The position numbers were made by a program, and so were the translations under genes. Positions 1-64,000 of a stretch of DNA of 64,000 nt are shown here, piece after piece. Below the pieces are notes generated by a model. That model made no database searches, had not been told where the DNA came from, and saw only the letters and a program-made list of their open reading frames with translations. Each line of letters begins with the position of its first letter. Within the stretch, counting starts at the first letter, position 1. Source of the DNA: Omphiscola glabra (lineage: Eukaryota; Mollusca; Gastropoda; Lymnaeidae); NCBI GenBank assembly GCA_964017045.1, contig OZ024808.1, positions 1,823,666 through 1,887,665 on the forward strand, written 5' to 3'.

Positions 1-130
1 CTTTGATATCATTTGACAGAAAACTTTTCTTTCCAACAATTTGATTGGTTGCTTTAAGTTGAGCAATGAACAGGAGTAGGGGGGTGGGGAAATCAGTAGA
101 GGATGGGGAAGGTGTAGGGGTGGTGGCAGG

Positions 131-465
131 AGTTGTTGTTCATCCGTCAAGATCGACTAGGACCATCTAGTCATCCAGTTAGTGGGGTGTGGAGTTTCAC
201 AGTGAGTTCGTAGGTGGTCTGCTAGTCTGATCCGTGCTCTGAATAGTCTCTGGCACAGCGGGCAGGGCATAGTTACTGTAGTTGATCTAATGTTGCTTTT
301 TTTGGGCTAGCCTGCATGTCTCAACTGTGGCTCTCCTACTGGCTTCATGAGATTGAGCCCCCTTCTTGACAGCTGATCTCCACCTGGCTCTGTCCTGGGC
401 TGTCTGCACCCATTCATTTGGGTTGATGCTGACGGCCTTTAGTGCCGCTTTCAGGGGTAGGCATT
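131..465 (-). mobile_element. 5'-truncated LINE, 3' end of ORF2 with C2H2 finger
   Basis: On the minus strand this reads as the last ~100 codons of a non-LTR retrotransposon ORF2. It runs from LKAALKAVSIN through a VQTAQDRARWRSAVKKGA stretch to a CPLCQRLF...H..TH zinc finger and a stop, then a 3' tail ending near position 131. It aligns motif for motif with the C-terminus of the fuller copy at 24.6-26.9 kb but is clearly diverged from it, and it carries a stop or frame break before the finger. It is dead and 5' truncated. What is seen is the shared finger and tail; family membership is inferred from that similarity. Confidence 0.85.
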
Positions 466-547
466 TGTCAAAAGATTTGTAGTTAGTGTTTTGGAACCAG
501 ACAAAACAGAAATATTACTTTAAAAAAAAGAATGTTATTTATTTCAG

Positions 548-2598
548 GATTAAATCCCGGGATCGTCAACTTCCTCTTGTTCATGTCCTGTCTCTTCTGC
601 ACGACAATGGCCGCAGCGAGTCTGTGCTTCCTGGTCAGCTCAACAATAAGAGTTTTTGCCGTGGCCCAGCTGCTCCTGGCCTTCTGCTACGTTTTGATGA
701 TAGTAAGTGGAAGTAAATCTGGAGGACTAGTGGTCAGTGCTGACACAATTCAATTTATTAAAAAAAAAATTAAAACCCAGGAAGTTAAGCATTGAATTTT
801 TATCTTTAAGGGTTATCTCCCTTATATTTCCTCAATCGACATAGTGTGCAATTATCTCCCCTAATAAGGGGAGAGCAGCAGCTGGGAGTTCAGTTCCTCT
901 AGTTTTTTTTTTTTTATGTTTCCACCTTACAGCACACACACACGCACACCCTTTCCCCCCAAATTAATTAAAAATTCTTTCTTAGATCTTACCTTCCCAC
1001 TATTTATTGGAATAAGATTAGTGTAATAAATAATTTCTTAGTTATAAATAAATTTTTAATAATTTCATTTTTCAGCTGTTGGGAGGTTTTCTTATCAATC
1101 CAGATACAATTAATGCCTGGCTCAATTGGATCCAGTATCTGAGTCTCTTCAGATATGCTTTGAATGTAAGTGATCTGTGTATCAAGTGAGGTATGCATTA
1201 AATGTAAGGCCAAGTGATCTGTGTAACAAGTGAGGTATGCATTAAATGTAAGCCCAAGTGATCTACATATCAAGTGAGGTATGCATTAAATGTAAGGCCA
1301 AGTTATCTACGTATCAAGTGATCTACGTAACAAGTGGTCTGTGTAACAAATTATCTGTGTAACAAGTCTGCTGTACAACAGCTGCTGCTACTAGTGGTTT
1401 AGGATTTATATTTTTATTCATAGTTTCATATTAACCATGTTCAATTGATTAATGTGACTAATTGTTACGTTAAATTTTGTTTCCATTCCCAGACTCTTTA
1501 TATCATCGAGTTTAAGGACAGGGTTTTCTGTCCCAACGGAACAAATTGGTGAGTTTGTTTTTTAATTTTTAAAATAATGTTTTGTTTTTGTGTGTTTCTC
1601 TAAGCGTCAGTTCACATGATCAAATTTTCGATCATGCATTTGATGCAATTTTTGTATGAAGACTTGTCACAGCTTGCAAATTACTATTTGATCAAAGTCC
1701 CATTTGTCCAAAAAAAGAAATCACTCACAATATAGTGCATACATACAAAAATTTGACGCCAAATTTGATCGTGTGTTCTGACGCTAATAAAGTTTCAAGG
1801 GGCTATTTGAAAATGTACCATTTTTATTTGATGTCACCCGGGGTAGAAACTGACAAACAGTTTAAAGATGTCTGGCATTGAGTGGCATCCACTGCTGTTT
1901 GTTTTTTTTAAATATATTTAAATATATATGCCAACACAAATATAGAAGCTGTTTATACGTTTTTTAATATATAGTTTCAATGGATTGTCTTTCTTAAAAT
2001 CAATTTTTAACAATTGTAAAATGATGGTAACAGCTAGAAAATTCATTTTTAATTTTTAAATCAACGTTTTTAAACAGAAATTTTTATTTTTCAAATTGCA
2101 AACCAATATCAGAATAAAGATCTAAATCAGTACTTTCAAAATCCGTTGCTTCCAGTCCAACAAATACGATGGGACAAATGCTATGGGACAAATGCTATGA
2201 CGGTTAGCGCGACCCTACTAGAAAAATCTCAGCGCAGTGTAATTTTCAGAGCGTCATTTAGAATACCTACTTTCAAATACCTCTTACATTTTTTATAAAA
2301 CATATTAGTCGTTGCTTTTTTTGAAAACGCTGTGTGCACATTCATTTGAGTAATTACAAGGTAATATAAGACTACAATCATTTCATTTATTTTTTTATCT
2401 AGACTACAATCATTTTATTTATTTCTTTATCTCTCCCACGTCAACAGCAGAGAGGGAAACTTGTATCTACAAGAGCAGAACATTGCTTACGCAGAGCCGT
2501 GGGACTTCTGGCAGAATTATGTGGCCCTTGTCAGTTATGGATGGCTCTTGCTCATACTGACCTACATACAACTGAGACGTATGAAAAAGACATTTTGA
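548..2598 (+). CDS. ABCG2-like transporter, last four coding exons (5' part outside window)
   Basis: ABC half-transporter of the ABCG (white/BCRP) family; only the C-terminal ~150 residues of the membrane domain are present. Exons read 548-702, 1076-1165, 1493-1548 and 2448-2598 (stop TGA 2596-2598). Splice sites: acceptors TTTATTTCAG, TTTTTCAG, TTCCCAG and CAACAG; donors GTAAGT (703), GTAAGT (1166) and GTGAGT (1549). Frames join cleanly. The hydrophobic segment NFLLFMSCLFCTTMAAASL, then FLINPDTINAWLNWIQYLSL, then a Cys-containing loop NGTNC, then PWDFWQNYVALVSYGWLLL and a basic tail RRMKK, follow the order of vertebrate ABCG2 (helix, re-entrant SWLSWLQY-like motif, extracellular Cys loop, WxxWxNxVAL, last helix). 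At 2448 a NAGNAG acceptor occurs; the downstream choice would create a stop, so 2448 is preferred. Membrane efflux is inferred from the family; the substrate is unknown. Confidence 0.85.
1153..1370 (+). repeat. 44-bp minisatellite at the ABCG2 exon-2 donor
   Basis: About three to four copies, period 44 (GTGATCT at 1170, 1214, 1258), then degenerate shorter copies. Each unit carries an imperfect copy of the exon end and 5' splice site: TATGCTTTGAATGTAAG at the true donor, TATGCATTAAATGTAAG in the repeats. Confidence 0.8.
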
Positions 2599-2639
2599 AC
2601 CTCCAGATGTGGGAGGAACAAGAAAATTTGTTAAATAAT

Positions 2640-2935
2640 ATACGCACCTGAGACTATATGATGGTGATCTTCTGACCTACATTCATCAAGTCAAGAGATA
2701 TTATGCTGACCTACTGACCTACATATATACACCTGAGACAATATGATGGTGATCTTCTGACCTGCATTCATCAAGTCAATAGATATTATGCTGACCTACT
2801 GACCTACATATATACACCTGGGACAATATGATGGTGATCTCCTGACCTGCATTCATCAAGCCAGTAAATGTGAGTTTGACCCACTGACCTACATTAGCAC
2901 ATCAATAATATGGAGATCTCCTGACCCGCACCTGA
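2640..2935 (+). repeat. 85-bp tandem repeat just after the ABCG2 stop
   Basis: Three copies beginning CACCTGAGAC or CACCTGGGAC at 2645, 2730 and 2815, the last degrading. It lies in the presumed 3' UTR of the ABCG2-like gene, which has no clear poly(A) site in the next 300 bp. Confidence 0.8.
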
Positions 2936-4510
2936 TGTAGCCTACACCATCAAATAACTTTTGTAAGTACACACGCCAAGACACAGATCTCTAAACTGGC
3001 ATGAACAACTCACGTCTGGCATGAACAACTCACGTCGTCTGGCAACCCTTGGGGCTTCATGAGAAGCATATCTAGGGGGGGGGGAGGGGAAGAAGTGCTG
3101 AATAGTGGAAGGGGAGGGTGTTAGTAAACATCATTGTTGTGTTCAGTGCTAATTAAATGAAAAATATTTTTGAGTGCCGACATCTACATTACACTTAATC
3201 ACAATGTTGTTGTTGAATAAAGAATAGAAATATTGTTTTTTTTTAAAAAATAAGGTTTATAATTTATAAACCATTCAATGACGATTGTTGCATATTTGAC
3301 ATATCTTAATTTAATATACTTGGCAGCTGTGTTGGCTTGAGTATTGTTAGTGGCCCCCGAAGTAACACAGGCTTCTGTCCACACAATGGGGGATTTGTAA
3401 AAAATCTCTGTATAATAATTTATCTATTGGAAAAACACTGGCTAAAAAAACCCAACTACAGCAATCGGAAAACAGTGGCTAAAATAAACCCAACTACTGA
3501 TATGTATGGAAAAAAGCTGAAAATGAATTTGAAAAGGGCCATCTATGGCATAAGTATGAAGTGGGCAAAGACAGATATAGAAATACTCAAGAGGGATGGC
3601 TACACCAAATTGCATGATAACTTTCACTGGGTAACTGAAGTATTAGCTAGTGTCTTATAACTTATATAGGTTACTGAAGTATTAGCAAGTGCCACCCCCA
3701 ATCATTCTCAAAGTTTGTTGGTTTTCAGTATTCTCAGGGTGAAAATGTATTTTTTCCCCCAATCAGAATTCATAACTAATAACATCTGTAATGTATTAAA
3801 TGTTTCTTTAAACAAAACAACACTGACACTGTTCAAAGTGGTGCAGCCTTTCTAATGTCTAACTTAAAAAAGGATTGTGTGTGTTCATGTGTGTAGCAAG
3901 TACTAGTAATTTATTAGGTATACCTTGGCTGCACTGATTAGAAATTTTGGAAGAATTAATTTATGCTTCTGTTGATGTTATGCTGTGATAAGTCATCTAC
4001 ATAAAAAGAAAACGTTTGCACAAAAAGTGATAATGATATTCATTATGTCTTTGAACAAGATTTTTATTCATTGCTCAGTAAAAATTATACTTAATTGATT
4101 GTATAGTTTATTATTATTAATGATGTATTTTAGTTTATTGCAATGAATGGAAATTATGAACTTTAAAAAGAAAGCTGAGAGCAATCTGGAAATGGCGCTC
4201 CAATAATCATTCGTTTAAAATGGCCATAGGGCTAAGTAATGGCAACAGAAGTCCTCTTAAAAATCAAAGCAAAGTTTTTTTGTTTTTATTTATATTATAT
4301 AATACATATTTTGAATACATAAATTTAAAGGTTACACTTGCACTTATACAATTTCCCTCGTGGGATTTTTATTTTCTGTACTAAATAGAACTTCCAATCA
4401 AAAGCATTTAGTTGTGTACTTTTTGATACAGTGCATTGTAAATAGTACAGGATTTAATTTCCTCCTAAAGTACAGTTTATTACTTTATTATTTTTGGTTG
4501 AAATTTTTTT
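2936..4510. other. AT-rich non-coding stretch, possible 3' UTR or intergenic
   Basis: Nothing recognisable. Short open frames around 3337-3660 lack domain signals or splice context. Several AATAAA-like hexamers occur (for example near 3217). I cannot place the 3' end of the ABCG2-like transcript. Confidence 0.4.
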
Positions 4511-4517
4511 CTTCTTA

Positions 4518-4856
4518 TAGTGTAAACAGAGGTTGAAGGCTATCAATACTATCATTGGTATGAACAGAGGTTGAAGGCTATCAATACTATCATTGGTATG
4601 AACAGAGGTTGAAGACTATCAATGACTATCATTGGTATGAACAGAGGTTGAAGGCTATCATTGGTGTGAACAAAGGGTGATAGTGATACTATCTTTGATG
4701 TGAACAAAGGGTGAATACTATCTTTGATGTGAACAAAGGCAAAGGGTGAATACTATCTTTGATGTGAACAAAGGCAAAGGGTGAATACTATCTTTGATGT
4801 GAACAAAGGCAAAGGGTGAATACTATCTTTGATGTGAACAAAGGGTGAAGACTGTC
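4518..4856 (+). repeat. Two adjoining related minisatellites (~37 and ~35 bp)
   Basis: First array: units with GAACAGAGGTTGAAGGCTAT. Second array: units with AACAAAGGGTGAATACTATC, some carrying a duplicated AAAGGC. The second looks like a diverged offshoot of the first. Confidence 0.8.
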
Positions 4857-5261
4857 ATTATCAAAATCTTGACAACACCATGATCATTGATGAAAATGAA
4901 ATACAGAAGAGAAAAAAATGGCAGGGGGGGGGGGAGTGAAAAGGGATAAATTATTGATTGTAAGTGATGAACAATGTTGATGCTTTGTTAAGAGATGGAC
5001 TTGTATGAATTTGGTGAGCTCAAAATGAGTTCTTCTTCCATTTGATTGGAATGAAACAATTAAACGTGTTTAAAACTGAAAAACTGTAATAAAAGCCTAT
5101 TCATTAACGTGTATTTTGTCTTTGTCTATTAGTGTATAGATTTGATCCATTGAAGAAAAACAATCAACAACCATTTTTTATAATCACCTCAACCGTTTTT
5201 TTGTAAACATAATACATGTAGGCATTGTAGGCTACCACACCTGTTTACCATTCTACAGTGA

Positions 5262-5668
5262 TAGGACACGTTGCCCGTATGGAAGATCACGGGCTCCCTA
5301 AACAAATATTCTATGGTGAACTCACGACAGGCAAGCGCTCCCAAGGAGGTCCAAAAAAACGTTACAAAGGAAAGATTCACTGAAAGTGGCACTAAAGGCC
5401 TTCAGCATAGACATTACCAAATTGGAGCAGACAGCTCAGGACAGTCAGGTGGAGATCAGTGGTCAAGATAGGGGCTAAATCTTATGAAGCCAGTAGGATG
5501 GCCACCATTGAGACACCCAGGCAAGCCCGTAAGAACATTATTAAATCCACGACTGCACCATCCCCTGCCCGCGGTGCCACAGACTATTCCGAGCACGCTT
5601 TGGATTGGCAAGCCACCTACGAACCCACCGTAACCCACCCCCCTAACCGGATGAACAACAACAATGAA
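5262..5668 (+). mobile_element. 5'-truncated LINE fragment, same family as 24.6 kb copy
   Basis: Reads [20 protein letters not shown] and then [12 protein letters not shown], an insertion with frameshift near 5370, then KIGAKSYEASRMATIET and remnants of the zinc finger, ending after CCCCCCTAACCGGATGA. Nearly identical in DNA to 26492-26887 but with small indels; the tail lacks the last ~30 bp before the terminal ACAACAA. A non-functional insertion. Confidence 0.9.
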
Positions 5669-5759
5669 TTATATTACTCAAAAAAACAAACCAAAAAACA
5701 CCCCCCAAAAATCCAAAGAGAGCATACATTAAAAAATCACAAAGTCAGACATGACTAGA

Positions 5760-7270
5760 TTGTATCTCATTTAATATTAAATAGCTAACTATATCTCCAT
5801 GTTAAGCAACAGGACGGGAATAAATATATATATATATTAATAGCAACAGCGTATCACGTGATCTGAACATCGTCTGATGCAAGTCCAAGTCGGTTTCATC
5901 ATCATGCTGAAACAAGTTTGCGGAGGACAGCCGCAGTAGTCAAAATGGCACAATACGCCAAAGAATTACTTGTGAGGACAAGTGCATCTGTTTGATGAAA
6001 ATTTGGTTGAAGTAAATTGATTTTTTAAAAATTAATCCATCATACAATTATAGTATTTTAGGGGATACAATTTCAACTATTAAATAAGTGACTCTTTAAA
6101 ATAATGAAAGACTCCCAGGAACTCTTTACTCTTTAGAACCAAAGATATAACACTCAGACAAGTCAGATAACACACTGAAGTGTCACTGCCTAAGTAGTCT
6201 AAGCTATTCAAATAATGTTAAACGCTCAACAATGTCAAACATGTTCATTGACCTTAGCCTTAACGATTAACTTGCACGTAGTTTTCCCGCAATTTATTCA
6301 ATGGTCGATGCATGCAAACCCATATAAGGTTTAATTAAACTGGTAATTTCCCCACCAACAAAACAACCTGCCCAACCCATTTAATTCAGTTGCATAATTT
6401 GGCTTTCTTACTAAAAATTATCTAATTAAAAAACTCCTATCGTTGATATTTTTATTGACCAGCAGTCCATTTGAAATATTTTGAAAACTTCTTACTCAAT
6501 TTGTCTAAAAAAAATTTAATTCTGAAGTGAACCCACTAGGAAATGCTTCTACTACTACTACTACTCCTACACCTAATGACATGATATATTTAATAATAAA
6601 TACCAGCAAGTATACTTTTCTTTTACATTAAAGTCAAAGTAAGTATAATAGTTGTATTTAATATTAGGGCATAATTAGGGTAAATGCGAAGATAATGGGC
6701 AGCGTTTTTTACCATGGCCGCCATCTTGGTTGACATTAATTAAGAATAAAACGTTTAAAAATAATGAAAAAATTTCCTAAATGTATCCTAAACCTAACCT
6801 GAACCCTAAATCTATCCTTAAACCTAACCTGAACCCTAAAGTAATCAGCAACATAACAAAACACACAATTAGTTAATTTATACATGCATGATGCTTAAGT
6901 TTACCAGTGACCAGAATATTTATGCTTATTTATCATTAAAATAAAATGCAGCTAATTTGTTGCAATGCATTGAAAAGTCACCTTCACCTGTGGTTGTATT
7001 TATTGTATTAAAACATGAAGTTGAAAAATGGTGGTAATTCATCATAAAATACGGACTACTAAAAACAGAAAAACAACAGCGCCCCCCCCCCCCCCCCTTT
7101 TCTGCATAATATTGATGAATGGGCTGAATGGGGATAAATTTCCCACCAAACCACTATACTTGAATATTGAAACTTAAGCAATAAAATATTTCAAAATACA
7201 ATTATCAAACACATTGAAAAATATACAGTAAATGTTAATAATGCACATAAAAATGGGTAATGTTCAAAAA
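5760..7270. other. AT-rich intergenic sequence
   Basis: No gene signal. Contains a short telomere-like degenerate tract (CCTAAACCTAACC... near 6785-6840), an (ACT)n run near 6547 and a poly-C run at 7083-7098. Confidence 0.4.
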
Positions 7271-7613
7271 CAGTGTTTCCCAACCTGGCGGTTCAAGAAG
7301 GCATCCCGTGGGTGTGAGGAAAGGGGATTTAAGAAAAGAGGAGCTTTAAAATTATGATAGAAATGTTAATGTATTTTAAACATTGCTTCATTAATATTTT
7401 TATGAGGTGCAAGTTTAATTTTTATGTTCTACAGTTTAATTTCAATGTTCTACAGTTCTCTTTTCAATTAAATTTTTAAAAAGTCTCTTATTTCCAAATG
7501 TATCGGTACTTTTGTAGGATTTCTGAGACCTAGTAAAACAGTTTGTAGTGGGTGCCAGGCTAGTCAAATAATTCGAAGGGGGTGCAGAGTATAGAAAAGA
7601 TTGGGACACACTG
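7271..7613. mobile_element. hAT-like non-autonomous relic
   Basis: Left end CAGTGTTTCCCAACCTGG and right end whose complement is CAGTGTGTCCCAATCTTT form matching imperfect termini of the hAT style. No target duplication could be matched. Its right end abuts the younger MITE at 7620. A similar right end (GGTTTGGAACCACTG) is at 61258-61272. Confidence 0.5.
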
Positions 7614-7619
7614 GTCCAG

Positions 7620-7783
7620 CAGTGGCGTAGCGAGAGGGGGCAAGGGGGCATCATGCCCCGGGCGCTACTCACAAAGGGGCGCCAAATGGTATATTTTACA
7701 TATAATATTGTATGGTTTTCAAATGGGGGGCGCGCTAAAAAGGTATTGTGCCCCGGGCGCAAGTTAAGCTCGCTACGCCACTG
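7620..7783. mobile_element. hAT-type MITE with CAGTGGCGTAGCGAG termini
   Basis: 164-bp element with perfect 15-bp terminal inverted repeats (CAGTGGCGTAGCGAG / CTCGCTACGCCACTG) flanked by a perfect 8-bp duplication TGGTCCAG at 7612-7619 and 7784-7791. An 8-bp duplication is the hAT hallmark. Non-coding. A second copy is at 32925-33083. Confidence 0.9.
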
Positions 7784-7799
7784 TGGTCCAGACCATACC

Positions 7800-8095
7800 T
7801 GAGTCAATAGTAAGCTTAAAGGAGTTGGACTAATATAGTGTTGCTTAACAAGGGTGGAGTATGAAATGTCTAGTTTTAAACATCAGACTCAGAGGTAAAT
7901 TTTAAATGTTTTTCTCAGGGTGGGATATAGTCAAATTTATTTAACCTGTTACCTCAAGTTTCATGAGTTTATTAATATTAAGCCTCTATTTAAAAAAAAA
8001 AAAATTCTACTGAGATAAAGAATATGGCTTTTAAATTATTTATTTTATTGCCACTAAGGTTTAAGGTAGATTAAAATTCTAGCTTTTATCATTTT
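7800..8095. other. AT-rich sequence downstream of the micro-exon gene
   Basis: Non-coding on both strands. A second minus-strand AATAAA lies near 8040-8055 and could be an alternative poly(A) signal for the micro-exon gene. Confidence 0.35.
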
Positions 8096-8111
8096 GAATG
8101 GCTACTTCTAT

Positions 8112-8117
8112 TTTATT
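8112..8117 (-). promoter_or_regulatory. Polyadenylation signal AATAAA of the micro-exon gene
   Basis: Canonical hexamer 57 bp past the stop codon on the minus strand. Confidence 0.65.
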
Positions 8118-8173
8118 TGTAAAAATTTCTAATATCTAATGATAACTATTGGTAGGGCTAGCAAATCATATTT

Positions 8174-8211
8174 TTAAGAACTTTTTGGTAAATCGCTTCT
8201 TATATGAATGT
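8174..8211 (-). CDS. Micro-exon gene exon 9: C-terminus and stop
   Basis: Excellent acceptor (ATTCTTTTCCCACTTTTAG). Encodes DIHIRSDLPKSS followed by TAA at 8176-8174. The last intron (8284-8212) is only 73 bp. Confidence 0.7.
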
Positions 8212-11200
8212 CTAAAAGTGGGAAAAGAATGTATAAAAAAATTTCTACAAATGTAATGTAAGACCAGCAGACAACCATACTCACCATTCTTTTTTGCTGT
8301 AGTTAAATTTATGTAAATGGTTAGATATATATATATATATATATAGAAACATGATGTAGTAAGATAAGCGTGGGCATGGGTTAATGAAAAGACGAAGTAA
8401 AAACATAATTATATGGATTAATTATAGGACGTTGAAAATCTGAAACGTAGTAGAAGAAAAAGAATACTCCAAATTATTGATTTAATAGGAAAAGGAAGTG
8501 TATCTATGACTGAGATTTTCATCATCCTCAATAAAGGTAAAGAATTATAGATATTTTATGGCTTGAGGCATATTTGACAAAGCACCTGCTAAATCTGGAA
8601 GTTCTTTGACCAGCTTGTGCCAGGCTTTACTTTAACACCAATGATCCCAGCTTACTTATGTTGACCCCCTGATGATCTTATACCTCTATCTGCAAACCCC
8701 CTTTGAGATTATACTTCCTGCTTTTTTTTTTTTGTAAAGCCCTAACACACACACCCCAATTTTTGTTTTAAATGAAATCACATAATAGGAATATTTTTAA
8801 AAGACACATTGCAAAAGTAAACGCAAAAACAGACTTTACTTACTTGTCATTTGCACTAGACATAATATAGAAAAAAGGGGGGGGGGGTTGATAGAATAAA
8901 ATAAAGCCATTAACACAATCATCATGGTAGTATTGAAAAAACTTAACACTAGACTTAAGGTGTTTATAATTTTGTTGTGTTGAAGCATTTCTTGAAATAG
9001 TTCACAATTTTCTAACTATTGATTCTGTTGTGTCTCTTATTGATTGTGGTTCTAGATATATGAAGCAAGGATCAATGTACTTGATTTATTCCATTTCTTT
9101 CTAGTTATGAATATTTTCAAGTTGTCTTACTGTTTATGGTTTTCTTGAGGCCTAACTATTTATAAATGAAATCAAACACCTACTGAATTCACCTATTAGA
9201 TTAATTAAAATAAGCAGTAAAGCATTGTCTCGAGTATGATTACTAATTAGGCCAGTTTGCATTATGAAATCAGTTTTCTTGTACTTGAATTCAAGTTATT
9301 GAATGCTTAATTTTTTTTAAAAGCAAATCTGACATTTACCTGATATTTTTATTAGGCTTTTGAAAGGAAACTCATATTTAAGTTTAGTCTAACTTGGGAA
9401 TACTGAATATAAAACAAAAAGTTAATGAAGCATAACACATTAAGGGTTGTGATTAAAAAAAATTCAATATTTTTTTAAAACCAAACATTGAGAAGTGAGA
9501 AATTTACATAAATTGAAGAGAAGATTTATTTATATTAATGATGCAGATTTCCCTGGCAAGGAAAGGTTAGTGATATTATTATCACTGAAAAAATGTTAGC
9601 ATAATTCTGTGCTTCTGATTAAAAAAATTAAAAGCCAGTAGATTGGCGAAAAATGTTGTTGCTCTATGATGTAAAAATGAAGAACTTTTAAAAAGAAAAG
9701 AAAAAATTTAAAATGTAAAAACAATAACACAAAATATACTGACTTGTTGCATTCACTGAGGCACGCGAGGGGGAAAAACAATTTTTATAAGTCATTCAAA
9801 ATTTATTTCTTTAGAATTTATAGAATTATTTGGTTGTATTTCTCAAGGCTAACTTTCTATCACCATATAATCTTTAATTTATAGAAGAAAAAAAAAGGTA
9901 AGATTAACACACAAAAAAAGTAAGTTGATGACCTGTACTTTGAACTCCTAGCTATACTATTAGTGTTTTTAAAATACCCGGTAAAAGAAACAGAAAGTAA
10001 GAAAATTTTGATCTCAATGACCTGCGTATTTTAAAACCTTCAATTCAACAAGTGTACATAACGTGATGTCAAGAGATGTAGAAATTAGTGGTATACTTAA
10101 AAAACTCATTCAGTTTTATAACTTCGGCTTCTTTCCGTAATTTTATATATTAAGTTTCAAGGAAGAAAATCATTCTAAGTCAATTTTTGTCATTTCACCT
10201 GTGTCTGACTTTTGTCAGTGGCACTTGTCATGAAATCCATCTGGCATTTCAAGTGTCATGTTAGGCAAAGCAAAAAGTACATTGCCTATTTGAGTCGTTA
10301 CAACCTATTCAAATAATTTCATTTTCATGACGCACTGGTTTAACCCAGGGGTTGTACAACAATATTTTATAAAAATGATCAAGAAAAAAAGATTTGCATA
10401 CAACTATTTTATCTGCTTAAGTTAAGTAATGAGTTACTTACTCCACATCTTTGCTAATGAGGAAAAAGAGAAAAATGAAGGAACATGTCAGTAAAATGTC
10501 AAATAACCTTGTCAGTGTTGGCACTGACACCATTATTGGTGAGCATTTTCATATTTATTTAATGGGTTGTTTTGTTAAATAATTATAGAGGGGAGGACAT
10601 ATAAAAGGAAGCTTGGCATATAGAGTGGGCTGTTCATTTAGAGTAGGATAGACATATAGAGTGGGGTGTTCATATAGAGTAGGATAGACATATAGATTGG
10701 GCTGTTCATAATATAGAGTAGGATAGACATATAGAGTGGGGTGTACATTTAGAGTAGGATAGACATAGAGTGGGGTGTTCATATAGAGTAGGATATACAT
10801 ATAGAGTGGGATGTACATATAGAGTAGGATAGACATAGAGTGGGGTGTACATATAGAGTGGGATAGACATATAGAGTGGGGTGTACATATAGAGTGGGAT
10901 AGACATATAGAGTGGGATGTACATATAGAGTAGGATATACATATAGAGTGGGGTGTACATATAGAGTAGGATAGACATATAGAGTGGGGTGTACATATAG
11001 AGTAGGATAGACATATAGAGTGGGTTGTACATGTAGAGTAGGATAGACATATAGAGTGTGGTTTACATGTAGAATAGGATGGACATATAGAGTGGGGTGT
11101 ACATATAGAGTAGGATAAACTTATAGAGTGGAATAGATACCTGACGCCTGAACTTGTTTAAATCTTAAGTCCCCCAAAAAATGCTGACTCTAGTGTCATT

Positions 11201-14200
11201 AAGAGCTTTGTATCCCCTGGGATGTACATATAGAGTAGGATAGACATATAAAGTGGGGTGTACATATAGAGTAGGATAGACATATAGAGTGGGGTGTACA
11301 TATAGAGTAGGATAGACATATAGAGTGGGTTGTACATGTAGAGTAGGATAGACATATAGAGTGTGGTTTACATGTAGAATAGGATGGACATATAGAGTGG
11401 GGTGTACATATAGAGTAGGATAAACTTATAGAGTGGAATAGATACCTGACGCCTGAACTTGTTTAAATCTTAAGTCCCCCAAAAAATGCTGACTCTAGTG
11501 TCATTAAGAGCTTTGTATCCCCTGAATAAATGTTAGTATGGTCCATAAGACAAAATTTAATCTGAACAAATATTATTTAAAATACTAATATTCAAATAAG
11601 TAAAAAACGTAACAGCAATGATCAATTCAAGAAAAGACTCACCAGTTGTTTCTAAAGAATAAAGACAAATGCAGGGAACAAGTTAGAAGCAAATCTTAGT
11701 GTCAAGTCTCTCAGCATCAAGTACTGACATTAAGAGTTTTAACAAATATTTAACAAATGTGCAGACCAATTGAAAGCAATATTTATTTGAAGGGTCCAGG
11801 TTTTGGGCTCTTCAAATAGGGACCATGGATTCCTGTGGTTCTCAAATTCTCTCAGATTACCCCTTCAAGGATATGAGATGAAAATAGATCCATTCTCGAC
11901 AACAAAAACAACCACAATTTTATAATAGTTACCCAATAGTTGACCACATAATATTTGACTACATAATAGCTGCCCACATAATAGTTGACTATAATAGTTA
12001 TAATTATACACCCCCACCCCATTACTATTAAGTAATTATTTTTATGTTAGACATCTCTGACAGGGCTAGTTAGACACTTTTATAATGTAAAACTTTAAAA
12101 AGAAGCTAATAAAGTTACATAGATTGACTTACTCATTGCGGCTGTGAAGAAAAAAGAAGAATGAAAAGTAGAATCAATTAAAACAGACATAATGGACGTT
12201 CAACTTCAGCTGTCTGTCAAATTTTGTCATGTCTTAAAGTCTGTCTAGACCAGTGGTGGCCAGCTTCTGTCTAGACCAGTGGTGGCCAGCTTCTGTCTAG
12301 ACCAGTGATGGCCAGCCTCTGTCTAGACCAGTGGTGGCCAGCCTCTGTCTAGACCAGTGGTGGCCAGCCTCTGTCTAGACCAGTGGTGGCCAGCCTCTTC
12401 TTTTTTACTTGAGCCCCTTTTAGATATAATTTCTAAAGAGGAGTCTTTTAACTCCACACGACGTCTTACAGGTTAATTGTGTTCAGGAATTGCCTGGAGT
12501 GGCCATGGAGCCCTCGAGAAGCGCACACGGTGCACTGACTGGGAACCACTGGTCTGGACATTCTGATCTTATAGTTTTAACTGTCTGCTTTACATTTCAG
12601 TAGTGTAAGTCTTTATTTCAGTAGTTAAAGTCTTTATTTCACTAGTTAAAATCTTTATTTCAGTAGTTAAAATATTTATTTCACTAGTTAAAGTCTTTAT
12701 TTCCGTAAAGTCTTTATTTCACTAGTTAAAGTCTTTATTTCCGTAAAGTCTTTATTTCACTAGTTAAAGTCTTTATTTCACTAGTTAAAGTCTTTATTTC
12801 CGTAAAGTCTTTATTTCACTAGTTAAAGTCTTTATTTCCGTAAAGTCTTTATTTCACTAGTTAAAGTCTTTATTTCCGTAAAGTCTTTATTTCACTAGTT
12901 AAAGTCTTTATTTCAGTGTTTAAAGTCTTACAATTTGGCTTTTTTAAAAAAAATAACCTCTTATACTTAAGTACATATAAAATTAACAAACATTGTAAAA
13001 CAAATTTGTTTTGTCTGTGTGTTTCTAATTAGGCTCTGACCCAAACACACTCTGGTCTAGATGAGAACATTTCCTCATGGTCAGATGACAAGTCTTCCTG
13101 CAGGCTCTGACCCAAGCACACTCGGGTCTACATGGGAACATTTCCTCATGGCCAGATGACAAGCCTTCCTGCTGGCTGTGACCCAAACACACTCGGGTCT
13201 ACATGGGAACATTTCCTCATGGCCAGATGACAAGCCTTCCTGCTGGCTCTGACCCAAACACACTCGGGTCTACATGGGAACATTTCCTCATGGCCAGATG
13301 ACAAGCCTTCCTGCTGGCTCTGACCCAAGCACACACTGATATAGATGGAAACATTTCCTCATGGCCAGATGACAAGTCTTCCTGCACTCTCGGCACTCAC
13401 CACTTGTTAACATCCATTACCAGTGCCCTAACTGTACCATCACCACCATTAGGATATCAAAGGTGAGTTGTTTCTTTCACAACATATGAACATTTATTTT
13501 AGTGGAAGATTTTGTTTAAAGACAATCTGTAGAGTTATGAGTCACTTGTACACATTCCACTAGTAACAATCCCATATCTTGTACACATTTCACTAGTAAC
13601 TATCTCATATTTTGTACACATTTCACTAGTAATTATCCCCATCTATTGTACACATTTCACTAGTAACAATACCTACTCTTGTACACCTTTCTCGAGTACC
13701 TATCCCATCTCCTGTACACATTCCACTAGTAACAATCCTATCTCTTGTAGACATTCCACATGAACAAGTCCTTTTTCTTGTACAAATTCAACTTGTACCT
13801 ATCCTGTATCTTGTATGCAGTCCATATATACCTATCTCATCTATGGAAAACATTCACTTGTACCCAGCCTGACCCTTGTACACATTCCACTCACATGTAT
13901 CCATTCCCCATCAGCATATCCTGACCTATCTCACATTAGTGACTGTTTTTCTACCACCTTCTTTTATAAATTTTCTAAACCCCCCCCCCCCCCCCTTTTA
14001 CTCCTCTTACGCAGCACTGGTGAGACCTGTGTGACCTTTGAACAGATATTATTTGTTTCAAACTGTGTATGGTGGTGAATTTAATTCTAGAGTACCAAAT
14101 AATTCAACATCCTTTTTGATAATTTGATAAAACTATCCACCATTAAAAGTAAGAACAGAACATAAATAAAGATTGCAAGCAGAATAGGTCAAATTAACTT

Positions 14201-17200
14201 GGTGGGAACAAATAGCATTATTTCCCCTGAAAAAATATCATCATTCCCCCACAGATGTGCACGTGGACTGGTCATTTAAAAATATATATTACATAATTGC
14301 TCTTGTTACAGAGGCTAAAGCTATTGGTGATTAGAGCAAATGCCTATAGTTGCACTGTCTATGTCACTGAGGCATCTAGACCTAAAGCTATTGGTGATTA
14401 GAGCAAATGCCTATGGTTGCACTGTCTATGCCACTGAGGCATCTTTAGACCTAAAGCTATTGGTGATTAGAGCAAATGCCTATAGTTGCACTGTCTATGC
14501 CACTGAGGCATCTTTAGACCTAAAGCTATTGGTGATTAGAGCAAATGCCTATGGTTGCACTGTCTATGCCACTGAGGCATCTTTAGACCTAAAGCTGTTG
14601 GTGATTAGAGCCATTGCCTATGGTTGCACTGTCTATGCCACTGAGGCATCTTTAGACCTAAAGCTATTGGTGATTAGAGCCAATGCCTATGGTTGCACTG
14701 TCTATGCCACTGAGGCATCTTTAGATCTAAAGCTATTGGTGATTAGAGCAAATGCCTATGGTTGCACTGTCTATGTCACTGAGGCATCTTTAGACCTAAA
14801 GCTATTGGTGATTAGAGCCAATGCCTATGGTTGCACTGTCTATGCCACTGAGGCATCTTTAGACCTAAAGCTGTTGGTGATTAGAGCCAATGCCTATGGT
14901 TGCACTGTCTATGCCATTGAGGCATCTTTAGTCCTAAAGCTATTGGTGATTAGAGCCAATGCCTATGGTTGCACTGTCTATGTCACTGAGGCATCTTTAG
15001 ACCTAAAGCTGTTGGTGATTAGAGCCAATGCCTATGGTTGCACTGTCTATGCCACTGAGGCATCTTTAGACCTAAAGCTATTGGTGATTAGAGCCAATGC
15101 CTATGGTTGCACTGTCTATGTCACTGAGGCATCTTTAGACCTAAAGCTGTTGGTGATTAGAGCCAATGCCTATGGTTGCACTGTCTATGTCACTGAGGCA
15201 TCTTTAGACCTAAAGCTATTGGTGATTAGAGCCAATGCCTATGGTTGCACTGTCTATGTCACTGAGGCATCTTTAGACCTAAAGCTATTGGTGATTAGAG
15301 CCAATGCCTATGTTTGCACTGTCTATGCCACTGAGGCATCTTTAGACCTAAAGCTATTGGTGATTAGAGCCAATGCCTATGGTTGCACTGTCTATGTCAC
15401 TGAGGCATCTTTAGACCTAAAGCTATTGGTGATTAGAGCCAATGCCTATGGTTGCACTGTCTATGCCACTGAGGCATCTTTAGACCTAAAGCTATTGGTG
15501 ATTAGAGCCAATGCCTATGGTTGCACTGTCTATGTCACTGAGGCATCTTTAGACCTAAAGCTATTGGTGATTAGAGCAAATGCCTATGGTTGCACTGTCT
15601 ATGCCACTGAGGCATCTTTAGACCTAAAGCTATTGGTGATTAGAGCCAATGCCTATGGTTGCACTGTCTATGCCACTGAGGCATCTTTAGACCTAAAGCT
15701 ATTGGTGATTAGAGCCAATGCCTATGGTTGCACTGTCTATGCCACTGAGGCATCTTTAGACCTAAAGCTATTGGTGATTAGAGCCAATGCCTATGGATTG
15801 CACTGTCTATGTCACTGAGGCATCTTTAGACCTAAAGCTATTGGTGCAGAAAGGAAAATAGTATGGTCTTAGTGTTCACATCATTTCATATGTGTTAAGG
15901 GGATCATGATGTGTTCTATTGCTCTACTTGTGTCATTATTAAACTACCAGTGATTCTCATTCATGTAGTTTTGTGTGTCTGGCTTAAACTGTGGAGATCC
16001 AATAGTTCAACGCATAGCTTGAATAAGGCCATCTTAATCATAGTCAAAGTACTTATCTAAAGGGGAGATAGGATCATGGGGGGTGGCAGGTGTTGGGGGC
16101 CATGGGAGGGCAAGTGTTGGGGGCCATGAGAGGGCAAGTGTTGGAGGCCATGGGAGGGCAAGTGTTGGGGGCCATGGGAGGGCAAGTGTTGGGGGCTATG
16201 GGAGGGCAGGTGTTGGGGGCCATGGGAGGGCAAGTGTTGGGGGCCATGAGAGGGCAAGTGTTGGGGGCCATGGCAGGGCAAGTGTTGGGGGCCATGGGAG
16301 GGCAAGTGTTGGGGGCCATGAGAGGGCAAGTGTTGGGGGCCATGGGAGGGCAAGTGTTGGGGGCCATGAGAGGGCAAGTGTTGGGGGCCATGGGAATGGG
16401 AGGGCAAGTGTTGGGGGCCATGGGAATGGGAGGGCAAGTGTTGGGGGCCATGGGAGGGCAAGTGTTGGGGGCCATGGAAGGGCAAGTGTTGGGGGCCATG
16501 GGAGGGCAAGTGTTCAGGGCCATGAGAGAGCAAGTGTCGGGGGCCATGGGATTGCAAGTGTTGGGGGCCGTGGGAGGGCAAGTGTTGGGGGCCGTGGGAG
16601 GGCAAGTGTTGGGGGCCATGGAAGGGCAAGTGTTGGGGGCCGTGGGAGGGCAAGTGTTGGGGGCCGTGGGAGGGCAAGTGTCGGGGGCCGTGGGAGGGCA
16701 AGTGTTGGGGGCCGTGGGAGGGCAAGTGTTGGGGGCCGTGGGAGGGCAAGTGTTGGGGGCCATGGAAGGGCAAGTGTTGGGGGCCATGCAGTTTCACCAG
16801 CTAATCTATTCACAAAACAATGAAAAAAAGGTTTATTAAATAATGTATGAATTCTCTTACTGGCTTCAGCTTCAGCAGCCACTCCACCAGCAATCGGGTT
16901 AGCAGCATCAGCATTAGCGCCAGCAGCGGCTGCAATCAAACAATAACTAGATATATATAATATATAACAAATGACAATGAAGCATTAAATAAATGTTTCA
17001 ACTACAGCAGTTTTTCTGGACTGTGTTATGTCTGTCTGGACTGTGTTATGTCTGTCTGGCCTGTGTCATGTCTTTCTGGACTGTGTCATGTCTGTCTGGC
17101 CTGTGTCATGTCTGTCTGGCCTGTGTCATGTCTGTCTGGACTGTGTCATGTCTGTCTGGCCTGTGTCATGTCTGTCTGGCCTGTGTCATGTCTGTCTGGA

Positions 17201-20200
17201 CTGTGACATGTCTGTCTGGCCTGTGTCATGTCTGTCTGGCCTGTGTCATGTCTGTCTGGCCTGTGTCATGTCTTTCTGGACTGTGTCTTGTCTGTCTGGA
17301 CTGTGTCATGTCTGTCTGGACTGTGTCATGTCTGTCTGGACTGTTTCATGTCTGTCTGTACTGTGTCATGTCTGTCTGGACTGTGTCATGTCTGTCTGGC
17401 CTGTGTCATGTCTGTCTGGCCTGTGTCATGTCTGTCTGGACTGTGTCATGTCTGTCTGGACTGTTTCATGTCTGTCTGGACTGTTTCTTTGTCCATCCCA
17501 CTTTTTACCAAACATCTCAGCTCACTTGACATTCTATGTTGTGATACTAATTTGTTGATAGTCATCCTCAAAGACCAACACATGCTAGTTATGTTGATGG
17601 CCATCCTCAAAGACCAACACATGCTAGTTACTCATCAAAGGCCAACACAGGCTAGTTACACATCAAAGACCAACACATGCTAGTTACACATCAAAGACCA
17701 ACACATGCTAGTTACACATCAAAGACCAACACATGCTAGTTACACATCAAAGACCAACACATGCTAGTTACACATCAAAGACCAACACATGCTAGTTACA
17801 CATCAAAGACCAACACATGGTAGTTACACATCAAAGACCAACACATGCTAGTTACACATCAAAGACAAACACATGCTAGTTACACATCAAAGACCAACAC
17901 ATGCTAGTTACACATCAAAGACCAACACATGCTAGTTACACACCAAAGACCAACACATGGTAGTTACACATCAAAGACAAACACATGCTAGTTACACATC
18001 AAAGACCAACACATGGTAGTTACACATCAAAGACCAACACATGCTAGTTACACATCAAAGAAATCAGTAAGCTATAGACAAGAAATCACATTGATTTTCT
18101 TTGAAATATTCCAGAAGTCTTAAAAAATAACTTAATATGATTTACTTGGCTTCGTTGTTTCTACTTGTTGATCAGCATCTCCTGCTGTTTCTGGGGAATG
18201 TATATAGAAATGATAGAATCTATATAGAAATTATAGAATATATATAGAAATGATAAAATCTATATAGAGATGATAGAATGTATGTAGCAATGATAGAATG
18301 TATATAGAAATGATAGAATCTGTATAGAAATGTAGAGTCCATATAGAACTGATAGAATCTATATAGAAATGATAGAATGAATATAGAAATGATAGAATCT
18401 ATATAGAAATTATAGAATATATATAGAGAAATTATAAAATCTATACAGAGACTATAGAATGTATGTAGAAATGATAGAATCTATCTTGAAAAAATAGAAT
18501 CTATATAGATACAATAGAATTTATATAGAAGTGATAGAATGTATATAGAAATTATAGAATCTATATAGAAATAATAAAAACTATACAGAGATGATAGAAT
18601 CTATATAGAAATGATAGAATCTATATAGAAATGATAAAATCTATATAGAGATGATAGAATGTATGTAGAAATGATAGAATGTATATAGAAATGATAGAAT
18701 ATGTATAGAAATGTAGAATCCATATAGAACTGATAGAATCTATATAGAAATGATAGAATGTATATAGAAATGATAGAATCTATATAGAAATTGTAGGATT
18801 CATATAGAAATATAATTTGTGTAGAAATGATAGAATCTATATAGAAATGAAAGTCTATATAGAAATTATAGAATCTATATAGAAATGATAAAGTCTATAT
18901 AGAAATAATAGAATCTATATAGAAATGATAGAATCTATATAGAAATGATAGTATTGTGTGTAATTTTTTGTCCTTTATCTATTCTTTACTACACCTTACT
19001 GTGTGTCTCATCAAACTGTGTCCCACCTAGCTTTTTGTTTAATGTTTTGGTCTAATGTGTGTGTCTCATCAAACTGTGTCCCACCTAGCTTTTTGTTTAA
19101 CGTTTTGGTCTAATGTGTGTGTCTCATCAAACTGTGTCCCACCTAGCTTTTTGTTTAATGTTTTGGTCTAATTTGTGTGTCCCATCAAACTGTGTCCCAC
19201 CTAGCTTTTTGTTTAATGTTTTGGTCTAATGTGTGTGTCTCATCAAACTGTGTCCCACCTAGCTTTTTGTTTAATGTTTTGGTGTAATGTGTGTCTCATC
19301 AAACTGTGTCCCATCTAGCTCTTTGTTTAATGTTTCGGTCTAATGTGTGTGTCTCATCAAACTGTGTCCCATCTAGCATTTTGTTTAATGTTTAGGTCTA
19401 ATGTGTGTGTCTCATCAAACTGTGACCCATCTAGCTTTTTGTTTAATGTTGAGGTCTAATGTGTGTGTATCATCAAACTGTGTACCATCTTTCTTTTTGT
19501 CTGTAGTTACATAAATAACGTATTAAAGTTGTGCCCCTAATATAGTTACATAAATAACGTATCAAAGTTGTGCCCTTAATATAGTTACCCCAGTAACATC
19601 AAAGTTGTGCCCCTAATGTAGTTACATAAATAACATTTTAAATGTGTGTCTTTAGTACAGTTAGAACAATAACATATCAAAGTTGTGCCCCTAGTATAGT
19701 TACACCAATAATTTGTCAAAGGTGTGCCCTTACCATAGTTGTAGTTACATAAATTGCATCAAAGTTGGGCCCCAACTGTAGTTGTAGTTACATAAATAAC
19801 ATCAAAGTTGGGCCCCTACTGTAGTTGATGTTACATAAATAGCATAAAAGTTGGGCCCCTACTGTAGTTGTAGTTACATAAATAACACCAAATCAGGGCC
19901 CCTTCTGTAGTTGTAGTTACATAAATAACATATCAAAGTTGGGCCCCTTCTGTAGTTGTAGTTAGATAAATAACATATCAAAATTGGGCCCCTTCTGTAG
20001 TTGTATTTACATAAATAACATATCAAAGTTGGGCCCCTTCTGTAGTTGTAGTTACAGAAATAACATATCAAAGTTGGGCCCCTACTGTAGTTGTAGTTAC
20101 ATAAATAACATATCAAAGTTGGGCCCCTTCTGTAGTTGTAGTTACATAAATAACATATCAAAGTTGGGCCCCTACTGTAGTTGCGCCATGTTTGCACTAT

Positions 20201-20613
20201 CTTTGGCGTTACACCAAGAAGATGCAACAGTTTGTTTCTCGTCTGCCATCTTTGCACTATCTTTGGCGTTACACCAAGAAGATGCAACAGTTTGTTTCTC
20301 GTCTGCCATCTTTGCACTATCTTTGGCGTTACACCAAGACGATGCAACAGTTTGTTTCTCGCCTGCCATGTTTTTTTTTTTGCCTCGGTTGTGGAGAAAG
20401 CTCTGTAACGAATCTTTTTAAACGAATCTACTTACCTGAGAAAGAAGGGGAGGGGGACAAATAGGGGTTTGGGGGGTCTGTGGTTCCTAGAACTATGTTT
20501 ATTAAATGGACATAGATTGTAACATTGCTTTCAAACTTTGAGTACTAACCTTGAATTTTCCAACTGACCCCCACCAGCAGAACCAGCACGATAACAGACC
20601 TTCGCAAAGCCAT
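8174..20613 (-). CDS. Micro-exon gene encoding a small secreted protein (nine coding exons, ~89 aa)
   Basis: Reconstructed here by reading splice consensus and phase. Coding exons in order: 20613-20550, 18190-18146, 16929-16861, 12141-12133, 11651-11643, 10453-10442, 8855-8844, 8296-8285, 8211-8174. Lengths are 64, 45, 69, 9, 9, 12, 12, 12 and 38 nt, summing to 270 nt (89 codons plus TAA). Every one of the eight introns is phase 1, so each internal exon is a 1-1 cassette. The protein has a signal peptide, an Ala/Thr/Asp/Glu-rich low-complexity middle, and a short Lys-containing tail. No family is recognised. The architecture (signal peptide plus many tiny symmetric exons) is that of the micro-exon genes known from schistosomes; no homology is implied. 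Secretion is inferred from exon 1. A stop and AATAAA close the gene. Other skipped or unseen micro-exons are possible. The chain is by-eye and lacks RNA evidence. Confidence 0.7.
8285..8296 (-). CDS. Micro-exon 8 (12 nt)
   Basis: Sequence CAAAAAAGAATG with donor GTGAGTATGG and acceptor AAATTTAACTACAG, the weakest acceptor of the series. Encodes Thr-Lys-Lys-Asn. Phase 1-1. If it were skipped the frame would still hold. Confidence 0.55.
8320..8345. repeat. (AT)n microsatellite in intron 7 of the micro-exon gene
   Basis: Uninterrupted TA dinucleotides between exons 7 and 8. Confidence 0.8.
8844..8855 (-). CDS. Micro-exon 7 (12 nt)
   Basis: Sequence TGCAAATGACAA between acceptor CTATATTATGTCTAG (preceded by CCTTTTTT) and donor GTAAGTAAAG. 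Encodes Met-Gln-Met-Thr. Phase 1-1. Confidence 0.7.
10442..10453 (-). CDS. Micro-exon 6 (12 nt)
   Basis: Sequence CAAAGATGTGGA between acceptor TCTCTTTTTCCTCATTAG and donor GTAAGTAACT. Encodes Ala-Lys-Met-Trp. Phase 1-1. Confidence 0.7.
10610..11523 (+). repeat. ~36-bp minisatellite with a ~300-bp internal duplication (intron 5)
   Basis: Units built on ACATATAGAGTAGGATAGAC and ATATAGAGTGGGGTG. A non-repeat tail (ATACCTGACGCCTGAACTTG onward) appears at 11146 and again 295 bp later at 11441, so a block of array plus flank was tandemly duplicated as one piece. Confidence 0.9.
11643..11651 (-). CDS. Micro-exon 5 (9 nt)
   Basis: Sequence AAACAACTG between acceptor GTCTTTATTCTTTAG and donor GTGAGTCTTT. 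Encodes Lys-Thr-Thr. Phase 1-1. Confidence 0.65.
12133..12141 (-). CDS. Micro-exon 4 (9 nt)
   Basis: Sequence CCGCAATGA between a long pyrimidine tract ending TTTTTTCTTCACAG and donor GTAAGTCAAT. Encodes Thr-Ala-Met with the carried base. Phase 1-1. Confidence 0.7.
   Translation of the reverse strand, partial: PQ
12236..12406 (+). repeat. 26-bp minisatellite seeded from a hAT element end
   Basis: About six units containing CTGTCTAGAC followed by CAGTGGTGGCCAG. The unit is exactly the target duplication plus the left terminus of the adjacent element at 12381. Confidence 0.85.
12381..12551. mobile_element. hAT-type MITE (171 bp)
   Basis: Left terminus CAGTGGTGGCCAG, right terminus complement CAGTGGTTCCCAG. 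8-bp flanks GTCTAGAC (12373-12380) and GTCTGGAC (12552-12559), 7/8 identical. Non-coding. Lies in intron 3 of the micro-exon gene. Confidence 0.7.
12600..12925 (+). repeat. ~20-bp minisatellite (AGTTAAAGTCTTTATTTCAC)
   Basis: About 16 units, alternating full AGTTAAAGTCTTTATTTC and shortened CGTAAAGTCTTTATTTC versions, giving a higher-order ~38-bp period. Intron 3 of the micro-exon gene. Confidence 0.85.
13030..13385 (+). repeat. 65-bp minisatellite, ~5.5 copies
   Basis: Units with GGCTCTGACCCAAACACACT and CATTTCCTCATGGCCAGATG. Followed at 13386-13470 by unique sequence ending TCAAAG|GTGAGTTG, a plus-strand donor-like site without a convincing acceptor; not called as an exon. Confidence 0.85.
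13545..13870 (+). repeat. Degenerate ~38-bp repeat (CTTGTACACATTTCACTAGT)
   Basis: Eight to nine diverged copies, older-looking than the neighbouring arrays. Confidence 0.75.
14310..15846 (+). repeat. 69-bp minisatellite, ~22 copies, one frame fully open
   Basis: Unit contains CCTAAAGCTATTGGTGATTA and GGTTGCACTGTCTATGCCAC. Because 69 is divisible by three and one frame lacks stops, 14340-15818 (+) reads as a 492-codon frame of 23-residue units (core LDLKLLVIRANAYGCTVY). The first copy follows a splice-acceptor-like CTCTTGTTACAG. It lies antisense in intron 3 of the micro-exon gene. I treat it as an array, not a gene. Confidence 0.85.
16076..16795 (+). repeat. 24-bp G-rich minisatellite, ~29 copies
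   Basis: Unit core GGGGGCCATGGGAGGGCAAG. Two units carry an extra GGAATG. Each unit has G-runs of five, three and three, so any two neighbours could form a G-quadruplex on the plus strand. All frames stay open because the period is divisible by three; these are not genes. Intron 3 of the micro-exon gene. Confidence 0.9.
16861..16929 (-). CDS. Micro-exon gene exon 3 (69 nt), Ala-rich
   Basis: Acceptor TTGTTTGATTGCAG, donor GTAAGAG. Encodes 23 residues, eleven of them Ala: TAAGANADAANP, then IAGGVAAEAEA. Low-complexity Ala/Gly/Asn/Asp/Glu. Phase 1 at both ends. Confidence 0.75.
17021..17495 (+). repeat. 20-bp minisatellite (CTGTGTCATGTCTGTCTGGC), ~24 copies
   Basis: Main variation is GGAC versus GGCC at the unit junction. 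Intron 2 of the micro-exon gene. Confidence 0.9.
17566..18062 (+). repeat. 28-bp minisatellite, ~17 copies
   Basis: Unit core CATCAAAGACCAACACATGC followed by TAGTTACA. Fills the rest of intron 2 almost up to exon 2 of the micro-exon gene. Confidence 0.9.
18146..18190 (-). CDS. Micro-exon gene exon 2 (45 nt)
   Basis: Acceptor CATTCCCCAG, donor GTAAATC. With the base carried over from exon 1 it encodes ETAGDADQQVETTKP: acidic and Thr-rich. Phase 1 at both ends. Confidence 0.7.
18196..18955 (+). repeat. ~20-bp minisatellite (ATGATAGAATCTATATAGAA), ~36 copies
   Basis: Begins 5 bp from exon 2 of the micro-exon gene, so the acceptor of intron 1 is bordered directly by the array. Confidence 0.9.
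18985..19490 (+). repeat. ~58-bp minisatellite, ~8 copies
   Basis: Units with GTGTCTCATCAAACTGTGTC and TAGCTTTTTGTTTAATGTTT. Intron 1 of the micro-exon gene. Confidence 0.9.
19505..20185 (+). repeat. ~45-bp minisatellite, ~15 copies
   Basis: Units with TACATAAATAACATATCAAA and GTTGGGCCCCTTCTGTAGTT; copies become more uniform towards 20185. Intron 1 of the micro-exon gene. Confidence 0.9.
20186..20371 (+). repeat. 60-bp tandem repeat, 3 copies
   Basis: Units with TTTGCACTATCTTTGGCGTT and GATGCAACAGTTTGTTTCTC; open frames here are artefacts of the period. Confidence 0.9.
20426..20456 (-). promoter_or_regulatory. Candidate recursive splice site (zero-length exon) in intron 1
   Basis: On the minus strand a long pyrimidine tract (TCCCCCTCCCCTTCTTTCTC) is followed by AG immediately joined to GTAAGTAGAT, so acceptor and donor abut at 20436|20435. 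This is the ratchet-point layout known from insect long introns. Sits 114 bp into intron 1 of the micro-exon gene. Confidence 0.45.
20550..20613 (-). CDS. Micro-exon gene exon 1: start codon and signal peptide
   Basis: ATG at 20613-20611 in a strong context (G at -3, G at +4). Encodes an n-region MALRR, a hydrophobic core SVIVLVLLVGVSW, then KIQ. It ends one base into a codon at donor G|GTTAGT. The cleavage site is not obvious; a cut after the W/K region is likely. About 50 bp upstream there is no in-frame alternative ATG that I can see. Confidence 0.75.
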
Positions 20614-20741
20614 GTCCGTCTCGCTTGCAGTCTTAGTTCACGACAACTCGATTGTAGAGAAAACAGACTTGTGTAAAGGGTTGGTTATTGCGACCTGTGA
20701 GCCAATATACACAAATATGGTAGCCAAGGCCGGGAGACTTG

Positions 20742-20749
20742 TGACGTCA
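20742..20749. promoter_or_regulatory. Full CRE palindrome TGACGTCA upstream of the micro-exon gene
   Basis: Perfect CREB/ATF consensus about 130 bp upstream of the ATG, with a TGTATATT-like sequence between (near 20705-20712). Promoter role is inferred from position only. Confidence 0.35.
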
Positions 20750-20869
20750 GTTTCTGAGAGACAACAAAAGTTTCCACGGTGCGAATCCGTGCGAGGCACG
20801 AAGCGAAGGCGCAAAAAATGTGCAAACCGTGGAAAGCAGGCTGTAGGATCGTAGAGTTGATCAAATAAT

Positions 20870-21200
20870 ATAATTGAACATCGCTTTCAATGTCTGGATT
20901 GATTAGACACGAACCATCTGTGTCAATTTTACAATATATATAATGTTAAGCTTTAATACTGATCTAACATTATACATAAGTAGACTTTTCGGCACATGAC
21001 TTCATCAGTACAACAGCTAAACATTTCTGGAGTGTCTTCATTTGCTGCATCGAGAAAGCAGTGGCGCGCCACCCAGGGTGAAACTACGTTACCGACTGGG
21101 CGTAGGAAGACGGCCCTGAGCCTACGTTCCAGCCTGGAAACTAGGGCCCCCTTACGGGTTCACGTTTGACCTTGACTTTGTCTCCAATTAACCAGGTTCG
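20870..21200. other. Non-coding sequence upstream of the micro-exon gene
   Basis: No gene. On the minus strand 21008-20984 reads CTGATGAAGTCATGTGCC then GAAAAGTC, reminiscent of the CTGATGA/GAAA core found in hammerhead ribozymes and Penelope-type elements, but stem pairing is weak. Remainder (21060-21190) is GC-richer unique sequence. Confidence 0.35.
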
Positions 21201-21214
21201 GGTATTTTGAGAAA

Positions 21215-23335
21215 AAGTCCTACAGACACTCCTACACCCTACCTGCCGGCCTTTAAACAATAGGCCTGCTGACCATCCTACACCCTACCTGTCGGACTTT
21301 AAACAATAGGCCTGCTGACAGTCCTACACCCTACCTACCGGACTTTAAACAATAGGCCTGCTGACAGTCCTACACCCTACCTGCCGGCCTTTAAACAATA
21401 GGCCTGCTGACAGTCCTACACCCTACCTACCGGACTTTAAACAATAGACCTGCTGACTCTCCTACACCCTACCTGCCGGCCTTTAAACAATAGGCCTGCT
21501 GACTCTCCTACACCCTACCTGCCGGCCTTTAAACAATAGACCTGCTGACTCTCCTACACCCTACATGCCGGCCTTTAAACAATAGGCCTGCTGACTCTCC
21601 TACACCCTACCTGCCGGCCTTTAAACAATAGGCCTGCTGACTCTCCTACACCCTACCTGCCGGCCTTTAAACAATAGACCTGCTGACTCTTCTACACCAT
21701 ACCTGCCGGCCTTTAAACAATAGACCTACTGACTCTCCTACACCCTACCTGCCGGCCTTTAAACAATAGACCTGCTGACTCTCCTACACCCTACCTGCCG
21801 GCCTTTAAACAATAGACCTGCTGACTCTCCTACACCCTACCTGCCGGCCTTTAAACAATAGACCTGCTGACTCTCCTACACCCTACATGCCGGCCTTTAA
21901 ACAATAGGCCTACAGACACACCTATACCCTACCTGCCGGACTTAAAACAATAGGCCCGCTGACAGTCCTACAACCTACCTGTCGGACTTTAAACAATAGG
22001 CCTGCTGACAGTCCTACACCCGCTGACAGTCCTACACCCTACCTGCCGGACTTTAAACAATATGCCTGGTGACAGTCCTACACCCTACCTGCCGGACTTT
22101 AAACAATAGGCCTGCTGACAGTCCTACACCCTACCTGCCGGACTTTAAACAATAGGCCTGCTGACAGTCCTACACCCTACCTGCCGGACTTTAAACAATA
22201 GGCCTGCTGACAGTCCTACACCCGCTGACAGTCCTACACCCTACCTGCCGGACTTTAAACAATAGGCCTGCTGACAGTCCTACACCCTACCTGCCGGCCT
22301 TTAAAAAAATAGGCCTGCTGACAGTCCTACACCCGCTGACAGTCCTACGCCCTACCTGCCGGACTTTAAACAATAGGCCTGCTGACAGTCCTACACCCTA
22401 CCTGCCGGACTTTAAACAATAGGCCTGCTGACAGTCCTACACCCTACCTGCCGGACTTTAAACAATAGGCCTGCTGACAGTCCTACACCCGCTGACAGTC
22501 CTACACCCTACCTGCCGGCCTTTAAACAATAGGCCCGCTGACAGTCCTACAACCTACCTGCCGGACTTTAAACAATAGGCCTGCTGACAGTCCTACACCC
22601 GCTGACAGTCCTACACCCTGCCTGCCGGACTTTAAACAATAGGCCTGCTGACAGTCCTACACCCTACCTGCCGGCCTTTAAACAATAGGCCTGCTGACTC
22701 TCCTACACCCTACCTGCCGGCCTTTAAACAATAGACCTGCTGACTCTCCTACACCCTACCTGCCGGCCTTTAAACAATAGACCTGCTGACTCTCCTACAC
22801 CCTACCTGCCGGCCTTTAAACAATAGGCCTGCTGACTCTCCTACACCCTACCTGCCGGCCTTTAAACAATAGGCCTACTGACAGTCCTACACCCTACCTG
22901 CCTGACTTTAAACAATAGGCCTGCTGACAGTCCTACACCCTACCTGCCGGACTTTAAACAATAGGCCCGCTGACAGTCCTACAACCTACCTGCCAGACTT
23001 CAAACAATAGGCCTGCTGACAGTCCTACACCCGTTGACAGTCCTACACCCTACCTGCCGGACTTTAAACAATAGGCCTGCTGACAGTCCTACACCCTACC
23101 TGCCGGCCTTTAAACAATAGGCCTGCTGACAGTCCTACACCCTACCTGCCGGACTTTAAACAATAGGCCTGCTGACAGTCCTACACCCTACCTGCCGGAC
23201 TTTAAACAATAGACCCGCTGACAGTCCTACACCCTACCTGCCGGCCTTTAAGCAACAGGTCTGCTGACAGTCCTACACCCTACCTACCGGCCTTTAAGCA
23301 ATAGGCCTCTCGACCGTCCTTCAGACAGTCCTACA
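21215..23335 (+). repeat. 46-bp minisatellite, ~46 copies
   Basis: Unit core CCTACACCCTACCTGCCGGA then CTTTAAACAATAGGCCTGCT. Two diagnostic positions (GACAGT or GACTCT; CCGGAC or CCGGCC) fall in blocks, and partial 18-bp units (CCTACACCCGCTGACAGT) recur five to six times at regular spacing, giving higher-order structure. Confidence 0.95.
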
Positions 23336-23700
23336 CCACACCCATGGCTCTATATTGATTAATATAATATTCGCCTCCCCCTAAAGAATTCACACGTCAC
23401 GGATGATAACCTTTTTTCCACTCAGTATTATTAATATAAACATGTTGAGTGTGGGGGGGGGGGGGGGGGGGGTCTCGAAAAGGAAGTAGTATACACTAAA
23501 AGCAAGAAACAAATAAGCAACCATTAAAATATCCTCATCAACACCAGGCACAGAAACATTGCAAATCCCATCTACATTTATAGGAGCCATAGTGATCAAT
23601 AAATTGATCATGTGCCCTTAATATACAGAAGAAGAAGAATAAGAAATATATATAAGAGATTATTATGCAATATCATAAGCAATTGCGTATAATGAATGCG
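23336..23700. other. Unique non-coding spacer with poly-G run
   Basis: AT-rich, a G18 or longer homopolymer at about 23453-23472. No gene seen. Confidence 0.4.
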
Positions 23701-23702
23701 TG

Positions 23703-24330
23703 CAGTGGTATACTTTACAGGTAGAGTGCATGTGTTTTCAGTGGTATACAGGTAGAGTGCATGTTTTCACTGGTATACAGGTAGAGTGCATGTTTTCAGT
23801 GGTATACAGGTAGAGTGCCTGTTTGCACTGGTATACAGGTAGAGTGCATGTTTGCACTGGTATTCAGGTAGAGTGCATGTTTATACTGGTATACAGGTAG
23901 AGTGCATGTTTTTAGTGGTATACAGGTAGAGTGCACGTTTGCACTGGTATACAGGTAGAGTGCATGTTTGCACTGGTATACAGGTAGAGTGCATGTTTGC
24001 ACTAGTATACAGGTAGAGTGCATGTTTGCACTGGTATACAGGTAGAGTGCATGTTTTTAGTGGTATACGGGTAGAGTGCATGTTTGCACTGGTATACAGG
24101 TAGTGTGCATGTTTTTAGTGGTATACAGGTAGAGTGCATGTTTTCAGTGGTATACAGGTAGAGTTCATGTTTGCACTGGTATACAGGTAGAGTGCATGTT
24201 TGCACTGGTATACAGGTAGAGTGCATGTTTGCACTGGTATACAGGTAGAGTGCATGTTTGCACTGGTATACAGGTAGAGTGCATGTTTGCACTGGTATAC
24301 AGGTAGAGTGCATGTTTGCATTGGTATATT
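23703..24330 (+). repeat. 29-bp minisatellite, ~21 copies
   Basis: Unit core GGTATACAGGTAGAGTGCAT then GTTTGCACT, with a variant GTTTTCAGT or GTTTTTAGT. Confidence 0.95.
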
Positions 24331-24477
24331 CTTAGTTTTCAATCCACCGATATTTCAATGCAGACAGTGAAATGTATTGCTGCCACGCTAGGCATATATC
24401 CATCAATTTACATAGAAACTATAGTGTTGTCTAAGCCTATTAATATTTATAAAGCTTATATGAGGAAAAATAAAACA

Positions 24478-24594
24478 AGGCCCCCGGCCCCATGGGAATG
24501 GATATTATGAGTTCAGTACCCTTCGGTTTTTATTATGGATGATCAAGTGTATGTGTACTAAGTTTGGTCAAGATCCATCTGTTCATGTAGGATT
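24478..24594 (+). mobile_element. RTE-type LINE tail relic, copy 1
   Basis: GGCCCCCGGCCCC... to CTAAGTTTGGTCAAGATCCA. Matches a second copy at 26971-27120. The phrase AAGTTTGGTCAAGATCCATC resembles 3' tails of RTE-type elements. The 24.6-kb LINE landed inside this relic. Confidence 0.45.
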
Positions 24595-24606
24595 ATTTGT
24601 CGTTGA
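24595..24606 (+). repeat. 12-bp target-site duplication (left)
   Basis: ATTTGTCGTTGA, identical to 26922-26933; brackets the LINE. Confidence 0.9.
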
Positions 24607-26921
24607 CACCCTGGATGAACGCCTTGATTCCATAACACTGAACAACCAGGACGCGGAAGCAGCGTGGACCACACTTCGTGAGACGGTGTATAACACAGCC
24701 GATGAGCGCCTCGGACTCTCTACACAGGGATTGGTTTGATGAAAACAACACAGCAATCCAAATGCTACTTGAGCAAAAACGTCGGGCGTACAAAGCCCTC
24801 CATGATGACCCAATGTCAGCAGCAAAGACAGCTGCACTGAGGAACATCCGCAGCAAGGTCCAATTACAACTGCGCCAGATGCAAGACTCCTGGTTGAATG
24901 CGAAAGCTGATGAGATTCAAGGCTTTGCAGACAAAAAAGACATGAAAAACTTCTACAGTGGCCTGAGAGAAATCTATGGAGTTACCACCTCAGGCTTTTC
25001 CCCTCTCCTTAGTGCAGACGGTTCTACCCTCATCACAGACAAGGAAAAAATCTTGGAAAGATGGGCGGAACACTTTAAAAATGTGCTGAATACGCCTTCC
25101 ATCATTAATGATGAGGCCATTGAAAGACTGCCCCGGGTCCCAATGAACAAGTCACTGGACGCTGTCCCAACTTCGGTCGAGATACAGACAGCAATCCGTC
25201 AAATGTCCAATGGTAAAGTACCTGGCTCCGACATGATTCCTGCCGAAATCTACAAAGAGGGTGGACCAGCGTTGACGGATAAGCTATTGCGTCTATTCCA
25301 GATCATCTGGCAGACGGAAACTGTACCACAGGACCTCAAAGATGCCTCCATTATCCACCTGTACAAACACAAAGGAAACCGCCAGGCCTGCGGCAAGATC
25401 TTGGCCCGAGCCCTTCTGAACCGCCTAAATGCACATCTGGAGCGAGGTCTCCTACCCGAAAGTCAATGTGGTTTCCGAAAGGAACGAGGAACTATCGATA
25501 TGGTGTTTGCTGCCAGGCAGCTCCAAGAGAAATGTCAGGAGCAAAACATGGACCTATATTCCACATTTATTGACCTGAATAAGGCTTTTGACAGGGTCAA
25601 TAGAGATGGCCTGTGGAAAATCATGAAAAAGTACGGATGCCCAGAAAAATTCACCACCATCATCCGTCAGCTGCATGATGGCATGATGGCCAGAGTGCAG
25701 GACAACGGTCAGTCATCTCAAGCATTCCCTGTCACAAATGGTGTGAAGCAGGGCTGTGTCCTGGCTCCCACGCTCTTCAGTATTATGTATTCTGCAATGC
25801 TGTCTGATGCGTTCAGGGACTCCACCACGGGCTTGCCAATCCGTTTCCGCACCGATGGATCGGTCTTCAACCTAAAGAGGCTTCAAGCTAAAACAAAGGT
25901 CAAACATACCACCATCAACGAGCTTCTGTTTGCGGACGATTATGCCCTCAATGCTGACTCTGAGGCTGCTATGCAGCAAAGCGTTGATATCTTTTCTGAG
26001 GCCTGCAACACCTTGGACTAACAATCAACGCGAAGAAGACTGAGGTATTCTATCAGCCAGCTCCCAGTAGGCCCTACGCTGAACCCAACATCATCATCAG
26101 CGGACAGCGTCTTAACGCGGTGGATAAATTTACTTACTTGGGCAGCACCCTCTCCAGATCTGTCATCATTGATGATGAAATGAATGCCAGACTTGCAAAA
26201 GCTAGTGCCATATTTGGCCGGCTCCGCAGCACTGTTTGGGACAGGAGAGGTATCAGACGGGAAACGAAGATCAAGGTATACAGCGCAGCAGTCCTCTCGA
26301 CATTGCTCTACGGGTGTGAAACGTGGACAGTCTACCAGCGTCACGCTAAAAAACTGAACCATTTTCACACAACCAGCCTCAGGAAACTCCTCGGCATCAG
26401 GTGGCAAGACAAAGTTCCTGACACAGAGGTTCTCGCTAGAGCGAACCTACCTAGTATCTTCACCACCCTGATGCAGTATCAACTCCGTTGGATGGGACAC
26501 GTTGCCCGTATGGAAGATCACCGGCTCCCTAAACAAATATTCTATGGTGAGCTCACGACAGGCAAGCGCTCCCAAGGAGGTCCAAAAAAACGTTACAAAG
26601 ACTCATTGAAAGTGGCACTAAAGGCCTTCAGCATCGACACTACTAAATGGGAGCAGACCGCCCAGGACAGAGTCAGGTGGAGATCAGTGGTCAAGATAGG
26701 GGCTAAATCTTATGAAGCCAGTAGGATGGCCACCATTGAGACACGCAGGCAAGCCCGAAAGAACATTATTAAAGTCACGACTGCACCAACTATCCCCTGC
26801 CCGCGGTGCCACAGACTATTCCGAGCACGTATAGGATTGGCAAGCCACCTACGAACCCACCGTAACCCACCCCCCTAACCGGATGACTGGATGGTCCTAG
26901 TCGTTTTGACGGACGAACAAC
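24607..26921 (+). mobile_element. 5'-truncated non-LTR retrotransposon with reverse transcriptase
   Basis: Starts inside ORF2 (TLDERLDSITLNNQD). Frame breaks near 24715 and 26021 divide it into pieces; the main open piece is 24678-26021, continued by 26022-26875. Reverse-transcriptase landmarks: GKVPGSDMIPAEIYKEGG, CGFRKERGTIDMVFAARQ, FIDLNKAFDRVNRDGLW, NGVKQGCVLAPTLFS and the catalytic box LLFADDYALN. The C-terminal region has LSTLLYGCETW, LRWMGHVARM and a CPRCHRLF...H..TH finger. Compared with the usual layout, a block of about 12 residues that normally holds HRGISLL is missing between RQAC and GKILA, so this RT is defective. Perfect 12-bp duplications flank it. Relatives at 131, 5262 and 35300. 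Confidence 0.95.
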
Positions 26922-26933
26922 ATTTGTCGTTGA
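26922..26933 (+). repeat. 12-bp target-site duplication (right)
   Basis: ATTTGTCGTTGA, matches 24595-24606. Confidence 0.9.
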
Positions 26934-26970
26934 TTTTATTTATATAGCTCATATTGGAAAAAAACAATTT

Positions 26971-27125
26971 GAGGCCCCCGGCCCCTAACGGAATGTTATA
27001 AAAAGTTCATTAACCCTTAGTTCCTTCCGGAAAATTATGGATGCATGTGCCAAGTTTGGTCAAGATCCATCAATCCATTTAAAAGCCCTCGTGGAAAAAA
27101 TCCACAAACAAACACACAAATTTAC
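26971..27125 (+). mobile_element. RTE-type LINE tail relic, copy 2
   Basis: Second copy of the sequence at 24478, followed by ACAAACAAACACACAAA, a typical tail for such elements. No coding part remains. Confidence 0.4.
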
Positions 27126-27169
27126 CCTTTTATAATAATTTATATAAATGATATATGATATGATAGATA

Positions 27170-27400
27170 AAATAAATTGAATGATGGCCCTGCCGACAGC
27201 CGAGCTGCACATTATGCAACTTGCTGTCCTCTTGAATACGCTCATATTTTTATATTTGTGTTAGTCTTTGTTTGTTTGCTGAAGAAGGCTTCTTGCCGAC
27301 ACGTTCGTTGTTATGTGTCTTCCTTTATATGCTACATGATTTTCCAAACATTTCCTTCTACCTAAACCTGATTGCAGTCTCTCCCCTTCCTTATCAATAG
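27170..27400 (+). mobile_element. Possible Penelope-like element fragment
   Basis: GCTGAAGAAGGCTTCTTGCC then GACACGTTCG resembles the GAAGAAGGC...CCGAAACGTT motif common near ends of Penelope-like and related elements. No coding homology seen. Confidence 0.25.
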
Positions 27401-27467
27401 GATTATTATGAATTACAGAAAGGACAGTATTTTAAATATTTGGTTAATTTTTTAAAAAGAAGCATTG

Positions 27468-27668
27468 TGTCAGACTGTTGGCAGACTGTTTGCAGACTGT
27501 TGACAGACTGTTGGTAGACTATTGGCAGACTATTGGCAGACTGTTGGCAGACTGTTGGTAGACTGTTGGCAGACTGTTGGTAGACTGTTGGCGGACTGTT
27601 GGTAGACTGTTGGTAGACTGTCGGCAGACTGTTGGCAGACTGTTGGCAGACTGTTGTCAGACTGTTGA
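27468..27668 (+). repeat. 11-bp minisatellite (GCAGACTGTTG), ~18 copies
   Basis: Simple array; a related GTCAGACTGTTG array occurs at 40010-40110. Confidence 0.9.
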
Positions 27669-27799
27669 GATCTCTCACTAAAACTTTATGAATTGTTTCA
27701 CTTTGTACAGCGCCCCATGCTCGACTCTTTGTGGAGTGACTAGAGGGCGGATATCTCCCAAACGAGCCACTTGCTACAGAGACACCTCACTTCAGCTTG

Positions 27800-28432
27800 T
27801 TACAAGAGCACTAATGGCTGATGTATAAGAGCACTAATGGCTGATGTATAAGACAAGAGCACTAATGGATGATGAATGAGAGCACTAGTGGGTGATGAAT
27901 GAGTGCACTAGTAGATGATGAATGAGTGCACTAGTAGATGATGAATGAGAGCACTAGTGGGTGATGAATGAGTGCACTAGTAGATGATGAATGAGAGCAC
28001 TAGTAGATGATGAATGAGTGCACTAGTAGATGATGAATGAGTGCACTAGTAGATGATGAATGAGAGCACTAGTAGATGATGAATGAGAGCAGTAGTGGGT
28101 GATGAATGAGTGCACTAGTAGATGATGAATGAGAGCACTAGTGGGTGATGAATGAGAGCAGTAGTGGGTGATGAATGAGTGCACTAGTAGATGATGAATG
28201 AGTGCTCTAGTAGATGATGAATGAGAGCACTAGTGGGTGATGAATGAGAGCTCTAGTGGGTGATGAATGAGAGCACTAGTGGGTGATGAATGAGTGCACT
28301 AGTAGATGATGAATGAGAGCACTAGTGGGTGATGAATGAGTGCACTAGTAGATGATGAATGAGAGCACTAGTGGGTGATGAATGAGTGCACTAGTAGATG
28401 ATGAATGAGAGCACTAATGGGTGATGTGTGTT
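27800..28432 (+). repeat. 23-bp minisatellite, ~26 copies
   Basis: Unit core ATGAATGAGTGCACTAGTAG; the AGATG and GGGTG variants alternate irregularly. Confidence 0.95.
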
Positions 28433-28459
28433 AAGCCAGTTTGTATCTACTCGCAACAA

Positions 28460-29207
28460 CAGATAGACATGAAGACAGACAGACATGAAGACAGGCAGAC
28501 AGACATGAAGACAGGCAGACAGACATGAAGACAGGCAGACATGAAGACAGGCAGACATAAGACAGGCATACAGTCATGAAAACATGCAGACATGAATACA
28601 GGCAGACATGAAGACAGGCAGACAGACATGAAGACAGACATGAAGACAGGCAGACATGAAGACAGGCAGACAGACATGAAGACAGGCAGACATGAAGACA
28701 GGCAGACATGAAGACAGATAGGCAGGCATGAAGACAGGCATACGGTCATGAAGACAGGCAGCCAAACATGAAGACAGGCAGACAGACATGAAGACAGGCA
28801 GACATGAAGACAGGCAGACATGAAGACAGATAGGCAGGCATGAAGACAGGCATACGGTCATGAAGACAGGCAGCCAAACATGAAGACAGGCAGACAGACA
28901 TGAAGACAGGCAGACATGAAGACAGGCATACAGTCATGAAGACAGGCAGACAGACATGAAGACAGGCAAACATGAAGACAGGCAGACAGACATGAAGACA
29001 GGCAAACATGAAGACAGGCAGACAGACATGAAGACAGGCAAACATGAAGACAGGCAGACATGAAGAGAGGCATCAATACAGGCAGACATGAAGACAGGCA
29101 GACATGAAGAGAGGCATCAATACAGGCAGACATGAAGACAGGCAGACATGAAGAGAGGCATCAATACAGGCAGACATGAAGACAGGCAGACAGACATGAA
29201 GACAGGT
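28460..29207 (+). repeat. 16-20-bp minisatellite (ACATGAAGACAGGCAGACAG), ~42 copies
   Basis: Higher-order copies visible: a ~120-bp block repeats near 28710 and 28830, and a ~47-bp block with GAGAGGCATCAATACAGG repeats three times at 29065-29170. Confidence 0.95.
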
Positions 29208-29382
29208 GTTTAAGTGCATTATAACTAGATAGTTGATTGTGAAATTGTTTGGATAAATGGATTGATGCATTGAGTAATGGATTTTTATTTATGATTATGA
29301 TGGATGTTATAATGCCAACTGCAGGCAGTGTTTTATCAGTGATAGATCAATGCCCATTGTGTTTTAAGGGGAGATGTGTGGG

Positions 29383-29580
29383 CAGGGCCGGCTTTACAGA
29401 CAGGCCGACTAGGCCGTGGCCTAGGGGCCCCGCGAATTAAGGGGCCCCAAAATTGGGAGTAGTATATAAAAAATATATCTATTTTTGAAATAAAAAAATT
29501 AGCAATATTTTATATTATTCAAAATGGGGCCTCAATTTTTTTTTTGGCCTAGGGCCCCTAAAATTGTAAATCCGGCCCTG
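29383..29580. mobile_element. hAT-type MITE with CAGGGCCGG termini (198 bp)
   Basis: Left CAGGGCCGGCTTTACA, right TGTAAATCCGGCCCTG (complement CAGGGCCGGATTTACA). Perfect 8-bp duplication TGTGTGGG at 29375-29382 and 29581-29588. AT-rich non-coding interior. Confidence 0.9.
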
Positions 29581-29588
29581 TGTGTGGG

Positions 29589-30340
29589 TCTGCATTATTT
29601 GCACTCTGAAGGATCAAGATTGTGATGATTGTGTATAGATGAGATTCACTTATAAAAGGGCCGGCAACCGAAAGCAGCTCCTGCTGTTGAAACACACTGA
29701 GCCCCGCCCCCTTAGAAACGAAAGCAAATTGCCGCCAGCGCCAGGTTGTATATACAATGTATTTTAAATTTAGATCAAGAGAAGATTGCTTCAGCTGACT
29801 GCATTTTGAACAATTTGTCGCTTGTATTCATGCAGAAATTGTTTTTTTAATCATGTCATAATATTTTTATAATTTTTTTTTTGCCAACGATTTGGCGGAG
29901 AGAGTATGTGTTCTGAGTTGAATCACTGATGCTTGTAATAAAGATGGATTTGACGGAGAGAGTATGTGTTCTGAGTTGAATCACTGATGCTTGTAATAAA
30001 GATGGATATATATTTGAAGCTGACTCGACTTTAATGACTCATTCAGTTGTCATATCTCCTTAGATAAACTTTTGCTGCTATAAGATTTTTTTTTTAAAGT
30101 GGGAGATGTAATCATTCACTGGGAAAAGAGACTATGTAACTGATGAAGTATGCGTGTACATTTTCTTCAAGCTGTGTAAAGCTGCGAGTCACATTGAGAT
30201 AGGACGAGTGATTTACTAACAATGTGGAGATAAAAAAAAATGTATGAGGAATTAAAATGAAAGTCACCGAATAAGGAAAGTTCAATGTCAAGGGCGTGAA
30301 TCTTTCCAAAACATTGAGACGAAAACACATTTCTCCACTT
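29589..30340. other. Non-coding spacer with a 58-bp duplication
   Basis: GGAGAGAGTATGTGTTCTGA... is present twice at about 29894-30003. No gene recognised. Confidence 0.5.
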
Positions 30341-30344
30341 AAAT

Positions 30345-30562
30345 TAAGAAGCTTGGTGTTTAAGAAGAATCAAGTATGTCCTAAGTGGCACAGCTTGGTG
30401 TTTAAGAAGAATCAAGTATGTCCCAAGTGGCACAGCTTGGTGTTTAAGAAGAATCAAGTATGTCCCAAGTGGCACAGCTTGGTGTTTAAGAAGAATAGGT
30501 ATGTCCCAAGTGGCACAGCTTGGTGTTTAAGAAGAATAAGTATGTCCCAAGTGGCACAGCAC
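30345..30562 (+). repeat. 42-bp minisatellite, 5 copies
   Basis: Unit core GCTTGGTGTTTAAGAAGAAT then AAGTATGTCCCAAGTGGCAC. Confidence 0.9.
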
Positions 30563-30626
30563 CCCTCTTCAGAACAGCTCGTGGATCAGAGGAAATGTCT
30601 ATTTGCTGATTATACAGCTTAATAAG

Positions 30627-31508
30627 ATCAGAACCACAGTCGGGACTCAATATCAGAACCACAGTCGGTACTCAATATCAGAACCACAGTCGGGACTCAA
30701 TATCAGAACCACAGTCAGGACTCAATATCAGAACCACAGTCGGGACTCAATATCAGAACCACAGTCGGGACTCAATATCAGAACCACAGTCAGGACTCAA
30801 TATCAGAACCACAGTCGGGACTCAATATCAGAACCACAGTCGGGACTCAAAATCAGAACCACAGTCGGGACTCAATATCAGAACCACAGTCGGGACTCAA
30901 AATCAGAACCACAGTCGGGACTCAATATCAGAACCACAGTCGAGACTCAATATCAGAACCACAGTCGGGACTCAAAATCAGAACCACAGTCGGGACTCAA
31001 TATCAGAACCACAGTCGGGACTCAAAATCAGAACCACAGTCGGGACTCAATATCAGAACCACAGTCGAGACTCAATATCAGAACCACAGTCAGGACTCAA
31101 TATCAGAACCACAGTCGGGACTCAATATCAGAACCATAGTCGGGACTCAATATCAGAACCACAGTCGGGACTCAATATCAGAACCACAGTCGGGATTCAA
31201 TATCAGCACCACAATCGGGACTCAATATCAGAACCACAGTCGGGACTCAATATCAGAACCTCAGTCGGGACTCAATATCAGAACCACAGTCGGGATTCAA
31301 TATCAGAACCACAGTCGGGACTCAATATCAGAACCACAGTCGGGACTCAATATCAGAAACCACAGTCGGGACTCAATATCAGAACCACAGTCGGGACTCA
31401 ATATCAGAAACCACAGTCGGGACTCAATATCAGAACCACAGTCGGGACTCAATATCAGAACCACAATCGGTACTCAATATCAGAACCACAGTCGGGACTC
31501 AATATCAG
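30627..31508 (+). repeat. 25-bp minisatellite, ~35 copies
   Basis: Unit core TCAGAACCACAGTCGGGACT. A few units have an extra A (GAAACC), which breaks the otherwise periodic frames. Confidence 0.95.
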
Positions 31509-31740
31509 AATTCCCGTAGCCTTAAACATATAGTTGTGAAATCAGACTTCCGCCTCTCTTGAATGGGCCACTGGCAGAAGGTATATCTGGGACTCGAACT
31601 CCACCAGTCAACTACCTTTTGTCCGTACACCCAACAACAGCCAGAGTCTTGTTTAAGCACGCGCTTCTCGGTACTATCGGCCGCCACCACGGGGGTGGAA
31701 AATATTGAAAAACATTTGAGTGCAAGAGTTACAACATTGG
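31509..31740 (-). mobile_element. Possible tRNA-derived SINE fragment
   Basis: Minus strand contains GGAGTTCGAGTCCC, a good pol III B box, at about 31588-31602. An A box is not clear and no tRNA fold is evident. Tentative. Confidence 0.3.
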
Positions 31741-31909
31741 GGTGAAGTATATTTACTCTCACATGATAAAAATGGTGTCCTCTTTACAAAAATTTGCATT
31801 GATTTCTTAAATTTCAATTGCCACAAGAAGGACTCGGAATCAAAGACCAGTCAGACCAAAGAAGGAGCCAGATAAAACCAAATTTTAAATTTTTATTTGC
31901 TGTTGTAAG

Positions 31910-32157
31910 AAATTGCCCGACTACTGTGAAATCATTTCGGCAATGTGTTACAAGGGTTTAGCCAAATTTGAACCAAGATGTGACGTGACCACCGATGAGA
32001 AGAGATTTAGAGAGGCCGATGCCTTAGTCCTCTACTCACACTATAAATATGCCAAAGTTCTGGAGGTCATGCCTCAGAAACGACCGGGTGAGGAGTTGGC
32101 ATTTTTCGGCTTCGAGCCCACGCTACCTTCTGAGGCGTTCATTCGGTGCGAACCATT
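31910..32157 (+). pseudogene. Orphan exon resembling alpha-1,3-fucosyltransferase N-terminal domain
   Basis: Follows acceptor-like TTTTATTTGCTGTTGTAAG and reads KLPDYCEIISAMCYKG, then RCDVTTDEKRFREADALVLY, then MPQKRPGEELAFFGFEP, about 80 residues. The pattern (Cys, T-D-x-x-x-x-x-E-A-D-A-hydrophobic, then P-x-K-R-P-G with aromatic-rich FFGFEP) is what the N-terminal half of GT10 fucosyltransferases shows before the GDP-fucose domain. No other exon of such an enzyme is visible nearby, and the reading frame runs into the 31-bp array and stops at 32173, so it is either a broken gene piece or an exon whose donor (for example near 32145) I cannot confirm. Family call is by pattern memory. Confidence 0.5.
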
Positions 32158-32700
32158 GGAACAGTCGATTTGATTGGACGGATGGCGTGGAACAGTCGAT
32201 TTGATTGGACGGATGGCGTGGAACAGTCGATTTGATTGGACGGATGGCGTGGAACAGTCGATTTGATTGGACAGATGGCGTGGAACAGTCGATTTGATTG
32301 GACAGATGGCGTGGAACAGTCGATTTGATTGGGCGGATGGCGTGGAACAGTCGATTTGTTTGGACGGATGGCATTGAACAGTCGATTTGATTGGACGTAT
32401 GGCGTGGAATAGTCGATTTGATTGGACGGATGGCGTGGAACAGTCGATTTCATTGGACGGATGGCGTGGAACAGTCGATTTGTTTTGGACGGATGGCGTG
32501 GAACAGTCGATTTGATTGGACGGATGGCGTGGAACAGTCGATTTGATTGGACGTATGGCGTGGAACAGTCGATTTGATTGGACGGATGGCGTGGAACAGT
32601 CGATTTGATTGGACGGATGGCGTGGAACAGTCGATTTGATTGGACAGATGGCGTGGAACAGTCGATTTGATTGGACGGATGGCGTGGAACAGTCGATTTG
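32158..32700 (+). repeat. 31-bp minisatellite, ~17.5 copies
   Basis: Unit core GAACAGTCGATTTGATTGGA then CGGATGGCGTG. The first unit starts inside the fucosyltransferase-like frame. Confidence 0.95.
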
Positions 32701-32924
32701 AAATGAAATACCGGTACCGGTATATCAAAACAACAAAATATGTTACCGTGCCGTTTTTTAGCTTGTGGTATTTATACCATTATTACGCCGGTAATACCGG
32801 GTCATTTTTGTCTAGTTTTATACAATCATCAAAGACAATACGGAAATAAAGCTGAAATAATTGATTACACATTTAACTCAAGTGAGTTGAATGGTTTCCC
32901 TTGATTATGTCCCACATGCATTAT

Positions 32925-33083
32925 CTGTGGCGTAGCAAGGGGGGGGCATCATGCCCCGGTGCTACTCACAAAGGGGCGCCAAATGGTATATTTTACATAT
33001 AATATTGTATGGTTTTCGAAGTGGGAGGGGGGCGCTAAAAAGGTATTGTGCCCCGGGCGCGAATTAAGCTCGCTACGCCAGTG
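32925..33083. mobile_element. hAT-type MITE, second copy of the 7620 family
   Basis: Termini CTGTGGCGTAGCAAG and GCTCGCTACGCCAGTG; interior matches 7620-7783 closely (CTACTCACAAAGGGGCGCCA, AATATTGTATGGTTTTC). Perfect 8-bp duplication TGCATTAT at 32917-32924 and 33084-33091. Confidence 0.9.
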
Positions 33084-33142
33084 TGCATTATTCGCGAGTG
33101 TGGGTTTTGGTCTTTTGTATGTGTGCGTGTAGGCATGTGTGC

Positions 33143-33410
33143 CAGGGCCGTCTTTACAACAGTGGGAGGGGGGGCAGGGCAAAGCAATGCACCGAGGTCC
33201 CCTTTCCCTCTACATACTCGGGGCTGTGCGAAGGAGTGGGCGAGAGAGCTTATCGCCCCTGGCGTCGACATCAGGGGCGCCAATATGTCTTTAGATAATG
33301 AATGAATTGAACGATGAAATCTCATGCATCACACATGAAGGAGCCGAAAAATCGTCACAGTAGTCCGCCCTGGGCGCCTCTTTTCCTCTGCACGGTCCTG
33401 CTTAATATTC
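33143..33410. mobile_element. Possible degenerate hAT-like element
   Basis: Starts CAGGGCCGTCTTTACA (compare 29383) and ends CACGGTCCTG; no matching target duplication. The 54-bp array begins directly at its right end. Confidence 0.35.
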
Positions 33411-33967
33411 AAGTAATGTTATGAAGGGCATTATGGCCCAGGTTCTGTGTATAACTTAATATTCAAGTAATGTTATGAAAGTCATTATGGCCCAGGTTCT
33501 GTGTATAACTTAATATTCAAGTAATGTTATGAAAAGTCATTATGTCCCAGGTTATGTGTATAACTTAATATTCAAGTAATGTTATGAAAGTCATTATGTC
33601 CCAGGTTCTGTGTATAACTTAATATTCAAGTAATGTTATGAAAGTCATTATGTCCCAGGTTATGTGTATAACTTAATATTCAAGTAATGTTATGAAAGTC
33701 ATTATGTCCCAGGTTCTGTGTATAACTTAATATTCAAGTAATGTTATGAAAAGTCATTATGTTCCAGGTTATGTGTATAACTTAATATTCAAGTAATGTT
33801 ATGAAAGTCATTATGTCCCAGGTTATGTGTATAACTTAATATTCAAGTAATGTTATGAAAGTCATTATGGCCCAGGTTCTGTGTATAACTTAATATTCAA
33901 GTAATGTTATGAAAAGTCATTATGTCCCAGGTTCTGTGTATAACTTAATATTCAAGTAATGTTTTGA
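33408..33967 (+). repeat. 54-bp minisatellite, ~10 copies
   Basis: Unit core CTTAATATTCAAGTAATGTT then ATGAAAGTCATTATGTCCCA. Confidence 0.95.
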
Positions 33968-35160
33968 AAAGCCTTTTGGCCCATACATTTTGACCAGTTT
34001 CTTTCAGATAATTTTATCCATGGTGGTAGCAGCTGTAGCCTTTGAAAGCTGTGGTCATATCTGCACTTGAAATAACTGTTGAAACAGGGTAGAGATCATG
34101 ATTACTATGTCGCCGTTGACGGATAAGAGGCATATGGTGGGTAGTGGAAGCCTAATGCTAACGATTCTATATACAAAGCTATTGAGGAGGCTTCTCCTGG
34201 ATGGGCGTAATATTATGACGTAAATATACACCCTCGACACCTGGGAAAGTAGATTGCTGGTGTTGTTAGATCATGATCGCCCACCGGATGTTATTAGGCT
34301 GAGATGGCCCCCATAAAGCTAGTCAATCGAGTGGTTGCGCTGGGGGGGGGGGGGACGGGGGTGGGGGGTCGGGCTGTCTTACAAGGAGATCTCCAACGTA
34401 GCGCTTCCCGGTCGGATATTTAAGGGTTTGAAAAAAAAGGGGGGGGGGAGGGGGGGCTTTGGGAGGGCATTAAGATCCTTGGCTCGACGGCTCACTGACG
34501 CCATTTCCTAATACAAATACCAATAAGAGGGAAAATCATATTACATACAGCTAGCGGTGTATTGCCAAATTCGTAACAAGGGGTTCGCAGTTAGTATAAA
34601 TTTTGATTTTTTTTTTTTAATGAGTACTTGATTTTAGGCATATTTATTTTTGAACTAAAGGCTCGCACGAACCTGACCGAACCGGCTCCAAACCACCGCT
34701 GTGGTTAAAGACAAAATTTTATTTTAAAAACGTGAGGGAGGGGCGCGATTTCGGGAGGTCACCAACCGGCGAGATTTTGTCAAGGTACGCCCCTGTTTGG
34801 GTTTTGACGAATAGAAAGACCATTCATATTTGCATACTTGCATACTTACATACTTGTATACTTGCATACTTGCGTAATTCCTACTTGAAAATAATTTCTA
34901 ATAAATGTGTTTTTTCCCCCGTTGTGAACAAAAAATCTCTTAGCAGCCAAGTCATTGAAAATTTGAGTCATGAGAAGGTAACTTAATGTAAATTATCTGT
35001 CTCTCCGCCCCCCCCTCTCTCTATTATACATATGTAGTGCCTTGACTAGTTACCATAATATTTCGTATTGTCTACCAGCAGAGTTCTCAAATTTATTTGA
35101 ACGACCTTAACAAGAATAGATGGGACACAATTTAAATTTTAAGACGAGATATTATATCCA
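33968..35160. other. Non-coding spacer, G-rich runs
   Basis: Poly-G tracts near 34343-34353 and 34439-34456, short TACTTGCA repeats at 34836-34875. GGTACGCCCCTG at 34783-34794 resembles a hAT terminus without a partner. No gene. Confidence 0.4.
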
Positions 35161-35164
35161 ACCG

Positions 35165-35245
35165 ACCGGGACAGGGTTGCTAAACTGGGACAGGGTTGCT
35201 AAACCGGGCCAGGGTTGCTAAACCGGGCCAGGGTTGCTAACCTGG
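35165..35245 (+). repeat. ~20-bp repeat (GGGACAGGGTTGCTAAACCG), 4 copies
   Basis: Short array. Confidence 0.85.
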
Positions 35246-35299
35246 GACGATCTTATTCTAGCCGCAGTTTCCCAACTATATGGAATGTAGAGAAATGCC

Positions 35300-35700
35300 T
35301 CTACAGCTGACACATGGTAACTGCCTTTTCTCTTGTATATGAGTAGTATACATGCATACTTGAATTGCTGAGGGACTGCACCATCTTTCCAAATCACCTC
35401 AAATAGGTCAGGCAGTCTTTTTGTCAGGACGGGGCCTCCTACTTTGTAGATTTCGATAGGGATTGTATCTTGTCCAAGGGCTTTATTTGAGAAGAGCTGC
35501 CAACTTCATATTCTTTGGGACTATTGTATGGCTCTTGGTTGATCTCAGCCTGTGGTAAATGAGCAATGACATTATCGTTTGTTGTAGTCTAGCAGTTAAG
35601 AGCTTGACAAAAGTGTTCGGTCCATTTTCATAAAATCTGATTCTTGAGAGTCGTCAATAGCTAAGTTGCATCTTTGTTAATGATGGGCAAGTGGCCTGTT
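35300..35700 (-). mobile_element. LINE reverse-transcriptase fragment
   Basis: Minus strand reads NKALGQDTIPIEIYKVGG, PVLTKRLPDLFEVIWKDGAV, PQQFKYACILLIYKRKGS, clearly parallel to 25213-25380. Upstream it is riddled with stops. Both ends truncated. Confidence 0.8.
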
Positions 35701-36703
35701 TAAAACGTAAACACACATCACGTGGTGTTTCAATCAATCTATTATTTGTTTAATGTACGCAGACGTGGTGATTCAATCAATTTATTTTTTGTTTAATGTA
35801 CGCAACATTGGGATTTTAATTCACATTAAATTTAAAGGAAGGGTAAACATTTCATTGCCTCTGCTATATGTCATGAACAGATTTTAAAAAAAAATGCATA
35901 TATAACATTTTGTAAAATAGGTATATTTGATCAGAATGACATCACAGAACTGATATTTTGACTTCGTGGCAGTAATCAGATCAATGATGTCGTCTCTTAG
36001 TCTGCACTGTGTTATGTAGGTTAATCAATTGTTGAGATTGAGTTTCAGTCTAAATATGGGTTCAAAATCATTAAAACTATCGACTCCTTAAAAAATTTTC
36101 AAAATAAATATTTCCGAAATGTTTATCAATTCTTTGAGAAGAACTTTAATAAAGACAATGAAGTCGTTTTATTATCTTTGTTCTTATAGCTGAAGTTAAC
36201 AAAATATAAGAGTTTCTCAGATTCTAGTTCGGGCGAAGTATGTCAGGAAAATTCAATAACCATCTTAACCACAAAACAAAAAGATTAGGGGGGAAAGGGG
36301 GTGGGGCGGGGGGGGGGGGGTTTGATAATGAAATTTTCATCACATTCACATTACTTTTTCATAATAAAAAGTCAATTGCATTCTCAATCTAAACTTTAAA
36401 AAAAAAATTATTAACGCCTGATGATCTTGAGTTAAATATACCAAAAGAATTGGTAATATCTTTTTTTAATCCTATATAATTCGTGCATTTCATAGGATGG
36501 CACTGAAAAATGATGGGTCAAAAAAAAAAAAAAAAAAAAGATTTACAAGCTAACACGTCGTTAGTGTTACTAGTGGCTCGGCAACTAGCGAAACCGCAAG
36601 TCTTTTGAATACCGGATGTTATTTTGCCCATCTTGTGCAACAATACTTTCAAAAGATGGATTCAACGAGGTTAGCTGAAGAAACTCAGACAAAAAAATCT
36701 GAT
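35701..36703. other. AT-rich non-coding spacer
   Basis: Homopolymers near 36300 (G) and 36520-36538 (A). No gene seen. Confidence 0.4.
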
Positions 36704-37688
36704 TGCTTCCCGGTCCGTTGGCTAAGATCAGGATGTAGTGTCTGTTCTTAACCCTCAGGGACACCAAACCTGGTGGAATGAACATGATTACCCGCTTGAT
36801 TCTTCAGCCTGGGTCGGGACGATCAGTTAGAAAAGAACAAATGAGAGACTCCCAACTCCCCAAGTCTGGTCGCTTCTCGGCCCGTTGGCTAAGATCAGGA
36901 TGTAGTGTCTGTTCTTAACCCTTAGGGACACCAAACCTGGTGGAATGAACATGATTACCCGCTTGATTCTTCAGCCTGGGTCGGGACAATCAGTTAGAAA
37001 CGAACAAATAAGAGACCCCCAACTCCCCAAGTCTGGTCGCTTCTCGGCCTGTTGGCTAAGATCAGGATGTAGTGTCTGTTCTTAACCCTTAGGGACACCA
37101 AACCTGGTGGAATGAACATGATTACCCGCTTGATTCTTCAGCCTGGGTCGGGACGATCAGTTAGAAACGAACAAATGAGAGACCCCCAACTCCCCAAGTC
37201 TGGTCGCTTCTCGGCCCGTTGGCTAAGGTCAGGATGTAGTGTCTGTTCTTAACCCTTAGGGACACCAAACCTGGTGGAATGAACATGATTACCCGCTTGA
37301 TTCTTCAGCCTGGGTCGGGACGATCAGTTAGAAAAGAACAAATGAGAGACCCCCAACTCCCCAAGTCTGGTCGCTTCTCGGCCCGTTGGCTAAGGTCAGG
37401 ATGTAGTGTCTTTTCTTAACCCTTAGGGACACCAAACCTGGTGGAATGAACATGATTACCCGCTTGATTCTTCATCCTGGGTCTGGACGATCAGTTAGAA
37501 AATAACAAATGAGAGACCCCCAACTCCCCAAGTCTGTTCGCTTCTCGGCCCGTTGGCTAAGGTCAGGATGTAGTGTCTGTTCTTAACCCTTAGGGACACC
37601 AAACCTGGTGGAATGAACATGATTACCCGCTTGATTCTTCAGCCTGGGTCGGGATAATCGGTAAGAAAAGAACAAATGAGAGACCCGT
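36704..37688 (+). repeat. 167-bp tandem repeats beginning like U2 snRNA, 6 copies
   Basis: Copy starts at 36704, 36871, 37038, 37205, 37372 and 37539, exactly 167 apart. The first ~48 bp of each (CGCTTCTCGGCCCGTTGGCT, AAGATCAGGATGTAGTGTCT, GTTCTTA) closely follow the 5' end of U2 snRNA, including the CTTCTCGGCC and GGCTAAGATCA blocks. The branch-site pairing element, GTAGTA in U2, reads GTAGTG here. The remaining ~119 bp do not resemble U2. So these are U2-derived or U2-headed repeats and not intact U2 genes. Confidence 0.75.
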
Positions 37689-37739
37689 AAGGGCAGACTG
37701 AAGAGGAACTCCCCCCAGAACCCTTACGAAAACACAAAG

Positions 37740-37782
37740 ATGGGCAACCTTGTTTTCCAAAGAAGCTACAGCAGTAGCGAAG
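37740..37782 (+). CDS. Candidate first coding exon (MGNLVFQRSYSSSE)
   Basis: ATG at 37740, 14 codons, then donor G|GTGAGTTA, phase 1. The MGN start with basic and serine residues fits an N-myristoylation context, which is inference. It lies 50 bp after the last U2-like repeat. I could not find the next exon with confidence; the 40215 terminal exon is phase 0, so at least one more exon would have to intervene if they belong together. Confidence 0.4.
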
Positions 37783-37789
37783 GTGAGTT

Positions 37790-39250
37790 AAAAGTAAATT
37801 TGCCACACTAAATAATATAAATCATGAAATACTTCTATTAATTAATAAATGAAGAACTAAGCTCTTAAGTTTAATCAAATTTTAATCAAACTTTTATATG
37901 AAATTTGATATCCTTGTAAAAATTTTGGCAATTGTTGGTTTAATTCTTGTACTCAAAGCACCCCTAATCTCATTTTCCGCCTGTAATTTCACATCAACAA
38001 TTTAATATCTACATTATCTTTATTTGTCTTGATGAATCCTACTGCTGGTATCTTCAGTATCTGTATTTGTCTTGATGAATCCTACTGCAGAGCTGTTGAT
38101 ACTTTGGGAGACACCGTTTCATTTTTTGGTTCTGTGCCCCCCTGTAGTCACAATAGTCAAAGTGTTGTGAAAGCAAAAGATGATTGTTTAAATATTTTTC
38201 CACTAACAATGATGCTATCATTGTTGGGGCCCTTATAAGCCTTATTCTCATTCACAGAGCCAAGGCGATCCAATATTTTTAAAAAAAACCTGTCGTTCAG
38301 AATGGTTTTCCACATTTTAAATTCCATCTCATCTGCTTTAATTTTCATAAGCCAGGCCAGTAGCTGAAGACTAGTGTAGGCAATTTCTTCAACTTTTTTT
38401 TTCCAGCTTAATGTAGGGATGAAATTTCTTTGCAAAGAAGCAGTCAATATACAAGGCTTTATGGAACATTAAAATTTTATAAATATGTACACATATTCCA
38501 TATCATTTGTCAGACTGGATGCTTATTATATTACTAAATACAATAAAATTTTGATAAACTTTGATAAAGAATAATTTTTAATGGTACACACAATATTTAC
38601 CTTAAACAAAATTATATTGGTCCAAACCAAATTCACCACACTAATAATAAATAAAGTCCATTAACCACATGTGTTGGTTGACAATAATGTTGTCCACTCT
38701 GGGCTTTCAACATTTCACATGAGAAGGCAGTAAAAATAAGCTTTGCGAACAAGAATTTTACAATAAAATTAACATAAAAACTCATAGGAGAATTCAATTG
38801 AACCCAGAAATATGAGTATCATTTTTGAGTATCTAAATTGCTCTGACACAAAAAAGTTACACTTGTACTTGTATAGTGATAGTGATATAGTTTCAAAAAT
38901 GAAAAATCATTTCTCACAAACCTGAAGTGATTATGTCTTCAAAGAAATCTTCTCACCCCATAATTATTAATTTATTGTATTGCTTTTATTTGTTATTTTT
39001 TAATTTCATTTTTTATTATTAGGCCTAACCTTCTAAATATAAATACTGGTAGTCTATGATTTTCTTCCATTGAAAACATGGTAATTTTGCCATTGAGAAA
39101 CATATTTTGGGGTAATAGCTAAAATTCTCCCCTCCCTTGGTTTACTCCAACACAGCAGAGGTCTCAGGACTCCAACCTGTTTTAAATAGATCAGACAAAC
39201 TGATTCCTATAATTTATCTACTATTTTTAGGGCTTTCATCATTCAAATAC
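37790..39250. other. AT-rich sequence, possible intron
   Basis: No supported exon. A 33-bp duplication (TTTGTCTTGATGAATCCTAC twice near 38021-38085). A minus-strand open stretch 38447-38157 has no recognisable domain and lacks splice context; it may be a decayed element. Confidence 0.35.
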
Positions 39251-39262
39251 TATCCTCTACAA

Positions 39263-39459
39263 CAGCGCTTCTCAACCTTCCTAATACCGCGACCCTTTAA
39301 TACAGTTCCTTACGTTATGGTGACCCCCAACCACAAAATTATTTTAGTTGCCACTTCATAACTGTAGAGTATATGTATTTTCCGATGGTATTAGGCGACC
39401 CATGTGAAATGGTCATTTGACCCCCAAAGGGGTCGCGAACCACAGGTTGAGAACTGCTG
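39263..39459. mobile_element. SPIN-like hAT MITE, copy A (197 bp)
   Basis: Ends CAGCGCTTCTCAACC and GGTTGAGAACTGCTG. Flanks CTCTACAA (39255-39262) and CTCTATAA (39460-39467), 7/8 identical. Interior phrases TAATACCGCGACCC, TTTAATACAGTTCC, GGTGACCCCCAACCA, TTCCGATGGTATTAGGCGAC and GACCCCCAAAGGGGTCGCGA match my memory of the non-autonomous SPIN (Space Invader) element. Confidence 0.85.
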
Positions 39460-39594
39460 CTCTATAACAACAAACATTTAACAAATTGTACTAGAACTAA
39501 AATTAACTTCCAGACCTTTTGTATTTATGCCCACATTAGTGGTTATAGAAATACATTGAGCCATTCCTTCATTTTAGGACCTGGTGGCTGTTAG

Positions 39595-39675
39595 GTGTTT
39601 CTCTTTGTTTTAACACTTAATCATCCAGATGACAGCAAATAATCACTTAATCATCCAGATGACAGCAAACAATCA
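39595..39675 (+). repeat. ~34-bp duplication (CACTTAATCATCCAGATGAC)
   Basis: Two copies. Confidence 0.8.
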
Positions 39676-40011
39676 TTAACATATTGAAATGGATTAGCAA
39701 ACAAGAAATATTTATTACAAAATATATTTACCACATTATTTTTGTTGAGTTTTCCTAAGATTCCCAATCACACCTGATAAGAGATAAAACTTTCACATAC
39801 ATATACGTACTGCATTTTAATTTAATATTGATTATATAGGTTATATCATAATCATATTGAAATTTTATTAATAAGAATACACAATAAGTTAATTGTTGGT
39901 CAAGAAATGTTTTCATAAAATATTTTATTTACCATATATAAAAACAAGATATGTACACAAACCTCCAGAGCTCATCCTCAGATCTTAAAATAACCTGTTT
40001 TATTTCAACAA

Positions 40012-40110
40012 GTTTGTTGTGTGTCTGACTGTTGTGTGTCAGGCTGTTGTGTGTCAGACTTGTGTGTCAGACTGTTGTGTGTCAGATTGTTGTGTGTCAG
40101 ACTGTTGACA
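40012..40110 (+). repeat. Short GTGTGTCAGACTGTT array
   Basis: About six imperfect units upstream of the 40215 exon. Confidence 0.8.
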
Positions 40111-40214
40111 TCTCTCCCAAAAACTGTTAATGACTTTATCACTAGTATTAAGATTTCACTAAATATTTGATGATGTCAGTCTACAGCCCTCATCATCGCT
40201 GGTTTATCTTGCAG

Positions 40215-40298
40215 GCTAGAGACAAGACTAAACTCTCACTGGAGAGATTAAAGATGGTGAAGGTGGAGAACGGCTCCCTTGTGTTGGAGAATGAATAG
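40215..40298 (+). CDS. Terminal coding exon of an unrecognised coiled-coil-like protein
   Basis: Acceptor CGCTGGTTTATCTTGCAG, then 27 codons in phase 0 (ARDKTKLSLERLKMVKVEN, then GSLVLENE) and TAG at 40296-40298. AATAAA follows at 40441. Heptad-like Leu/charged pattern suggests a coiled coil. The rest of the gene is not identified; it could start at 37740 or outside. Confidence 0.6.
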   Translation, partial: ARDKTKLSLERLKMVKVENGSLVLENE

Positions 40299-40440
40299 CA
40301 ATGACAGTGGTACGAGAAATGTCTTGATGAGATAGTTGATCATGTGGTTCAGGCCTTGTTGGCTAAAAGGTAGATAACTTAAAAATGGTTGTTTCTGTGC
40401 GTACGTCGTATGTAACTCTACTTGTTGGTTTAATACATTT

Positions 40441-40446
40441 AATAAA
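40441..40446 (+). promoter_or_regulatory. Polyadenylation signal AATAAA
   Basis: 143 bp past the 40298 stop. Confidence 0.5.
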
Positions 40447-40904
40447 ATATATGATCTATATGATATATTTATTGTTTATTATATCAGTTTATTATTTTTC
40501 ATTAAATATTTAATTTCAATTTTTCTTTTAACAAATATAAAATTTAATAAATATAGTACTTTAATAAGTTGTGTGTTTATAAAATAAATGAAATGGTTAA
40601 TACATTTTTTAATTGCCAGACCTGCCAACCCTTCCGATTTTGTCGGTATTATACAGATTTTCTTTACCTGTCCTTAAATTCAGATTTATCGCACGTTATC
40701 AAAATCCAAAAGCAAAAAAAAAACAAACAAAAAAATGGCTTTGACAGGAAGTGGTACATTTCGATGATGCCAATTCCTTTGTTTTTATTGAAGGGAACCG
40801 CGATTTCCAAATCTTTCTTCATTCGTCAATTGATCCGGTCGTGATTCATAATTTTACTAGGCTCAAAAATAATTCCGTTGTGTTGTGACTTTTTTTCAGT
40901 TAAA

Positions 40905-41700
40905 GCTTTTCTTAATTAAATGGATACATTTGTAAAGAGATCTGCTGAAAAAACTTATCCAGTGACTGAGGTTGAGAGTGAAAGTGCTCCAAACAAACAA
41001 AATTACGTTATATTCAACATTTTTTAAAGGAGTATTTGGAAAAACACTCATTTATTCGGCCATCACCCCGTGGCCGAATAAATTTTCATTGTGCAATCTG
41101 TGCCAGACCCACTTATCTATTGAAAGTGGTGGGTACAATGATATTAATAAACATATTTTAAGACATACAACATACAACTGCAGCTAAAAGTGCAGTGAAT
41201 CTACGACATCCATGTCTAATTTCTTTGCTAAGGAATCAGACGATTCAGTTATCAGAAATTGGAAGTTTTCTTTATCACCTTTCTTACTGAAGGAAATATT
41301 TCTCTAGCCAACTCTGATAGTTTTAATGCCAGAGTCAAAGAAATGTTTCCAGACTTGCAGATTGCTAGAAATTATACTTGTGGTAGATAAAAAGTGGCAT
41401 TTGCTGAAAACATACAAAAGTCCTGTTACTGATCAAGCGGAATTAAACTATTTGGCTACAGCTGTGCTTGCTGTGTGCTGCATTCCACACAGCAGTGAAG
41501 ATGCATAAAGAATGTTTTCAATTGTAAAGAAAAATTACAATGAAACAAGGGCAAGCATGAAAGTTGATACTCTTTCTAACATGCTTGTAACTAAAATCAG
41601 TTGCAACGCTAACCTTCAGTTGTCCAAAGAGCTATTGGACAAGTGCTAAAAGGCCACTAGGGATATGCCGGAAAACTGAACTCTTAGCAGCTTGTGTACA
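40905..41700 (+). pseudogene. Dead hAT transposase with BED-type finger, internally deleted
   Basis: In shifting frames: an N-terminal FSLCNLCQTHLSIESGGYND then INKHILRH gives the CxxC...HxxxxH of a BED finger near 41082-41165. Further on, LAVCCIPHSSEDA, a stop, then RMFSIVKKNYNETRASM and LSKELLDKC correspond to the C-terminal hAT dimerisation region (usual form ...DxERxFSxV...). The middle, with most of the catalytic core, is missing. Stops and frame changes throughout. Confidence 0.7.
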
Positions 41701-42077
41701 CAAATAAATAAAATGGATACTCTGATCTATATATATATATCTGTATATAAACATTTCCAGTAAAGTTTTTCTCATGTTCTGTGGTGTTCTGCGGACTCTT
41801 CAAAGACAATGGAGGTAGTTTTATATTTATTTATTTACTAAAAAAAAGGCTTGTGCATTAGTATGTAATAATAATAAATATTTTTTGAAAAATCACGCTT
41901 CATCCCCAAATGCTCGCATCGTGGTACAAAGTCAACCATATTAAAAGAGAAATGAAACAATCTATATATTACCACATTGAAATACAAAACGCAACATTAC
42001 AAAAACTACATACGAGCACACCCATTCAAAGTCTTTCATCCCTTGCAAACATAATTAACACAAGCCAACATCTAGGA

Positions 42078-42275
42078 CAGCGGTTCTCAACCTGTGAGTC
42101 GCGACCCCCTTGGGGGTCAAACGACCCTTTCCCAGGGGTCGCCAAAGACCATGGGAAAACACATTTACTCTAAAGTTATGAAGTGGCAATGAACATAATT
42201 GTGTAGTTGGGGGGTCACCACAACATGAAAAACTGTATTAAAGGGTTGCGGCAATAGGAAGGTTGATAACCACTG
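42078..42275. mobile_element. SPIN-like hAT MITE, copy B (198 bp), opposite orientation
   Basis: Ends CAGCGGTTCTCAACC and GGTTGATAACCACTG; perfect 8-bp duplication ATCTAGGA at 42070-42077 and 42276-42283. The same internal phrases as copy A in reverse orientation. Confidence 0.9.
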
Positions 42276-42283
42276 ATCTAGGA

Positions 42284-42600
42284 GATAATAGCTAGCTGGA
42301 AAAGACAACATCACCCCAGCAGGTGTTTAGATGTGTTTTCAAATCAGTTTTGAAGGACTCAAGTGTCTGGCTGTTTCTGAGAGCGACAGGAAGGGTTTTC
42401 CAAATTGTTGGGCCAGCAAATTCGAAACTGCGCCTTCCGTAAGTCTCAAGGCGAACACGCGGTATCGAGAGTTTGCCACTACCGCATGAGGGGAGTTGTA
42501 TAGTGGGTACATAAGGCGTCATGAGCACTTTGAGATAGGACGGCGCCAGGTCATGCAAGCAGCGGTAACACAGAGTTGTAATTTTGTATTCTATGCGATC
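42284..42600 (-). mobile_element. L2/CR1-type LINE, C-terminal fragment
   Basis: Minus strand reads RIEYKITTLCYRCLHDLAPS, LMTPYVPTIQLPSCGSGKLS, then IPRVRLETYGRRSFEFAGPT, IWKTLPVALRNSQTLESFKT and LKTHL. The order APSYL...Y.P...L..P......YG.RSF...P..WN.LP..LR....SFK..LKTHLF is the signature C-terminus of L2/CR1/Jockey-type RTs. 5' truncated. The SPIN copy B inserted at its 3' edge. Confidence 0.85.
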
Positions 42601-42895
42601 TTAAACCAACGCCCCCCCCCCCAGGGGCCACACACACTCCCCCTAGAGATTTTTTTTTGGCAGGTTAGCAGGTCTGTATTGCAATTAATATACCGGTATG
42701 TAAAGATTGCTTACATATCTGTAAGTGTGCTCTTGTCTGAAGTAGACTCTAATCTTGGACATAGACAAGAATGTACTGTGTTAGTTCATCTATAATTTGT
42801 AACATATGTAAATAAAAAAGATACTCTATATATTATGCTGTTTTTTAAACCTTTATCAATATCCTGAAATTTTAATTGCTTTTAAATTGTTTTCT

Positions 42896-43099
42896 AGATT
42901 CAACTATAGAATAGCCTTTAAGCTACCCAAATTGGATGACCAGCACCAACCATTGTTATCAAGAGATAAAACAACTCACCAGCTGCGGTTAGCTACAATC
43001 TTTTTTAAAAATAACTTTAAAGTGAATATAAATCTTTACTTAAATAAATTATTTACACTTAAAATACAAAAACATTTCGAGTGTAAAATTAAAATATGA
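42896..43099 (+). CDS. Candidate exon, unrecognised
   Basis: After acceptor AATTGTTTTCTAG the frame reads FNYRIAFKLPKLDDQHQPLL then SRDKTTHQLRLA before turning AT-rich; open to TGA at 43097. No clear donor. Uncertain. Confidence 0.3.
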   Translation, partial: RFNYRIAFKLPKLDDQHQPLLSRDKTTHQLRLATIFFKNNFKVNINLYLNKLFTLKIQKHFECKIKI

Positions 43100-43292
43100 A
43101 AAGTTCAACATTAATGCTCTATCCAAAAAATTGTCATGAAGACTTCAATCCAAAATTGTTTAGTGTATAACTTTTGCTGTGCTGCTTATAGAATTCTATA
43201 ATAGTAATATAAATAATCAAAATTAACATTTTACTTTAACTGCATACTCTGATCTAAAATGTAATATTTCTTTTAAAACCTGCAGAATGTCT

Positions 43293-43650
43293 AACTCAGA
43301 AAGACCAAGTATATGATCATTGAAGGGACTCATTGGATTCTGAGGGACTAAGTACATGATCATTGGAGGGACATTGGATTCTGAGGGACTAAGTACATGA
43401 TCATTGGAGAGACTCATTGGATTCTGAGGGACTAAGTACATGATCATTGGAGGGACTCATTGGATTCTGAGGGACTAAGTACATGATCATTGGAAGGACT
43501 CATTGGATTCTGAGGGACTAAGTACATGATCATTGGAAGGACTCATTGGATTCTGAGGGACTAAGTACATGATCATTGGAGGGACTCATTGGATTCTGAG
43601 GGACTAAGTACATGATCATTGGAGGGACTCATTGGATTCTGAGGGTCTGA
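43293..43650 (+). repeat. 43-bp minisatellite, ~8 copies
   Basis: Unit core GACTCATTGGATTCTGAGGG then ACTAAGTACATGATCATTGG. Confidence 0.95.
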
Positions 43651-43743
43651 GTACATCTTGGAGTCAAGATTAGGAGCTCATTGATACAAAATAATTTCAT
43701 TTGACTGTGCTATATATATTTAAGTATGATTATTACGTGAATT

Positions 43744-43783
43744 CAGTGGTTTTCAACCTGTGGGTCGGGACACCCTAGGGTCG
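43744..43783. mobile_element. SPIN-like end fragment
   Basis: CAGTGGTTTTCAACCTGTGG and GTCGGGACACCC, the first ~40 bp only, broken by the next element. Confidence 0.6.
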
Positions 43784-44200
43784 TGCTGTCCAATCTTTTT
43801 GACTCAGTGTGCCACAGAAAATTTTTACGCTAAGCCGCTGGCCGCACATGGCATCTCAAAAGAATTTTTAAAATTTTTTTTAGAAAATCATTTACATAAT
43901 GGATTCTTACGTTATGCATAAATAATCATATAAACAATAACAATATCAGATCATCAAGAATATAAATAAAGCTAATAAAAACAGTGGCAATAATTTTATG
44001 ATACATGTGGCTTTAAAATGTAATTAATTGTTTCTGAATTTGAGTCAGTTTTCAGTATCACCTGGCCACATTAGATTTTCTAAATGTTCACCAGTCAAAG
44101 TGTTAAATTCTCTGGACTTACTGTTAGTCTTTACATAGAATCCAGTTTCACTTACGTAGGTGCTTCCAAAGACATGGTCAATTTTTTGTTACAACAGTTC
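43784..44200 (-). mobile_element. hAT transposase C-terminal relic
   Basis: Begins GTGCTGTCCAATCTTTTTGA, a hAT terminus pattern. Minus strand near 44130-44030 reads KTNSKSREFNTLTGEHLENL, like the end of hAT transposases. No intact frame. Confidence 0.5.
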
Positions 44201-44494
44201 CATATTTGAGGAAATTCATCAGATGAAACATACATCATTCATTATTCATTTGACTACACATTTTTAGATTTTTTTTTATTTTTAAAAATACATTCAAAAA
44301 TGGTCCCTACTGTCTCACAATTCCTACCTGTCTGAACTACAAACAGACACAGCTTGTATCCTACTTTCTACTCATTGAACGTCTCATACTCTCTCATACT
44401 CTGATCTCAGAATACCAGGTACTTTTCCCCAAAGTCACAACAATACAGGATGGACACACTGCGATACCTGTCTATACTACCTGTTTTAATAACA

Positions 44495-44748
44495 TGGCAC
44501 CCAAAATTGTCTTGCCCACCGTAGGGTGGCACCCAAAATGGTCTTGCCCACCGTAGTGTGGCACCCAAAATGGTCTTGCCCACCGTAGTGTGGCACCCAA
44601 AATGGTCTTGCCCACCGTAGTGTGGCACCAAAATGGTCTTGCCCACCGTAGTGTGGCACCAAAATGGTCTTGCCCACCATAGTGTGGCACCAAAATGGTC
44701 TTGCCCACCGTAGTGTGGCACCAAAATGGTCTTGCCCACCGTAGACAT
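44495..44748 (+). repeat. ~30-bp minisatellite, 9 copies
   Basis: Unit core AAAATGGTCTTGCCCACCGT then AGTGTGGCACC(CA). Confidence 0.95.
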
Positions 44749-44984
44749 TTGTGACACCTTTAGTAAACCAGTACCCCAACTCCCATCTCAGTTACTCTGA
44801 CCACAAGACTTTCCTGTCATATTATTCTCATCATATAAAGCAGTTGGTGGGGGGCATGGACATTTTTAGGGTGATCAAAAAGCTACACATCAAGTAACTT
44901 TTGGTTTCCCTATTCATCTTTCTCTGTGCCCCTTTTGTAATTATACCCAGTGACCCCTCCCCTGTACAAGCAATAGAAAAAAGG

Positions 44985-45557
44985 AAAAGACAGTATTAAA
45001 TTTCATATCTCCCCATGTTACTGAATGGTTGCTCTGCTGATGTCAAGACAGTATCAAATTTCATGTCTCCCCATGTTACTGAATGGTTGCTCTGCTGATG
45101 TCAAGACAGTATCAAATTTCATATCTCCCTATGTTACTGAATGGTTGCTCTGCTGATGTGAAGACAGTATCAAATTTCATGGCTCCCCATGTTACTGAAT
45201 GGTTGCTCTGCTGATGTGAAGACAGTATCAAATTTCATGTCTCCCCATGTTACTGAATGGTTGCTCTGCTGATGTCAAGACAGTATCAAATTTCATATCT
45301 CCCCAAGTTACTGAATGGTTGCTCTGCTGATGTCAAGACAGTATCAAATTTCATATCTCCCCAAGTTACTGAATGGTTGCTCTGCTGATGTGAAGACAGT
45401 ATCAAATTTCATGTCTCCCCATGTTACTGAATGGTTGCTCTGCTGATGTGAAGACAGTATCAAATTTCATATCTCCCTATGTTACTGAATGGTTGCTCTG
45501 CTGATGTGAAGACAGTATCAAATTTCATGTCTCCCCATGTTACTGAATGGTTGCTGA
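44985..45557 (+). repeat. ~58-bp minisatellite, ~10 copies
   Basis: Units with AAGACAGTATCAAATTTCAT and GTTACTGAATGGTTGCTCTG. Confidence 0.95.
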
Positions 45558-46620
45558 TGTACTTAACATAAATTACTGCTACCTGTCAGGCCCCACTCCT
45601 TAGATTTTCTGACCTTGCAAACATTAATTTAGTATTATTTTTACGCAATTTGTTTTGTTTTTTTAAATCTAATAAAAACTTTTACATCACAGTCACAGCT
45701 TTAAATCACAGCTTTACATCACAGTCACAGCTTTACATCACAGCTTTACAAAGAAAGGGGAAAAAATAGTTTCCAATTTAAGCATTAACATATATATTTT
45801 ATTTTATGAGCATATATTCAACATTACAATACATATTCAATATTTTAAAGGATAGACTCATAAATAAACAAAAACTTATGGCTGGTATTTGTAGACAACA
45901 AATCATTCAAGGAAATATTACCCCAAAAAGTCAACATTATAAAATAATTTTTTTTTTTTTCAAAAGTCTTAATTTAGCATACAAGTGACGAAAAGAGCAC
46001 ATTTTAATAAGTACATTTTAATAAGTACATTTTTTTACATAACCAAAATGCTGATCAGATGATCTAATCCTTTGCTGAGATGAGGCATGTAAAACTCTTG
46101 AAAACAATTTCTTTCTTTTTTAAAACATAAAATTTTATCACAAACAAAGCCAGTGACATATGCTCTCACCTTTGACCCTTCTTTTGGTTACACACAATTT
46201 ACATTTTTTTGTTCTTGTCAGGTTGCAGCGCACAACGTGAAAATTTCAGACTTTGCAGTAATGGTACATCATCAAAGATGTCCGATGTTCCCTAAATTGT
46301 TCCCTAATTGCTACATTTTCTTGATGCTGATACAGTTCTTTGTATTTTGCATTGAGATACATAAGAGTCTCCCATTGAGATACATAACAGTCTCCCAATT
46401 TTAAGAGCTTGAATGAGTCGTCCTTTATAATAAATTCACTGAGTAGATAAACCCCTTGTCAATGATGTTATAATAACTTTTGAAAACTGAAAGTTTCCTC
46501 GGTCCATTGTCCTGTGCACTTTGCATACAAACAAATATATGCCACCACATCTGTAGTAAAATAGAGTTTGAAAAAGTTTATATGCTTTTGAAATCTCCTT
46601 ATATCATCTCTTCTTTTAAC
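45558..46620. other. AT-rich sequence with one weak exon candidate
   Basis: At 46230 (+) acceptor TTTTTTGTTCTTGTCAG precedes VAAHNVKISDFAVMVHHQRC, open to a stop at 46404; no homology recognised and no donor, so not called. Short TCACAGCTTTACA repeats at 45690-45750. Confidence 0.3.
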
Positions 46621-46621
46621 A

Positions 46622-47260
46622 TCAGGAAGTAGTGTGCAATGTACCTCTGGTCTATATCATCTCTTGTTTTAACATCAGGCAGTAGTGTGGACCTCTGGTC
46701 TATATCATCTCTTGTTTTAACATCAGGCAGTAGTGTGGACCTCTGGTCTATATCATCTCTTGTTTTAACATCAGGCAGTAGTGTGCTTTGTACCTCTGGT
46801 CTATATCATCTCTTGTTTTAACATCAGGCAGTAGTGTGGACCTCTGGTCTATATCATCTCTTGTTTTAACATCAGGCAGTAGTGTGGACCTCTGGTCTAT
46901 ATCATCTCTTGTTTTAACATCAGGCAGTAGTGTGGACCTCTGGTCTATATCATCTCTTGTTTTAACATCAGGCAGTAGTGTGGACCTCTGGTCTATATCA
47001 TCTCTTGTTTTAACATCAGGCAGTAGTCTGCTTTGTACCTCTGGTCTATATCATCTCTTGTTTTAACATCAGGCAGTAGTGTGGACCTCTGGTCCATATC
47101 ATCTCTTGTTTTAACATCAGGCAGTAGTCTGCTTTGTACCTCTGGTCTATATCATCTCTTGTTTTAACATCAGGCAGTAGTGTGCTTTGTACCTCTGGTC
47201 TATATCATCTCTTGTTTTAACATCAGGCAGTAGTGTGCTTTGTACCTCTGGTCTAAATGC
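46622..47260 (+). repeat. ~48-bp minisatellite, ~13 copies
   Basis: Units with TATATCATCTCTTGTTTTAA and CATCAGGCAGTAGTGTG; some carry CTTTGTA in place of GA before CCTCTGG. Confidence 0.95.
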
Positions 47261-47576
47261 AGAAATCCCCTGAGAGCCCAAACATCCCACAGTTATTATA
47301 ATCAAACTCATTGACATCTGCCCTTCATAGACGCTGTCAAATAATTAAAAATTTTTTTTATTAAGGTCAAATACAAAATATACAATCTAACTAAAAAGAT
47401 TTCAAAATAGAAAACAATCTGCCAAAATTACTTTGACTTCAACTTTTCATTGAAAGGGAACAAAGCTGATTGTTTACAAAATAGTTGCCTTGGATACCAC
47501 ATTGTTTATTTATGATGTCATATGATATTTGCAGAAACAAATGAATACAATGCAAACCCTTTCTTTTGCACTTTAA

Positions 47577-47706
47577 TGTTTACTAATAGTAATATAATAA
47601 TGTTTACTAATATAGTAATGTTTACTAATATAATAATGTTTACTAATATAATAATGTTTACTAATATAATAATGTTTACTAATATAATAATGTTTACTAA
47701 TATAAT
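47577..47706 (+). repeat. 18-bp minisatellite, left part (TTTACTAATATAATAATG)
   Basis: Same array continues at 48241; a LINE lies between. Confidence 0.95.
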
Positions 47707-48240
47707 CTCTTCTTCTTCTTATGCCTTTTTACCCCGTCTGGGGCATAGGCCGTCCACAAGAATTTTCCACTCATCCCGGTCCTGTGCTTTCCTTTCCAAT
47801 TGCTTCCAGTTGTATCCCATATTTTGCGTGTCTGTCTCTAGTTCACGTCTCCATGTATTCTTAGGTCTTCCTCTCTTTCTTTTTCCCTGTGGATTCCATG
47901 TTAGACATTGTCTGATGGTGCTATCTGGGGGTTTTCTCAGAGTATGCCCAATCCACCTCCATCTTTTCTTTATGATGTCTTCATCAACGGGCACCTGGTA
48001 TGTCCTTTCTAATAGATCTTTGTTGGTGATGGTATTTGGCCATTTGATATTAAGGATCTTTCTAAGGCATGTGTTTATGAATGTCTGCACTTTCTGTGTA
48101 ATGCTCGCTGATGTTTTCCACGTTTCTGCTCCATAAAGTAGGACTGTTTTGACATTTGTATTAAAGATTCTGACTTTGGTTTGAAGTTTCAGCTGCTTCG
48201 ACTCCCATATTTTCTTTAATAACACAAATGCTGATCTAGC
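47707..48240 (-). mobile_element. 5'-truncated LINE inside a minisatellite
   Basis: Minus-strand frame 48225-47719 (168 codons) reads VRIFNTNVKTVLLYGAETWK, NTCLRKILNIKWPNTITNKD, RWRWIGHTLRKPP, NPQGKRKRGRPKNTWRRELE, AQDRDEWKILVDGLCPRRGK then stop. This is the conserved RT tail of a non-LTR element different from the 24.6-kb family. The 3' end carries an (AAG)n-type tail. Open and little decayed, so probably a recent insertion. Confidence 0.9.
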
Positions 48241-48590
48241 TAATAATATAATAATGTTTACTAATATAATAATGTTTACTAATATAATAATGTTTACTAA
48301 TATAATAATTTTTACTAATATAATAATGTTTACTAATATAATAATTTTTACTAATATAATGTTTACTAATATATGTTTACTAATATAATAATGTTTACTA
48401 ATATAATAATGTTTACTAATATAATAATGTTTACTAATATAATAATGTTTACTAATATAATAATTTTTACTAATATAATAATGTTTACTAATATATGTTT
48501 ACTAATATAATAATGTTTCCTAATATAATAATGTTTACTAATATAATAATGTTTACTAATATAATAATGTTTACTATTCATGTTTACTAT
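48241..48590 (+). repeat. 18-bp minisatellite, right part
   Basis: Continuation of 47577-47706. Confidence 0.95.
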
Positions 48591-48734
48591 TCAATACATT
48601 TTTATGTTTGTTTACATTTCTAAGTGGAAGGAAAGTTTTTAAATGTAATATATTTTGACATATTTTTTAAATTTTATTTTTAAAACCTTCTGTGAGATAA
48701 ATTATCTCAGATAAATATAGCAATGAAACTTTCA

Positions 48735-48872
48735 TGTGAATATATCAAGTTACTATGTTTGATTTCATGTGATTTATTCCATTGAACATGTCATGTGATT
48801 TATTCCATTGAACATGTCATGTGATTTATTCCATTTAACATGTCATGTGATTTATTCAATTTAACATGTTAT
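48735..48872 (+). repeat. ~31-bp repeat (CATGTGATTTATTCCATTGA), 4 copies
   Basis: Short array. Confidence 0.85.
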
Positions 48873-49284
48873 TAGTAAGTGATTTATATGTAGGTGTGTA
48901 ACGTAGTGAAATAGCTACTGTACACATAATTTTTTTTGTTTCTTTGTATTGATTGTGGCTAGTGATGGCAAAGCAAACTGTATTACAAAGTCCATATTTT
49001 CTAATGGGCCACCATCATTGCATCACTAGTGCATGCTCACTCTGACTTGCACATATTCTGTGTTTATTTTATTCCCTGCTTGGTCACACTCCATTTTTCT
49101 TTGTGTTGTCTTCATTATCTCATTCTCATCTAGTCTAATTTTATTTTATTTGAATTGTTTCTAATTTAGTATTTGGTAAATGTAAAATGTGTTTTTGGTT
49201 TGACAGTCTCTTCCTTCAAGCAGCCATTGACTAAGACAACCATGATTTTCTAGCAGGCATTGCACTGGACTTATGGGTTTGTGT
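48873..49284. other. Unique non-coding spacer
   Basis: Nothing recognisable. Confidence 0.35.
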
Positions 49285-49730
49285 TCAGTAATGATTAATT
49301 TGAGACAAATGCTGGGTAGGCTGGTCTCATTATGCAGGGGAGATAATTTGAGACAAATGCTGGGTAGGCTAGTCTCATTATGCAGGGGAGATAATTTGAG
49401 ACAAATGTAGGGTAAGCTAGTCTCACTATGCAGGGGAGATAATTTGAGACATGTAGGGTAAGCTAGTCTCATTATGCAGGGGAGATAATTTGAGACAAAT
49501 GCATGTTAGGCTTGTCTCATTATGCAAGGGAGATAATTTGAGACAAATGTAGGGTAATCTAGTCTCATTATGCAGGGGAGATGATTTGGGACAAATGCAT
49601 GTTAGGCTTGTCTCATTATGCAAGGGAGATAATTTGAGACAAATGTAGGGTAAGCTAGTCTCATTATGCAGGGGAGACGATTTGGGACAAATGCAGGGTA
49701 GGCTAGTCGCGTTGCTTTTCAGGGGAGATA
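49285..49730 (+). repeat. ~49-bp minisatellite, ~9 copies
   Basis: Units with GATAATTTGAGACAAATG and CTAGTCTCATTATGCAGGGG. Confidence 0.95.
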
Positions 49731-51200
49731 ATGTGTTTTGTTTTTCTTATTACACGTTAATGGTTTCCTATTTATTTTTTGAATTGTAAAATGGAAAAAA
49801 ATAAAGCTTATTTTAAAAATTAAGAGTGCACGTCGTGTTTTTTTGGGGGTGTGTTGCTTCCCTTGGTTTGGCTTGAGTGGCCTCCCCTTTTTATTTATTT
49901 TTTTTTGAATTTTCGTTATTCTGTCGGGATTTCTTCTTTTGCTGGATGGTGTCTTCCTACACGGGGGTCTTCTTTCCCCCATGTCGCAATTGCGTTTTTA
50001 TGGGTGTGATGGAGTTCGGGCCTGTTAATTTGGATTGTTTTTGCCCTTATTTTTCCATCCACCCCTACCACCTACCCCGCAAATTTTGAAGATAAGTTTA
50101 AAAGATGGTCAGTTTTGATAGGTGTTTGAAAATTTGCATATACAAATTACGATTGCTAATATATAATAAGCAATCGCATATATATGGGTTATTATATTTA
50201 TTTATAGTTTAAAACATATATTTAATCATTATAATGCAATCATAATACCGGTATGTTAATTGCATATGCCTCTCTAATAAATATATGCATATAAACTTAA
50301 TTAAATACATGGCTGTGTTATCTTTCTTCTTTATTTCCCCTGCTTTTCGTCATCACAAAGTTACAGTCCATAAAGTTATTAATTTAGAAAGAAAACGTTT
50401 CACGACATGAACTTGGTCTTAGCACAACTGATACAAAGTCTAAGCATTAAGGTTCAAGCGTACAATTAACGAGATAGTATATTTTGCAAAAGATTAATAC
50501 AAATTTAGTGGTCAGTAAGGTCCATACTTTCAATTAAAATTTTCGAAAATGAAATCACCTTTTACAATTCTTACGGTAAAAATGAGGCTGTCGTGTTTCT
50601 TTTTTTTTTTTCTATACATTTCAAAGCTTGAATTGTTTTTTTTTCAATCAAAGGAAGGCTATCGTGTATATATTTTTTTTTAAATCTTAAGATTGCAACA
50701 GTTATTCCCCCTTTAACTGTCGTTTTTTTTTTTTTTTAAAGTTAAATTTCTCTGTGTAGGTTCTTTCCCTTTGACTGTAAAATAATTTTGTTCAAGTACT
50801 CGTTTTTTCCTCGGTTATCTCTCTTTGCACATAGTTTTTAAAAATAATCATAAATATACATTTATAGATTATAAATGAACCCCAATTTAAACCAAGGGTA
50901 AGGGGCGCACATTTATTGCCATTATATTTTGGTTTTTATTTTACTACCTCATATTTTGTCATTAATAAATTAATAGTTGAAACTTTGCATTACTAAAAAT
51001 TGGAATCCAATTCTTTTTTTAAATATCTTCTCCTCATAGAATAACCATGTCAAGAATTGCTATTTTTCTCATTTGTTCAATGACCTCAAGTATTAGTTAC
51101 TCAACTGTAATTATTAGTAATATTCCAAAAGTAAACAGTGAATTTATGTTTTCTGTCAAGGTTTATTTCCTTATCCCTGATCTTTAACAAGATCTTAATT
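49731..51200. other. AT-rich sequence, likely intron or intergenic
   Basis: 49820-50095 is richer in GC and on the minus strand looks like a decayed element (GGCCACTCAAGCCAAACCAA), unclassified. The rest has poly-T runs and no exon. Confidence 0.35.
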
Positions 51201-51207
51201 TTCACAG

Positions 51208-51269
51208 CTGGACTTAGCAGCAGGAATGAACTTAACACACTCCTTACTGCATTAGAAAACTTTTCATGA
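51208..51269 (+). CDS. Terminal coding exon, unrecognised gene
   Basis: Acceptor GATCTTAATTTTCACAG; after two bases completing a split codon it reads GLSSRNELNTLLTALENFS then TGA at 51267-51269. AATAAA at 51325-51330. The peptide looks like an amphipathic C-terminal helix. Upstream exons not found in the window. Confidence 0.5.
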
Positions 51270-51324
51270 ATGATTTAACGCACGAGGTCACCAAAAACAG
51301 ATTTTTTTAAAGTGGATTGTCTAC

Positions 51325-51330
51325 AATAAA
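51325..51330 (+). promoter_or_regulatory. Polyadenylation signal AATAAA
   Basis: 56 bp past the 51269 stop. Confidence 0.5.
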
Positions 51331-51345
51331 AATGTATTACCACCG

Positions 51346-52300
51346 AGTTTAAATTCATAAGATTTTGGTATAGAACCACTACTCAGTATTTTATTCCGGG
51401 GTTTGGATAGGATCTTAGCATGTATATACATATAATTATGAATATATATGTGTGTTTATAAATTTATATATATATATATAAGTAGCTTAAAAGCTTGTGA
51501 ATAATTAACCATCTAAATGTTCCATTCCATTTTTTCCTTCTTAATTTAGTCTTAGACCGATTACATTAATTGATTAGTGAATGCAGTTTCAAGTTATTGA
51601 ATGCACACAACCCTTAATGTAAAAAATAAACAGTACCAATAAAACAGTTATTAAAATGAAGGAAAAAAGTTCAAGTCTCATTTTTCCATAAGACCAACAA
51701 AGTTTTGATTGTTACAACAACCAACATACCCCAACAATTAAGAACAAAGTAAATGAAAACAAATTGATTAATCTAATTATTTTATTATATTCAATAATTC
51801 AGGAGAAACATTCACTTGTAAATGCCAATTGTTCTACATCCCAATAGCAACTGATAAAATAAAATTAAAACCTCACTTTCATCTATAAATCAAAACCAGC
51901 ATTGGCTGCTTGTAGACATTTGTTAAATTTGGGTCAGTTATAAATAAATGGTTTACATGTTAAAATGTTAACTGAGATTTTGTTTCAACTATCCCAACGT
52001 GTGAAGATTATTTTTTAAAATTCAGGATCACTTATGTTGAAATACAGAAATTTTGAGAAAATATGGGATGGTAAAAATAGAATGTGTTAGTGTAAGTATA
52101 TATACACCAGAAACAATTTATTATTTTTAGAATATTTTGTAACTCTTTATGTCTTAAAAATAACTGGAACAATATCTTGAATTTTCTTTGTACACATCCA
52201 TTACAACAAATAAATTTGATTTTTTCACCAATGTTTTTACTACATAAAAATGACAGCCAAATCAGGAGTTACTGAACCAGTTAAGTAAAATAAGAAATTT
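51346..52300. other. AT-rich sequence between convergent gene ends
   Basis: No coding signal; lies between a plus-strand and a minus-strand 3' end. Confidence 0.4.
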
Positions 52301-52421
52301 GGTTTATTGAATAAATTGTATAATATATTATCAGGCTGTTTACTTGAGATTTGTGCTCATGAAATAACAAGAAGAAAGATGAGAAAATATCCCACACAGC
52401 ACAGCAACGTCGAAATTGACA

Positions 52422-52948
52422 TCATGTCAGAGTTTTTTCAGATGTTCTCAAACCTAGAAGAATAGGGACAAAGCCAGACATTAATATACAGATATTACAT
52501 GGTTTATAATAGATTTATGTTGAAATATTTAAGTTTTTATCATCTAGGAATCAAAGTTTAGCTTTTCAAGAATATTTTTAGATGTTTTTAAAGTACAATT
52601 TCTAAACATTTAAAAGGAATTATAATTAAAAATTCAAGCTAACATAAGACAACAGTGGTTGTTGAAGGGTCATCCATTATCGTAGCTGCCCATGGTTGTT
52701 AATCTTGTCATCTATAGTTTAAGTTAGAAATAGACAACAATTTTTAAATTATATTTAGATATATATAAGCTTTTTTTATAAAAACAGACTAAATATAGAA
52801 ACAATATATGTTTAAAATCAAAATCAAAACAAGTTTTAAAAATTTGGTATGATCAAAACTGACCTAACATGACCCATTCTTGTCCATTACCAAGAACCCA
52901 CTTCAGATAAAGATATCGGCTAACAAACATGTAGCTTTCCATTTCTTT
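52422..52948 (-). CDS. Last two coding exons of an unrecognised gene
   Basis: Exon 52948-52864 (85 nt): acceptor CAGTTATTCCCAG, phase 0 in, reads KEMESYMFVSRYLYLKWVL, GNGQEWVML, donor G|GTCAGT. Exon 52453-52422: acceptor TGTCCCTATTCTTCTAG, joined codon GGT, reads GLRTSEKTLT then TGA. A minus-strand AATAAA lies at 52308-52303. Both splice sites and frame fit. Tyr/Trp-rich segment, no family recognised. Earlier exons may lie beyond 53 kb; none was convincing. Confidence 0.6.
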
Positions 52949-53364
52949 CTGGGAATAACTGTTATAAGAAGAAAAAAAAGGGATATATTTTTAAAATGTA
53001 TTTATTGAAAATAATTTCTATACAGTATTTGAAAAGTTAAAATGTTTGGTCAAGCTAATTGGCAGTTAAAATATTCAATTAAAAAAATTTCTTCTTGAAT
53101 AATATGATTAGAAATATTAAAATTTTTAATGAATAAAAACAATAAATAAAAAATAACATTTAAAAATGTATTTTGATATGCCAAGAGTCATACTGATAAT
53201 ATTCTGAAATTTTGTAATAGTAGTAGTAGCATTAAAATATATAAAAAGTTGATAATACTTAAATAGCACCCCACAATATAACAATTAATAGCACACTCAA
53301 CCAATTAAAACCTGGCATGGTTAAATCGTTAGTAAAAAGAAAATAATCCATACCACTTGACATG

Positions 53365-53752
53365 ATGGTTGACTTGACATAATGGTTAACTTGACATGAT
53401 GGTTAACTTGACATAATGGTTAACTTGACATGATGGTTAACTTGACATGATGGTTAACTTGACATGATGGTTAACTTGACATAATGGTTAACTTGACATG
53501 ATGGTTAACTTGACATAATGGTTAACTTGACATGATGGTTAACTTGACATGATGGTTAACTTGACAAAATGGTTAACTTGACATGATGGTTAACTTGACA
53601 TGATGGTTAACTTGACATGATGGTTTGACATGATGGTTAACTTGACATGATGGTTAACTTGACATGATGGTTAACTTGACATGATGGTTAACTTGACATG
53701 ATGGTTAACTTGACATGATGGTTAACTTGACATGATGGTGAACTTGACACAT
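53365..53752 (+). repeat. 17-bp minisatellite (TTGACATGATGGTTAAC), ~22 copies
   Basis: Variants ATAATGG and AAAATGG. Confidence 0.95.
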
Positions 53753-53759
53753 CTAGACA

Positions 53760-55070
53760 AGACTTCAAGACTCATATTTTGTGTTCAGATCTTTATATCA
53801 AATTTTAACTGCCTTCTGGAAGAAACTGTATTCCTGTAGAGACCACCCAAAAATAATAAATATATTTACAATAAAGTTGAAAGAGGATGAATTCTTTAAA
53901 AGTGCACAATGTTTTGGCAGACATCTTTATTATTTTTTAACTCCATAGAATTTTCTAAATTGCTTTTATTTTGCCACAATACGTTTTGCAGTTGAATAAA
54001 GACACCAGAGAAAAATATTGTATGCAATGAAGAAAAGAAAGAACATTTACTGATTGTCTTCGCTTACAAAGTAAATAGGTTGGCCATGCATTACTTTGTA
54101 CTTGATTGTCTTAGCTTACAAAGTAAATAGGTTGGCCATGCATTACTTTGTACTGGATGGCTTGCCATTTACAAGGGTTTATTTATTAATCAATAATGAG
54201 TGGGACTAAATGGTCATAGATTCCAGGGGTCAGACTAAGCAGTGGCCAAAAGTAGACTCCATGTGCTCTGGGCAGCCGCAGCCATTATGATTAATTTGGT
54301 AATATTACCATCAGTGATACCATCAGTGATACCATCGGTGATACCATCGGTGATACCATCGGTGATACCATCAGTGATAAATGCAATTTTCCCCTAAATC
54401 AAATGCCCGAAATATCCCCCCCCCCCCCAAAACCCCCTCCACACACCTAGAAGTAGAAGGTACAATTATGTACTATGGATCTTGATTTTACCACAAATAC
54501 TTCACATATATGTTAAGTCTAAGTGTATTATCTGGTGGATTAAATTGGGTGGTCGGGAACTAAACCTTTCATTCATGCACACGAAATAAGTCATATTTGA
54601 GTTTGTTCCCTAGGACTTCCCATTGGAACTAGATTCAGGTTGTGCAGCTGAGTTAGTTCCCTAGGACTTACCCATGGAACTAGATTCAGATTATACGAGA
54701 CCATGGCAGTAGTGACGAGACTAACTACCCAAGCTAAAAAGGCTTAAAGGTTAAGTTAAAGGCCTACCCACAATCACCAAACTCCTTAATACTAACACTA
54801 AGACACAAGTAATCCAAACAATCCAACTGATCAATAATGGCACAAGGAGATGATTGTTTACATTATAAACCAGCTTGGCACGGGAGACCATCATCAGATT
54901 CCAAAATGGCGGCATTTGGTCAAAATAAAGTGAAAAAAAATTATCTTGACTTTGAATTATGACAACAAAGTAGTCAATAATGCAAGTAACTTCCCCTTTG
55001 AAATTTAAATATTATAAATTTGAAATTTTTAATTAACATATTACACTAAAGTCTTTAGACTTCGGTACAT
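53760..55070. other. Non-coding spacer with small repeats
   Basis: A 55-bp duplication (TTGTCTTAGCTTACAAAGTA) at about 54053-54160, GTGATACCATCR repeats at 54308-54378, poly-C at 54416-54428, and a ~60-bp near duplication (TTCCCTAGGACTT) at 54605-54690. No gene. Confidence 0.5.
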
Positions 55071-55074
55071 AGTC

Positions 55075-55452
55075 TTTATAGGGAGGCTTAGTCTATAGGG
55101 AGGCTTAGTCTATAGGGAGGTTTGGTCTATAGGGAGGCTTAGTCTATAGGGAGGCTTAGTCTATAGGGAGGCTTAGTCTATAGGGAGGCTTAGTCTATAG
55201 GGAGGCTTAGTCTATAGGGAGGCTTAGTCTATAGGGAGGCTTAGTCTATGGGGAGGCTTAGTCTATGGGGAGGCTTAGTCTATGGGGAGGTTTAGTCTAT
55301 GGGGAGGCTTGGTCTATAGGGAGGTTTGGTCTATAGGGAGGCTTAGTCTATAGGGAGGCTTAGTCTATAGGGAGGCTTAGTCTATAGGGAGGCTTGGTCT
55401 ACAGGGAGGCTTGGTCTAAAGGGAGGCTTGGTATATAGAGAGGCTTAGTCTA
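55075..55452 (+). repeat. 17-bp minisatellite (AGTCTATAGGGAGGCTT), left part
   Basis: About 22 copies; related units resume after the LINE at 57247-57490. Confidence 0.95.
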
Positions 55453-55454
55453 TC

Positions 55455-57235
55455 ATCATCATCATGCCCCGTAGTCTTTCGACCGTTGGGGCGCCACAGA
55501 TGACATGTACACTATTCTTCTCCATTCCTCTCGGTCTCCTGCCCTATGCATAGCATCGCCTAGTTTTAATCCCGTCCATTCTTTGATGTTATCTTCCCAT
55601 CTTTTTCTCTGTCTTCTTCTTCTTCCTCCTCTAGTTGTACCTTGCAAGATGTCTTTGGCGAGCCCGTTTTCTGGTCACGTGGCCATACCATTCAAGTTTG
55701 CGCTTTTTTTACAGACGCCAGGAGGTCATCGTACTGCCCAGTTGCTTGACGAATTCTTTCTTTCACTTGTTCATTGGTGATATGGTCTCTATAGCAGATG
55801 CCAAGAATGCTTCTGAAACATCTCATCTCCATCGCCTTTATTTTCTTTTCAAGTTCTGCTGTTCATGTCCAGGACTCACAGGCATATAAGAAAATGGAGA
55901 AGATTAATGAGCGCATCAGCCTGATTTTGGTGCTGGAGGCTATATTTTTGTCGTTCCATATTTTCTTGAGCCTCTTCAGTGCTGTTGTGGTCTGTGCAAT
56001 CCTGGCCATCAATTCGGGCCTGGAGCCTTGTTCCGAGACTATTGCTCCGAGGTATTTGAAGCTGCCAACTGTCTCGAATCTTTCCTCACCAACCTTAATT
56101 TCAGTGGTGATGCCAGTGGTGCTATTTGTCATCGTTTTTGTCTTTTCTGCACTGATTTGCATGCCAAAGGACGATGAAGTCTTGTCGAGACACTTTACCA
56201 AGTTGGCTAGCTCTTCCTCGCTTCCAGCCAGGCCGTCTATGTCAGCGGTTCCCAACTCTGCAGGGATATTATCCACTCCTGCAGTTTTTCCTTTTTGGAG
56301 TGCTTGGAATGCTGCTTCTACTTATGCGCGCAGAATAGGGAAGCTTTCATTGTCTGTTGCTGGGGGGACATTAAGGATCTCTAGGTCTATCTTTATATTT
56401 TCATTATACAGCTCTGAGCAGTATTCAGTCCATCTTTTCAGGATATCATTTTCCTCAGTCAAACATTTACCATTTTTATCTTGTATGGTAGTACTACGCC
56501 CTTGCTTTGCAGTGGTTACTTCTTTCACCAACTGGTATGCCTTTTACTATTGTGTTTCTTCAAGCAATTTTCAATGTCGTAGCATTGCTCTTCAATTCTT
56601 CTTCGCCCATCTCATACCCTTTTTTGATGGTTTGGTTAATTTTCCTATATTTATTTGCCCCCTCTGTATCTACCATCTTTGTTTTCTTTAACTGCCTCCG
56701 TTTATCACACAGATCGAGAATGTCAGCTGTCACCCATGTTTTTTGTGTTGGTCGATGTTTAATAAGGATATCATGGGCTGTGTCCGTCACAGCTGTGTTG
56801 AAGTTATCAATCATTGTGTCCATGTCTGAACAGTCTGCATCTATAATGTTAAGCCCTGCAAATTTCCCTCCTATCATTGCTTGGAAGGCTTCCGCTACTT
56901 TAGGATCCTTCAGATTTTCAAGATCGAATTTGATTCTGGTATATCCCTGTTTATTTACCCTCTTTAAGAGCAGCCTAAAGTTCGTCATGACTAGATCGTG
57001 GTCACTTCCAATGTCAGCTCCAGGGAAGCTGCGAGTTTTTGCAATGTTTATACTAGACCGAAAACGTGTTTGCAACATGATGTAGTCAATCTGATTGTGG
57101 TGTTTCCCATTGGGGCTATGCCATGTGGTTTTCCTGGATATTTTATGTTCACCCAGTGTGTTGGCCAATATGAGTTCGTTGAAGCTGGCAAATTTCAAGA
57201 GCCTCAGGCCTCTCTCGTTTGAAGTTGCGTTACAG
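55455..57235 (-). mobile_element. Internally deleted LINE inside a minisatellite
   Basis: Minus strand, 5' to 3': endonuclease end SPNGKHHNQIDYIML and SFPGADIGSDHDLVM (SDH box) in frame 57198-56560; linker and RT start (SNATTLKIA, EENDILKRWTEYCSELYNEN) around 56531-56322; then a junction VDNIPAELGTADIDGLAG at about 56276 that leaps from the start of the RT fingers to just after the catalytic ADD box; then YLGAIVSEQGSRPEL, LYACESW, and after a frameshift the tail RRRRQRKRWEDNIKEW, DREEWRRIVYMSS. 3' tail (ATG)n. The RT palm is missing, so it is dead. Confidence 0.9.
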
Positions 57236-57246
57236 TGGCGTCCACT

Positions 57247-57495
57247 TATAAACTAAGTCTATAATGTCTTAGTCTATAATGTCTTAGTCTATAATGTCTT
57301 AGTCTATAATGTCTTAGTCTATAATGTCTTAGTCTATAAGGTATATTTTAAAGAAAACGTCCTAATAAATCAGTGGCTTAGTCTATAGGGAGACTTAATC
57401 TACAGGGAGGCTTGGTCTATATGGGAGGCTTAGTCTACAGGGAGGCTTGGTCTATATGGGAGGCTTAGTCTACAGGGAGGCTTAGTCTATATATA
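57247..57495 (+). repeat. Minisatellite, right part (AGTCTATAATGTCTT; AGTCTACAGGGAGGCTT)
   Basis: Six 15-16-bp units, a unique piece, then 17-18-bp units like the left part. Confidence 0.9.
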
Positions 57496-57589
57496 ATTTA
57501 TAATAATGTATATTTTAAAGAAAACGTCTTAATAAATCAAATGAATAGCAATAATCTTAAGGTAGTCAAACAAACACACAAAGTAACCA

Positions 57590-57905
57590 CGTACTGTCAT
57601 GTGACACAAGCCTACATTGAACCACGTATTGTCATGTGACACAAGCCTACATTCAACCACGTATTGTCATGTGACACAAGCCTACATTCAACCCCGCATT
57701 GTCATGTGACACAAGCCTACATTCAACCCCGCATTGTCATGTGACACAAGCCTACATTCAACCACGCATTGTCCTGTGACACAAGCCTACATTCAACCAC
57801 GTATTGTCATGTGACACAAGCCTACATTCAACCACGTATTGTCATGTGACACAAGCCTACATTCAACCACATACTGTCCTGTGACACAAGCCTACATTCA
57901 ACCAC
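57590..57905 (+). repeat. 35-bp minisatellite, ~9 copies
   Basis: Units with TTGTCATGTGACACAAGCCT and ACATTCAACCACG. Confidence 0.95.
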
Positions 57906-58125
57906 GTATTGTCATGTGACCACATACTGTCATGTGACCACATACTGTCATGTGACCACATACTGCCATGTGACCACATACTGTCATGTGACCACATACT
58001 GTCATGTGACCACATACTGTCACGTGACCACATACTGTCATGTGACACATACTGTCATATGACCACATACTGTCATGTGACCACATACTTTCATGTGACT
58101 ACATACTGTCATGTGACCACATACT
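57906..58125 (+). repeat. 18-bp minisatellite (CATACTGTCATGTGACCA), ~12 copies
   Basis: Shares TGTCATGTGAC with the preceding 35-bp array and seems to have arisen from it. Confidence 0.95.
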
Positions 58126-58478
58126 CTCATTTTGATTGGCGCGAGGGAAAGGGGGAGCAGAAATCGAGGGTGCCGAAGACTCTCAAGCAAAAGTGGCTAC
58201 AGGGGTTCCCATGGACATTTTTTGTGTGATCAATTCCAAATGCAAGAATGCATTTTGGCACACAATTGAATTTCGTGTTTCTTTCAGACAATTTGGAAGA
58301 GATCATTTTGAACGTCTGTTGGGAAGCGCCAGAATTAGCCAAAATAAAGATCAGGCACATCTCTAACTCCGCCCCAGCCCACCATGAACTAAACTCATTC
58401 CAGCTGACGCCCTTGAGGGTGTACTTCTTGCCCTAGCTTAGTGTCGCACCTTAAATCTTTATAGTCCCCAGAAAATGT
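58126..58478. other. Unique sequence, open on plus strand, not assigned
   Basis: 58136-58366 (+) is open (MARGKGGAEIEGAEDSQ..., NAFWHTIEFRVSFRQFGRDH). It has no recognisable domain or splice sites. Left unassigned. Confidence 0.3.
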
Positions 58479-58479
58479 T

Positions 58480-59410
58480 TTCGTTCTGATAGGTAGTCAA
58501 AGAACCATAGCAACAATGTTTATGTTCTGATAGTCAAAGAACCATAGCAACAATGTTTATGTTCTGATAGTCAAAAAACCGTAGAAACAATGTTTATGTT
58601 CTGATAGTCAAACAACCGTTGAAACAATGTTTATGTTCTGATAGTCAAACAACCGTTGAAACAATGTTTATGTTCTGATAGTCAAACAACCGTTGAAACA
58701 ATGTTTATGTTCTGATAGTCAAAAAACCGTAGAAACAATGTTTATGTTCTGATAGTCAAACAACCATAGAAACAATGTTTATGTTCTGATAGTCAAACAA
58801 CCATAGCAACAATGTTTATGTTCTGATAGTCAAACAACCATAGAAACAATGTTTATGTTCTGATAGTCAAACAACCGTAGATACAATGTTTATGTTCTGA
58901 TAGTCAAACAACCGTAGAAACAATGTTTATGTTCTGATAGTCAAACAACCATAGCAACAATGTTTATGTTCTGATAGTCAAACAACCGTATATACAATGT
59001 TTATGTTCTGATAGTCAAACAACCGTAGAAACAATGTTTATGTTCTGATAGTCAAACAACCGTAGAAACAATGTTTATGTTCTGATAGTCAAACAACCGT
59101 AGAAACAATGTTTATGTTCTGATAGTCAAACAACCGTAGATACAATGTTTATGTTCTGATAGTCAAACAACCATAGAAACAATGTTTATGTTCTGATAGT
59201 CAAACAACCGTAGATACAATGTTTATGTTCTGATAGTCAAACAACCGTAGATACAATGTTTATGTTCTGATAGTCAAACAACCGTAGAAACAATGTTTAT
59301 GTTCTGATAGTCAAACAACCGTAGAAACAATGTTTATGTTCTGATAGTCAAACAACCGTAGAAACAATGTTTATCCTATAACAACCATAGCAACAATGTT
59401 TATGCTATAA
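58480..59410 (+). repeat. 37-bp minisatellite, ~25 copies
   Basis: Units with TGATAGTCAAACAACCGTAG and AAACAATGTTTATGTTC. Confidence 0.95.
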
Positions 59411-59704
59411 ATCCTTTATAATACGTAATATCGAGCAATGGGACGATGGGGCTGACAATTTGACCAAACATGCTTGCAAGTGACGTACTTTATAAGAATC
59501 CCAACGAGTGCTCCCACCTCAAGGCTTACACGCGCATAGCGCACAATTTTTCACGCCCCTGAACTATATTAATATATGATGCCCCCCCCCCCCCCCTTTT
59601 CGATTTTTAAATCTCAGATTTATTTCACCAACTATTATATTACAAAATATAATGAAGGATTTATAAACACGTTTTATATTTTTAAACATTTCTTCATTAT
59701 CATC

Positions 59705-61138
59705 TTCCTGACTGCAATAAGTGACTGCAATAAGTACATGCAATAAGTGACTGCAATAAGTACATGCAATAAGTGACTGCAATAAATGACTGCAATAAGC
59801 GACTGCGATAAGCGACTGCAATAAGTGACTGCAATAAGTGACTGCAATAAGTGACTGCAATAAGTGACTGCAATAAGCGATTGCAATAAGTGACTGCAAT
59901 AAATACATGTAATAAGTGACTGCAATAAATGACTGCAATAAGCGACTGCAATAAGTGACTGCAATAAATGACTGCAATAAGCGACTACAATAAGTGACTG
60001 CAATAAATGACGACAATAAGCGACTGCAATAAGTGACTGCAATAAATGACTGCAATAAATGACTGCAATAAGTGACTGCAATAAGTGACTGTAATAAGCG
60101 ACTGCAATAAGTACATGCAATAAATGACTGCAATAAGTGACTGCATTAAGTGACTGCAACAAGAGACTTCAAAAGTGACTGCAATAAGTGACTGCAATAA
60201 ATGACTGCAATAAGAGACTACAATAAGTGACTGCAATAAGTGACTGCAATAAATGACTGCAATAAGTGACTGCAATAAATGACTGCAAAAGCGACTGCAA
60301 AAAGTGACTGCAATAAGTACATGCAATAAATGACTGCAATAAGAGACTGCAATAAGTGACTGCAATAAGTGACTGCAATAAGTGACTGCAATAAGTGACT
60401 GCAATAAATGATTGCAATAAATGACTGCAATAAGAGACTGCAATAAGTGACTGCAATAAATGACTGCAATAAGCGACTGCAATAAGTGACTGCAATAAAT
60501 GACTGCAATAAGTGATTGCAATAAGTACATGCAATAAATGACTGCAATAAGTGACTGCAATAGATGACTGCAATATGTGTCTGCAATAAGTGACTGCAAT
60601 AAGTGACTGCAATAAATGACTGCAATAAGTGACTGCAATAAATGACTGTAATAAGTGACTGCAATAAATGTCTGCAATAAGTGACTGCAATAAATGACTG
60701 CAATAAGTGACTATAATACGTGCCTGCAATAAGTGACTGCAATAAGTGACTGCAATATGTGACTGCAATAAGTACATGCAATAAATGACTGCAATAAATG
60801 ACTGCAATAAGTGACTGCAATAAGTGATTGCAAGAAGTGACTGCAACAAGATACTTCAAAAGTGACTGCAATAAGTGACTGCAATAAGTAAATGCAATAA
60901 GTGACTGCAATAAGTAAATGCAATAAGTGACTGCAATAAATGACTGCAATAAGTGACTGCAATAAATGACTGCAATAAGTGACTGCAATAAATGACTGCA
61001 ATAAGTGACTGCAATAAATTACTGCAATAAATGACTGCAATAAGTGACTGCAATAAATGACTGCAATAAGTGACTGCAATAAGTGACTGCAATACGTGAC
61101 TGCAATAAGTGACTGCAATACGTGACTGCAATAAGTAA
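59705..61138 (+). repeat. 13-bp minisatellite (GACTGCAATAAGT), ~110 copies
   Basis: Largest low-period array. AAGTG, AAATG and AAGCG variants are interleaved, and TACATGCAATAA variants appear at intervals. Three copies equal 39 bp, so overlapping open frames of ~13-residue units arise on the minus strand; none is a gene. A ~690-bp half seems duplicated (ACTTCAAAAGTGACTGC at 60165 and 60853). Confidence 0.95.
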
Positions 61139-61204
61139 CTCTGTTATTTTGTATGTTCTGCAGTTAGAACATTTTAACATTGTAAACACATTGTTACTTT
61201 TGTT

Positions 61205-61272
61205 GGCGGTGTGAGACTTACATCAAACGATTGGTAGGAGGTGCGGAGTAGAGAAATGGTTTGGAACCACTG
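61205..61272. mobile_element. hAT-like right-end relic
   Basis: Matches 7550-7613 (GGAGGTGCGGAGTAGAGAAA, then TTTGGAACCACTG). Confidence 0.5.
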
Positions 61273-61387
61273 ATTTAGACTGCATGACTCCAGGTACTAC
61301 TCGTAATTAAATTTTAACTGCTGAACACAACTAGTTCAAAATGTACATAGCCAAGTCGTTCTCATTAAACATAACCTTTTTATAACT

Positions 61388-61960
61388 GGGGCGCAGTAGC
61401 GTAAGAATGGGTGCGGAGGGCGGTGCGCCCCTTGCGACAATTTTTCATTATATGGAGGTTGGGGGGGGGGGGGAATTTTTGCCCAACAGCAGTTTGTTGT
61501 TTTGGCTCGTCCAGGTTGCCACTATCAGCTAGCTACGTCATTGGGGGGAGGGGGGCGTCGAATTAGAGAGACTAATGAAAATAGTACAAAATTCCTGCAA
61601 AGACGTAACAGTTCATTCTAAAGAGGGGCAACCCCTTGCTAATCAAACTACTCCATTCCGATCTTATAGCCTGCCCTTGTGAGACGCCGACCGGAAGCTG
61701 ACTCCGGTCACGGACAAGTCAATTACTCTCGACGCCGATAATCTAAAGAGTTAATCAGCAGAGCAGCAGGTACCCGCTCTTGTCCCTGATGTGATCGCCT
61801 GGCTGATGCCGGGCCGCTCTCACGGGCCATTGTTTGACACTAACCAAGGGGCCAGCTATTTGTACAGGTAGTTGTACACACAGGTAGATAACCAGAGAAC
61901 TGTCTTCCGTGTACTAAATACCCTCGTTAGTCGTCAGTAATACTGATTTGTTGATCAGGG
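61388..61960. other. Unique sequence with a short hAT-like end
   Basis: CAGTAGCGTAAGAATGGGTG and GCGGTGCGCCCC look like another hAT terminus near 61389. The rest, including a GC-richer block at 61670-61860, shows no gene. Confidence 0.35.
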
Positions 61961-61962
61961 GG

Positions 61963-62362
61963 TCTCAAAGGCAGTTAGAGGCATTACAGGCAGTTAGAGG
62001 CGATACAGGCAGTTAGAGGCGATACAGACAGTTAGAGGCGATACAGGCAGTTAGAGGCGATACAGGCAGTTAGTGGCGATACCGGCAGTTAGGGGCGATA
62101 CAGGCAGTTAGAGGCGATACAGGCAGTTAGGTGCGATACAGGCAGTTAGAGGCGATACAGACAGTTAGAGGCGATACAGGCAGTTAGGGGCGATACAGGC
62201 AGTTAGAGGCGATGCAGGCAGTTAGGGGCGATACAGGCAGTTAGAGGCGATACAGGCAGTTAGAGGCGATACAGGCAGTTAGTGGCGATACAGGCAGTTA
62301 GTGGCGATACAGGCAGTTAGTGGCGATACAGGCAGTTAGGGGCGATACAGGCAGTTAGTGGC
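61963..62362 (+). repeat. 19-bp minisatellite (GCAGTTAGAGGCGATACAG), ~21 copies
   Basis: Variants AGGGG, AGTGG and AGGTG. Confidence 0.95.
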
Positions 62363-63136
62363 GAGGAATGTGGTAGGCAGGAAGCGTGTCCAAAACAAAT
62401 TACCAAATAAACCAAGAAAAACTGACGGGGACAATGACATTTTTTTAGTTTGAGGACCACCGTCGTTCCGAATTAAGCCTCTGTCCCTACAACATCCCCC
62501 CCTCCCCCCGTGATATATGAGTGACGTAACTCTATAAGCCCTGAGCACCCAGACGTAACTTTATCCACTCACAACAATCAAACGTTGCAATATGACTCGC
62601 AAGGTTAAACAATCACAATCTTAAACATATCAGATTACAAAATATTATCCATCTTTAGAGATGAATAAAACAAAATCTGAGCCATTGAAATAGGGAAACC
62701 CCGATTTATTTATAGCCACATCGTCTTGTGTAGCACATATAACATTACGGAAGTTGATTTGTTTTGATCAACAATAATGAGAGCTAAAGGTCAAGGTTTC
62801 CAGGTATCGCGTTTCTTGGTAATTTAATTTGTCTTCCCTTCGGGCCGTTCTTACTGTTTTAGTACAACTACAACTTCCGGGGCTTGGTGACCTAAATGAC
62901 AAGGGTTCTCACATTCGCTGAGTAAAGGGGCTGTATTGCCTTGAATTTAGCAGACTTCTTAACATCAGCACATTCACAAATACAGCACATTTAAAACAAC
63001 ACATTCAACACATACAGCACATTCATGTACATATATAAATCCCATTTCTATATCACCTTCATACATAAATCAAATGTATACATTAATTTTTTATATCACT
63101 TACATTACATGAATCACTTTCATTACATACATACAC
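62363..63136. other. Unique sequence, no confirmed exon
   Basis: A plus-strand acceptor GTTCTTACTGTTTTAG at 62860 precedes a short open stretch; no donor, poly(A) signal or homology. CATTCA/ACAGCACATT short repeats at 62960-63030. Confidence 0.35.
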
Positions 63137-63262
63137 CTCATTAAATCAGGGATCCTCACACTGTCCACTGGTTTGAAAGGTATCTTGCCCACCATACGAA
63201 CATTGACAGAGAGTTGTAAAACGTCACCTAAAAATGACTCGTCTGTAGGAACTTTAGAATGT
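63137..63262 (-). CDS. Internal coding exon (126 nt), unrecognised gene
   Basis: Very strong acceptor (TCTCACTTTTTTCCCCTCAG) and donor G|GTGTATGT. Reads HSKVPTDESFLGDVLQLSVN, VRMVGKIPFKPVDSV, RIPDLM, phase 2 at both ends, so a symmetric 42-codon exon. Composition is clearly coding against the AT-rich surroundings. No family recognised. Its 5' neighbours would lie beyond 63.3 kb or outside the window. Confidence 0.6.
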
Positions 63263-63304
63263 CTGAGGGGAAAAAAGTGAGACAAAGTGAAACAAAAACG
63301 TTAG

Positions 63305-63885
63305 CAGCCTAAAAAAACGAAATGTTCTTTGCATGACTTCACCTCTCTAGCCGTCTACCGAGACGTTCTTTGCATGACTTCACCTCTCTAGCCGTCTACC
63401 GAGATGTTCTTTGCATGACTTCACCTCTCTAGCCATCTACCGAGATGTTCTTTGCATGACTTCACCTCCCTAGCCATCTACCGAGATATTCTTTGCATGA
63501 CTTCACCTCTCTAGCCATCTACCGAGATGTTCTTTGCATGACTTCACATCTCTAGCCATCTACCGAGACGTTCATTGCATGACTTCACCTCTCTAGCCAT
63601 CTACCGAGATGTTCTTTGCATGACTTCACCTCTCTAGCCATCTACCGAGATGTTCTTTGCATGACTTCACCTCTCTAGCCGTCTACCGAGACGTTCTTTG
63701 AATGATTTCACCTCTCTAGCCATCTACCGAGATGTTCTTTGCATGGCTTCACCTCTCTAGCCATCTACCGAGATGTTCTTTGCATGACTTCACCTATCTA
63801 GCCATCTACCGAGATTTACTTTGCTTGACTTCAACTCTCTAACCATCTACCGAGATGTTCTTTGTATTTCATTTCTCTAGCCGTC
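63305..63885 (+). repeat. 41-bp minisatellite, ~14 copies
   Basis: Units with TGTTCTTTGCATGACTTCAC and CTCTCTAGCCATCTACCGAG. Begins ~40 bp upstream (gene sense) of the 63262 exon boundary. Confidence 0.95.
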
Positions 63886-64000
63886 TATTGGTAAAATGAT
63901 TATGCTTTAGAAACTTAAAAATAGCAATGGAAGATTAGTATAAATAATCCTATAAATTATAAAATGTTTTAAAATAAATTACCGACGATACCCCCCCCCC

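Follow-up and report, generated by a model that had tools for sequence, protein, structure and literature searches.

The candidate gene, composed of ten exons that encode a predicted 93-aa product, occupies positions 8174-20613 on the minus strand of the window, the 64-kb stretch of DNA analysed here, with a frame that stays open to a TAA. Its exons contribute 64, 45, 69, 9, 9, 12, 12, 12, 12 and 38 coding nt in order and are separated by introns of 2359, 1216, 4719, 481, 1189, 686, 888, 547 and 73 nt. Every one of the nine introns is in phase 1, and the lengths of all eight internal exons are divisible by three. The features, listed in the direction of transcription with donor and acceptor scores in bits, are as follows.

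20742..20749, minus strand: possible promoter motif TGACGTCA, presumably CRE-like, the sole copy in the window
20550..20613, minus strand: exon 1, 64 coding nt, ATG at 20613 in the start context GACATGG, predicted signal peptide MALRRSVIVLVLLVGVSWKIQ, phase 1
18146..18190, minus strand: exon 2, 45 nt, phase 1-1, acidic segment, donor gtaaat, weakest coding support
16861..16929, minus strand: exon 3, 69 nt, phase 1-1, Ala-rich segment AAGANADAANPIAGGVAAEAEA
12133..12141, minus strand: micro-exon 4, 9 nt (CCGCAATGA), acceptor 11.2, donor 4.9 bits
11643..11651, minus strand: micro-exon 5, 9 nt (AAACAACTG), acceptor 4.7, donor 4.8 bits
10442..10453, minus strand: micro-exon 6, 12 nt (CAAAGATGTGGA), acceptor 7.9, donor 4.9 bits
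9744..9755, minus strand: micro-exon 7, 12 nt (TGAATGCAACAA), acceptor good at 7.6, donor gtcagt weak at 1.5 bits
8844..8855, minus strand: micro-exon 8, 12 nt (TGCAAATGACAA), acceptor 2.8, donor 4.9 bits
8285..8296, minus strand: micro-exon 9, 12 nt (CAAAAAAGAATG), acceptor poor at 0.0, donor good at 4.8 bits
8174..8211, minus strand: terminal exon, 38 coding nt, acceptor 6.5 bits, TAA at 8176-8174
8112..8117, minus strand: AATAAA poly(A) signal, separated from the TAA by 56 nt

The ATG exon at 20613 and the internal exons of 45, 69, 9, 9 and 12 nt correspond to those described in the initial annotation, and the other features it had read from the sequence, located here as an open frame throughout, the TAA at 8176-8174, the AATAAA from 8117, phase 1 at every junction (9/9 introns) and internal exons divisible by three (8/8), are all present. 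It had further counted nine exons, three of them 12 nt long, and an 89-aa protein; those exons exist, but the region holds four 12-nt candidates (10453-10442, 9755-9744, 8855-8844 and 8296-8285, minus strand), raising the model to ten exons and 93 aa, and the 89-aa figure corresponds to this reading minus any one 12-nt exon.

A profile of the product reveals a hydrophobic core at the N-terminus encoded by exon 1, consistent with the predicted signal peptide. The (-3,-1) rule permits signal cleavage after residue 15, 17, 25 or 27, with Ser17 favoured by eye. The segment encoded by exons 2 and 3 carries a net charge of -6, the tail encoded by the micro-exons and terminal exon a net charge of +4, and the 93 aa include no cysteine. 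Retention of the 73-nt last intron would produce a longer 3' exon starting from exon 9, with a TGA at 8168-8166 and a different basic tail. Upstream of the ATG, a TATA-like gtatatt spotted by eye near 20710 may form a promoter together with TGACGTCA, a pairing that is suggestive only.

Splice sites were scored with generic animal donor and acceptor matrices rather than with ones fitted to this species. Exons 4, 5 and 6 possess strong splice sites, and exon 4 has the top combined splice score anywhere in the window. The model is weak at exons 9 and 2, at the acceptor of exon 3 (1.8 bits) and at three donors, those of exon 1 (gttagt, 0.3 bits), exon 2 (1.0 bits) and exon 7. The pyrimidine-rich AG and consensus GT that had been described around each exon are thus present at exons 4, 5 and 6 and largely at exon 8, but not at the donors of exons 1, 2 and 7 or the acceptors of exons 3 and 9, which are weak.

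Whether such a cluster is expected by chance was assessed at several stringencies. At thresholds settled ahead of any exon scoring (donor and acceptor each >= 4 bits), the two strands of the 64 kb hold four micro-exon-like sites. Three are exons 4, 5 and 6, multiples of three within the gene; the remaining one measures 4 nt and lies on the plus strand. In 200 simulations of the gene region, these thresholds gave a mean of 0.30 and a maximum of 3 sites, matching the observed 3; restricted to multiples of three, the simulated mean was 0.10 and the maximum 2, against 3 observed. A combined score of >= 7.5, a cut-off chosen after the exon scores were known, was applied to sites divisible by three and open in phase 1, with 400 simulations each from order-2 and order-4 models. 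In the sense direction it recovers five sites, exons 4-8, against simulated means of 0.61 and 0.83, and none of the 400 simulations in either model reaches five. At >= 9, four sites remain against means of 0.20 and 0.26 (0/400 each), and at >= 12 two sites remain against 0.00 and 0.03, a count reached by 1 of 400 order-4 simulations. The 4-kb micro-exon half alone contains all five sites scoring >= 7.5 (simulated 0.22 and 0.30), and the remainder of both strands, ~116 kb, contains another five. Admitting any length of 3-30 nt in the sense direction adds a single site at >= 7.5, 4 nt long at 20435, so that five of the six are divisible by three; exon 9 falls below this score.

Looser thresholds dissolve the excess. 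With donor >= 4 and acceptor >= 0 bits, 6 sites are observed against a simulated mean of 2.5 and maximum of 10, and with donor >= 3 and acceptor >= 0 bits, 8 against 6.8, with no excess in raw count. Lowering the donor to >= 1.4 bits gives 3 observed against 1.5 simulated with acceptor >= 5 bits, and 5 against 5.8 with acceptor >= 2.5 bits; this last count shows no excess, yet all five sites are multiples of three.

A chain search that begins at the donor of exon 1, with exon length free between 3 and 200 nt and phase not imposed, recovers exons 4-8, five of the six micro-exons, at an exon cost of 15, and exons 4-7 at a cost of 17. Only the most lenient cost, 13, includes exon 9, recovering exons 4-9 together with two additional segments. 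The controls comprised 14 real segments, which are half-overlapping 12.55-kb pieces of the window including the gene antisense, and 60 simulations. The real chain score exceeds all 14 control segments at costs 13, 15 and 17. None of the 60 simulations attains it at cost 15 or 17, and 8 of 60 do so at cost 13. At each cost the search inserted a spurious 4-nt step at 20435-20432 and passed over exons 2 and 3, both of which have weak splice sites. These two exons were ranked separately by coding-like composition in a set of 25 candidates, drawn from the two strands, that are symmetric, open in phase 1 and 42-120 nt long and reach a combined score of >= 4.5, a cut-off set after the exon scores were seen; some of the candidates overlap. 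Exons 2 and 3 are the only candidates of the 25 that lie within the gene in the sense direction. Exon 3 ranks first, with an RNY of 0.77 against <= 0.38 in the others and a GC of 0.59, and exon 2 ranks 22nd, so exon 3 is good and exon 2 uncertain. Judged on these counts, the micro-exon cluster exceeds chance, and the gene model, a micro-exon architecture headed by a putative signal-peptide exon, is credible and well supported, with real weak points.

Searches with the 93-aa product returned no homologue: against 5.8 billion proteins, none of five word-sharing candidates matched at E <= 1, Pfam yielded no family, and the one PDB match, at E 0.36, was taken as chance. Within the window, tblastn for paralogues returned the gene's own exons and otherwise only matches at E >= 3, the first 60 lines listed by blastn of the exon neighbourhoods concern exons 1-3, and Rfam at gathering scores and ARAGORN found nothing. 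Recent duplication of the micro-exons was considered by comparing exons 4-9, each taken with flanks of 120 nt, pair by pair (15 pairs) in a shuffle test. The lowest results, as shuffles at or above the observed score, were 1/100 for E4-E6, 3/100 each for E4-E7 and E7-E8, and 6/100 for E5-E8, values that do not convince when 15 tests are made.

Tandem repeats occupy 60% of the gene, compared with 33% of the remaining window. They fill 90%, 81% and 72% of introns 1, 2 and 3, with one array ending 5 nt before exon 2, and 24% of the stretch from exon 4 to the gene end. The micro-exons sit in the repeat-poorer part of an otherwise repeat-packed gene. Two retroelement proteins also lie in the window.

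24642-26021: LINE protein, 120 of 2808 matches listed
56560-57252: retroelement protein that we take to be RTE-like, 120 of 629 matches listed

Among the matches listed for the RTE-like protein, the best species-named ones are Biomphalaria (60% identity), Aplysia (66%) and Biomphalaria (60%), followed by shrimps, sea urchins, a tubeworm and a mussel; the ten species-named matches among the 120 of 629 listed include no flatworm. A tree of 22 rows, built from the copy in the window plus, out of the 120 matches listed, the 10 with a species name and 11 without one, does not place the RTE copy, its nearest named row by path being the tubeworm Ridgeia. For the LINE, the best two named matches listed are fish (70% and 67%), amphioxus also appearing (68%), the tapeworms Spirometra and Sparganum make up 45 of the 52 species-named among the 120 matches listed, at 52-61% identity, and two listed rows are gastropods, Nucella (54%) and Arion (59%). 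Because retroelements can pass from one phylum to another and the databases are uneven, these matches are weak taxonomic evidence in either direction. The terms snail-type and independent in the initial annotation are not borne out by them, the one element pointing to gastropods and the other to fish and mostly tapeworms.

The exon arrangement suggests how the gene would work. Exon 1 would provide a signal peptide, and exons 2 and 3 an acidic, Ala-rich segment; a basic tail would come from the terminal exon together with the six micro-exons, each 9-12 nt long. With introns in phase 1 and exons divisible by three, any internal exon may be kept or skipped. The claim that any subset can be lost without a frameshift holds in full: all 256 subsets of the internal exons are open to the common stop, with products of 33-93 aa, because phase-1 junction codons begin with the last base of an exon, which is always A or G here and thus rules out a stop codon at any junction. 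Six optional micro-exons permit 64 possible tails, and 256 forms arise if exons 2 and 3 are included. Skipped forms would retain the common signal peptide and the common C-terminal end, and the likely outcome is a set of secreted variants whose basic tails differ by cassettes of 3-4 residues. An acidic spacer preceding a basic tail resembles peptide precursors, by analogy only. The most likely product is a secreted protein that would tolerate exon skipping. We infer transcription, secretion, skipping and a biological role from this layout, and put the probability that the locus is a real minus-strand protein-coding gene, giving a mixture of secreted variants by frame-neutral exon skipping, at about 0.58.

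Phase-1 symmetric exons are common in secreted proteins, and the gene could instead be real with constitutive micro-exons, encoding a single protein of 89-93 aa with no combinatorial variation, its symmetric exons being a by-product of the mode of exon gain. The strong splice sites of exons 4, 5 and 6 match the needs of constitutive exons, but site strength is uneven along the array (1.5 bits at the exon 7 donor, 0.0 bits at the exon 9 acceptor), which favours partial inclusion of some micro-exons, and we regard constitutive inclusion as unlikely. A further account, in which exon 1 and perhaps exon 3 are real and join other downstream exons, would reduce the micro-exons to chance splice-site pairs within an intron. 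It draws on the initial choice of the micro-exon sites by eye, on loose-threshold counts at chance level and on a joined protein devoid of homologue support. It appears decidedly unlikely given that the site count at >= 7.5 is reached by 0 of 400 simulations, that the chain score lies above all 14 real controls and, at cost 15 or 17, above each of the 60 simulations, and that five of the six sense sites of any length (3-30 nt) at >= 7.5 are divisible by three.

The window might also be of flatworm origin and the gene an ordinary flatworm micro-exon gene, an explanation compatible with the skipping gene favoured here. The architecture fits flatworm micro-exon genes (MEGs) as described in PMC10526429 and PMC7653826, and tapeworms account for 45 of the 52 species-named among the 120 LINE matches listed. 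Against this stand the absence of flatworms from the ten species-named among the 120 RTE-like matches listed, the best of which are Biomphalaria and Aplysia; the fish (70%, 67%) that head the named LINE matches, from a class of element that moves between phyla; the failure of the 22-row tree to place the RTE copy; and the lack of any protein match to the product at E <= 1. A flatworm origin is, in our judgement, very improbable.

The skipping gene is best compared with MEGs, which appear restricted to platyhelminths (PMC4350168). As outlined in PMC10526429, flatworm MEGs comprise ten to twenty short exons of 6-81 nt, mostly multiples of three, with a signal peptide, introns of up to ~5 kb and Lys towards the C-terminus. 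Our model, with its putative signal-peptide start, resembles the flatworm MEGs of Schistosoma, Echinococcus and Hymenolepis in the many tiny exons mostly divisible by three, the potential for frame-neutral skipping, the introns of up to nearly 5 kb, longest mid-gene, and the Lys towards the C-terminus (PMC10526429 and PMC7653826). It differs in its micro-exons, 9-12 nt here and mostly 15 nt in flatworm MEGs, and in its long first intron (2359 nt), whereas PMC10526429 describes short introns at the ends of MEGs.

The definition used for Hymenolepis, as given in PMC7653826, is at least seven exons, half of them shorter than 70 nt and divisible by three, in runs of four. The model has ten exons by this reckoning, with eight of the ten in the short symmetric class when the weak exons 2 and 9 are included and six of eight without them; exon 3, at 69 nt, lies just below the 70-nt limit, and the consecutive run is eight, or five for exons 4-8 alone. 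A stricter description, cited from DeMarco 2010 in PMC5825161, assigns ~80% of the coding sequence to symmetric exons 6-36 nt long; here such exons make up 66 of 282 nt, or 23%. The micro-exon gene architecture first proposed thus agrees with the former definition but falls short of the latter (23% vs ~80%). Similarity to a described MEG family was not detected, with no protein match at E <= 1 and no Pfam family, a weak test because MEG proteins share few motifs apart from the signal peptide (PMC10526429). On paper the gene would work like a MEG, and we do not claim membership of the class.

Two further systems offer structural parallels. SCPP genes (caseins, amelogenins) have a signal-peptide exon, predicted also for the candidate, and like it small symmetric exons downstream, which in SCPP genes are often skipped; they differ in being vertebrate genes of phase 0 with exons usually > 20 nt. 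The bicycle proteins of aphids carry CYC motifs, which contain cysteines. Their genes, as described in PMC9168663, encode secreted, fast-evolving proteins through many small internal exons of one phase, average ~17 exons as against ten here, and have CYC motifs, whereas the 93 aa here hold no cysteine. Nearly all of their internal exons start at codon position 2, called exon phase 2, as do 8/8 here, where the usual naming is intron phase 1; exon phase was therefore ruled out as a difference, since PMC9168663 counts phase by the starting codon position. The common phase is a structural parallel and no evidence of kinship.

A more specific extension of the skipping gene, tentative and rather unlikely as a whole, is that it represents a micro-exon gene that arose independently of those in flatworms and aphids, its host being a mollusc or some other lophotrochozoan, and that it combines a constant signal peptide, an acidic Ala-rich spacer and six optional tail cassettes. 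Its product would perhaps be a combinatorial membrane-active or defence peptide, and the length of intronic minisatellites could tune exon inclusion. Short peptides with amphipathic helices, several of them cationic, occur among the MEG products of schistosomes (PMC5825161). Among the papers listed in searches of literature mostly outside subscription journals, none had a title or abstract on a molluscan micro-exon gene, which is not evidence of absence in print.

Both flatworms and aphids have genes built of frame-neutral micro-exons, and in both these genes encode secreted proteins that change fast. If the present gene proves to be one in a mollusc or a relative, it would add another independent example of a rare architecture, and would suggest that such an architecture serves widely to diversify secreted proteins and is no speciality of parasites. 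Standard annotation, which is poor at aligning 9-nt exons, would then be hiding more such genes.

Intron 1 of the candidate micro-exon gene carries a splice-like site at 20436/20435 on the minus strand, where ttctttctcag directly abuts gtaag with nothing in between. This zero-length exon is laid out like a recursive splice site. Introns 3 and 5 of the gene each contain a tandem repeat:

14315-15846, intron 3, 69-bp minisatellite (22 copies, 97% matches)
10913-11524, intron 5, tandem duplication of a 305-bp stretch (copies 99% alike)

The minisatellite is traversed by a 495-aa open frame on the strand opposite to the gene, probably because its 69-bp unit is a multiple of three. Given its 99% identity, the 305-bp duplication would either have arisen very recently or be an artefact of the assembly.

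Outside the gene, the window harbors retroelement sequences, a further tandem array and a dispersed element:

24642-26878, plus strand, LINE reverse transcriptase (Pfam RVT_1, E 4.3e-26)
47719-48498, minus strand, second LINE fragment (Pfam DUF6451, E 6.2e-16)
55863-57252, minus strand, broken element, which we take to be RTE-like (relatives from protein search)
36698-37686, plus strand, 167-bp tandem repeat (5.9 copies)
7445-7882 and 32952-33209, both minus strand, unnamed dispersed element, copies 1 and 2

The LINE reverse transcriptase is split over two overlapping frames (24642-26021 and 26000-26878); among the matches listed, its closest named relatives are from fish and amphioxus, and tapeworms make up the majority of named relatives. 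A Pfam search of 56560-57252, part of the RTE-like element, returned no match. The two copies of the dispersed element resemble each other in translations compared by eye. Units of the 167-bp repeat contain ~48 nt from the 5' end of U2 snRNA, with six Rfam U2 matches in the array (E 2.5e-06 to 0.0078), every one under the gathering score, and the array looks like a U2-headed SINE or satellite arranged in tandem.
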